Shown: piece by piece, positions 1-64,000 of the stretch
Position numbering within the stretch: the stretch's first letter is position 1
How the letters are laid out: each line of letters opens with the position of its first letter
DNA from: Deuterostichococcus epilithicus
Taxonomy: Eukaryota > Chlorophyta > Trebouxiophyceae > Prasiolales > Stichococcaceae
NCBI GenBank assembly: GCA_033439295.1
Contig: JAVTLE010000023.1
Coordinates: forward strand, 1-64,000
Direction of reading: 5' to 3'
Length of the DNA: 64,000 nt
Program-made: the position numbers and the translations under genes
Notes under the pieces: model-generated
What the model was told of the DNA's origin: nothing
What the model saw: the letters and a program-made list of their open reading frames with translations, nothing else
Database searches by the model: none

Positions 1-145
1 AAACCCTAAACCCTGAACCCTAAACCAAACCTAAACCCTAAAACCCTAAACCCTAAACCAACCCCTGAACCTAAAACCTAAAACCTAAACCCTAAACCCT
101 AAACCCTAAACCCTAACCCCTAAAGCCTAAAGCCTAAACCCTAGT
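1..145. repeat. Telomeric repeat tract, CCCTAAA type
   Basis: Bases 1-145 are made almost entirely of CCCTAAA units with frequent variants (CCTGAAC, AAACCTAAA, CCTAAAG). Read on the minus strand this is TTTAGGG, the plant-type telomere unit. The C-rich strand at the left edge, running into unique sequence on the right, marks this as the left end of a chromosome. The many variant units suggest the proximal, degenerate part of the telomere rather than its perfect distal end. Confidence 0.95.
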
Positions 146-1194
146 GAAGGGGGCCAATTTTCACAAATTCTGTTAGGGTTTTGGGGAAAAAAACCATGCA
201 GAAAATTCGTGAACCAGTTGTAGGGTTTTTTGGGACCACTCATATACCTGTGCTCAGGGTTTAAGTACGTATTCCAATTTTCCCCTTCAATAAAGGGGCC
301 CTCCTCTAGTCCTTTGCCACAAGGGGATGGGGGGGAGGGGGTCTTGTAGGGATGGCATCCGGCAGGGTTTAAGGCATTATTGTGTACTCATCCACATGGA
401 TATGCTCAGGGTTTAGGCATGGGGTGAGGGCCCTTGTTGGATATGTGGGTTTCCATTTAAATGAATGAGCCCTCACCCTTGTGTGCCCTACGTGTAGGAT
501 GGTGTTGAAGGAGGTGGAGCTCAACGGCTTTGATGGCACCCCCAAGAAGGTTTTCTTGGTCGTCATGGGAGCCATTGTGCTTGTGAGCCTCACCCACCTT
601 GCCACCACCCTCAATGTGGAGGTTGCCAAGGCAAGCATCCACCACCAATTGGAGATGGTGGGGGCACCCACCCACCTATGTGACTCCCACACATTGAAGG
701 AGGCCAAACGAGTGGGGATGGTGGGCACACACTCAAGACCATTCCGGCTTGTCCCCTTGGACGTGATGCATCGAGTGGTGGATGCCTTCCCCAAGTATTG
801 GGGCTTCCTCAAGGCTCCTCTCCAACTCATGAGCTCACTCTCCTTGCACCACCCACTAAGGATGGCCATGCCAACCATCCCCACCCCACATGCCACCTTG
901 ACTTCGGCTCACATACCACCCTCCATGGAGGTGGGTGGCACAAGTGAGATTGGAGCATCATTGGTTGTGCCCACCCCACCATGTGCTTCACAATGTGGCA
1001 CCATCACACTGAATGATGGTTTTGCATGTGCTTGATTGCCAAGCGTGCTCTTCGTTCATATCTCCTGCAATGTGTGTTGATGCATCACCCACCTGCCAGC
1101 GCAGCCATGATGTCGCAGTATGCCACTTGGTTCCGACACAGTCTGTTGCGGCTCCATTCGGCGTAGAGGGCTGAGCCGGTAATGGCCAAAGTAG
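146..1194. other. Subtelomeric region without a recognised gene
   Basis: This stretch follows the telomere and looks compositionally unlike the rest of the window, with runs rich in CACCC and CCACC. It holds an open frame of 184 codons at 481-1035 (+) and an overlapping antisense frame of 175 codons at 369-896. The plus-strand frame includes a hydrophobic stretch (KVFLVVMGAIVLVSLTHLA). I recognise no domain in it and see no intron signals like those of the genes further in. It may be a subtelomeric repeat family member or a chance frame. Confidence 0.4.
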
Positions 1195-1560
1195 GTGGCA
1201 ACTTGGCCAACAGCAGGCGGCCAGGGCAATGGCCTGTGCCGCCGCGGCGTCGATAAACATGTCCAAGCTCCAATTTGGCGCCGCCGGCCGCCGCAAAAGA
1301 CGCTGCCGGAAAGGCGTCAACGCCTCGGCAGCAGTGTCGGCAAGCCCTCAGCTCCAGCAGACCGGATATCACAAAGCAGTCACCGGCAGAAGGCAGCCAG
1401 GGCACTGCTCTGGGCCGCAGTTGCGTCATGCACCATGTCCAAGCTCCGATTTGGCAGCGCCGGCCGCCGCAAAAGACACTGCCGAAATAGCGTTAACGCC
1501 TCGAAAATGTCGAGTGGCCAGACTTTCGACTTTCAACGCCTCTGTTCGGCCGCAGGCGGC
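1195..1560. repeat. Subtelomeric direct repeat, period about 176 bp
   Basis: Two diverged copies are visible. The clearest matching segments start at 1258 and 1434: each begins CATGTCCAAGCTCC and continues through GCCGGCCGCCGCAAAAGAC to a GTCAACGCCTCG or GTTAACGCCTCG box. The sequence before each (GGCGGCCAGGGCA or GGCAGCCAGGGCA) also matches, so the unit is longer than the core. The 1540-1600 stretch may contain a third, weaker copy. The position next to the telomere fits a subtelomeric satellite-like element. Confidence 0.6.
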
Positions 1561-1966
1561 TGCAGTGGGCGCCGCAAAACAGCAGCGTCTCTCGGGGATT
1601 GCCAGCAGTTGCTCGCTATTGAGATGCGCAATGCTGGATGATTCATCTGCTCCAGCCCTGCTGTCATACCTACTTTGGTGCAACGACAGAGCTTCAACCA
1701 AATGAGGACCACCAACAACAATTCTCAGCGTCGACAGCGCAGTTCAGCAAGGGCAAAACAATGCAAAGCCTTCCCAAGTCAATCCCTTGCTTTGCATCCG
1801 TCTGCCTTCTGCTCTGCATGCATGTGACCCCCCCGCAACTGAAGCTCACCATCTCGCAGTGGGCTCTGAAATGACTTCGTCCTCAGAATCTTCGGCTTGC
1901 ATCGCCTTTCATCAGAGCTGCAAGCTGAACGCTACGCCCTTGCTCAGCAAAACTTATCAAGCCATA
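1561..1966. other. Intergenic, 3' side of the USP gene
   Basis: No gene is supported here. The stretch lies downstream of the stop codon of the minus-strand ubiquitin hydrolase and probably holds its 3' UTR. I see no clear minus-strand TGTAA poly(A) signal in it. Confidence 0.4.
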
Positions 1967-4900
1967 TCATTGGCATCGCGCATACAGTAGCAGGTATGCC
2001 TCACACGCTGCTACCGTTGGCCAGTTCACGCGCTTGACGTGCTGGTCGCTGACTCGAAACCATGCCAGCTGCTCTGGGCGCACGTCCGCTGCAGCGTCGC
2101 CGCTGGCTGCCTCGCCGTCGGCCACACCAGGACTGCCGGTGGAGGCCGTGGCCTCACTAGCAGCAGCGGGCGCGCCGGCAGACTGGGCGCCGGAGGCCGC
2201 CACCTTGAATGGCGCTTTGAGCCCTCTCTGGACAAAGGCTACATAGTGCCCCGACCTGCAGAGGCGGATGAGCATCTCAGATTGGCACCGAACAAGGAAA
2301 CGGCAAGGTCCCAAGCTGCTGGACCATCTGATTTGCTGGCTGCATGTCGGGTGATTCTTGGGAACGGGCGTCACGACTTGACGACAAATGCCTCCTCCAT
2401 GTCTAACAAGCAGGCCAACACATGCAAGCTGCACCGTGATGTTGCCTTGGGTCTCGTTTGCTGAGATCGAGTTTGGTGTTCAAACACGGAAGAGACGATC
2501 TGCAAGGTGATGTTGTATCTCACCGCATGGTGCCGCTATGCTCGACGATGCCGACCAGCTGGTAGCAGGCGTCCATCTGCGGCTGTGGCTGCTGCTGGGC
2601 GGGACAGTCGCCGCTGTTGCTGAGCTGTGCGGCGGCACAACGGCTGCTGTCTGCTGCGGCGCCACCAGGCCTGGCGGTGCCGCCATTTGCCGCCGCGGCG
2701 CCTGCCGCGCCGCCATCGGCATCGGCAGCGGCCAATGCGCCGCCCCCGCCGCCGCCGCCGGGCGCTAGGAAGGGCGCCAGGTCTAGCCGGAAATCAAAGC
2801 GCACACGACGGGTGACCTTCCGGAACATGCCCTGCTTGTCCTGTACACCGGTGCCCACATTCAGTGTCAGGCTCAGAAACACCTGCAGGTGCGCTCCTGG
2901 GCCGTGCAGCTGCGTCTTGGTACGGGAAAGTAATCTGCGCAGCAGCACGACTGTGCGAAATCGCATGTCTGTGCACCACTTCAAGCCTGCTGGTGCTACT
3001 GCACAGCTGAAGGGCGGCGCCAGCCGTGGCCACGCAGTGTTAATGCAGGCGAAGTGCAGGACACAGATGCCCACCTGCTCGAAGCGTTTCAGGTGCAGCG
3101 TCAGCAGCTGCGGCAGGTCCTGTATGGAATAGGTCTTGACCGCCGGTCCGGGCTGCACCGATGTGCTGCTGCTGCTGCGCAGCACGCCCCTCGGCGGCCT
3201 GCCATCGCCGCCGACACTCCTGCCGCCGCCGGGCGCGGCCGCCGCCGCCGCCCAGCCGCCNCGCCTCCCGCCGGCGCATCCACCGCAGCCACCGCGGCCG
3301 CAGCTGCCTCGCCGACAGACTCCTGGTGGCCGCCTGCTGCCGGGCCAGCTGGACCGTTGCCAGCCGCCGCCACCGGCTGCTCGGCGGTTTCAGCTGGCGC
3401 CGCGGGGCCGCCGTCCTGGCGGCTGATGCTGCCGTGGCCGCCCGCGGGAGCCGACGCTGTCGCCTCGCCTGCCGGGCTGCGCAGGTCTGGCTCTGAGGCG
3501 CACAGTCGCTCGTCGACGTGCACAACCGCGCCGGCGCCTGTCACGTTGCCAGACATGCTCGCGAGGCGGCTGGCGTGGCCAACCGCATGCGCCAGCGTGT
3601 CTGGCAGCGCGGCCGCAGCTCCTGCCACATCTCCCCCCTGCGCCTCCTCGCCGCCGCCGCTGTCGCTGCTGAGGGTGAGCGCCAGGCTGCTGCTGGCGCT
3701 GCCGTTGCTACCGGCGTCGCCATCGCCGCCGCCGCCCTCAGGCGCAGGTCCCATCGACGGCGCGGCGCTGCTGGTGGAGGGCCGTGGGTGCGCGGCATCC
3801 GGGTATTCCCACCGCTTCCAGCCGTCTGCATGCGGCAGCAGATATGCTACATCAGATTGGACTCGCAGGCGGCGACAGGGCTGTGCAGACGGTCGACAGA
3901 AGCTGTGCACGTCTTCAAGGGTGTGCTGTAAACCCGACAGTGGGTCAGATGCCATAAGTCACATGCAGCCTGCCTGTGGGCTGGGTTTTGCATTGAGACC
4001 AACCAGAACTGTCTTGGCAAGCTGGACTTCTGCAGGCACTGCCTGGAGACAAGGGACAGCCTTGAGGGTTTCAGACTCTCGAATCAGATCACCTTCGCCG
4101 ATGCCCTCCGGCATGACGCCTGTCACCCGGTAGGCCACCGCCGCCCGCCGCCTGCCGCCGTCCAGCGCCGCGCCTGCCCCCGCTGACGCCGCCGCCGCCG
4201 CCGCCGATGCCACCGGCAGCTGCTCGTCTGGTGACGGCAGCCGCTCCAGCTGCATGCTCTCGACCATCTGGCGCAGGGGACCCAGCCCGTGGTTGTCCAC
4301 GATGTCGGCGACGCAGTCCATCAGGATCTGTGCCGCCTCCTGCACACGCGCCTGCTCCTCCCGGTCGTCAAAGTCCTGCAGGCGGCATCGAGAGCTTTCA
4401 GCACCGCCTTGACGACAGTCAAGCACGCCATGGAACGGAGTCGCGACCACCCCAGCCTGCGCACCCGGTCGGCAGAGTCCTGCAGACACACGAGCATCGT
4501 CGGCGTCAGTGATGCACACGTTGGCGACAGGATGATCAAACGATTCCTAAAAATGAAATTGCGCCGCACGCCACTCGCTACAGGGCTCCCCTGCTCCTCT
4601 CGTGCCTGCTCCGTCCGGTCGTTCAGCTGCTGCAGGGGATGTCAAGGCGGCAGTGAGCCAGCGGGTCGGCGTCGTAAGTCTTCATTTATAGGCGTCTGAA
4701 TCGGGTCCATGTGCAGTCCCCGCCTGCCCCTGCACCTGCTCCACTCCCGACCCTCCCAATCCTGCAGGTGGGGAGAGCATTGGCGGCAGCATTGTGGCCG
4801 TTTGGGGAATTTGAACTTTGTCACACGCCGGTACCTTCACTGGTGCCTGTTCCTGCCGGTCGCCACAGCCCTGCAGACGCAGACGAATGCCATTGTAGTA

Positions 4901-7900
4901 CCGTCACAAGTGCGACATTCAGATTCCGAGCTCTGCCAGCGAAGCTGCTCGTGGGAGCGACATCACTGCTGCCATCGCAGTGCGCCACTATTGCATGGCC
5001 TGCGCCCCTCTCCCGAGAGTTCCTCTCCCTAGAGTCACCGGCAGTCTGCAAACCTCGTGAAGTCACGCGACAGCCTGCCACGCCCCGCAAATGCGGGGGC
5101 CTTGGAACTGGCAGGTTGCGACTAGCTACTCTAGCTTCGGTGCGGCGAGGGACAGCGCCTTCGAGACAAGGCTTTGCAGCGATGCATACAGAGGGCATGC
5201 CATGAGCACAAGGCTTTACGCACCTGGATGCGGTCGACGAGAACGGTGACCAGCTCGATGGTGCGGTCCAGCATCGCCACCGTCGCGACCTCCGAGTCGT
5301 GAGGCCCGATCTGCGGCAATTTGCGGCGAAGGACGATGGTTTGCCGACAGCATTCGGGCGCGATGCAGCCAACTTTGCTGGCAAGGCGGTGTAGCGCATG
5401 CGAATCAACATCGAATGCCGTCGAGAGCCCTGCAGTTGCAGTTGCAGTTGCAACTGCAGCAACAGCATGAATTAGTGCACACTTGCTTTCCTGCATCAGC
5501 GCCAAGGGCGAGCTGCCTCGACAAAGAAAGCAGGAACTGGAGCCACGCAAAGCAGAAGTTGCAGAGCATGGGCTCATGTCCAACGCAACAGAGCACTCGC
5601 CTGCAGGGTGAGGGTATCATTGCGAAACTGGTCCATGCACGCGGTCACCAGCAGCGATGCCCCGTTGTGGGTCAGCGGCCTGTGATCACCAAGGAGCCTG
5701 GAGTGAGGGATCGGCAGTCCAGAGCCACTTGGGTATGTCCATTTCGATGGTTACTGTACTGGTGCGGAACTGATTGAGGGCGCTCGTCTGCACTCAGCAG
5801 AGGGATGCAACCGCCGGCGTACACCACACCGAGTTTTCGGAATCAAGGTCCCGGCCCAGCAGAGCTGAGGGGATGCGGTGTGGATAATGTTTTGCGCTGA
5901 TGCCTTTCAAGGCCACTGGGCAAACAGCCAGGCTGCATTCGAACGGAATCGAGCCCCGGCAGCGCCACACCGGGAGAAGCACGCGTGACCCTTCAGCGCG
6001 GCCTTGAGGTCGGTTCCACGCTGCTCCTGGCTGCCAGGGATCATGACCACCACGTGCGGGTCCTCGCTCCAGGACACCTGCAACAAACCGGGCATTCGTG
6101 TCTGGAACTGGGGGAAACCGACCGCAAACACGCCAGCCGATGACAAGAACCGGCAGTCCCTGGTGCAGTGCTGGCGGATTTGCTGCGAACACTACAGCCC
6201 GCGCGCCACATGCGCTCAAGGTCGTCAGACAATGGCAGACGCGCCGGGCTGCGTTGCGCAACTTGTGTATTCCAGAGGGTAGAGAGCTGGCTGCCGGGCA
6301 CCTTCCGAGCTGCAGACGAGTCCGATGCGGCGCTGGCTGGGCTGGCCACCTTGCCGAGGCTCTCCAGCTTCGGCTTGGGTCCCGCAGCGTCTCTGGCAGC
6401 CGTCGCCGCCTGTGCTGTCGCCTCTGTCGCCGCCGCCGCCGCCTCCGCTGGGCAGGTGTACATGATGGCCTCGGGTGCGAAGAACGCCGCGAGGCAGTCC
6501 TGCACTGATGTGTCGCCGCTGTCCGTGCCTGCAGAGCGCGGCAGCCCTTGCTCAGACTGGGTGCAACAGCACGAGGGGCGAACGCCGCAACATGAGCTGC
6601 AACAGCGCTGCGGTGCAGGTCGTTGATCAGCTGCTGATTGAGGCCCCGTGCCTGGGCAGCTCAGCGATGCGGATGCGGTGCAAGATAGGGCTGAGCCGCG
6701 AAGTGCCGTTCTAGAAAGTGACTGGGTGTGCAGGGGAGCATTGCTGCTGTGCACCTGTACGGTCGTGCCAGCCCCAGTCGTCCTCGACCGCTGCGTTGCC
6801 GCCGGGTGCGGCACTGCTAGTCCGGGCGCTGCCGCCTTCGACCTCGTCAAACAGGCCGCCCATCGCCTCGCCGTCGCTGCCGCTGTCGGCGCCCGCTGCT
6901 GCCTGCTGCTGTGGTGCCTCGTCTGCCCCCGCGGTAGGCGCTGCTGCCGGGTCTGAGCTGCTGGCTGCTGTCTCTGGCTGCAACGCGGCCTCCGCTGCGT
7001 CGCTTGCCGAACTGGGCTCAGCCCCGCCTGCCTCCGCCGCCGCCGCTGACGCCTCTGCCGCCAGCACACTGTCCGTCAGGAAGCTGCCGGTGCGGCTCGG
7101 CTGCCGCTCTGCAGACGAGTCAGGCGGGGCTGGCTCTTCCGCCGCATCGTTGCCGCCTTCGTCCGATCCCCGGTCCCCAGCCTCCGCAACGATTGCTTCG
7201 GCCGCCTGAAGCGCCTCGGCTTCCGCCTCCCGCCCCACCTCCGCTGCTGCGTCCGCCGCCTCGGCAGCCGAGCTGGACTGGTGCTCCGAAGCAGACTCGT
7301 CAGCATCTGCGGAGGGCTCGGCGCCGCCGCGCAGCTTCATCTCGGCCGCCGCGCCGGCGGAGGTGTCGCTGTCGACGGACCCAGAGTCCTCATCGCTGCG
7401 CACCGCACGGCTGAGGCCGCCGCCGCTGCCGCCGCTGCCGCCGCTGCCGCCTGCGCTGCTGCTGTGTCGGTCGCGCAACAGCGGCAGCAGCAGGCCGGTG
7501 CTGCGCGGCGGCCGGCCGGTGCCGCCGCCGCCGCCGCCGCCGCCGCTGGGGATGCGAAGTGGCGCCGAGCCGCGCCCCGCCGCCGACGTGTGGGATGGCT
7601 CATCGTCGCTGCCGCCGCCGTCAGGGGAGTCGGCGCCGCTGCCGTGGCGCGCGGCGGCGACGTCTGCATCCGACATGACCGATGCAGGCGGCGTGCTGCA
7701 GTCCGACATGCGGGACATGGCCTTGAGGAAAGGGTCGTTGTCGGCGTCTGGCGAGCCTGCAGAAAGCACCGGCAAGCGGGTGGTGCTGGTCGACTGGCAT
7801 GCAAGCCACGATGCCGAAATTGCAATGTAACAGACGGCCTTCTTCTCTACAGCAAAGCACACCGGCGCATCCTTGAGCTCGGTCCACTCTGCTCATCAGC

Positions 7901-10900
7901 AGCGGGTGAGCATGAAGCTCGACAGCAACTTGCCGGCGCAATGTGAAGTCAACACATCGAGCATGTCTCTGGTGCTCCAAGCGGCACCCTGAGGTAAAGC
8001 AGTCACCTCCTGCAGGCGGGCTGAGCGACCTCATCAGCTCCATCGTCAGCCGCACCGGCGGCTGCTGCGGCGCAGCGTCGCCGCCGGCGGCGCCGCTGCC
8101 GGCGTTGCCGCGCCGGAACGGCGTGCTGCCCGGGCCGAAGCCCAGCGCCGCCGCTCGCGACGCTGACATCGCAGAGAACGCCGACTCCGATGAAGCGAAG
8201 GAGGACACCGAACCGGACCGGATCGCCGGCCGTGCTGGCTGCGCGCCGCGCCCCGGCGGCGAGTGCTTGATGACGGCCGCCGACGTCAGCGCCACGCTTT
8301 GGGAGCGACCTGCAGCGTGCACCAGCGACTCGGCCAACTGCACTGCTGCACAACCTTCTGCCGAATTGGTCAGCCTGCACACGCAGTGAGGAGGCCAGCT
8401 GGGCAGCAGCTCGTGTGACTCGTGCTGTCATCCAGGGTTTCGCCTTTGCGCTGGTCCGCTTCACATAACCGCAGCAAGGAAACTCACTTTTCGGCGTTGC
8501 ACGTGGCGTCACAGCACCCGGGTCGGGGCCAAAGGGCGTGCTGCTGCGGCTGGCCCGGCCACGCGCCAGCTTCGTTGCCTTGCGCTCCTGTGCAGGCGCC
8601 GACGACGACTATGTCATCTGAGCACATCCCTGCCGCCCGTGTGCAGCCGAGGCCAGGCAGATGACATGCAGCCCGCCCGAACTGTGCATGCCGTGGGCTT
8701 CGCTTGAGCTGGCACCTGGATGCATTGAGGGCAGCCAGCGGAATGTGCCGACGAGCGCTTGGTGGCGGCCTTGGTCTGTGCTCTTGCACCTGGCAAAGCG
8801 CTGCCCAGCGGTGCAAATGGTGTCCAGCAGTGCAAATGGCGACACTGTCTGCAAGCCGGCGCGGCAGCCGGTCAAGGAAGGCAGCGCACGCATGACACAG
8901 CATAGACCCGCCTGCTTCAGCTGCGCCTTGCGCTGCTTGGCGCTCAGCGGCCGCGTTCCCTGCTGCAGCGCAGCATCCGACTCGGCGGCTGCTCTGGCCT
9001 TCCGGCCGCCGCTGCCGGCCACCGCCTCGTCCGCGGCGCCNGCTGCCGCAGCTGCGGCGCCGGCGACGGGCAGGGACAGGTCCCTGCAACCAGTGTCACA
9101 GGAGCGTGTGATGTACGGACCCATAACGGGCTGCAAACAGCAGGTTGTGCACACCGCAGTCAGTATCCCGGGACTGCCCGCCGAACTTCGCACGTTGAGC
9201 CCGGTGTAGCAGCTGACTGCACGCTTGCAGCGTGATGAGCAAACACGCACACGCCGTCAGGGGATTCAGCTGGTGAAGGTTCGGCGCAGATCTGCAACAT
9301 CGATTGCGAAGCTCGCACATGAAAGGTTCAGGCTGGGTCGAGCTGTTTCCACAGCCGCCGCACACCACCGTGGACGCCAGGCGGCCGCCAAACAGCGCCT
9401 CAATAGCTGACGGCGGCGGCTTTGGCGGCACTGCCGGCGACGCCTCCTCGCTTGTGTCGCCACCCTGCGGTCAAATGCCGAAATAAACTTCCGGATGGCC
9501 TGTGCCCTATGTGGCGGCCGACGCCGCAGCAGGTGCAAGCACCGCAACCAGTCTTGTCGCTGTGATGTTCATCTGAAGGAACATGGCTCACAGACCGTGA
9601 CCTGCTCGATTCGGTGCACAGCCGGCTGTGACGCCGCCTCAGCATGCTCAGGGTCACCTCACTGGCATCGCCGGAAGACTGGCTGAGAGCGCTTGCCGCC
9701 ACGTCGGCGACGGCGTCTGCGGCAAGCGCCTGCCGCTCGTCTGCCGCTGCGGCCTGCACGCAGCATGAAATGATGCATGCAGGTTTGACGACAGCAAATG
9801 GGGCATTCGCAGAGCTCTGGGCTTCATGGTTACTTCGTGAGATGCCATCGTGAGACGCCAGCGAGCCGAGTACTGCTTGTGTCTGCCGGGCTGGCCATCT
9901 GCTGCACGCCAATCGCAGCAGCGAGGCCGCAGCACCGGCCACAGGCGCCAAAATGGGCGCTCCCGTCTCCTGGCTGGTGCCTCGCCACAAGCACAAGCTC
10001 GATGCGTGGCCATCGCACGAGGTGCTTGATTGATGGTTTGGGCAGCCCAACGTGCCTGCAGCTCGGCGGCGGCGGCGGTGGTGTCCGCGTCAAAGCGCAG
10101 CCTCAGTAGCTTGTCCTCCTCCGCCTGCAGGCCGCCGAGCAGGCAGCGCAGAAGCTCGTGGCTGTCCTGCTGCCCGCCGCCCTGCGGGATACAAGGCATT
10201 GTTTGCCTAGCTTGAAGCCGCCACAAATAGCAAGCCACATCCTGTTCTGCTCTCAAAAATCGGGTACTTGCCGCCTGGCAGGACTGCGCCAGGTCATGGC
10301 TCGTCAGCCCTCGATTCTAGAACACGGACACAAGCGAATGCGCTGCCGTGGTTCATTTAGGTTGCTCTGGGTGAAAGCAAGCATCCTCGCCATGATGCCC
10401 CACGCCTGCTGCTGATCCTCGTGTGTGCGCACAGGCAGTGCAGCGGGCGTCATGGCTTGCATCAGACGTGGTGTCCTGCCCTGAGGCCAGCTGTTCGAAT
10501 TCAAAGGAAGGCGGGGAGCCCACCTTGAAGGTCGAGTTGACCTTGCGGACCGCTGCCAGCAGCTTGTGCGGGCTGTGGGTGTCGGCAGATGGCCGCTTGG
10601 CAGCACCGCCCCCGCCGCGCTTGCCGGCAGCCGGCGGCTGCACAGCCGTGGCATTACGGTCGGCGCCTGCACATGCGACTGTTCCCGCTGTCAGTTCAGG
10701 GTTTTCGCTGGGTTTGACAGGAGACTGTTCCCGCTGTTGTTGCGAGCAATTGCCAAGGTTAGTGGACACGCCGTTGCAGCCCGGGCTTTCAGCTGACGTT
10801 CCCAAAAGTCTGGCAGTGCCCGTTGCAGGACTGCGCGTTGTGCGTGTCAAGTGCCCAGCAGCAGCCGGAACGTGCGGCCCTCGCCGCCGTGCATGACACG

Positions 10901-11668
10901 TCCTTCCGTTGTTAGGGAGTGCGGCGTCGAGGCCGAGCGGTCCAGGCCCTGCTTTCGCATTAACAGTTTCTGCTGCACCTGTACTGCTGGCCACCAGCTC
11001 CCGCACAGCCGAGCCCAGCGGCGCCTTTTTTGCGAGCTGGCTCTCGCCAGTGAAGTACTGCTGCACGGCCGGCGCCGCCGCTAGCACCTGCAAGGTATCA
11101 GGCGTCCTCTTTGCTGTGTGAGGGGTAGCATGCTGTGCCAGAGGGTTTGATGCAGCAGCTGGCTGGCAGGGGCGTGTCTGTAAAGAAGTGATGATACACT
11201 GCAATTGCCTCCTGCTGCTGCCGCGTTGCGGCGCTGCGCTGCTGGCAGCCCCTGGAATCGCAAGGTTTGCTCGCCGCCCTTGGGCGGCGCCACGGCATGT
11301 TGCAGCAGCCTCCGAGCAGCCGCTCCTCCTCCCCTCCCACGTGCGCCCCCATGTGCGCTTGCAGGTCTCATTAAGGGCCGCCAGTACATGATTGCATGGA
11401 CAGACGGGTGAGGCATGCGCCCCACCTGCAGTGCGCTGTTGAAGAAACAGGTGTTGCCAAGGTTCTGCAGCCCTATTGGCGGGCACGCGTCCAGCAGTGC
11501 CAGCTCCGCGGCTCCTGCTGAGTCCTCGGTCGTGACGCCCTTCCCGGCGGCCACCTTTCTGCCGATTATCGCTGTCGCTGCTGCAGCGGGCTCTGCGGCT
11601 TTGGCGGCCTTGCGTGCTTGCTGTGCGCCGCCTCGCTTAGGCGGTGCCGCCTTCTTTGCTTTTGCCAT
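1967..11668 (-). CDS. Ubiquitin carboxyl-terminal hydrolase, USP16/45 type
   Basis: This is a cysteine protease that removes ubiquitin from proteins. The start is the ATG at 11666-11668, followed by a Lys/Ala-rich tail. Exon 1 (11426-11668) ends in the Cys box GLQNLGNTCFFNSALQ, with catalytic Cys74. The next exon begins at 11087 and reads VLAAAPAVQQYF. Later exons carry LLAAVRKVNSTFK (about 10530), QQDSHELLRCLL (about 10170), the zinc-binding CGGCGNSS (about 9350) and DLSLPV (about 9090). At 3080-3185 comes LPQLLTLHLKRFEQ, then YQLVGIVEHSG (about 2540), the His box GHYVAFV (about 2250) and WFRVSD (about 2050). The stop is TGA at 1967-1969. Between the zinc site and LTLHLKRF lie about 5 kb of Ala, Ser, Gly and acidic sequence, a very large insertion in the catalytic fold. 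Internal exons there are only partly resolved, and part of 3.9-8.4 kb could be a separate gene. Single Ns at 3261 and 9041 disturb the frame locally. Confidence 0.8.
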
Positions 11669-12663
11669 CCCCACGCCTGCAGACAGCAGGCCCAGGCAGA
11701 GTGGGTCTTCAATACCCTGTTTGTGGCACATCTCCGCTATTGCTCCGCCAGCCTACCCATACACACACCGGCGCCTGTGGTTTCCGCTACCGCTGTGGTG
11801 GCTTGCACCAGGCACTTTGACGTCCGCTCTGTGTTGCCCAGCATTTTAGGATACGGTGTGGATGCTGACCCCTCATGCAGCTTCAGAGAACTTTGCATCG
11901 GTTGCCACGCACAGCGGTATGCCGCTCTACTGCAGGTGGATAGGGGTGGCGGTGCCCCGGGCCAGGCGCTTGCTGCTTCATGACACGAGCTATACTGGGG
12001 GTGTCCCATGTGTATAGAAGAAGGTTTGATCATGCGTATTGGCTGCAGAATGCAGCTGCCAGTGCACTGCGTTGCGTTGCAGTTGAGTGCAACGCAGCAT
12101 TGCTGATACCAGACAAATCCGTTTGGATACTGTTGCGACAACCTTTCACAGAGCTTCTGACAAGTACCGCACCTCGCTTTGATCATCAGCTGTGGTCACA
12201 AGAGCGTGCAGCCACTTGCATGAGGCGCCTGAGTCCCCCCTGATGTGATCTTTCAGCGGGAACGACCGTTCGCCCGTCTCAGCTGAAAGTATCTGACTCA
12301 AATGGCTTCGCACACGCGAATTACAAATGCCGAGTGATGAGCACCTCTGCCTCCGCGTTCCTGACGTGTGCAGCAATGACCCCCGGCACAAAGCCCTGAC
12401 AAGGGTCGATGTGTGACCTGCTCTGCTTCGAAAGCTGCCTGGACAGCTGCGAGCAGAAGCATGCGGCAGAGACACTGCTATACCACGGAATCCGGCAGGA
12501 TCTGCTCAACAACCGGCCTGACGGCAGGCGCACTCGCTGGGCTGCCCTGAACCGGCCTGATGCTCAGCTGGAGTTTGGATCTTGTGCTTGTGTCGACCGG
12601 GCCCAGCGCGGCTGGCTAGCTTGTAGACACATTCTATAGAAGCAAGACAGCTGACCTGCAGCA
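11669..12663. promoter_or_regulatory. Divergent intergenic region between USP and TPX2
   Basis: About 1.0 kb separates the two divergent start codons, so both promoters must lie here. No ORF in it shows family motifs or fitting splice signals, and I see no obvious TATA box. Part of it will be 5' UTR of either gene. Confidence 0.5.
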
Positions 12664-15600
12664 ATGGAGGAGCCGGCGCCGCTGCCAGCGTTTCATGACG
12701 CCCGCTACGAGTTCAATGCACCCAAGGCGAGTTTGGTTCTGAAGGACTGAAGTGGTCAGGGTGGCCCGCAGAACCGGCCTGTTACGCGCTGACGACTGCG
12801 TTGTCTCGAGCGTCTGCCTGTCGAGTGCTCCATGGCAATGGCGTCCCTGCGTGCTTTGCTGTCGTCACTTTCAGATTGAGTGAGACTGCTGACAAACTGC
12901 AGTGGCATGCTTTCCCGGGGCCCAACGAAGACGGCGAAGCGTCGCTTGACTCGGACAGCGTTGCCCAGTACTTTAACGATCCTAAAGCGACGGCAGGTGA
13001 GCCGGATGGCACTTTGTGCATGACACCGACGGCATCAGCTTCCGGATTGTAAAGCAACGCACAGCGGGAGAACAGCACGAGGCCTCAGGTCCACCACATT
13101 CCTGCACCCTGACACTCGCCTTGCCGACATCTGCAGCGCTGCTGACGCCGAACGCGCGGCAAAACGTGGTGACAGTGCGACGGCGCACTGGCCCACATGG
13201 ACGCTCCTCCGGGCTCATCTCGCCGCAGCCGTTCAAGGCAGCCAAGCGCCTGCGCATGGAGGTGCGGCTCAGACCTGCTCCCCAGATCGGAGGAGACGCT
13301 CGGTCAGAGCGAAGCATGTCGCTTGATACATCTCCCAGATGGGACGCGCCTGATCACCTGCGAATGCCTCCGCGCAGCCTGCGGACGAAAACGCGCCGCC
13401 GCCTGGCTCTGCAGCCAAGAAGCGGCAGGCGTCCAACATCCGCACGTCGTGGGGCGGCGCCGCCACGCGCCGCGTGCACGCCGCGGCCGCTGCCGCCGGC
13501 GGGCGCCCTGCCGCAGGCATGCCTTTTAGGATTGTTTTCCTCTCCTGCAGAGTCCTGCCAGTGATGGTGTGCAGTTGCCCGAGCAGGTTCTGCAAATCGA
13601 CAAAGTGCAGGCAGCAGTCGAACAGAGTGAAGGCCTTGGTTGTCTGGGAGCCTCCTCAACATTGTGACCGCCTAAGACCACATCCCGCTGCTCCTGGCAC
13701 TGGTCCGACTGGCGGCACAGAGAGACTGACTGGAAGCCGACTGCAGCTGCTGGCCTGCTTTCACAGCAGGTGTCCACGCAGGACCGTCTGGTGCCGCCGG
13801 CGGGCCGTCACCGTGGCCAGCGCCGCCGAAGTGCGACGTCCTGCGCCGCGTGGGCAGTCCTCGCTCCCGGGGCGCCGCTGCGGCAGCGGCCGCGGCCGAC
13901 GCGGCCTGCCCTGTAGCGGCCAGCGCCGCGCCGGCGGTTCTGCCCGGCAGCGCTGGTCGCACTCGCAGCCAGCACCAGCGGAGCGCCGCCGCCGCCTCCG
14001 CCTCGGCCGCCGCTCAGCCTGGTGTTCCAGCGCCCGCTGCACAGCAGGCGACACCGCCTTCCGGCGAGCCCGCACAGCCTGCGGCCGTCGCAGTGGCCGC
14101 TCCTGCAGAGGCTGCGGCGGCTGTCCGGGCGGCAGCAGCTGACAGCCATGCGGTGTCACAGGTGGCAGACGCGCAGCCGGTGGAGCGGCCGCTGCGGACG
14201 CCGCGGGAGCGCAAGCGCTCGGCGCCAGAGGACGATTCCCACCCCATGTCTGCGCACCGCGACTTCTGCCGCGTCACGCGCTCGGTCGCGAAGGCGCTCA
14301 GCCCGGCGGCTGCAGCCGGCTGTGAGGAGCCAGCTGCTGCGCCGCAGCATGCCGCCCCGGCGGAAGTGGCAGCCGCATCTGCGGACGCGTCAGCTGTGAG
14401 CCCCGACACCACTGCTGGCCGCGCGAGCCGCCGCAGCCGTCCGCGCAGATCGGGGCTGCATGCGGCAGCTGCCTCGCGTGTGCCGCTCGCAGCCGTCGCA
14501 GAGTCGGGCACCCTGTCAGCGTCGCTCATCGCGCTGAACACCGCGGCGGCACTGATGTCGGCCAAGGCGGCATACAGCGCGTCTGCTGCTGCGGGCAGCC
14601 CGCTGCCGGCGACGATGCGGGTCCCGGCGGCCGGCGCCCTGCGGGGTGCGGCGGCGGCGGCCGGTGCGGCGCAGCGTGATCGTCGACCACAGGGCCGCAT
14701 GGCGCACGCGGCTGTGTCGGCGGCAGCAGGACAGCCTGCGGCGTCTCCAGTGCAGCCGGCGCAGCGCAGGGCTGCGGCGCGCCCGAGAGCCCTCACTGTG
14801 CCGCACAGGTTTGAAAGCCTCCACTCTGTGTAGACGCTGGACCAGTTTGGTCGCCTGTGCGAGCTCCAGCCTGCTATCAGTGTGTGCAGCATGTGGGTCT
14901 GCAATGCGCATCGGTGGGTGCACAGTGTCTGCGACTGAGCGTTGTGGTTGTGCTGACCTCCTGCAGCCCGATGCTGCGCTCCAAGGCACGCTACCGCCCG
15001 CCCAACCCCGACCTCACCACCGAGGAGCTGCGCATGCGGCAGGTGTATCCCTTACACGGCCTTGCTCTGGCCTGTTGTGACACTGTGCGGCCTGCCTCGA
15101 CTCTGCGGCCTGCTTCCGCCCTGGCTGTGGGCAGGCAAATGATACGTTCCCAGAATTTCGGTGTGAAAGGCGGCGCAAGACTGCAGCAACGCAAATCCCG
15201 GCCCCAGTACCACAAGCAGCTGCGACACTCGTTCGACCTCAGGCTTTCCGTGTTTTCCTGCAGAGGAGAGGTTTCACCATGAGTTCCTGCGACCTGCAGG
15301 CACAAGGCGAGGCGGAGGAGGCGGCTCTGCTGCGCGCCGCCAATGCGGCAGCCGCAGGGCGGGTGCTGCACGCTATGCCACGCCTGCCGACGCGGCACCA
15401 GCGCCCGCTGACGGTGGCTCACACCCCGGCCCTGCGCACCTCCAAGCGGCCCCGCATTCATTATGCTGCTGCCGAGGTGCGCGAGTCGTGGGCAGACCAA
15501 CGGATCTTGCTCGTCTGTGGCTGAGCAGAGCAGGAACCGCGTCAAACGAGCACACCGGAAACTTCTGCGCCGCTGTCAGAGTTCGAGTCAAAGCTGACGT

Positions 15601-18218
15601 CTACATCTGCAAGGCACAGTACACAGTCGCACAGGCACGGCGGACGAGGAAACCCGACCCAAACATTGCGAGTTTGCGTTGCCGCAGGTGGAGGGGCGCT
15701 CGGTTGCGGAGCAGCTGGCGGCCCTTGAGGCGGGGCGGGGACTGCCGGCAGCGGCCTGGCCAGCGGCGTCAGCGCACAGCTCTTTCAGGCCGCACGAGCC
15801 GACGCAGGCGCAGGTGACAGGCACACTGATGTCCCAGGAGTCTGCAAGGTTTCTGGAGACCTTCGTGCACATGCCGGCAACGTCAGCACCCATGCCTGGC
15901 GCCGATTGTCAGCACGCTGCATGCCGTGCACAGTTTCGGTGGGCAGCTCCGCAGCATGGGCCCTGCCGCCAGGCAATATGCATAACAGTCTTTAGTGCCC
16001 GAGTCACTGTGCGCCGAGCTCGTTGCGCGGCCTGGCAGTGCCAACAGCCACTGCCTGCTCGCTGCCGCCGCTGCTGCCCGCTGGCGGTGCGTTGACGATG
16101 CACACTGACTCGCGCAGCCTGCCCGATGCGAGTGCGATCCACCTACGGATCCATCTCCGCCTTCCTGCTCGCAGTCGCCGGCGCTGCGCACGATGGCGCG
16201 GGTGCGGCCGCCGCGCTTCGTGCCGACAGAGGAAGCCGAGGCCGCTTCGGTCGCTGCGTTGCCGCCCTTCGCTGCGCGCCCTGTGAGGTGTGCTCGACAT
16301 CGCCACCCTGGCATGTGTTGCTGTGCTTGGTACACACGGCTGTTCCTCCGGGCACCGCTGCTGCCACCGCTCGCTGCATCTCTAGCCTGCCCCATGAGAG
16401 CGAAAGCGTGCATGCGGCAGCCACATCGAGTCCACTCAGGGACGAGGGATGAAGCAAGACCACTTTCGTTGCCTGTGTACCCCCATGATGCGCGCCAGTC
16501 GTACACCTTTAGAAGCCCGCCATACTGTCTGAACCCCATGCGGGTGCGTGGCCCCGCAGCCGTGCCCTCCTGGAGGGTGACGGCGCCCGCGGGCTGCCGC
16601 ATGTGCCGCCGCGCCCGGCGACCGAGTTCGCGCCGTTCAACCTGTCGGAAACGAACGCCCCGCCGCCGGAGCCTGCAGAGGAGCCGCCCTTTACCTTCGC
16701 CGCGCGGTGCGCAAGCCTTTCAGCTGTGTTGCTTTCCCGCTTTGGCTCGAAACGAAACATACAGGGTTTCGGGTACCTCGCCCTTCCTTCAGCCTCGGGT
16801 GTCATCGAGTCCATTTGCCCAGTGGCTGCCGCTGTTCACGCACAGCAGGTCCGCCACATGAGTCTGTGCTCGTGCCAGGCAGCCAATCCCGCCTTTGGGA
16901 CTCTCCTGACGGGGGCAAGCGCCTGAGCATTGGGCTCGCTGGTCTGCCAGCAGCACTGACGCCACTGCTCCTGGCGCAGGCCGGCGCCGTCGACCACCCG
17001 GCAGGTCCCCAAGGCGCCGCCGCTGCCGCCCAAGCCGCCGCTGACGCAGCCGCAGCCCTTTGAGCTGCGGTCGGACGCGCGCGCCCCACGGCGTGCGGCC
17101 GCGCTGGCGGCGGAAAAGGCAACCCGCCTTGCGCTCACCGGCTCTAGGGTGAGTGTCAGGACCTCCTACTGCCGGCAGGACCCAGGTGCAGCACCTGGAG
17201 CGTCGGCGGCGGGGTGTACATGCGTCTCGATCGATTTGGCACCGGCCACGGTCTTGAACGCCTTTGCCGTGCCAGACTCTGCCATGAACCCTCATTGGAC
17301 AGTACTTCCCTGAACACGACAGACTCAATGGCACTGCCATGGGCAGCGCCAGGGTTGAGCAGCGACCTACGACACCAGCCGACTGATGATCCATCTCCCA
17401 GCACTGATGAGTCCAGAGCACGAAGCTCGTGCTCATTGCGACCGATCTGGATGCAGAGCGCGGCCTCAAACAGCAGCAGGAGCTCCCGGCCGCACCTGCC
17501 AAAGCCGCTCACAAAGGTGGCAAGCCCGCAGCTGGCGAGCAAGGCTCGCGCTGCGGAGCGGGCGCGCTTTGACGCTCAGCTCGCCGCCAGGGCAGCCGAA
17601 GAGGAGGTGAACACCGTGCAAGAGGAGGGTCCGGCTGCCTGGCGCCTGACGCGCGATGCTGACGCCTGAGACATACTGAAATGGAACGCCCGAGTTCCCA
17701 TGATGATGGTTTCGCGCCGGCGTGCGCGTTCAACGCACAAGCACCGGCTGCTATGTTTGCCGAGCGCTCAGCCGAGGATTGTGACGTTTGCATTTTCTGC
17801 TGCAGACGCAGCGGGAAACGGCGGCTGCCGCACAGGCGAGGAGAGAGGCGGCTGAGCTGGCGGAGCATCGCGCCAGCCTCCAGTTCAAGGTGCAACAGTT
17901 TCCTTCTCTTGCTCTGTGCACGTGCACGCTGTGCATCGCCAGCGCACTGCAGCTGAAAATGTCCGTAACCATCGCAACAATGCTGGGCTACAGCATTCTA
18001 TACATGCAGCGCATTTGCACGCATGCCAAGCCACTTGCAATCTTCAACAATCTTCAATCGTGTTGAGCGTCTGCAATGGCAATCTTCTGCAGGCACGCCC
18101 AGTGCCATCCGGCAGCCACCACCCCGCAAACCCCACAGCGCCGCCGCAGCAGCCGCTGACGGTGCCGCAGTCGCCATTCCTGAACACCCGGTCGCGGGCA
18201 GTGGCGCGCGGCTGGTGA
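12664..18218 (+). CDS. TPX2: TPX2-like spindle assembly factor
   Basis: TPX2 proteins bind microtubules, target and activate Aurora kinase, and nucleate spindle microtubules under Ran control. Fourteen exons close in phase to 856 aa: 12664-12726, 12903-12996, 13137-13168, 13378-13516, 13770-14829, 14967-15042, 15264-15476, 15688-15813, 16175-16282, 16576-16706, 16980-17148, 17457-17606, 17806-17889, 18093-18218. The N-terminus reads YEFNAPK then WHAFPG, like the plant TPX2 start, followed by SNIRTSWG. The repeated TPX2 motifs are RPLTVAHTPALRTSKRPR, FAPFNLSE, PLTQPQPFELRSDARA and PKPLTKVASPQLASKARA. The end is the classic FKARPVP box followed by PLTVPQSPFLNTRSRA. The length matches plant TPX2 (about 790 aa). 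Exon 5 (1,060 bp) encodes a long Ala-rich, probably disordered region. Introns 1 and 4 need GC donors (12727, 13517). The N-terminal Aurora-binding motif is not clearly recognisable. Confidence 0.9.
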
Positions 18219-18533
18219 GCGAGGAATCAAGACGGCGGGGCATCCAGCTGGGCGACTGCCATGCCGGCATGCAGGCGGCCAACACATCTGGGTGCCCTCC
18301 GCCTCGGGCCGTTGTTGCAGCCCTGCAAGCAGAAACAGAGGGCTTTTGCCTTGCAAACCCTTCCACTCGTGGTCAGTGGTTACGTTCGTTTGTGACGTGA
18401 GCAATGACTAACAAAAGGGGAAGCTGCTGAGACCGGCATCTTTGAAGCGCAGCTTGAACGTCCATAGTGTTTGCTTGCACTCCCGCTTCTACCAGAACAA
18501 AGAACACAACAGCTGCAAAACATCGTTGCAACC
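18219..18533. promoter_or_regulatory. TPX2 to C2-like gene A spacer
   Basis: These 315 bp between tandem genes must contain the TPX2 3' end and the promoter of the next gene. I see no additional gene and no clear TGTAA signal or TATA box. Confidence 0.4.
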
Positions 18534-20440
18534 ATGAGCTTCACGCTGTCAGAGCTCCAGGCGGACTTTGGCCACGGCGCCACGCACGTCAAAAACTCGG
18601 CATCGCCGTATTTGGAATTCGAGTTTGGATCGCCGACACCCCGCGTCTTCAAGAGCACGATGGTGAAGCACGGGGGCTCGGTCGTCGCCTGGCAGCAGCC
18701 GGTGCTCCTGACGGGCGCCAACAGCTCCAACTTGACGGTGAGTGGGTCTCGAACTTTGCATGCACGTGCAATGTGCAGCCGTGCACGGACGGCGCTCGCG
18801 CAGATGCTGACCCTCTCAGAATGCCAGGCTCTGCAATTCCTACCCACTCATCCAAACCCAGCCCTGCAAGCGCTTGCAAATCAGCAACGGTCGTCCTGGG
18901 AACCTGCATAGAAGCCGGAATGTAGTACAGATTCACCTCGCTTTGCTTTCTCTCAGGTCATCGCGAAGATGCACAAGGCGCTGACCGCCGACAAGACGAT
19001 TGGCGTGGGAACCATCGACTTGGGCGCGTCGGCCGGCCAGAACGGCTTCACCGTAGTGCCACTGCGGTCCACATCTGGCGCCTCTGCTGGCGAGGTGCAA
19101 TGCACTTCAAGACTGTACTTGCATCTCGTGTCTGCTGTCGGCTGTGCAGCTTCATCTGATGGAAACCTGGACGAGGTCGCATTGCCATACGACCCGGTTG
19201 AGCCATTCTGCGATCTTGATGCAGGTGCGCTTCATGGTGACACGCGGTGAGGCGCCCGGCGCCGCAGGCATTAGCCAGGGGACCCCAGGTGCTCGTCTGA
19301 CCTACTGCTCGCCAATGAATAGCGGTGTTGTGAATCTCCGTCAGGCGGCTGCCTGCTCTGTGCATCGATCCGTTCTTGTGCGCTTGTGAACCAATGAAGT
19401 ACATTCGCTTGCTTTTGATGTGATTGACTGTCTGCCTCTGTGGTTGACTTAGGTTTCCTGAAGATGTAGGGAACAACGGCATCATCGAGGGAGTCGGCGG
19501 CCCTGGACGTAACGTGGAGGGCGGCCTCGCCCCCGTGGCGGGCGCCGGCGCCGGGGGAATGGGCGCTGGTGGCACCCACGCCGGCACCGGCGACCAGGTC
19601 AGCTGACAGCCCGGTCGTCACTCATGCAACCATGTGTAGTCTGTTCGCGTCTCTGCTGCCGATAGTGGACTGACTGTTTTGCGGCCTCGGGCCGATTTGC
19701 AGCCCCTGCGACGATGCGGACTTTGCAGCTAGTTCGCCTCTAAGCTCTCGCCTGGTACATGGGCGGCCATGCTGATGGCGAGTCTCACACGATCAACTGC
19801 GGCGTCCTGCAGGCAGGCTATAGCAACCAGCAGGGCGGCATCGGTGGCGTGGGCTACAACTCCCAGCCTGGCGGCCTTGGCGCCGGTCAGCAGCCCGGCT
19901 ACAGCGGCCAGCAGGGCGGCATCGGCGGCGCGGGCTACAACTCCCAGCCTGGCGGCCTTGGCGCCGGTCAGCAGCCCGGCTACGGCGGCCAGCAGGGCGG
20001 CATCGGCAGCGCGGGCTACGACTCGCAGCCTGGCGGCCTTGGCGCCGGTCAGCAGCCCGGCTACGGCGGCCAGCAGGCCGGTGGCGCACCTGCGCTCGGC
20101 GGGGGCGGCCAGCAGCTGACGCAGACGGGCCAGCAGGGCATGACTGGCGGACAGCAGGGCGGCGCGCCAGGTACAACTTGCTTTAGGCTGTCTTGTGAGC
20201 GAGCACATCTGTGTCAGCATCCGCCCAGCAGTGCCATCCGCCTGCCGCATAGCTTGGCTCCACTGCCCTGATCCAAAAGTCTTTCATGGTCTCATCGATG
20301 CCCTGAATGTGCTCTACTTTGACCCTGCAGGCGGCATGGGCGGGGCCATGGCGCCGCAGGAGTTCAGCGAGAAGCGCTCGCATGCCACACACGACCATGA
20401 TGAGTCGGAGAGCAGCGAGGTGTTTCAGCGCACAGGCTGA
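18534..20440 (+). CDS. C2-like domain protein with 27-residue Gly/Gln-rich repeats (copy A)
   Basis: Six exons close in phase to 335 aa: 18534-18737, 18957-19094, 19225-19288, 19464-19597, 19813-20170, 20331-20440. Residues 1 to about 122 have the pattern of a C2 beta-sandwich: SPYLEFEFG, then KSTMVKHGGSVVAWQQPVLL, then LTVIAKMHKALTADKTIGVG and AGEVRFMV. Most of the Asp residues that bind calcium in classical C2 domains are not evident. The rest is hydrophilic and glycine-rich. Exon 5 encodes three near-identical 27-residue repeats built on GYNSQPGGLGAGQQPGY. The tail is charged (THDHDESESSEVFQRTG). A related gene follows at 23035. The function is unknown; the composition suggests a soluble, partly disordered, possibly stress-linked protein, which is inference. 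Confidence 0.8.
19837..20082 (+). repeat. 81-bp coding tandem repeat
   Basis: Three consecutive 81-bp units (27 codons each) lie within exon 5 of C2-like gene A. Units differ at only a few positions (Val/Ala, Asn/Asp, Ser/Gly). The high nucleotide identity indicates recent expansion or homogenisation. Confidence 0.75.
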
Positions 20441-21230
20441 TTTCCTGATAGTTGTCAGCCACGATACCAGAGATTGGCCGCATGGCATGGATGTGAGTTT
20501 AGCGGTATCGAAGTCATTGCTGCCAGCCTTGCGGCGCCAGCGGCAAGGTCAATGTATGCAATGCGCATATGCTAACAGGCGTGGATGGTCTCGACGACAC
20601 GACTGATAGCGTCAAGGCTGTGCACAGCTCTCGTTCACTTCTGCAGCACCCCGAACTCAACAAGCGTGCCCCCCCGACGTCGTTCTCCTTCATGCAGTAC
20701 GGTGCTAGCACTGAAGTACAACTGCGGTTTGGACATAAGCGGCAACGCTCGCTGCTTTTGCCAAAAGCATCGACCATCATTGGCTGGGAAATGATGTAAT
20801 TCTGCGGCGATTGCAAATCGGAGAGGGCTTTGTCGTGGAAGCTGCCGCGAACCTCTGCAGCCCTGTCCAAAGGGCGGTCTCCGAAAATGTGTTGGGCCTC
20901 CTGCCGGTCGCCCGGGCCCCACGGCGAGTCGAATCGCGTAGCACTCGCGGCTGCGTACAGCGAGGCGGCGTGGGGCCACCACCCGAAGCGGCCAAAAATC
21001 CAGGTGAGTGGGTGTCGACAGCGCGATAACCGGACTAGGCGCAGCCTCGGACTCCATGTCTTGCCAAGACTTCGCGCATGCTCCTCTTATTAAATGTCAC
21101 TCATCTGTCAGCGCGAAGTTCATTGCGTTGTTGCAGAGCACACACCGGGCCCTACTCGTTCAACAGTACTTGCCAGGCCTGCTTCCGCTCGTGCTTCCGC
21201 TCGTGCAGGCTGTCCACAAGCGGTTCGGCC

Positions 21231-21589
21231 TGGAGCGTGCCCGCCAACGCCTCGTCGCTATGAAATGTCGGAAAGTCTGGCGGAATACCTCCTGACCTCC
21301 CGACACCCACTCGAGTCGTGCCCCGAGGCGAGCCCTTGCGTGCGGTCCCTACTGACTCTGCAGAGGTAGAGACCCCAACAAAACTCATTGGCCTGGTTGC
21401 TGTTTGGTTGTGATGCACAGCAACCAGGCCAATGAGTTTCGTTGGGGTCTCTACCTCTGAAGTGTTAGCAGGGACCGCACGCAAGGGCTCGCCTCGGGGC
21501 ACGACTCGAGTGGGTGTCGGGAGGTCAGGAGGTATTCCGCCAGACTTTCCGCCATTTCATGGCGACGAGGCGTTGGCGGGCACGCTCCA
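21231..21589. repeat. Long foldback: 173-bp inverted repeat, 13-bp loop
   Basis: The left arm (21231-21403) and right arm (21417-21589) are reverse complements with only about seven to nine mismatches. The outer ends read TGGAGCGTGCCCGCC and its complement, and the loop is 21404-21416. The arms would form a hairpin of about 170 bp in RNA. It could be a MITE-like element, an inverted duplication of an exon, or a small-RNA precursor. I see no terminal direct repeat that proves transposition. Confidence 0.85.
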
Positions 21590-22583
21590 CTGATGCACCT
21601 CTGCCCATCAACATTGCGGGCTGCTCCTAACCAAGGGTAGCATCCACCATTGCATGGGTGCGGCAATGCATCTGGGAATAGTGTCATATGTGTCAAAACG
21701 CTGTGCTGGCTGGTGTTGCGTGTGGTGGGCGTGGGGAGCAGTAACGGATTGATCCTCCAGCAAGTCTGCTGCAGACTTTGATTTGACGCGCACTCCCAAC
21801 CATGCCTCCCAATGACTTGTGTGTGTGCGTAGGCGGTGCTTGAGGCGTGGCACTCGCCAAACGGCGCGTCCTTTGCATCTGCTTGTTGGCGGTTGCACCG
21901 CTACATCGCCGAGCGCCATCTTGCGCCGCCAATGGGCACGAGGCCTGTGGCCCGTCAGTGCCTAAGCAGGTGCTTCTTCCCCGACAAGTTGATACATACG
22001 ATGATTCGTTGCCTGATTGCTCTCTGTTCGCTGTTTGCCCACGCTCAAAAGCCTGGGTGGGGAGACCTCTTCATACATGCATGCCTGAGCGTGCATGCCA
22101 TTTTCCAACACTAGCAGCTGTCATCTGGTCGACATCGTATCTCCACAGGCTCCCACTTTTTCGGGCAAGGACGAACTTGCTCCTTGGTGCTCCTTCATTA
22201 AAATTTTGCTTTGGCTCCGGACAAGTTTTGAGTTGTGCTCTCGACCCAGCTTGCAGGTCCTGTGGCCCGTCAGTGATGGCGGTGTTGCCCCATACAGGTA
22301 TTCCTACCCCGAGTTCATGCATATGGTAGCTCATTGTCTGCCTTCTCACCACGGTCTGCCCTCATCGTTAGTTGCCCCGCGCTTGACCAGGATCTCAGAC
22401 ATGTTGCACGAGGAGCACGCCGTCTTTTAGGGATAATAGTCAATAAATCGACATGCATCAAACCGCCACACTAATTCCCACGTCTCTGTTTGGAGCTGAG
22501 CTTGCCCTTTAAACTGCCTGCAGGTCGAGATGGTTGATGACGACTCCGCGTTGTGGGCCTGAAGGCCGAGAGGGCTGTGTTAA

Positions 22584-22677
22584 CCCACTTTTAGGAGCCT
22601 AGACTGCTGTAAAATAGCCGGCTATTTAGGGTAAAATAGCCGGCTATTTTACAGCAGTCTAGGCTCCTAAAAGTGGG
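22584..22677. repeat. Perfect palindrome: 44-bp arms, 6-bp loop
   Basis: The left arm 22584-22627 begins CCCACTTTTAGGAGCC and is perfectly complementary to 22634-22677; the loop is 22628-22633. Each arm contains the self-complementary core AAATAGCCGGCTATTT. The surrounding sequence is AT-richer than the flanking genes. A small foldback or MITE-type element is the likeliest origin; the flanks show no clear target-site duplication. Confidence 0.9.
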
Positions 22678-23034
22678 AACAATTGAGCCAGGTCACAATG
22701 CTCTACTGAACAAAGCCAATAGGATCAATGAAGTAAAAGAGCAGAACCTTACTTTTAAGATTTGAGCTATGCCTTTGCCAATAATCACGCCTCTGAGGTT
22801 TGAAATGAGGATTGCGTGACGAAATACGGAGGCGTAGCTGCCTGCAGCTGGGCAGAAGCTGGCAAAATCTTCCAGCGAATCAGTCGTAGCCGGCACTTCT
22901 CACAGTTGCAATCCGTGACCCCTTACAAACAAGAATCAAGGCTATATTGACCTTTGTTGATCCGCTACACCTGCGCACCGCTTCACAGCTTTCGTTCACT
23001 CCTGCAGCGGCTGATTCGGACACACCTCGTCAAC

Positions 23035-26000
23035 ATGGCGCTGACTGTGAGCTCCATTGAGGCCGACTTCGTGAAGGACACCAAGACCATTGGTGCGTGA
23101 TGCACTGTCCCGCGGCGCGCTGCTCACGAGCTCGCCGCAGCAGTTGCACACTGACCAACCCGCACATGTTTGGTGTTGCTGCTCGGCAGTCGTGCACGTC
23201 AAGCTCGCATGCGCCTGAACTGTACAGTACGCCTCGCGGAGCAACATGCACCGCACATGACCGATCGCTGTCGGCTGCAGCTCTTGTGTTCATATCGTTG
23301 CAGCAGTGCGCCTGCCCAGGCGGCTGAACCTGTGCCAGACACCTGCTTTTGTAGCTACACTTCGCACCTTTCTCATTTCTGACACCTGGTTTCGTTTGAC
23401 ATCCCACAGGTAAGCAATCCGCGTACCTCGACTTCGACTTCGGTGGCCGTGTGCACTCCACCGATGTCCTCAAGTCTGCAGGCACGAATATTCCACGAGC
23501 TTGCCCTGTCAAGCTGCATATGTCACGCAGCGATGCGATGATCCAGCCCTTGGGCATTGAATCACCAGACGGCACATTGCACTGCGCATGCATGCTGCCT
23601 GTCTGCTCCCTTGGAGCGGACACCTCCAGTCGCAACTTACACTCAAACCTTGGCCGCTCGCGGTGCAGGCAAGTTCGCGACCTGGGACACCCCCGTCCAG
23701 CTGACAGGCGCCGGGATCACCATGAAGGTAGCTTCCCTTCAACATGCGAGGATGTGACTCAAAGTTGTTGCCCGTCCGCCCACCCTGCCGTCCGTTGCCT
23801 CCGGCGCTCCTGCTGCTGACCGGGCCTGCACACACCCGACCTGGCAGCATAAGCCGTGGGCATGGAGCTTCGCATGTCAAGGCGTCTGCGCATGTCCTCG
23901 GCGCGTGTGTATCAGCATATGCACCCCCCAACCGTGCAGCGCCGTCCATCCTGCAGGATGCAGCGGCGGCGCCGGTGCGCATTATGTTGCTATCATCGCA
24001 GCAAACGGTTTGATTTGGAAAAAGTCTCCTTTCCTTTACAGGTTGTTGCCAAGGCCTCCAAGACGCTGGCGCATGACAAGGCCCTGGGCGTCGGCGAGCT
24101 CAACCTCCTCAAGGTACTGATACAACCCTTGAAGCTGGATCCGAGGTTGGGTTGGCATTGTAGCTGCCGCTGTCCAGGTTTGCTATGTGTGGCTGGCGGG
24201 CAGCGTCGTGAGTGACGGACTTGGAACCTCCACAGCATGATTCTGGCTTAAAAGCACCGACACGCGCACTGCGCAGGCGGCAGGACAGGGCCCGCAGACG
24301 GTGCAGCTGCGTGACGAGCTGACGGGCTCATACGCTGGCGAGGTGCGGCTGACCATCTCTGGCGGCAGCCCCGCGATCTCCGGCTTGCCCCACACCGAGG
24401 GTGAGTTTTCAAATGCGCCTGTGCATGCTGCGTGATACTGACTGCACCCGTCTTCAGCATGACTCTGCCAACAGTGTGGATCCCTGCCTACCGATTGCCT
24501 GCTACGAACACACACAACACGTGGCGCCAAAGTCTGCACTCACTACGTGACGCTAGCCTGATGGGCCCTCCTGTTGCACTCCCTCCCAAATGCTATCGAC
24601 CGACGGCAGCTGACATGCTGCAGTGGCCATGCTGTGCAGGCCACGGCGTTGCAGGTGCCGCAGCGTCTGTGCTGCCTGGCCACCACGACTCGCAGACCGG
24701 CACCGGCTCTCAGGGCCACAGTGGCGCTGTCGGCGGTGCCGCCGCAAGTGCCGGCGCTGCAGGCCTCGGCGCAGCCGCGCTGCAGCATCACAACCAGGGT
24801 ACGTGGCGTTGTGATGTCATTTCTGCAGCGATGTTGCAGCCGTGCCCAGGCCCTCTGACACGTTTGGTCATCCGCACAGCAAACTACCGTGCATGCACCT
24901 GCTCAGCTTGCTGCTTGGTGCCACCGACTGCCAGCCGGACTGTATCTCCAATAGACGATGTCCTCAGAAACCGTGTCTGGCAAGCTTTCAGCCACAGGGG
25001 TGCACGGCTGACAGACTCCTACATATGTGCTCCGTTTACTCACCTCGATTCTTACTGCCCCTCAGGCGAGCAGGGCCTCACCGGCCAGCAGGGCGGCCTC
25101 GGCGGCCAGCAGGGAGGCCTTGGCGGCCGCCAGCACGAGACCCTGGGCCAGAAGGTCGAGGACCGCCTGCCTGGCCACCACGCCTCGCAGACCGGCACTG
25201 GCTCTCAGGGCCACAGTGGCGCTGTCGGCGGTGCCGCCGCAGGTGCCGGCGCCGCAGGCCTCGGCGCAGCCGCGCTGCAGCATCACAACCAGGGTACGTG
25301 GCCTCTTGACGTGCTTTCTGCAGCGATGTTGGAGTCGTGCCCAGCCCGCTGACACGTTTGGTCATCCGCGCAACAAACAACCGCGCTTGCACCTGCCCAT
25401 GCTCGCGGCTTGGTGCCACCGACTGCCAGCCGGACTATATTTCCAATGGACAACGCGCCTCAGAAGCCCTGTCTGGCAAGCTTTCAGTCACAGGGGTGCA
25501 CGGCTGGCAGACTCCTACATATGTGCTCCATGTACTCACCTCGGTCCCTACTGCCCCTCAGGCGAGCAGGGCCTCGGCGGCCAGCAGGGAGGCATCGGCG
25601 GCCAGCAGGGAGGCATCGGCGGCCGCCAGCACGAGACCCTGGGCCAGAAGATCGACGAGCACCAGACCGGCCACCACTACAACCAGGTGCGTTTATGGCA
25701 ACAAACCCTAATTGTAGTGCATGGCGTTCGTGACTCCGGTTCTCACTGTTGAGTGCGCACGAAAGGTCACTCAGGTGGCCCCCGCATCGAGCATCAGCAA
25801 GACCTCTCGTGCTTGTCGGTTGCCACAGTGCATCTCGCAACTGCGAGTGGCAGTCGGCCGCCGATGTTGATACTGGTGTCTCCGCTCCCCCGACATCACA
25901 CTAGTGCTCACCTTCATCACTCTGCGTCAACCGCACAGAGACTTCCCAACGCGGGAGTGGGGCCGCAGCAGGGGCGCCAGCACGAGTCGCTGGGGCAGCG

Positions 26001-26994
26001 CATCGAGGACCGCCTGCCCGGCCACCACAACAACCAGGTGCGCACCTTCTCTTCCTGCTCATCAGTGGGCCCGCTGTGGCTGTGGTGCTGCCGGTGTGCG
26101 TCCCTTGTTGAGCTTGAGCCCGGCCCATGAGGGGCTGGTGAACCTGCCTGATTTGAACCTAAATCTGAGTGCGTGACTTCGAAACCCGTCGTCTGACAGC
26201 TGTGTGGTACTCTTCAGAACCGATCGGCATGTGTGCTTTGATATATGTGTCACCGTACTGCTGCGCCATCATTGCAGGGCTTCGCCGGTGCGGGCGTGGC
26301 GCCGCAGCAGGGCCGCCAACACGAGACGCTGGGCCAGCGTGTCGAGGACCGCCTGCCGGGGCACAACACCCACCAGGTACGCAGTTGATGGACAAAGAAC
26401 TGCCAGTCTCCTTGGCAGCTCGCAGGCACAACGCCAGGACATGGTGCAGATATTGAGTTCAGTCAGAAAAGGGCTGAACGCATGGAAAGTACTCGTGCCC
26501 TGACGCGCAGACAGCCTGCCGGCTGGCAATGCGCAGATGCCACGTTTTCAGCTCGCGTGCATGGCTGTGTGCACTTCAGAAGATTCCCATCTGATTGCCG
26601 TTTCGCAAGTGTGCAGGGTGTGCCCGGCGGGCAGCAGCAGGGCTTCAGCCAGGCGGGCGGCCCCACTGGCGCACTGCACATGGGTGGCGCCCAGCCGGGC
26701 CCGGGCCAGGGCCAGGGTTTCGGCACCAACACCGGAGTCGGCCAAGGCCTGCAGGGCCAGGGCATCGGCCACAGCCACGACCAGGGCATCGGTGGCAACA
26801 ACGCTGGCGGCGTGCCGTGCCCGCAGTGCCATGGCACCGGCGGCCTCGAGCAGCGCCTGGAGCAGGGCCTGGGCCTCGGCGGCAACCGCCAGGGCGCGAC
26901 GCAGGGCCAGGGCATCGGCCAGAACGTCAACCAGCAGCGTGAGTTGAATTGGCGTTGCCACTTTGCAACTGACTGTCATCCCCTGGTATGCTGA
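23035..26994 (+). CDS. C2-like domain protein with dehydrin-like repeats (copy B)
   Basis: Eleven exons close in phase to 490 aa: 23035-23092, 23410-23481, 23669-23727, 24042-24113, 24277-24400, 24640-24798, 25066-25293, 25562-25686, 25939-26037, 26278-26376, 26617-26994. The N-terminal C2-like domain (AYLDFDFGGRVHSTDV, ATWDTPVQLTG, HDKALGVGELNLL, AGEVRLTISGG) matches copy A. The rest is Gly/Gln/His-rich. It contains four blocks RQHETLGQ(K/R)(V/I)(E/D), three of which run into DRLPGH; this resembles the end of the dehydrin K-segment (KIKEKLPGHH). The last exon has a lone CPQCHGTGG, the DnaJ-type CxxCxGxG motif. Exon 2 appears to use a GC donor (23482). A GTGAGT inside the last exon could instead splice to a further exon before 27237. 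A soluble protective or calcium/membrane-related role is inference. Confidence 0.78.
24570..25561 (+). repeat. Tandem exon-intron duplication, about 496 bp period
   Basis: The exons starting 25066 and 25562 and the introns before them repeat with a spacing of about 496 bp. The introns share long near-identical runs, such as CTGACACGTTTGGTCATCCGC and CTCCTACATATGTGCTCC. Exons 24640-24798 and 25066-25293 also share the GSQGHSGAVGGAA segment. All copies keep phase 1-1, so the duplicated exons stay in frame. Confidence 0.8.
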
Positions 26995-27610
26995 AATGGA
27001 ACCGTCTGGTGCAGGTCAACTGCAGTCTGCCAAGATGGACTATTCTGCCTTTTGGTAGAGATGACGGGGAGGCAATGCTGCGAATTGCTGATGGCTGTCT
27101 CGCTGTTCATGTGCAGGCTTCTAGACGGCACTCCACGCCATCGGTGGCACATCAAGACAAGTACCAAGAGCACAAGCGTGAACTCAGAACGAGCTGGCCT
27201 GTGCCGGCATCAGTATCATCTGGGCACACAGGGGACTGATGGGGAGCCTAACATGTCGTAATTGTGACCACATTCTAGATGCGCATTCCTCCGCAGCTTT
27301 CCTGGCTTGAGCTCGGCAGAGCTCCGTGAGCATCAACCTCCGTGAACATGGCACGTGATCTGTTGCAAATGTTGCTCTGCTGTTTTCGTTTCATTTTGAA
27401 CATTATTGCTCTGGTGCGCCATTTACGTTTTTCGGTGCTGCAAGTCCCATCTACAACCATGTGAAAAGTAAAATTGCACAACTTGAAGCATCTTTCATAA
27501 CGCACGCAAGGGATGCGCAGTCATTGTAGCGTGGACCGCAATACTCGTGCCGCTGCTCAATGTATATTAGTTTACACATGTACATGATGCTGCGCGCATG
27601 GCCAACAGCT
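26995..27610. other. Convergent intergenic region
   Basis: This lies between the 3' ends of C2-like gene B (+) and the U-box gene (-). Sequence 27158-27236 may be a further exon of the C2-like gene if the GTGAGT at 26939 is used. Apart from that and the U-box poly(A) signal, I see nothing. Confidence 0.4.
27572..27576 (-). terminator. Candidate TGTAA poly(A) signal of the U-box gene
   Basis: The minus strand reads TGTAA about 35 bases after the stop codon at 27611. TGTAA is the usual poly(A) signal of chlorophyte nuclear genes. Confidence 0.45.
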
Positions 27611-28810
27611 TCAGGCGGCGCCTACAAGCTGGACAATGACGCTGCGCAGCAGGTGGTTGGCCATCAGGTGTCTGTCTTCGACGGGCAGCCCCGTCGTGGG
27701 TGATGTCCCATGCTGCTCCAGCCAAGAGGCGATGGCGCCGCGCTCGTAGGTGTTGCCGCCCGCGCACAGCACCGGGTCGCGCATGATGACCTGCAGACAG
27801 TGTCAGACCTCCATGAAAGCCCTCGAGAGCATTGCCAAGCAGATCTCTAGTGACACCCCCTGCCAGAATGACGCTTCGAAGCCCGGACGAGGTGTCTGTA
27901 GCCTCGAAATTCCAGGCCAGAACCCTGCATGGCTGTTGACGCACACCGGGCTGGCAGACTAGCGACAGGGTGAGCAGCCTGTGACGCTGCCATAAAGGAG
28001 GTTGTGAATGCGTGCCTTGCTGAGAAGGCACAGCATTCATTCTGGCATTGTGGGCAGGCTGCCGGCAGCCACAGGCTCCCGCCCACCGCCGATGGCGTCT
28101 GCTGGTGCCGGGGCCGCGCCGTCGCTCGCGCCGCCTGCTGGTGTGTCAGATGACTCAGGCCGCGGTAGCGCATGCGCGTGCTCCCGGCCACGAGCTGCCC
28201 CCTCCGGGAAAAAAGGCCGCTCTGCGCTTGGCGCTGCAGCTGCTGACCCAGCGCCGCTACCCCTGTCGGGCGGCTGTGCGGAGCCGTCTGCGCCATCGCT
28301 TGGCGGCTGCACTGCAGCGGCCGCTGAGAGAAGTGGCCGCGCTGCACCGCCGCCCCCTGCCGCCGTCGCCCTCCGGCGCGCCGTCTGAGCGCGCTTCAGG
28401 GCCGACTTTGCTGCCGCCTGCTGCTGGGCTGCGGCTGTACCCTCCTCCTCCTGTAGGCAGCCAGCGCACTTGGGGACTGGGGAAGGTGAGCTGACGGACG
28501 GAACACATGGTGTGCTCCAGGGCTGCAACATGTCTTGCAGCATGACTTTAGCACATGCAAAGCCTCTACACGTTGCAGGGTCGGAACGCAGGCCACGGAG
28601 ACCAGAATGCAGCCCGAGGGAGTGATGCTGCCGCATACAACATGTCACACTGCCCGTCCAGGGGGGTAAAAGCGCCTGCGTGTGCATCGCCTGCACGCTT
28701 GCAGGACATGGAAAGATAGGTAGACTCCATCAACCACGCACCTCTAGCAAGTCTCGCATTCCTGCCTCAGCGGCCGCGACCGCGTCGATCTGTGCAGCCG
28801 CCGCCGCCGC

Positions 28811-28843
<33 letters not shown>

Positions 28844-29640
28844 AGGCTGCGGCGCCTTGAGCGCATCGACCACCGGCTGCACGACGGCTGCAACGCGCCG
28901 CCAGTACAGCTGTGACGGCGGCGGCGGCTGGCTGTTTGGGCGAGGCGAGGGGGCCACAGCTGGATGGCACCGTCCCGTTGCCAGAGCTGCTGCCGGCACT
29001 TGCGGCTGGCGGAGCAGCCACCTGGCTGTCCATTGCCACCGGAAGGACGCAGTGGGTGTGCGGCTGGATATTTACTCTGCAGGCTGTGATCATGCCCTCC
29101 GTGTCAGCCAGCTCCAGGACGCTCGGCGGGTCCCTGCTGCGGCTGTCGCGTTTTCATTGAGGGTCGCCAGGTATCCCGCCGCGGCATACCGTCCAGGTCT
29201 GCCTCCTTGCAAGACAGCACCAGCGTACCATGGCGTCGCAGCGCCTCCGCGACACGCATTTGGGGCTGTGCGTGTCCGGCACCCGGAGAATCAGGGCTTG
29301 GCGGCACCTGGTGATCCACGCTGCGCTGACTGTGGCGGAAAGCGGTTGCGGCAGCTGCAGCAGGCCTGCCACGATCGCATCGCTGACCAGCTCAACCGCC
29401 TCAAGGCGCACAGAGAGCGCCGCCATGGCCGTGATGGGCCTGGGGCACTGGCTGTGCGTCGTCTCGGTCTCGCTGGGGCGGTACAGGTGCCAGGGCGTAC
29501 TCAAGCCGAGCTGAATGCCGCCATTGCCGGCATCAGGCGCAGCAGCTTCCACCGCCGCCGCGAACTCCCTTGTTGCCGCAGCGAGGTTGGCGATAAGCTG
29601 CCGCTCCTGGGCCGAGCTAGCTCATGCCGGCAGCTGCAGC
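27611..29640 (-). CDS. U-box E3 ubiquitin ligase
   Basis: U-box proteins recruit E2 enzymes and transfer ubiquitin to substrates. The last exon (27611-27790) encodes the core: MRDPVLCAGGNTYERGAI, SWLEQHGTSPTTGLP, then HLMANHLLRSVIVQL and a stop four residues later. The order (M-DPV, G-TYER-AI, W, HxxCP-like turn, N-LR--I) is diagnostic of the fold. Upstream exons in phase are 28073-28450 (Ala/Gln/Lys-rich, probably coiled or disordered) and 28742-28909 (VVQPVVDALKAPQPG followed by poly-Gly). Helical segments at about 29310-29440 (AVELVSDAIVAGLLQ) and 29520-29610 (RQLIANLAAATREFAAAVE) probably belong to the N-terminal part, but their splicing and the start codon are unresolved. The domain sits at the very C-terminus, as in many plant PUB proteins. 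Confidence 0.72.
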
Positions 29641-30741
29641 TGGAGGGCGACTGTTTGCATAGTTCGCTCCTTATAGGGCACACGAACGCCTGGCTGCATT
29701 CCTCCCGCTGTATTCGCCACTGGCGCGGGTGGGAGAGGGGGCCGCCGGCCGGCATGGCGATGTGCTGACGGGCTGAGCTGTTGCCGAGCACGCGTTGTGG
29801 CATCGCCTCCTGCAGCAGCTGTGCCAGGATGCAGGTGACCAGGACCCTTCTCAGGTCGCGATCGCTTCTAATGCCAACACGCGCGCGGCTCGACCCTCGC
29901 TCTTCCGTGGCTGCATCGCTTGAACGCTCGCGGCTGCAACGCTGCATCGCTGGGCGCTGTGAACGATAAGTGAAAGAATGCCGTCCCTCAAGGGAGCGAA
30001 AACAAATCAGTAGTGTTGGGCCAACAGCCTGTTGGCCACATGAAGTCAAGAACACAATACCAAACGAAATAATATTCAAGTGCCCCGTTGGGCTCACCGA
30101 TCCACGCGCCTTGCGGATGCTCGCTGTCCACTGCACTGCACTTTCGTTCGAGCTAGCCGAACCGGATTCAAACTGCAAGTTCCCGCAAAGCTTGGCCTCC
30201 AACTGCAGCAAGCCTGGTTTTGAACCCATTCCTGTGGTAGGGCACTCGTGAGACACTGGTACTGTTGTGCCTGAACGACAGAGGTGATCCGGTGCTGTGG
30301 AGTGTAGCCGATGCCGGCAGCGTCAGGTACGAGTACACATCGTCAAACTTCGCGCCTGATGATCCTGCAAGACTGCAACCTGATTGTTGAAGGCTTGATT
30401 CGTCTAGTACAGCCGCATCCGGACTCGCTGCTGCAATAAATCAACTGTGAAGACTGCTCCGCCGAATGTGCCGAGGCGCCAGCTGCAGGACACCACTGCG
30501 CCTGCGGCCTCCGCAGTACAGCTGCCGGCCTCAAGCGCCACCTCGCAAGCGCCAGCAGTGAGCCACCTGACGTGCACCCCAGCATGCAATGACACAGCCG
30601 GCGCTCAAGCAGGCACCGAATCAGCATCCGCCAGACTGCATGCATTGGCGGTCAGCTCATCTCGCATTCTGGTGGGATTCAACGCCTGCCACTTCCGAGT
30701 TCTTGGTCGACTGCCTTCTCGCAGACCGCGGCGAAGATGAC
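29641..30741. promoter_or_regulatory. Divergent region between U-box and reticulon genes
   Basis: This stretch should hold the 5' end and promoter of the U-box gene (-) and of the reticulon gene (+). An open frame upstream of 30742 is in frame with the reticulon start back to an ATG at 30589, so the protein could be up to 51 residues longer. I see no other gene. Confidence 0.4.
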
Positions 30742-33700
30742 ATGCACTATGGGGTGGGCGCGCCGGGTGAGGACGCCTCCCTGAGCGAGGCCGGCCGGCC
30801 ATCACCGCTGGGGACGCTGCCACACCAGCCGCATAGCGGCCGGCAGCTGCGCAGCGCCAGAGGCGGCGGAGCGCCCGCGGCAATGCACGCCCTGACCGAC
30901 CCGTCGGCGCCGAGCTGGCTGCAGCAGCTGGGTGATGAGCGGCGCCAGTGGGACGCGGTCGGGCAGCAGCAAAACGCACATGAGCAGCAGCCATCGCGGC
31001 GGCGGCCGATGTCACAGCAAGGCAGCCCCCAGCGCGTCAATGCGATGCGCACGAATGCTGCGCTGGAGCTCCCTCATGGCACCGGCGCCGGCGCAAACGA
31101 CGCGATGCGGCCCGCTCGTATGCAGCACGAACAGGAGCAACGGGCGGCCCCGGGGCAGGACTCTCTTGGCCATGCACCAGGAGTTCATGCTGACGGCGGC
31201 GGCGGCGGCGGAGGCGGCAGTTCCTGCCGAATGCAGGACGGCGGCCTCCAGGGCCGCGGCGCTGCCAACGGGCCGCTTGCCGCGGGCGGCCCGGCGCTGC
31301 CGGCGCGATCGTGGGTGCAGCTCATGTCGCCGCGCACCGCCTCGCCGCGGCGGCAGCCGCTGTCAGGTGTGCTATTCTTCTTGTCGATTAACTCTCACCC
31401 AGCTGCATCGCATGCGATTGGATGCAGCAGTTTGGTCTGGCATCATCTATCCGTGCAGCATGCATCAGTGTGCACTCTGAAACCGCAGAGCAGGAGCGGC
31501 GCTGGCTGGAGCACTCGGAGCTGCGGGCTCAGACACCATAAACCCCGAATCTTGGCCGTGTTCCTTCCTGCCAGAGGTGGCAACGGAGATGTGGTGCTGT
31601 TCATGTGCAGAGGAGGAGCCGAACTCGTCCGAGCTCTGGGGCCCACGGGCCTGGAGCCCCGCACCTTGTGCATGTTCCGTCTCTCCAGAGGCGGCAGCGG
31701 AGATTTAATGCTGTCATTGGCTGTCGTGTGCAGAGGAGGAGCCGCACTCGCCCGAGCTCTGGGGGCCGCGGGCCTGGAGCCCCACCACCGTCGCGCGCCG
31801 CAGCTACGACACCCACGGGCAGCCCAGCCCGCGACGCCAGGACGGTGCGACCCTGCTGTCGGCCCTGCTCCAGGTTCACAGGTGCCAGGGCCCCAGTGCA
31901 CGCAGATGCGCAGATCCTTGGAACCCCCCAGGATGATGACCTTCCCATCGACCTCAGGAATGAGCATCAGAGCCGTGTAGTCTGTTGACCGGTCCCCATT
32001 CTTTGCTGCAGGGCCAAGCCTCCTGTCCTGCACGTCGAGGCTAGGCCTGTTTCTCGGCTGCGGCCAACATGCAGTCTGTGCCGGGGGTTTTCCGGGGCTG
32101 CTTGATGGCTTCGACTGCACCCTGCAGAGTCGCGGTGGGAGGCGGCGGCGGCGGCGGCAGCGCGCAGCACTTATGGCACCACAAGCCTGCAGCCACCTGC
32201 ATCAGCGCGAGCAGCGACTTCCCCGCCGCGCTACCAGCATCCTGTGGCCGCCCATGCGGCGCCACCACAGCCGCAGCTGCGCGGCGGCGCTGCAGCGAGC
32301 CCCCGCGGCACGAGCAGCGGCAGCAGCCCGACTGCCGGCGGCAGCAGCGGGGACGAAGCCGCCGTGGTCTTCGGAATCAGGCCTCCAAGGTCTCCCTCCA
32401 AGCGGCCCTTGTCCCCGACGCCGCCGCTGGACCTGGCGAAACTCGCAAGCCGCCAGCAGCGGCGCAGCCACCTGACGGCGCCGCCAGCTGTGGCACAGCA
32501 GCAGCCGCCGCAGGCAGCGGCTGCCGTGGCGTCGGGCGCCGCCGCGCAAGCAAGCGGCCGGCAGCGCGGCGCTGGCAGGCTGGGCGGCAGCCCAAGAGCT
32601 GTCGCCGACACATACTCCCGCGACTTCGGGCCAGCTTCGACCGCGCCGGCGGCCGTCGGTGATCCAGATACCAAGCGCCGCTCGGCCGCCGGGGCTGTCA
32701 CACGGGCGATGGGGCGGCAGTTGCTCAGCATGCGTGACGCGGCGGTCGCGGCGGCGTCGCCACGCCTCGACTGGGCACTGGGCAGTCCTACTGGCGGAGT
32801 GCACCAGCCCCCAGTGAGTGCTGGCTGTTAGTTGAAATAGCAGCCCGGAGCGGTCCATGGCCTCTTTCTTCCAACCAAATCACACTTTTTAGTGAGGACG
32901 GCGCCGCCTGTGAGGCATGCCCAGGCAGTGCTCGCATGGACCGAGTCTGGAATTCCTACGGCATGACCTGAGTGCCTCGGGGTTGGCACTATATGCAGCC
33001 GTGCGTGCCCCCATCATGGCACACAACGGCAAACCCTCACTGCGAACCTACAACCTCTTACACTTGAGCTGTGGAGCCACTAGGCCACTAAATTGCATTC
33101 CCAGCAGACCACGGGCTGCACTTCTCACAGCACCTCATTGCAAGTCACTCCTAAGGCAGGCGTCATGGCACGGCGGCGGTGCAGCCAGCGTTGCTCTCCC
33201 GCCGGAGGCTGTGCAAGTGGCGCCGCTGTGGGCGGACCCCTGGCTGTCGGCCATAACTTCCTCATGAGCCTTGCCATCCTTTTCTCGTCTACAAGTGCGC
33301 CGGCATGGCAGCGGGGTAACTGACATCGCCTTCCCGCCTGCCAGGCACTGCTGCTGAGCTCTCACCTCCAAACTTTGGCACCGTGTCCAGGCAATAGGCA
33401 GCACCTTCCCGCCGGATGCAGTGCAGACGGTGCCGCTGGGGCTGTATGGTCCTGAGCCCTCACGTTGTTTTTGTCAACCACAGGTGCCGTGGCACGGCGG
33501 CATGGCACGTGACCGCGCCTTTCCTGTGAGAGGCGTTTCAGGCGGTGCAGCTGTGGGCAAAATCCTGGCTGTGCTCCGTACCTTCTCCTCAGCATTCACC
33601 TTCCCCTCAGCATTTACCTTCAAAACTTTCTGTGCACAGGTGCCGTGGCATGGCGGCGGGTCAACCAGCAACGCTTTTCCGCCAGAGGCGGTGCAGGCGG

Positions 33701-36447
33701 TGCTGTTGTGGGCAGACCCCTGGCTTTCGGCGCGCATCTTTGGCGCGGGGCTGTATGTACTCATCTGCATGCGCCAGGTCGGACTGGGTGAGCGTCTCTT
33801 GCACTAACTCTCCAGGATCCTCAATCCTCCTGCATCTCAAAGCGCCTGGCTCTGCACACCACATGCCAAGCATCCGCAGGCCACAACACTGCTGTGGGGC
33901 AGTCGTGAAATGCGTCTTGTAGAGGCACCGAACAACAAGGTTGCTGAGTGAAAGGGGATGCCAACGGAAGCCCTCAGGGAGGGCACGTCCCATGATGCAA
34001 GCAGGCAAGCTGCCACTGCAGCCGCTGACGGCGGCCGCGGCCAGCTGTGTTCTGTGGATGGGCGTCAGCATCTTGGGCCGTGCCCTGCGCCGCTACGGCC
34101 TCCTGGCGCCTTTCGATGAGGTAAAGTGTCATCAACACCAGGTCTCGTGCGAAAATCAGCTCGGCCCTGACCATGGCCGCAGGCGATCGCAGTCAAAATG
34201 TGCTGCAGCGCGCCTGCTGCGTCATGCCTGCACTTGGAAGTGCTCTACTTGATTTGAAATGCACACGGCAGCGCACACGATGCATCGGACAGTTTCGAAC
34301 GGTTTCACGTGATCTGCCTCTGCCGCTGGCAGACAAGCGGGGCACTGACGGCGCCCTGTTGCCGATGCAGGGGCCGGAGGCCTTGCAACACTCCGAGACA
34401 CTGCGCCGGCAGCGCGCTGAGGAGCGACTGGTGCGGGGTGCAGAGAGCGCCGCGCCGGTCGTCACGGCGTGCGCCGCCATGCTGGGGCGTGCCCTTTCCG
34501 GTGAAATTCATTTTATTCTTTCAAGTTATTTTATCTATCAAACCAGCAACCTTCTGGACGCTCCTCCTGCAGCACTCTCAACGACCGATTCGAGTCCTGG
34601 GGACGGCATTCCCGCCCGGGGTTTGACGCTGGGCGCGCATTGTCGACTGAGGCATGCTCGGACTTCTGACGCGTCCTGTACGGGCTTCGATATATAGGGT
34701 GTTCCCCGACCCGTCCGCGCAGGCAGCCTTGCGCTCGTGCAATGATGATAGATAGTCAACAGGCGACAGGGCTGCACCTGTTGCCGGCAGGAAGCCAGGC
34801 GTTCTACAGGCAAGCAACGGCGCCCTGTGTGCGCCGCACTGGCTGCATGCACCGCACTACAGGGTTGTTTGTGCGATCGTTTTGACAGCAATCGGGCCTG
34901 CTCTGCCGGGATATCTGAAAAACGGTATCTGAGAGCTGCCAAACTGTGCAGGTCGCTTGAGCAGCTTTTTGGAGGGTTGCTGGTTGAGGTGCAGAGGTTC
35001 TAGGTCCTTGTCCTTTGGTTTGCTCTAGGGGCAGACATGCCGGATTCGCAGCGCAAATGCCACGAAACATTGCGGAGCCGGCCTGTGCGTTGCCGCTGCC
35101 GGCCGCAACAAAGCGGCTTCCATTCGGCCGGGCCTTGCGCTGTGATAAATTTTGCTTTGCCATGTAGCCAGCAAGTGAATGTGAACGAATCCTGGCTGAA
35201 TTGTTCGCCCTGCCACCTATGTGACACAGGCCGTGACAAGGTGGCGTCCCTATGGCTGGGCCTGGCGCTCTGGGCCGCCGCCGCGCTGTCGGAGTCGCGC
35301 CTGGTGGCACAGCCAACGCTGCTGGTCGCCGCCTGGGTCGCCCTCTTCGCGCTGCCGCCTGCCTACGCCGTGTGCAGGTAGCTGCTGAGCTGTCCATGCT
35401 GGTTTTGGTTTTTGGGGCTGGCACTTACTGATGTGTGTGGCATTGTGGTTCGTGGCACGCGAATTGAGGTGTAAAGGAGCAGCACCGAGTATCCTTTTTG
35501 GCAAGGGTCCAACTCACGTGATCGAGCAGAGCTGAGCAGCCCTCAGATCATGGGAGCCCGGGCGCTCAGATCCCCGTGCTGCTGCTTGCCGCTGCGCTAA
35601 TGTCGCTGTCACTGCACGTATGTCCTACTCCAGGGCAAATATACACAACAAATTTTGAACCAATGTCCCGTGGTCTGCGCCACGTCTGTCGTGCCATCTC
35701 TGCTGCTGCCGCTCGGTTTCCGACCTGCTGATCAAAGGGTTTACGGCCCTTAGCAGGCTGCACTCCAACATCGGCTCCATGCACGCACATGTGAGCTCCT
35801 CAGGATGTTGTCACCTACCATCACGAAGAAGAAATTGTCATTTATATATGAATCTGTTATATAAATTAATATGCATATGATCTGCAGGCGGGCACTGGAC
35901 GCGCTTGCTGAGGAGCTGCTGGCTGCCGCCGCTTCAGCGCTCAGCACGGGTAATGCTCCTGCCGCACGAGCCTTGCAGTCTGGCAGGCAGGCTTCACCCG
36001 GATGCAGGCAGCTTTCGCCAGTGTGCGCATGCATCTGGAGGCACCTGGCCAGGGGCTGCGTCTGGCGGCATGGCCGCTTGTCGTACCGTAGAGGCGATTG
36101 GTGGAGGAAGTCACAGATGAGCCGCCACCAGTTGCATGTCACTTGCAAGTCAGCACTATCGTCGGCATCGGGTTTGGTTGGGGATCGGTCGCCCCAACTT
36201 ACACCTCCTCCTGCCAAGCTAATTGCTTCATCACTTTGCACAGCAGCTGGGCTACCTTTGGTGCTTCGCCTCGCTGCCGTGCCTAATCACTGAAACCCAA
36301 ATTGCAGGCGGCCGCGCGACGGCGGGGCTCGCACTCGGTGCCGCGGCGGCAGGCTGGGCGTTTGGCGGCCCGGGCGCGGTAGGACAGGCGACCTGCGCGC
36401 TCGGCGCGGCCGCAGCGATCCTCGCCTGGCGGGCTGCAACAGGCTAA
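30742..36447 (+). CDS. Reticulon-like protein with long disordered N-terminus
   Basis: Reticulons insert hairpins into the ER membrane and shape tubules. Nine exons close in phase to 700 aa: 30742-31366, 31734-31873, 32193-32813, 33640-33777, 34022-34120, 34371-34500, 35230-35377, 35888-35949, 36308-36447. Residues 1-462 are low-complexity (Gln, Ala, Ser, Pro, Arg-rich). The reticulon homology domain starts at about 463: FPPEAVQAVLLWADPWLSAR then IFGAGLYVLICMRQ gives the first hydrophobic hairpin with the next exon. SGRDKVASLWLGLALW to FALPPAYAV (about 584-633) is the second hairpin. A short amphipathic exon (RALDALAEELLAAAASAL) and a Gly/Ala-rich hydrophobic tail (654-700) end the protein. 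Decayed copies of two exons lie in its introns. Confidence 0.85.
31563..31790 (+). repeat. Tandem duplication of the start of reticulon exon 2
   Basis: Two direct copies of about 113 bp are visible: about 31563-31677 and about 31678-31790. Each has a CCAGAGG(T/C)GGCA(A/G)CGGAGAT box, the acceptor GTGCAG and the exon start AGGAGGAGCCG. The downstream copy continues as the 140-bp exon used in the model. The upstream copy loses similarity after about 50 bases of exon and leads into no long frame. Confidence 0.75.
33156..33777 (+). repeat. Array of decayed copies of a reticulon-domain exon
   Basis: The functional exon is 33640-33777. Upstream lie four related segments: about 33156-33262 (readable as FPPEAVQ-like LPPEAVQVAPLWADPWLSA), about 33298-33362, about 33385-33450 (STFPPDAVQTVPLGLYGPEP) and about 33480-33590 (VPWHGGMARDRAFP). 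Only the last copy has an intact frame, a GTGCACAG acceptor and a matching donor. The others have lost frame or splice sites and sit inside the intron between 32813 and 33640. Confidence 0.8.
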
Positions 36448-37662
36448 CAACATGATGACCGGCCTGCCGTGCCGCAAACACCTTGCCGGGCGCATGTTGA
36501 GGGCTGACGGAATGCAGGCGGGCCGTGGGCCGGCGCTGCCTCAGTCGCCGCCGCAGACCTTCGCTTGGCGCCCCAAAAACCCCAAGTGGGCTGATGCTAT
36601 GAAGGGCGGCCCACCTGCGCCGCCGCAGCCGCCGCCGCACGCAAGGCAGACGGAAGCTGGCCTGGAAGCAACCAGCCGGAGGGGGACCATACTTTGCACA
36701 CGGATCAGCAAATGTAAGCGTAGAGCAATTTTGACGCAAGCGCCTCGCGGCATGCTGGGCAAAGCTGCTGCCTTTCGCGATAAAGTTTGTTGTAAGTGCA
36801 ATTTTGACCATTGTTTTGACCAGCACGGCTGGGAGACAAACGAAACACAGATGTATACGAGATGCCTGAAGGTGCAGTGTGTTTGCCTTGAGGGCGTTTG
36901 TAACGTAAGGTGCAGTCATGCAGCTGCGGATGCTGTCACGATGGCTGCCTGGCTGCACTATCCTGCGTTTTATGCTGCTGCAATCCCAGCGATGCAACCC
37001 TACACACCACTTGCCATGCAAGCTGAAGTTCATATCGCAGTTTGAATGGTTTTACAACATACATGACATGCAAGCACTTTGTGCCAACCATTTTTGTGAC
37101 TCATTGCCGCCAAACGTAATTGCAATGACAGGAAACACCGTGCAGTCAACCATCATCATCAGCCTGCCTGCATACATACACAGCGATTTGGTCTGGGTGG
37201 AGTCCTACGTTGCCTATGTGTGTGTGCGGCCGGCTGCACCCAGAGCCACGAGAGACATGGCCTCAAGCAACCGGACTGTAAAAGGTTTTGTAGAGTGGCA
37301 CTGTCATAATGTACCAGCGAATCGTCATGTGCTTTGTGCCGCTGCGCTGTCAAGGTCTGTAAGTGTCAGCCAGCGCACTCCCCTCACATACGCCAAATTG
37401 GGGCTGCCGGCTGCAGTCATCAGCCTGCACACCTGCTGACAACCGCCCGGCATCGCTGATAGCAACATGCTACTTCGCCATGTCACTGCCTTGGATGACC
37501 AGCAGGCCTGCGAGCACTGCCGATGGTCAGACCTCCCCTAGCAGGGTGTTGTTGCTGCCGTCTCCCAATGCCTCCTGCGATCCGCCGTCCTCCGACGTGG
37601 CCCCGGCGAGCAGAGCCACCATGACAGGCGGCCCGCCGCCGGGCAGTGTGAAGACCTGTGGC
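36448..37662. other. Convergent intergenic region (reticulon / aquaporin A)
   Basis: No gene is supported. TGTAA occurs near 36789 and 36898 on the plus strand and could end the reticulon transcript. From about 37190 the sequence resembles 43690 onward, so the aquaporin duplication extends past the coding region on this side. Bases 37530-37662 still encode, in a shifted frame, a tail homologous to copy B (see findings). Confidence 0.45.
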
Positions 37663-40600
37663 TCAAGCGACTCGCGAGCTCATGGGACTCCCTGTAGAAG
37701 AGGCGCCTGCAGGATGTAAACGTTTGCGTCAGCTGATCGACCACTCCTCCAAGCATGATGCCGACCAGCTGGCAATTTCCACGTTGGATGCTCAAAAGCT
37801 TGGCATTTGTGATTGCATGTGCGCTTCGAATCGAGAATGGCCTAGCCTCATTCCTGTGCTGCTGCTCCCTGGAGTCTATAGATATCTTGCAGGCAAGCCG
37901 GGTCGCTGGGCAGTTGCGCTGAAGAGCGGCACTTTGAGCCTCAGTCGACTTGATACCGATCGCAACTCAACGAAGAGCAATGGGTCGCGCACTTGGCAAG
38001 TCTCTAGATGCCAAGGCTGTGACGCGGGCCATCTGATATCACATGCCAAAACAAGGGCATCAGAGCACCGAACTGCATCATTGCAGCAGCACCCTCACTG
38101 CTGGTTGCGCCGTTAGAGGGTGCAGCGTCCAGAGTGCCGCCAACCGTGGCAACCTCACGCACCGTCCTTGCCGTCATGGAAATTTCCGCCGGCGGCCGCC
38201 GTGTCAGCAGCAGTAGCCCCGTGGCGCCCTGCCTCAGCGGCATCAAGCTGTTCAGAGTCGTGCCCGTGCGCCCTAGGCCGCCAGGCGCCCTTGTAGCCAG
38301 CGTACCCCGGCAGCTGCACCACTTTGCCGCCGTAGCTTAGGTCATCGTCAAATCCGCCTGGCGCCATGATCTGCGCAGGCAGGCGGAGGGGTTGCAGCGC
38401 CTTGTCCATGATCCAGACGACCTTTAAACACTCTCACACCAAACCATCGTCATCACATCGGCCCCGGGTCCTGCCCCAGCTACATGTAAATATCATCAGG
38501 TCACAGCACCGGGAAGCGGCTTGGTCGGAAGGCGGCTTCATACAGCACCTGCGTATGTAAACAACGAGCCACAATTTCAAGCTGCTGGCGTGAACTAGCT
38601 TTCCGCTTGACGTGTGGGCCTCCATGTTGCGGCGATGCATCAGAGATGCTGCCATGCACAGGGTGTGTGTAGTGCCAGCAGCCGCAAGAGTTGCATAGCA
38701 AGGCCTCACCGCAGCAAAGACGCCTCCGCTCATTGGACCAACCTATTTGCAGTGCGGGGCATGCAAGTCAGTTTGCTATGCTCCTGGCTGCTGCAGATTG
38801 TTTTAGATATCTCGTTACCAGATGAGCACACAAGGTTATATAGGTACAAGGTACGCACGCACCCAGAAGACCCATTGGTCGTCCCATATGCCAGAAATCA
38901 CTGAGGGGCCGAAACTGCGAGCCGCTGCAGTGTGACCAGCAAGACGAGCATCAGCATGGTGTGTGTTTGAACGAGGATGAGGATGCATTGCAGTCATACC
39001 TAACAACATACTGTCAAACGGCAAGAAAAGGGTTCAGGCTGTTACAGCAAATGACACACAGCTAGTATTGAACTTGGGACAGCAGGCCAGACGCTCACGA
39101 TTGATGCTGCAGCCGTCAATGGGGATGGCAACCTGTGCATTGAAGTACATGGGACAAGGCTCTAGCTCAAAGGTCGCATTGCCACACCGAGTAGATTCGC
39201 TACTCATGCAGCAATAAGTTGTTCACTGTGACTCAACAATGTTTAGCTTTGACAGCTCGAAATCTCGAAAGCTTTCGCATGGCTCCTAGCATCAGTCGCC
39301 TTATTTGTGCATTTCACAAGGCGGGCATGTTTCTAGCAGCTGATACAGAATTCGCACTAACAAGGATTGGTGATGGCAGCGCACACCAGGTGGCAGATGA
39401 AGACAGTAAATCCAATGGCGAGCGGCGCCAGGATCTGCGGCAGCGACCAAAAAGGAATCCTCATGTTACGACACACTCTGGCAGCAACGGCATCACACAC
39501 AGCGGCGGCGGCACCAGATGCTGTGGCTGACAGCGTCTCGTCTACAGCATCGGCAACCGCTGTGTAGCTGTCACCGGGAGGTGGGCGCCAATCGCCTCGC
39601 GTTTCCTGTCGGTCGCCGCAAACACCACGAAGACCTGGCAAAAGTCACGGCAAATGGTCAAATGTGGAACTACTTCTGTGCATGTGTTCGGTGAAGCTGG
39701 TCGCACGCCCCTTGGTTGTTTGAAGGCTGCATGCAACTGGCGGTCGAGAAGCTGCCACTAGTGCGTGGTCACCTTGCAGCATGAGCAACCCGCACGGGCT
39801 GGTTGCGGGATCAGCTGCTGCATCAGCTGCCCTGCTTGTGCGCTGGGAGCATGTCGCGCCCGCCCGCTGTAGTGAGGTAACTACCACGGTGGCGGCACGA
39901 GGACAATGCCGACATTGGTTGACATCAGCTGCCATCTGAGGATCTCAGCAGGCATTGCAAGAGTGCACCAGCAAGGCCGTTAGCAGGAACTCCATGAACC
40001 AGGCGCCCGCATCCGAGGTACCCGGGTTGACGCCGTTTGTGCCTCCTTTCGCCGCATACCACCCAGAGCGGTCCCACTGCACAGTGTGCATGGCTTCGTG
40101 TGGCAGGACGGTCGGATAGAATGGACGGGCAAATGAGATCAAAGACGCACTGCCAACACAGCACGTGGCCACGGTATCCAGCTGCCGGCGGAAAGACTCC
40201 TCTAATGCAAAGTTTGTGAACCACGATGCGACTTTGGATGCTGAGGATGATGTAATAGCACAGCATACTGTTTGGGTCAGGCACCACGCAAGGCATCTTC
40301 TCAAACTAAAGCAAATAAAGTCATCAGAAGCGCGTGGCAGGCAAGATGAACGAAGAGGGCAGACTTGCCGCATAGACGAACGCCGAGCCGAGGATGGCGC
40401 CAACGACCTGTGCGCCCCAGTAGCACAGCGCACGCAGCAGGGTGACCTTCTTGGCGACCAGCAGCCCCAGAGTGATGGCCGGGTTCAGGTGCGCCCCCTG
40501 TGACCGCCATTGGTGCAGATTATTTGCAAATCAATCAATACCTCAACTGCCACACAGCCACACCAGCAGCCCCAGTTTTGTAAAGGGCATGTAATTTGGC

Positions 40601-41969
40601 ATTCTCCCTACACTAATACTCGAATAAGAAAAGTTACATGAAACAGCAAATGAAAGTGTCGACAGCCACCAACTCTCGGAAGCACACGGCAATGTCTATG
40701 TCAGCATCGGTAGCAGCATCACTGCCAGTGATGCGGAGGCATGCAGATCCAAGCTTACAGTGCTAATGCACTCCGCTGTAAGCATCAGGAACTCCTGCTG
40801 CCAGGCCATCACCGCTACCCAGTGGTAGGAAGATGCACAATTCAAGTCTGCACTTAAACAGGTCGCAATGATAATTGGAAAGGATGCATCATGGCGGCAC
40901 ACATCCGCCAGCAATCAGCAGGAGTCCGCACCGAGAAGGTGGCCGCCGAGTACACCAGGATGGCGATGGCAAAGCCGAAAGCCATCGCAACGGTGAGCAC
41001 GCGCGGGGAGGTTAGCCGACAGCCGGTCGGATCGCCTGTGGGACACGATCTGAAGGTCATCAGAATGCGTAGCTAGACAGGATCAATTTCACTCAACATG
41101 GGGCACATACATTACCGGGGCATGCACACGATTGCGGCTCTGAATGCGGCACTGCTCGAGGTGCTGCTCGAGTGCAGTGGGCACACCGGAATATGAGCAG
41201 TGGGCTGGTGCTCACTCAGAGGCATGCCGCTGGCGATGGCTCCCTGCTCGTTGTCGGAGGTGCCAATGTCGGCGTTGTGGCAGGAGGAAGTTATGACGCC
41301 AATCGTGATGGCCAGAAAGGCAGTCATGTGCACGAACTCGGCGAACACCGCCTGCAACGCATAGATCGAGCTGGGCAAATCCCAATCGCATCAAACTGAA
41401 GGTGAAGTTGCCATCGCTGTCTGTGCAGGCGAAGCGAACTCGGGCTATGAGGCGCGACGCCAGTGGCGTACCCCCGCATCCTTGTCTCAGCACCTCCGTC
41501 ACGGCAGCAGCACCAAAATGGCGCCCATGCACGCTCGAGAGCAGGCAGGCTGGCGCTCTTGCAATGGAAGCGAGCAATTCGGCAACAGCCATGCGACTGA
41601 ACCCTCAAGAAAGATCTTAAGGCCAAATTTTGTGCGTGAAGAAACCAATGGCCTCAAGGCCTCCTGTAGCTGTACTATCTGCTCAATGCGATTACAAGAT
41701 ATCAGCACAGCTTGGAGCAACAGCGTTGTAGCTTGCAGACTGTCGTCCAGGGGTAGCAGTGACGCCCCCGGCAGAAACACCAATTGAGAGCAAGCAACTG
41801 TCTCACGTAAAGCCTGGAAGCGCCACGAGAACAGGTACTCGTTTACCTTGCAGAATGCCCCATTGACGGGCTCCCACGGCGGGAGGGCCAGGCCCAGCTC
41901 CGGGACGACCAGTGACAGCCTGGATTTCATTTCGCGGCCAAACCTGGGCTCTCGAGGCGTGTCCACCAT
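37663..41969 (-). CDS. Aquaporin, PIP-like MIP family channel (copy A)
   Basis: This is a six-helix water or small-solute channel of the major intrinsic protein family. Thirteen exons close in phase to 366 aa: 41847-41969, 41216-41351, 40932-41035, 40365-40497, 39969-40045, 39575-39634, 39387-39434, 39099-39132, 38863-38924, 38710-38742, 38510-38548, 38163-38370, 37663-37706. Both pore signatures are intact: GAHLNPAITLG (NPA 126-128) and SINPARSFGP (NPA 238-240, with the selectivity-filter Arg241). Other family blocks are AVFAEFVHMTAFL, AWFMEFLLTALLVFVVFAATD, LAPLAIGFTVFICHL and WDDQWVFWVGPM. These match plant plasma-membrane PIPs best. The N-terminal tail is short. The C-terminal tail of about 90 residues is unusually long for a PIP and carries LPGYAGYKGAWRP. 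Its last 14 codons end at a frameshift relative to copy B. Confidence 0.9.
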
Positions 41970-43655
41970 CGCCGTGACGCTCCTCCCTTTTATGGCAGCA
42001 GATTGACCACAAATATCGACTTTCCGGCTACCTGCGGTGCAGTGCTGGAGAATGGATGATCTGGTGGGACTAGGACTTTGTCCACCGGGCGCGCGGGAAG
42101 CTAACAACAATTGCGTACTGCAGCAGCTGCCGCCTACCTGCGTTGGATACTACTATCCGATAATATAAATCGTTTCGATAGCCTTTCCAGATTTAGTGAT
42201 GATCTGCAAAATGACGGCGCAGGCAGGCCGCCGTCCGCCTTGATGCATGATGGCTTGCCATCGCCCATGAACTACACTGCCTTGCTGTGCAATCGCCTGC
42301 TCTCCCTCCTCCTTTCTCGTACGTTTCGTGCGTGTCGTGTAAGTCGTCCGTTTTGAACCAGGTCGTGCGTTTCGTACCGCTTCGTGCGTTTTCGTACCAA
42401 GCCGTGCATTCGTACCAGGGATGCAAACAGTGTCCCCTAGCATGCACTGGTGATGTAGGTGGCTCACTTGAGGCTCACGTCGGGGCAAGTCGTGAGGACA
42501 TTTTCAAGCCAAAGCCTCTCTACGGTGCTCATACGACAGGCTGTAAAGAGTTGGGAAGTGTCAGCGCTAGGTGGCTCGACTGCCCTTGCACCACCATCAT
42601 GACGGGATTGCAGCACATTGCCAGCATAGATGTCGTCGCTTGCTCGAGCACCGTCGCTCAGGAGCCGAAGTCAGCGGCCCAGGAAGGTCACCAGGCGATA
42701 CTGATACGATGAGGAGGGGCCGGGAGCCGCAATAGCAACAGCAGCCAGAGGATTCAGCCCCCAAAGACGTCATGAGCAGCCTGCATTAGGTGGTGCTTGG
42801 CCAGCGGTGTAAGCAGCAGGCCAGGACTGACTGTGCGGCGACTTCAGCGCCTTTAGCATGCGCCTCACCGGCTGGTTGAGTCTGCGGTCAGGGGTGCAGG
42901 ACCGCCGGCTGACCTCCCTTGCTAGCGGGGTGTCCGCTGTCATCGGGTCAGCAGGGTGTTCTACCTCCGGCCAAAGGCTACATCGACTCATACATCGATG
43001 GCGGCCCAGAGCGCCATAGCCAAGCGCCACGCGGTGCAGCTACGCAGCCGTGATATCGCCATTCGTGGCCTGCCCGTGAGGAGCGTAATTGAGAGCACCA
43101 GAGATCCAGTATCGGCTGTCGACGGCCTCGCTGTGCGGGGTTGACGTCACTGCCATGTTGGCGGAGCGCATGGGCAAGGAGGCCTCCGCAGCACCAGCGC
43201 GTGCGCTAGCCGCCGCCTATCAGGATCACGCTGCAGATGCAGTAGCGGTTTGCAGCTTACACAGTCAGAAGGGAGGGTCTCCGCACGAGGCAGGACCTCA
43301 TGCCTGCGCGCACAATGGCACCGCCGACGGGATCTCAGCTGCTTGCGATTGGGCCTGCTGCAAGCCCACCTTGTCATTTATCCATTTTCCAGCACGGCTG
43401 GAGGATCGAGGAGCCAAGCAGACGTTCGATATGTCCGAGTTTTTACAGTGAGTCCAGACCCAAAGACTGCAGGTTCAGCGATGAAATGTTCTAGCTTTAG
43501 ATACCACTTGCGATGGAACGTGATGTACATTTGCACGTTTGAAGCAACGTTACAGCATGAAATGTGTGTGCCAACATCTTCTGCAACTTACTGCCCACCG
43601 TGCATGCAAGAATTGGAAGCACTGCGCACTCGACCATGAACAGCCTTGGAGCCTT
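41970..43655. other. Spacer between tandem aquaporin copies
   Basis: The right boundary of the duplicated block is close to 42015. The spacer contains a CG-rich short repeat (42318-42420) and a plus-strand open frame around 43089-43451 (LAERMGKEASAAPARALAAA) that I cannot assign. The promoter of copy A should lie just above 41969. Confidence 0.4.
42318..42420. repeat. Short imperfect repeat, TCGT(G)CGTTT/CGTACC units
   Basis: Imperfect copies of TCGTGCGTTTCGTACC and shorter TCGTGCG or CGTACC units recur five or six times. It is a simple-sequence-like tract upstream of copy A. Confidence 0.55.
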
Positions 43656-46600
43656 CTAAGACGCGAATCTTAGACGCGACAGTGCCAAATTAAATTTGGT
43701 CTGGTGAAGTTCAGCAAGCGCCGTCTGTGTGTGCTGGCTCCCACGAGAACCACATGCTTGTGCGCCCGCAGTGCAACTGCTGCTGATACAGGACAACACT
43801 GTAGTCATGATGTGCCAGCGGATCGTCATGTTCCTCATGGCGCTGCGCTGCTGATTTTTGCTCGTGTCAGCCAGCGCACTCTCTTCGTTGCGTCTATGTG
43901 TGGCTGTTGCGCTCGTCAATCTGCACACCTGCTGACACCGCCCGGCAGCGCCAACAGCAACATGCCACTTCGTCAAGTCACTGCCTTGGATGACCACCAG
44001 GTCTGCTAGCACTGCCGTAGAGTAGACCCTCCCTGGCGGGGGGTCGTCATTGCCGTCTTGCGCCGCCTCCGGCGACCCGCCGTCCTCGGACATGTCCCCA
44101 GTGAGCGGAACCACCATGACAGGCGGCCCGCCGCCGGGCGGCGTGAAGACTTGGGGCTCAAGCGACTCGGAGCTCATGGGACTGCCCGCACAGGAGGGGC
44201 CTGCAGGGCGCGGAAAGCCATGTCATGTTGCCTAGTACTCCTCCGAGCACAATCCTCAAGAGCTTGGGGCATCTCTGGTTGCATCTGCACAAATCAAGCA
44301 CTGAGACTCAGAGAACATGCAGCCGTGTTGCAGGTAGATGCGCCGAAGTCAGCAGCATCTTGAGCCGACTCGATGCCGAGTGCGAAACCATGCAGTGAGC
44401 TGCGCACGCAACACATGCCGAGGCTTGTCACAACAGGGCAGCTGATATCACATGCCCAGACATAGTCGTCGTTGTACCGTTCACTGCTGGCCGTGCTAGT
44501 CAGGGTGCAGCATCTAGGCACCAGCCGTGCGTAATGCACCTACCTTTCTTGCCGCGGTGGCGCTTTGCGGCAGTGGCCGCTGCCGCAGCAACGGGCCCAT
44601 GGCGCCCCAACTCGGCGGCGTCGAGCTGGTCGGACGCATGCTTGTGCGCAGCAGGGCGCCAAGCGCCCTTGTAGCCAGCATATCCCGGCAGCTGCAGGCC
44701 TCCGCCGCCGCCGCCGTCTTGCTCGTCGCTGCCTCCGCCGGGCGCCATGATCTGCGCAGCCAGGGCAGGTAGTAGTGGCGCAGCGCCGTCGTGGGCAATC
44801 CTGCAACCTCTGATTGTCTCAACTCGAACGCCATCACAAATCAGTCCCAGGTCTTGCCCCGGCTGGAAATTCTCGGATTATCTTGTCATCAAGTGAACGC
44901 ACCGGGAAGCGTGTTGGTCGGAAGGCCACCTCATACAGCACCTGCGTGTGAGAAGGAGGCCAATGACATAAGTTGCTTGCGGGCGTCATTGGGGTCTTTA
45001 CAGGAGGTCAAGGCCCCCACACTGGTGGTACAGAGATGCTGTTACGCACGACGGAGGTGTGTGCCAGCAGCACGCGGTGCAAGGCGGGGCCTCACCGCAG
45101 CAATGACGCCTCCGCTCATTGGTCCGACCTGCTCGCAATAATGCGGGGCACGCGAGTCAGTTTGCCATGCTTCTGCTGCAGCCTTCAGTGTTGCAGGCTG
45201 TAGTTGATATTTCTTCGCCAGATGAACATCACAGAAGGCGCGAGCGCACCCAGAAGACCCACTGGTCGTCTCAGATGCCAGAAACCACCGAGGGACCAAA
45301 GCTGCGGGCCGCTGCGGTGTGACCAGCAAAACGAGCATCGGACTGGGTGTGTGAAACGGTAATGAGGGTGCATCTCCGTTGCAGCCAGACACAAAGGTGG
45401 CCTGATATCGGACGGCGCAAAAAGGGCTCAGGCTGAAGCGAACGACAGACAAAGTTCTGGCAGGCTCGAGACAGCAGGCCAAACCCTCACGGTTGATGCT
45501 GCAGCCGTCAATGGGGATGGCGACCTGTGCAGGGAAGACAAAGCTCTGGTTTGAGGGTCGAGCTGCTGCCCCGAGCAGAGGTTCTCTCTCATTTAAGGTC
45601 CTGCACTGCGACTCGAGCACTGCTTCATCAGCCGCAGCCGCCTCTGCATGGCGATGAGGTGGATGCTCTTCCAGCGGCAGAAGCAGAACCAGTAACGACG
45701 GTCGGTTGTGGCGGTGCGCACCAGGTGGCAGATGAAGACGGTGAACCCAATGGCGAGCGGCGCCAGTATATGCAGCAGCGACAGAAGAGCATCTCCTGTT
45801 ATGCATACTGTCAGACAGCGCACTCCTGTTATGCATACTGTCAGACAGTGCAACATCGGCGGCATCACATGCCGTGGTTGCATGGTCCGCCGAGCCTCTG
45901 CAACCTCGGCTGCCACTGCCAGGTTTTAGGTTTTAAATGATTGCCTACCGGGAGGTGGACGCCGATCGCCTTGCGGTTACTGTCTGTTGCCGCAAACACC
46001 ACGAAGACCTGGTGGACACAAGTCAGGGCGAACACAATTCAGGGCGAAGAGTCAAAGTTGGCTGTATTTATCGAAGGAGCGGAAGAAGCGTCCAGACGCC
46101 TTGGTTTTGACACTGCGAGTGCTGTCAGCCAAGGAGCTGGCAGCACGCCCTGATGGTTTCATGAAGCTTGCATGAGACTGTCGATCCGGAAGCCGACATA
46201 CACGCAGTGCATATGATTGACTGCTGATGAACATTTACAGCATGAGCGACCCGCACGCGCTGGTCGCGGCAGCTGCCCTGCTTGCACGCTAGGAGCAGGC
46301 ATAACGTCGTGCCTGCTGGTGAATTTTCAGGACGACTGTCAGTGGCGGCACACTGGCAATGCTGACAGTCAGACATTACGTAGCTGTGCCGCTTGCATTA
46401 GGATCACAGCAGGCAAGGGCGCACCAGCAAGGCAGTCAGCAGGAGCTCCATGAACCAGGCGCCCGCATCCGAGGTGCCCGGGTTGACGGCATTCGTGCCG
46501 CCTTTTGCCCATGCCACCCAGAGCGGTTCCACTGCACAGTTTCACATTATGGCCTCATAGGTGAGACGGGCGCGCATGGAATGGACGGGCAGCTGCAAGC

Positions 46601-48434
46601 AAGGACGCACTGCCAATGGTGCTGAGTAGGGTCCTGACATTCGGGCGCCTGCAAAAGCCTCCTCTGCACAGTTTGTGAAGGCCAGACTCTGAACGCTGGG
46701 AGCAGCAGCATAGTGCAGCCTACTGTTGACGGCAGGGAAGCAATGCGCGTTTGCGAACTGCAATTGTTCAAATGCTTGTATGGCCGCCGAGCGAGGCCAG
46801 TGAGACGAAGTGCAGGCTTGCCGCGTAGACGAAGGCCGAGCCGAGGATGGCGCCAACGATCTGGGCGCCCCAGTAGCACAGCGCGCGCAGCAGAGTGACC
46901 TTGTTGGCGACTAGCAGCCCCAGAGTGATGGCGGGGTTCAGGTGCGCGCCCTGCGATTACCCTTGGCGCAGGTTAGTCTGTGTATGCCATCAAAAAGTTG
47001 CATGCCAGCAGCAAACCAGCAGCTCCAGATGTAGCTGTCTTCCTACGCTCGAAACCAAGGTTTGTGAAACAGGGAATGCAAGCGTCGACGGCCATCCACA
47101 CTCGGAAGCATATGCGAATTTGAATCACCGGGTATTCGTCAGTAGCGTTGCTGCTGATGCAACAGCATGCAGTTCCAAGTCAACAGTGCCAGCGTGCCCG
47201 CTTTGAGCATCAAGGTCTCCGCTGCTGGGCATCACCGTATCACCGCTGCTCAACAGGAAAGTGCACGTATATTCATGAAGTGTACTCTTGATCGTGTAAA
47301 CTAGTCACCGTGCCGATGTGAAAGCATGCATGGTGGCTCACATCAGCCAGCAATCAGCAGGAGTCCGCACCGAGAAGGTGGCTGCCGAGTACACCAGGAT
47401 GGCGATGGCAAAACCGAAGGCCATCGCGATGGTGAGCACGCGTGGGGAGCTCAGGCGGCAGCCGGTCGGGTCGCCTGCGGAACACGGTCTGAAGGTCATC
47501 AGAATGCGTAGCTAGACAGGATCAATTTCACTCAACCTGGGGAACATGCATTACCGGGGCATGCAGCCGATTGCTGCTCTGAATGCGGCACTGCTCGAGG
47601 TGCTGCTCGAGTGCAGTGGGCACAACGGAAGATGAGCAGTGGGCTGGTGCTCACTCAGAGGCATGCCGCTGGCGATGGCTCCCTGCTCGTTGTCGGAAGT
47701 GCCGATGTCGGCGTCGTGGCAAGAGGAAGCTATGGTGCCGATCGTAACTGTCAGAAAGGCAGTCATGTGCACGAACTCGGCGAACACCGCCTGCAACACA
47801 CAGATCGAGCTGGGCAGACTCCAATCGCATCAAGCTGCAGCTGATGTTGCCATCATGGTCTGTGCACGCAGGCGAGCGAAGCACACTTGGAGGGTTCTGA
47901 GGCGGCGGCGCCAGCGGCCTACTGCCGTATTTACCTTGACATGCGTGGAGGGCGAGGCAATCGACAGCGCGTGGCCATATGCGCTGTGAATCAGCTGCTC
48001 ATGTTGCTCTAACAAACGGGCAGTACATGCCTTGCCAGGATCTGGTCATGATCCGGAGGACCCGTGATGCCAAAGAATGATGCAATCCTCCGGTTGCCGG
48101 ACAATCTGCTGGATGCCAGCACAACATCTCGGCACAGCATGGAGCAACAGCGCTGTTTCAGTCGGTCGTCCGAGGCCTCAGGGCAGCAGCAGAAATGAAC
48201 CCTGGTGCGGAAAGACCAACCGACTGCGGTAATTGCCGCCTGGGCAATCGTCGCCCCAAAACTTGTCACTTTGAAGCGTCAAGAAAACAGGTTCGCAAGT
48301 ACCTTGCAGAATGCCCCATTGATGGGCTCCCACGGCGGCCAGGCCAGGCCCAGCTCCGGAGCGACGAACATCCGCCTGAATTCTGATCCGCGGCGGCCAA
48401 ACTTGGGCTCTCGAGAAGGGTCCGCCATTGCCAT
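43656..48434 (-). pseudogene. Aquaporin copy B, tandem duplicate with disabling changes
   Basis: It has the same exon structure as copy A: exons at 48303-48434, 47655-47790, 47371-47474, 46818-46950, 46425-46501, 45949-46008, about 45722-45769, 45491-45524, about 45249-45310, and further exons to 44549 and 44200. Both NPA motifs and most helices are still readable (LNPAITLG, SINPARSFGPS). Three lesions separate it from copy A. The codon equal to Trp252 is TGA (45271-45273). The exon 7 acceptor AG is AT (45770-45771). The exon 4 donor is GC (46816-46817) where copy A has GT. The stop truncates the channel just after the second NPA and removes helix 6. The downstream tail frame is still open to 43656, so decay looks recent. 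A functional truncated protein or a sequencing error cannot be excluded. Confidence 0.75.
45791..45850. repeat. 26-bp direct repeat in aquaporin copy B intron
   Basis: CTCCTGTTATGCATACTGTC followed by AGACAG occurs twice, back to back, with a few spacer bases. It lies next to the lost splice acceptor of exon 7 and is absent from copy A, so it arose after the gene duplication. Confidence 0.7.
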
Positions 48435-49198
48435 GACACTTCTTGGCAACAGATAGACCTCACGTATCGACGGTCCGTCCGGTCATCCGCCGTGCAGTGG
48501 TGAGGTTGACCAGATTGAGTCGGGTGGGACCCGTCTTCAGCGGGAAGCTAATAGAAGTTGCGTATCGCAGCAGCTGCCGAAGCCTACTACGTTCTTGCCA
48601 TTTCCCTCTAGAATCAGCACTTATAAGTATCATCTCAGTCTGGTAATGAACGCTCCATCAGTGGAAGGTGGTATGTTGGTGTGCGCGGCCCGCACGATGT
48701 GCCCGCACGCATGCGCGTCATTGCGCTGCCGCCGGCCCGAACGATGTGCCCCGCCGTCGGTGCGCATGCGCGTCATTGCGCTGCTGCCGGCGGTTGGATG
48801 CTGCAAGTCGGATCGAGCCCTCCTGCTGCGAGGTATGCGTGGTTCGTTCGACAACTTCAAGACTAACGACATATAATTGAGTGCGCATTCCCGCCAGTTC
48901 TGCCCACTGCGGCCGTCTGACGTGTCAGACAATCTACACGTGTTATTTTGGAGCAACTCAGCAATGATACACTGATTGCTGAACATTCATTGCTATCATG
49001 TTGTCATCATTGGCTTCAAGTGATGCAGGACAATTGCACCAATGCTCGCACCGTCTCAGTGAGCACGCTTCTGATTGCGGTATCGGAGCTGGCACGAACC
49101 TCGTGCTGGCTTTGAGCAGAGTGTGGCTTGAGCTTTAAGCCTCGGCAATCTTGCGATAGGTACGTCGTCTGTGGATCCACTGCGCGCCGCGAGTCAGG
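48435..49198. promoter_or_regulatory. Divergent region between aquaporin B and P450
   Basis: About 760 bp between divergent start codons should hold both promoters. A 58-bp-scale direct repeat lies at 48694-48795. No gene is seen. Confidence 0.45.
48694..48795. repeat. Direct repeat of about 55-60 bp
   Basis: Two copies each contain ACGATGTGCCC, then GCATGCGCGTCATTGCGCTG and a CCGCCGGC or CTGCCGGC box. They lie in the intergenic region upstream of both the aquaporin copy B and the P450. Confidence 0.7.
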
Positions 49199-52100
49199 AT
49201 GGAAGCAGAAAAGGTGCTGCTTGCCGCGTCCTCGCTGCTCCTTGCTGCCGTCGTTGCCGCGACGACGAGGTTCTACTTCTCTTGGCGGCGCCGCGACCAG
49301 TGGATCCGCTTCAATGTCCCATTGTGAGGCGCCGGCACTCTCGCATTCAAGCCTTCATTCGAGCACTGCCGTATCGACCCACTTCCCAGCTGTTTGACGC
49401 TGGCGGGATCCAGCATGCTGCCGCTGTGACAAAATCGCAACATCCTTGCAGCGCTGCGCGACTGAAAGCAGCCTACTTGGATTTGCAAACTTTTTTTTGT
49501 AAGTCGCCACGAGGCTCTCCCCTGCGCAGCGTGCCGTCGCCGCTGCTGCAGGGTGGCGTCGTTGGCGCAATCGCGGCGCCGCAGCGGCACCGCATAGTGC
49601 AGGCCTGGTCGCGGCAGTACGGCCTGGTCTTCGGCTACCGCTTCCTTTGGAACCACGTGCGCTATGCGACACATCCTGGAGTCGCTCAGTGACATTGTGT
49701 CGAGCCGAAACCTAGCGGCTACAGCTTCTGGTAGAACTGCTGGAGCCGCACTGCACCACGCACTCAGTCACCAATTGTGTTCGGCTGAAGGGCCGCATTT
49801 GTTGGCCATCTGCGGTCGGAATCCCCAGACCCTACACTCTTGAATTCCTGATTGTGTCGTGGGGTAGTGGCAATCGGGCCCCTGGCAGCTGGAGTTGCTC
49901 ATGTGACCCGCTTCGCGCCGGCAATGGCAAACGGGAGCCTCGCTGGGAGCGGGGCAATGTGGTGCAGCTGTCAGAGCTGTGAACAACACACGTAATATAC
50001 TGGCGGCCCGATCATGTTCTGAATTGATGTCCTGAGTCTCATATGTGTGTTCGCAGACGATCGTGGTGTCGGACCCGGCGATGGTGGCACAGTTGCTAGG
50101 CCCGAGCGGCTGGACGCGGCAGGGGCTAGACAAGTCCCGTGTCAACCTTTACAGGTGAACATTGGGGAAGAAATGATGTGACTTTTTAACTGTGTTGTCG
50201 CCTGTTTCTCGGGCCCTTGGCTGGTCACAGTCCCAACAAACATACCTGCACAGTTGCCAGTCACAGAGCCGGCCTTGAAGGAGGCGGGGCCGCATCAGCT
50301 GTGTGTTGGGTGGACAGCGCAGCCTGGGGGACAGGAACAAGGTACCTGTAGTGTGGCAGTGAGCACCGGAAAGCCGCCGCGGTCCCTCAGTGGCGGCATG
50401 CTGACAGCTGGAAAGACATTCGAGTTGCTTCTGCATTCACGCCTGTTCACCGCCTCCACGCTGCATCCTGTGTGCCACAGCCGGCTAAACTACCTATGGG
50501 ACGCGGCGGCGACCCACGGCTCGCTCTTCACACTGCCGACGGGGCGGCACCACAAGGTCATCCGGCGCGCAGTCGCCCCAGCCTTCTCGACGGACAACCT
50601 CAGGTGCTGTGAGAATCTCTTTTCAAGACACTATTCTACTGTCACTCTTCAACTCCCACCATTGATTTCCAAGCTTGTAAACCCGTTGGAAGGTTGTGCA
50701 CCGGTCTCAGACGCGCGCCGTCCACCTCCTCTGCCAGCAAGTGGCGCGCTGTGGAGCGCTGAAAAGGTTTCGCAAGCCCCTGCACCCGTAGATGGAAGGC
50801 AATAATATGGCACTGGTGACCCGGGACCAGTATCGCTATTGCCAATGTGCGATTACACAAAGTCATGCGGTAGTGTCAGAGCCGAGTTCGAGCCTGGTTT
50901 CACGGGCTGTGCTCTGCTGGCGGAGCCTGCTGCTGCTTTGGGCGTTCCCTGGTTCAGTGATGATATGCAGCTGTGCGGCGGAACATCATTGTTGTGCAGC
51001 TACCTGTGCACAGACTTGCCAAGTGCGTATCTGAAGGACCGAGGCCCGAAGGAGAGTCCTCATGCTGGCTGCCATGTGGTGGATGCCAGCTTGTAGCTCG
51101 GGTCGTCATCTGTCATGGTGATCTTGTGCAGGGTGTCTGTCAGTGATGGTCACAACAACCAAGCACGTGTCACAATGCTCGAATGCTTCTTCTGCGCCTA
51201 CAGACACCCTCTGCACAGTCACAACTAGTGCCTACTGGGCTTTTCAGAAGCTCTGAAGAGTGTACACTTTGTCTTGCACTCGGCAATCGGCAATGCTCTT
51301 TGCAGCTTCGTATGCACACCCGCTCCACATGGTCCCTGCCGCACCAAGTGTTTTCCTGTGGTGACAGAGATTGCCAGGCGGCTGACAGCCAGCCGCCTGG
51401 ATTAGCATGTCCAGCCGAGATGGAGTCCCCACTCAGCTGCTGCTGTTGGCTGTGCCATAGGAAGGGGTTCCCCGCCGTCGTGGAGATCGCTGGGCAGCTG
51501 GCGGCGGCGCTGGAGGGCGCCGGACCCAACGCAGCGGTCGAGATCGATGCCGCCATGAAGCGCCAGGTGAGCAGCCTGCTTCGATGTCGTCTCGTTTGAG
51601 TCCACATGACGGTCTGATAGTCCAGGCCTCGTGTTTGCATATGTGCCGGGTCGCCGCCACGCTGGCAGCGTGCCGGCTAGTGTCCCGCTGAGCTGCAAGC
51701 TCTTGCGACATGCAGCAGCGCTGGCGCTCATCGCCAGGATTGCAACAGATCTGCATGCCGCACGCTGTGAGTACATACACCCTGCAAGTAGGCAATAACC
51801 CTGTCAGCTTCGGGTTTCCGAGATACAGTATCCAGAGCAGCGGCTGCGCTGCAGCTGGTCGCTGAGCCCGGCTCGGTCATCAAAGGGCTCAAGGGCACAA
51901 CCCTGTGCAAAGACAGTCTTTGAGGACATCGCTGGGTGGGTGGACTCCGGCGCCAAATCTGGCGTAAGCTGCGGACTGGCTTTGCAGCGCTAGATGACAG
52001 CAGATTCTGACGCGGTGCCTGTTGGCCTGGCTTGCTTGTGGCCAGATGCAAGAAGCTGTGGTTGCTGGGCGACATTGGGCGGTTGGGCTTCAGCACCGAC

Positions 52101-55100
52101 TTTTTCGGAGGCAGGCAGGCCTTTGTCAAACCAAGGCAACGGCAAAAAGATGCTGAAGGCAGATTCCGTGAGTGCTGCGACAGAGCCTGGACGTCATTGG
52201 GCGGGTGGGCTTCGGGACCGATTTTGGAGCGAGCCGCAGCCTCGAGGGCACAGGCGGCATGGCAGCCATCTTTGATCTGGTGCAAGACGGTGCGCCTGCC
52301 TCTGGCCATGTTTCAGTGCGAATAAACAAAAGGCTGCAGGGGGGCCAGGTCTAGATGGCACCAAGCGACCTGGTCCAGGACGGTGTTGCAGGTTCTGGCA
52401 TTCTGTTAGCAGGTTTGGACCAGGTTATGTTTGCATCGATACAAAGCACCTCAACAGGAAGCTGTTTCCACTTCTGAGCATCCCTCGACTGGCTCGCTGG
52501 TGCCTTCCAAACATGCCACTCATGTAGCTATCATGAGCACCATCCGACATGTGGTGTGCCTGCTGCTCGCAGCAATCGCTGAGGGCATGGCACGAGTGGT
52601 GGACCCATTCCGGGAGCGGACGGCATGGTTCCGCAAGGTATGCACCGCTCTCCATGCTCGCATCCTCTGCCACTCGGGTCTGCGTTCGCCTCTCCGCACA
52701 GCCTGCGGGCTTGCACAGGTTGGTGGCGTTGCGCTGCTTTTGCTGTGTGTCGCAATGCAGCACAGCGCAGCGTAGCACAACCAGGAGTCCGGCTGTTGGA
52801 TCCACCCCGACGTACAGAGTGACACCCAGCTGCAACCTGAGCATCACGTACAAGATGCCGATCGCAAAAATGATGGCACCTTGTACGAGGTGTCGCTCTT
52901 GCAGCCGGGCATCCCCTTTTCCCGCACCCATTCTTGCATCAACAGCGAGATGGGCAGCGGGCTATGTCACATTGCACATCACGTCCTGCTCCTTCACAAC
53001 ACGCTCGAGGGTCACGCACGAGTTGGGAGCTGCTGGATCTCGTATGCAGGATGTGAGGAGGGGCATGGCGCGGTGCGACGCATTCCGTGCCTTCATGACG
53101 GAGCTGGTCAGGGAGGTGAGGGCGCGCGGGCCGCCGGCAGAAGACGATGTGTCGATTGCGGCGTACCTGCTGCGAGCCCAGGTAGGTGACAGTGACCTGC
53201 ATGTTTCTGTTTGTCTTCAGTCTTTCTGGAAGGTCACCCTTTATTGCTGCCAGCTGTACACAGCTGGAAAGCCAGCTGTGTACAGCTGCGTTCCAGACGA
53301 GGAGTTTGGCGCCCCGCGCCAGTCCTGCCCGGCTTAAATCTGCGTGCTGGACAGCGTACACCAGTGCAGAACGGACGGTTGTTGGACCCGCGTTCTTGGC
53401 CGTGCCGCGACAGGACCCGGACACGGGGCGGCCGCTGAGCGAGACCTGCCTCGTGGCGGAGTTCAGCATCGTGCTCATCGCGGGCGTGGACACCACCTCG
53501 CACACCCTGGCCTTCTTCCTGTGCGTCCTGTCCATCCTCCTCTTGCTGACCTGCCATGGGGAGCACGACCAACAGGGCGTCTGCTGACAGCGCTCTCTGA
53601 TCGTGGGCGCTAATGGTCTTTCGTTCTTGTTCTTCTTCAAGTTGACGGCGCAAACCCTGGCCTGTGAGCTCTGTGCTTCGTGCAAATGATGAGGAGCGGT
53701 TCAGATAAGCTTCGTGACGATACTCCTGCTGGCCGGCTGCCTCCTGGTCTGCGAGCCTGCCCAGCGCCGGCACTGCGGCAGGCTGCCTGGCCAGACGGCG
53801 TTTCCCCTGCAGTGTGCGCCAAGTCGTTGTCGCTCCCACCAGAGCGGTCGGCGGCGGCTGCCCTATTGAGCGGCAGATCGGGGGACGCACGGCCTCAGTG
53901 CAGAACTCGCACATTCCCTGAATGCTGTTGTGCAGCATCCTCCTGCGCCACCCTCGCAACATGCCATGCCTGATGCGAAGCAATGACGGAATGGTTTTGC
54001 ACTGCGCTTCCTCAGACTCAGACCAACGGGTCCTATCTCCTCGAACCCCGCAGGTACCTGGTCAGTCGGACCCAGCAGTGGAGGCGCGCATCGCCGCGGA
54101 GTCGCACCCTTCGGGGCTTTGGACTGGTGCTGCAGTTGTACATTCGATCGTTCCGACAGCTCGCCTCGGCTCCTGCAGGTACCTGGTCAGTCAGCATCCT
54201 GCAGCGGAGGCGCGCATTGCGGCGGAGCTGGACTCCCTGGGGCTGCTCGCGCGGCCGGGGGCGCCGCCGCCGCGGCCGCTGGAGTGGGGCGACCTGCCGA
54301 AGCTTGCATATCTCGGATGCGCCATCAAGGCGAGTCGCGTCCTCTGGCCTGCAAACATTCTTCTTCCTTCGGCCTCCCTCTCATTCGGACCCCCTCTCAG
54401 ATCGGAGGCACCATCTTTGGCGAGTATACATCAGCTGGCGAGTGCTGCAGCAGGGCACATGTGCAGCTGGCGGCGTCGGCCCAGCTCGACTGGTGGTCGG
54501 ACTGCAGGCAGACAGAACCTCGATCGTGCAGCTTGAAAGACGTTGGATACGCTGCCGGTGCCAGTGCACTGCCTTCAGCCCGGCACCATGCCGCAGGGAC
54601 CTAAGCCTCAATAACTCTGACAGCCAGGCTCTTCCTGCTTCTCTCAGCTCAGCCAGCAAGTCCCCGCAGTAGACCTTACTATCACTACCTGGCGCGAGCC
54701 GCTGCAGACCGTCTCCTGCTGCCAGCACCACCAACATCTGCTGGGCTTGTGCGCATGGGAAGCAATGCGGCCGGCGCCCATCGCGGGCGAGAGCACCTTG
54801 CGAATGAGTGGACGAGCCCTGCAGCTGGGGCAACGCTGTGAGCTAGCACACGGTTGCTGGCAGGCGCGGCAACGGCTGAGAACTCTCGCCGCCCCAATGC
54901 TCACGCCACCTCCTGTCACTGCACACCACAGGAGGCGATGCGGCTGGTACCGGTGGCCAGCGAGGGGACATTCAGGATGAGCGAGCGCGACGTGCAGCTG
55001 GGGGACTTCACCGTTCCCGCCGGCGTCTTCATCTGGGCCTTCTTCCTGGGCACCTTCACGCACCCCGAGTTATGGGACGACCCTGACGCCTTCCGGCCGG

Positions 55101-57009
55101 TGCGTTAGCATCATCTGGGCCTTCTTCCTGCGCCCCTTCATCCACTCAGCGTTGTGGGACCATCCCGACGAGTTCTGGCCAGTGCGGCACTCGCGTTGCA
55201 GCGCCAGCTGCAAAGCTGAGACGCTGTTCCATCAAACGATGTGGGACCTTCATGCATCCCGGGCTGTGGGATGAGCCCTGCGCCTTCCGCCTGGTGTGTG
55301 GCCCTTTTGACAAGGAGCGAACACAAGGATGACGACAGAAACTTGGCACCTTCCCATGCCGATTGCGCTGTGGGGTCCGACAGGTGCGTGCCCTTTCACA
55401 CGTGGAATGAAGAAGCCCTATGAATTGACAACAACGAGCAGAGAATGGCGTCGAGTGCAGACTCGAACTCGTCAGAGGCCACACTGTGCTTTTTTACAGG
55501 CATGAGTTGCGCAGCGACTTTGTAGAGGGTGCACAGTTAGCAGGCAGCTGCAAACATGCATCGGGATGCGTGCAGAAGCCGCTGTCACTACACCCCAGGC
55601 AAGCATGCGAGGCTGGGGTGCTGTGCCGCGTGTTGACGCACGCTTCCGGATGCTGTCCGCCTCAGCTGAAAATCGCAACCTGGAAAAGGATTGCATCTGG
55701 TTGCTCAAACCCAGTGTGGTAGACACCCGCTGCGACCGTCACAGCTGGTTGTTATTACATGGTCGTGCACTGGTGCAGGACGCATCTCTGCAAGTGCACG
55801 ATAGAGACTGGAGACTGACTGGAGACACGCTCCCAGTAGCTATCATAAACCCTGACCCTGACTCCCTCCCCGCAGGAGCGGTGGCTGGACCCGGAGTGCG
55901 AGTATGTGCAGCCGGGCGGTGACGCCGCGGCGTCATCCGAGGGTGGCGCAGCCGGCGGCGGCAAGGGCGGGTTCCCGACAGGTGGACCTTTGACTGCGAT
56001 TTGCTGTAGTTGCATGCAGGAGTGTCCGAGCCAGCTGCCGCACCTTGCATTTTCGGGCTTGAAAATCCCCTTTTGAGGACGCCGCCGCAAAAGCGGCTTG
56101 CCGCAGCTGCCATGCCGCTCAGCGCCAGGGTTGCGTTCGCGGGTGCTCTGTCAACTGCTAGCCGCTCTCCATGCCAGGCCCGGCTTGGGCCGTCCGACAG
56201 CACGTGCCGACACACTGATGTCAATGTGAGCCTGTTGCAGAAATCGCTGCTGCACTTGGTTTCAAAATGCAACACAGAAAAGTTACATTGTTGCAGACGA
56301 GGCGGGCGCGCGGCTGCGCCGGTTCTACCCCTTCAGCCAGGGCCAGCGCGGCTGCGTCGGACGCGCACTGGTGGGTGGTTAGGTTCATGAACCGACCAAC
56401 GGATCGCAAGTCTTGCACATTTTGGATTTTCGAAAGAGGTGCAGGATGGCGCGGCCTCATATATGGCATTGTGCACAGCATCGGTGGGTCAGCCTTATCA
56501 AAGGTGCAGAGGCTGCACCCTTCTGACAGGAATGGTCCTACAGCATTTCAATCCTAATCGGGAGCAGCTGAAATGACTGTCATCATGGCCGCTGCTCGGG
56601 TGACGCCTCGTTCCCCAGTGCAGGCGGTCATGAACTACACCGTCACAGCGGCGACGCTGCTTGGCCGCTTCACCTTCCGTCTGGCCGATGAGGCGCGTGC
56701 AGTACTCAAGCCCTAAACTTTCAAAGTCGTAATCTGATAGTGCCAGGGCATCCGCTGTCATCTGCTTGTGTACTTTTTCATGGCGCACCCTGCATGTTCT
56801 CAACTGACAAGTCTGCCGGTTGGCGTTCGTTTGCTGGATGTCCCGCCCCACTAAGCAGGCGCCCAGCCCCACCGTGAACCCTAGAACACCGTGTGCGCCT
56901 GCAGATGGGTGGCAACAGCGGCGTGCGGGCGGCGGAGGCGGGCAACCTCACCATCCAGACCAAGGACGGGCTGAGGATGCACTGCGTGTCACGCGCTGCG
57001 CTCGACTGA
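49199..57009 (+). CDS. Cytochrome P450 monooxygenase, microsomal type
   Basis: This is a heme-thiolate oxygenase, probably ER-anchored. Fifteen exons close in phase to 568 aa: 49199-49323, 49530-49656, 50057-50154, 50481-50603, 51461-51566, 52184-52289, 52528-52637, 53050-53181, 53414-53520, 54179-54329, 54932-55099, 55876-55981, 56297-56370, 56624-56692, 56905-57009. Residues 6-26 form an N-terminal membrane anchor followed by WRRRDQW. Family landmarks are all present: AFSTDNLR (C-helix side), I-helix AGVDTTSHT (332-340), K-helix ExxR as EAMR (396-399), FRPERW (449-454), and the heme loop FSQGQRGCVG with ligand Cys506. An Ala/Gly-rich insert precedes the heme loop. Introns 10 and 14 need GC donors. 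The CYP family and substrate are not determined. Broken copies of three exons lie in its introns. Confidence 0.92.
51916..52130 (+). repeat. Decayed copies of P450 exon 6
   Basis: The segment at about 52057-52125 (TTGCTGGGCGACATTGGGCG, then GGGCTTCAGCACCGACTTTT) mirrors exon 6 (52184-52289), which reads DVIGRVGFGTDFG. A weaker copy lies at about 51916-51965. Neither fits the phase or splice pattern of the gene. Confidence 0.7.
53251..53288. repeat. Small perfect hairpin, 17-bp arms
   Basis: Bases 53251-53267 (CAGCTGTACACAGCTGG) are the exact reverse complement of 53272-53288, with a 4-base loop. It lies in P450 intron 8. Confidence 0.8.
54054..54135 (+). repeat. Truncated upstream copy of P450 exon 10
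   Basis: After a CGCAG acceptor, this segment matches the first 80 bases of exon 10 (54179-54329): both start GTACCTGGTCAGTC and contain GGAGGCGCGCAT. It then breaks off. The copy is frameshifted relative to the exon. Confidence 0.8.
54759..55295 (+). repeat. Partial copies around P450 exon 11
   Basis: Exon 11 (54932-55099) is flanked by fragments of itself. About 54759-54836 matches its 5' half (GAAGCAATGCGG, then GGCGAGAGCACCTT and CTGCAGCTGGGG). About 55111-55183 and 55237-55295 match its 3' half (ATCTGGGCCTTCTTCCTG; CATCCCGGGCTGTGGGATGA). None is needed in the model. Confidence 0.8.
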
Positions 57010-57737
57010 TGAATTGCTGCCTGTGTAAGGCCAGGCGGAACGGCCTTTCATGCAATTTTGTATGTTATCTGAGGTCTAGGGCACGTATAGATGCTGCCAC
57101 ATTGCAAGTGCGGCTGGCTCGGATGTGTAATTTGATATTTTGCAGTGCAAGGGCATTTGTCGGTCGTTTTCTCTTACTGGTCTTACAAGATGCAGCATCG
57201 AATGCCATCTCTACTGCGCGGCGCCACAAGGGGAAACTATCCTGAGTGCATGCAGTCAGATGCATGAACGCTCACGATATGATGCACCAACATAAGGTGG
57301 GTACGGGAGTTCGAACACGCAAAACCCCCTTGTTGAACCTGCGCGGAGCATACGCAAGCCTGCCGCTGCCGTGCGACATCCTTGCCTGGCGTGAAACAAG
57401 CCCCAAAACAAATTGCACGCTCGCGTGTATCACGCACCTCTGCTGTGTGCGACTGGCTCAAGAGCCAGCTGGTCTCACTGCTGGTTTTGTGCCGTGCTGT
57501 GCCGGAGTGGGCGACAGCAAAGCAATTGCCATCTGCTGCCTTGTGTCTGCTGCTGCTGCACGCCTGCCAGACGCTGCCACCGCAAATGGTCCAGTCTCAG
57601 CGCCCACACCCTGTGGAAGCTTGAGACCTGATTCATCGCGCCGCGGGCTGTCTAGCCGGCGGTGTCTGCCCTGCTTGCTGCCAAAATAGACTGCTCCCGA
57701 CATGCGACTGTCAGAACCGTCGCTCCTGCTCCAACCC
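57010..57737. other. Convergent intergenic region (P450 / DCAF8-like)
   Basis: About 730 bp with no supported gene. A plus-strand TGTAA lies 15 bases after the P450 stop (57024-57028), and another lies at about 57125. Confidence 0.45.
57024..57028 (+). terminator. Candidate TGTAA poly(A) signal of the P450
   Basis: TGTAA occurs 15 bases downstream of the P450 stop codon. It fits the chlorophyte poly(A) signal, though the spacing is short and the second TGTAA near 57125 is an alternative. Confidence 0.4.

Positions 57738-64000
<6,263 letters not shown>

Follow-up and report, generated by a model that had tools for sequence, protein, structure and literature searches.

A predicted intron of a reticulon gene in the green alga Deuterostichococcus epilithicus carries, directly before the exon in which the reticulon domain starts, four broken copies of the beginning of that exon. 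The array is probably a graveyard of ordinary tandem duplications across the 3' splice site, which would be silent and would be decaying as intron filler. The gene lies in the window, by which we mean the whole stretch of 64,000 nucleotides analyzed here (positions 1 to 64,000); it is the start of the 4.6-Mb contig C19 in a genome of 46.8 Mb and 21 contigs. The window begins with an AAACCCT telomere-type repeat, and a 117-bp direct repeat (81% identity, offset 176 bp) lies near the telomere at 1211-1503.

The gene at ~32.1-36.4 kb carries a reticulon domain, as an earlier note on this DNA had proposed: a Pfam search with the joined exons matched PF02453 with 34.9 bits (cut-off 31.8), and the alignment spans residues 53-224 of the product, the exons having been joined by eye. 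On the forward strand, a coding stretch at 32106..32813, open in frame and with a putative 5' start, ends in donor context at CCCCCA/GTGAGT in phase 0. The predicted host intron (32814..33639, 826 bp) runs from the donor GTGAGT at 32814 to the acceptor GTGCACAG at 33639, and the phases of the exons on both sides of it agree. The functional exon, which is copy 5 of the array, has 148 nt (33640..33787) and is followed by the donor GTGAGC at 33788; its end, placed at 33777 before, is thereby corrected to 33787. The remaining exons, recognized by open frames and the Pfam match and with their edges set by eye, lie on the same strand at 34005-34120 and, approximately, at 34371-34501, 35231-35381, 35889-35950 and 36310-36447 (within 34005..36447). 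The array occupies the final 483 bp of the intron, and the intron donor stands 343 bp before it, outside every detected copy. When we looked for relics beside the other reticulon exons, 8 of 10 tests stayed below the shuffles; the candidates were a borderline one upstream of another exon (35103-35144, score 20 against a shuffle maximum of 19.5) and a second that follows the last exon (36484-36570, score 17 against 14.5). The exon region of a paralogue on contig C7 showed no detectable local repeats, a further reticulon match was found on contig C10 of the same genome, and a search of viral_contigs for relatives gave no match.

Scanning exon 33640-33787 over the intron upstream of it gave four matches with scores of 53, 46.5, 24.5 and 24, while none of 200 shuffled introns scanned with the same exon reached 20 (best, 19). 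The reverse complement scored 11 and five other introns of the gene at most 12. In pairwise comparison with the exon copy, copies 1-4 scored 53, 25, 24.5 and 46.5, the best of 500 shuffles being 17.5-18. The five-segment array is thus confirmed, since its four upstream members stand far above the shuffles, and the graded decay described in the earlier note is likewise supported, the scores against the exon ranging from 53 for copy 1 to 24 for copy 2. Compared directly, copies 1 and 2 scored 13.5 where shuffles reached up to 15, so that the similarity between these two is not significant. The copies and the exon are all in direct orientation, as in a tandem duplication across the splice site, and a search of the 46.8-Mb genome, which scored best candidates only, found the array DNA nowhere but at its own place.

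Each upstream copy is broken, again as had been noticed before, and all four are on the forward strand. Copy 1 (33157..33251) keeps its AG and is 78% identical to the exon, with which it aligns over 95 bp without an indel, with its score of 53 set against a shuffle maximum of 17.5-19; its frame is open for 35 codons (ASWHGGGAASVALPPEAVQVAPLWADPWLSAITSS) and then meets an in-frame TGA at 33265, and the donor is absent. This copy was also recovered at the protein level, with 71% identity and an E value of 1.2e-8, by a translated search of the alga's own genome. Copy 2 (33291..33360; score 24-25, shuffle maximum 18-19) has a degraded AG (ACAAG) and deletions, and copy 3 (33376..33442; score 24.5) has lost the AG and has an internal deletion, with an 11-nt exact match to the exon, GGGGCTGTATG, further on. 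Copy 4 (33479..33570; score 46.5) keeps a CACAG acceptor and contains a +1 frameshift caused by one extra base; its acceptor is in frame with that of the exon, 156 nt away without a single stop. The fifth segment (33637-33731) lies at the start of the functional exon, and the intron tail between copy 4 and this exon contains a nested 18-bp tandem duplication (33580..33615).

What is repeated is not the exon itself, which the earlier note had taken as the unit, but its acceptor edge, made up of an intron tail, the AG and ~65-92 nt of the exon start. The flanks immediately upstream of copies 3, 4 and 5 are alike (p 0.000, 0.015 and 0.020), while those upstream of copies 1 and 2 have no significant likeness to the others; the intron tail therefore seems to belong to the unit at least in the later copies (3-5). 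Only copy 5 continues into the exon body and the GTGAGC donor. Near their ends, copies 1-4 have GT sites such as GTCGGC, GTCTAC, GTGTCC, GTATGG, GTGCTC and GTACCT, and by eye none of them resembles the donors used in the gene, the GTGCTC of copy 4 being the nearest. Because copies 1-4 have neither the exon body nor a donor, and their frames or acceptors are broken as well, they cannot serve as they stand as the mutually exclusive exons that had been suggested.

The same kind of relic was found elsewhere in the genome. The earlier idea of a local process that repeatedly duplicates single exons with their flanks holds as regards recurrence, with 20 groups of exon and relic in 263.9 kb, but not as regards the unit, each group copying one exon edge together with the neighboring intron at the splice site. 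Similar cases expected in a P450 gene (50440-55968 of the window) are present, with relics at four exon edges of three exons on the forward strand. Three of these edges are acceptors: a relic without AG (52065-52103) precedes the exon at 52187-52225, another (54036-54118) precedes that at 54161-54244, and a third, which has lost its AG and whose frame is still open (54758-54830; EAMRPAPIAGESTLRMSGRALQLG), precedes the exon start at 54931-55003. This last exon has relics at both ends: its end, at 55029-55104 and with the donor, is followed by two downstream relics (55111-55186 and 55243-55299) as a donor-edge group with an 82-bp unit, and the p450 match in Pfam falls on the exon between relics 54758-54830 and 55111-55186. 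Also on the forward strand, a relic at 31544-31660 and an exon copy at 31657-31783 (31544..31783) form an acceptor-edge group with a contiguous 113-bp unit. On the reverse strand, acceptor-edge groups consist of the exon edge 4332-4384 with upstream relics 4590-4636 and 4827-4879 (4332..4879), the exon 58239-58286 with its upstream relic 58354-58401, and the exon 60669-60701 with its upstream relic 61043-61075; a donor-edge group consists of the exon 61382-61428, which has its donor, and the downstream relic 61257-61303. As to the putative DCAF8-like gene, which the earlier note had also named, relics are indeed present at 58.2-61.4 kb.

These groups come from a self-comparison of 21 loci, whose 263.9 kb comprise the window, the 9.9 kb that follow it, the starts of 12 contigs and 7 interior samples. 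Seven loci with satellites or gene-scale arrays (L004, L005, L009, L011, L015, L020 and L030) were excluded from this total, and the low-GC contigs L021 and L022 lay outside the comparison. With overlapping repeat pairs such as hairpins counted apart, the 21 loci contained 43 separated pairs in direct orientation against 5 inverted ones and 1 in the reversed-sequence control, the respective numbers for the window alone being 24, 0 and 1; in the seven excluded loci they were 35, 9 and 24. Among the 43 direct rows, 27 pair an exon with a relic or two relics with each other (19 groups), 10 pair coding with coding sequence and 6 are neither; the contiguous group 31544/31657 was added outside these rows as the twentieth. 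By locus, the 20 groups are divided into 10 in the window, 4 in L028, 2 each in L002 and L018, and 1 each in L023 and L029. The seven interior samples contained 6 groups in 70 kb, in three of the seven loci and with four of the six in L028, which corresponds to 0.86 groups per 10 kb (95% range 0.31-1.87).

Repeats of other kinds were seen as well. The excluded locus L030 (positions 1-10000, C3:900001-910000) is one tandem array with 72% GC and offsets that seem to be multiples of 15 bp, and is possibly a giant repetitive coding sequence, while L021 and L022, the first 10 kb of contigs C20 and C21 (97,409 and 211,271 bp), have 29-30% GC, and these contigs are probably organelle genomes. The window contains a long imperfect palindrome at 21232-21589 (93% over ~360 bp) and a glycine/glutamine-rich gene at 24673-26383, which we take to be LEA-like, with a 495-bp direct repeat and with whole-exon tandem duplications at 25621-25691, 25972-26042 and 26311-26381, after each of which stands a donor-like GTGCG or GTACG. 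Two adjoining gene copies at 38158-47481, apparently a tandem gene duplication, share an AHLNPAITLG stretch, on the basis of which we presume them to be aquaporin-like.

Thirteen of the 20 groups are of the acceptor type, with the relic upstream of the exon, and seven are of the donor type, with the relic downstream. In all 20, as judged by eye, the splice site that was copied stands between the relic and the exon body, for which the chance is 1e-6 if the side were random; because exon and relic, strand and splice site were called by eye with the aid of coding scores, not blind and with this rule in mind, the result is a strong pattern and not a blind test. The flanks of the functional copy point in the same direction, the outward one being more coding-like than the inward one in 19/19 scored groups, by a model trained on only 9 ORFs and for which the best-scoring strand was not always that of the gene. 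Support from Pfam families for the functional copies across groups is thin: when nine peptides (functional copies and one relic) were searched, one p450 match was above the cut-off (8.5e-9), ubiquitin (4.8e-4) and weak AAA/SMC/RAD50-type matches (1.2e-3 to 0.049) were below it, and six of the nine, one of them the relic, had no match.

If pieces of exons were copied alone, the similarity should end at the splice site. Over the 27 relics taken together, however, intron positions 7-16 from the junction match in 102 of 269 comparisons (38%) against 28% in mismatched pairs (p=0.0002), and the consensus positions 3-6 match in 69% against 47% in mismatched pairs of the same type. The 40-bp flanks on the intron side were also alike in the 23 pairs tested (p=0.0029, or 0.0185 within type), the two contiguous ones among 25 having been excluded, while the flanks on the exon side showed no continuing similarity past the aligned part in the same 23 pairs (p=0.29-0.31). 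Copying of the exon without its intron flank is therefore disfavored by the pooled similarity on the intron side. For individual pairs, however, the extension exceeds the 95% null, given for 100 bp, in only about 3 of 25 (58239/58354, L002 2084/2336 and L023). The alignment fills at least 90% of the spacing in only 2 of 25 pairs, the contiguous complete units 31544/31657 (113 bp) and 55029/55111 (82 bp), and is partial in the other 23. A strict tandem structure is thus shown only for these two groups, and deletions and decay must be assumed for the partial coverage in the rest.

We consider that the end of the intron, pyrimidine tract and AG included, would have been duplicated together with the opening part of the reticulon exon, head to tail and repeatedly, by tandem duplication during replication or repair. 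Each upstream copy would have, or have had, an acceptor but neither the exon body nor a donor. If the spliceosome uses the last acceptor, the upstream copies would be removed with the intron and the protein would stay unchanged, so that such duplications would be close to neutral and would be worn down by substitutions and deletions. In the mirror case seen in other genes, the end of an exon and its donor would have been duplicated and the first donor used, with the relic downstream removed. The side rule would then follow, because only one side allows a partial copy to connect with the exon body. The apparent preference for exons requires no targeting of exons, since a pair in which one member is under constraint remains recognizable for longer, and most duplications confined to an exon would disrupt the gene, whereas those at splice edges would persist because they are silent. 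The break of the duplication would be sharp on the exon side; on the intron side the similarity would fade because both members are free to change.

Some features of the copies suggest that their splice sites may be, or may once have been, in use, namely apparent constraint on copy 1, retained splice cores and the in-frame acceptor of copy 4. Under this reading, which we regard as unlikely, the copies are alternative acceptors in use: copy 1 would be a regulated terminal or "poison" exon, and copy 4 would add 52 in-frame residues. Copy 1, with its 95 bp free of indels, differs from the exon by 12 synonymous and 10 nonsynonymous changes over 31 codons (dN/dS 0.20) and looks partly constrained. 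In simulations of a neutral copy 1 and a constrained exon, as few amino-acid changes arose in 4.7-7.4% of runs (P 0.05-0.07), or in 2.7-4.0% (P 0.03-0.04) when freedom from stops was required as well; under a harsher null in which all changes were placed on copy 1, the figure was 0.4%. The AG of copies 1 and 4 is kept, and AG/GT cores are kept in 23/27 relics once the register has been reset by eye for a gap in 31544, L028:2012 and L028:3726 (20/27 otherwise), which gives P 0.001-0.09 depending on the retention assumed. The offsets from copy to exon at the acceptor end (480, 345, 270 and 156) are all multiples of 3, a coincidence with a chance of 1/81 that was noticed post hoc, and the offset of copy 4 shifts to 155 further in. 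A rule of in-frame retention was rejected, since the offsets modulo 3 over 27 relics, the four of the array included, are distributed as 9, 5 and 13 and are thus not in frame across the other groups. Copy 4 is frameshifted relative to the domain, although the 156 nt from its acceptor to the exon are free of stops, and neither copy 2 (degraded) nor copy 3 (lost) has an intact AG. Moreover, all the signals of constraint are biased, because detection favors well-kept copies. A bolder form of the idea, in which a considerable share of the introns would consist of splice-edge duplicates, thousands of them, whose retained AG and GT sites would still serve as decoy or reserve splice sites and copy 1 would be a constrained alternative end exon tuning expression, strikes us as improbable.

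Readings in which the array has another origin appear still less plausible. Intron gain, that is, repeated birth of introns by tandem genomic duplication with the relics as intronized parts of a former exon, is very unlikely: a unit of the same content is described as the source of a new intron in the RdRp gene of potato (PMC4974935), and the reticulon exon and some others start with GT after the AG, but the donor of the host intron, at 32814, is its own and is followed by 343 bp without detected copies, and no copy provides a recognizable donor. We would give just as little credence to duplications of the whole exon, in which a former array of mutually exclusive exons later decayed and lost its 3' halves. 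By eye, TGAGC stands after copies 1-3 where the GTGAGC donor could have been, the GGGGCTGTATG retained by copy 3 is from the 3' part of the exon, and intact whole-exon duplications do occur at 25.6-26.4 kb; nevertheless, the tails of copies 1-4 match the 3' part of the exon and its donor no better than shuffles do (p 0.37-0.54), and the whole exon was rejected as the unit. That a dispersed element or introner supplies the repeats can hardly be entertained: several copies do lie inside one intron, but in the best-candidate search of the 46.8-Mb genome the array DNA matches its own locus only, and in the other groups each relic copies its own neighboring exon.

The nearest published case that we found is that of the potato RdRp gene, where, reportedly, duplication of an intron tail, a 3' splice site and an exon start made a new intron by means of a cryptic 5' splice site (PMC4974935). 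The content of the unit is the same there, namely the polypyrimidine tract, the 3' splice site and the exon start; in potato, however, activation of the cryptic 5' splice site gave rise to a new intron, whereas the reticulon intron holds four decaying copies and no recognizable donor. A review covers the gain of introns through tandem genomic duplication (PMC3443670), a route that has been proposed for cases in Drosophila (PMC2891723). These gains, as outlined there, share with our array small tandem duplications that meet splice signals, but in them a segment from within an exon is duplicated and supplies both splice sites, while here the duplication takes in a splice site that was already present and does no more than lengthen the old intron. 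Intronic copies of exons have been catalogued in animals, where 0.06-0.08% of exonic nucleotides in worm and fly and ~2% in human are given as having a copy at an identity of at least 80%, by methods too different from ours for a direct comparison (PMC9013439). Like the present relics, those tandem exon duplications look like exons and lie close to their parent, and many of them are intronic and lack annotation; they were sought as exons supported by expression, in contrast to the relics described here, which are exon edges with a single splice site and follow the side rule in their placement. Among the matches listed in our literature search, which covered titles and the openings of abstracts and few subscription journals, none showed decayed copies of splice edges, with a side rule, recorded across a genome.

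For gene annotation the relics call for caution, because copy 1 and the P450 relic at 54758-54830 resemble exons and a protein search finds copy 1. If the density holds, the genome would carry a readable record of small duplications silenced by splicing. The rate of small tandem duplication in genes would then be measurable, and it would become testable how introns lengthen and how spare splice sites precede alternative splicing.
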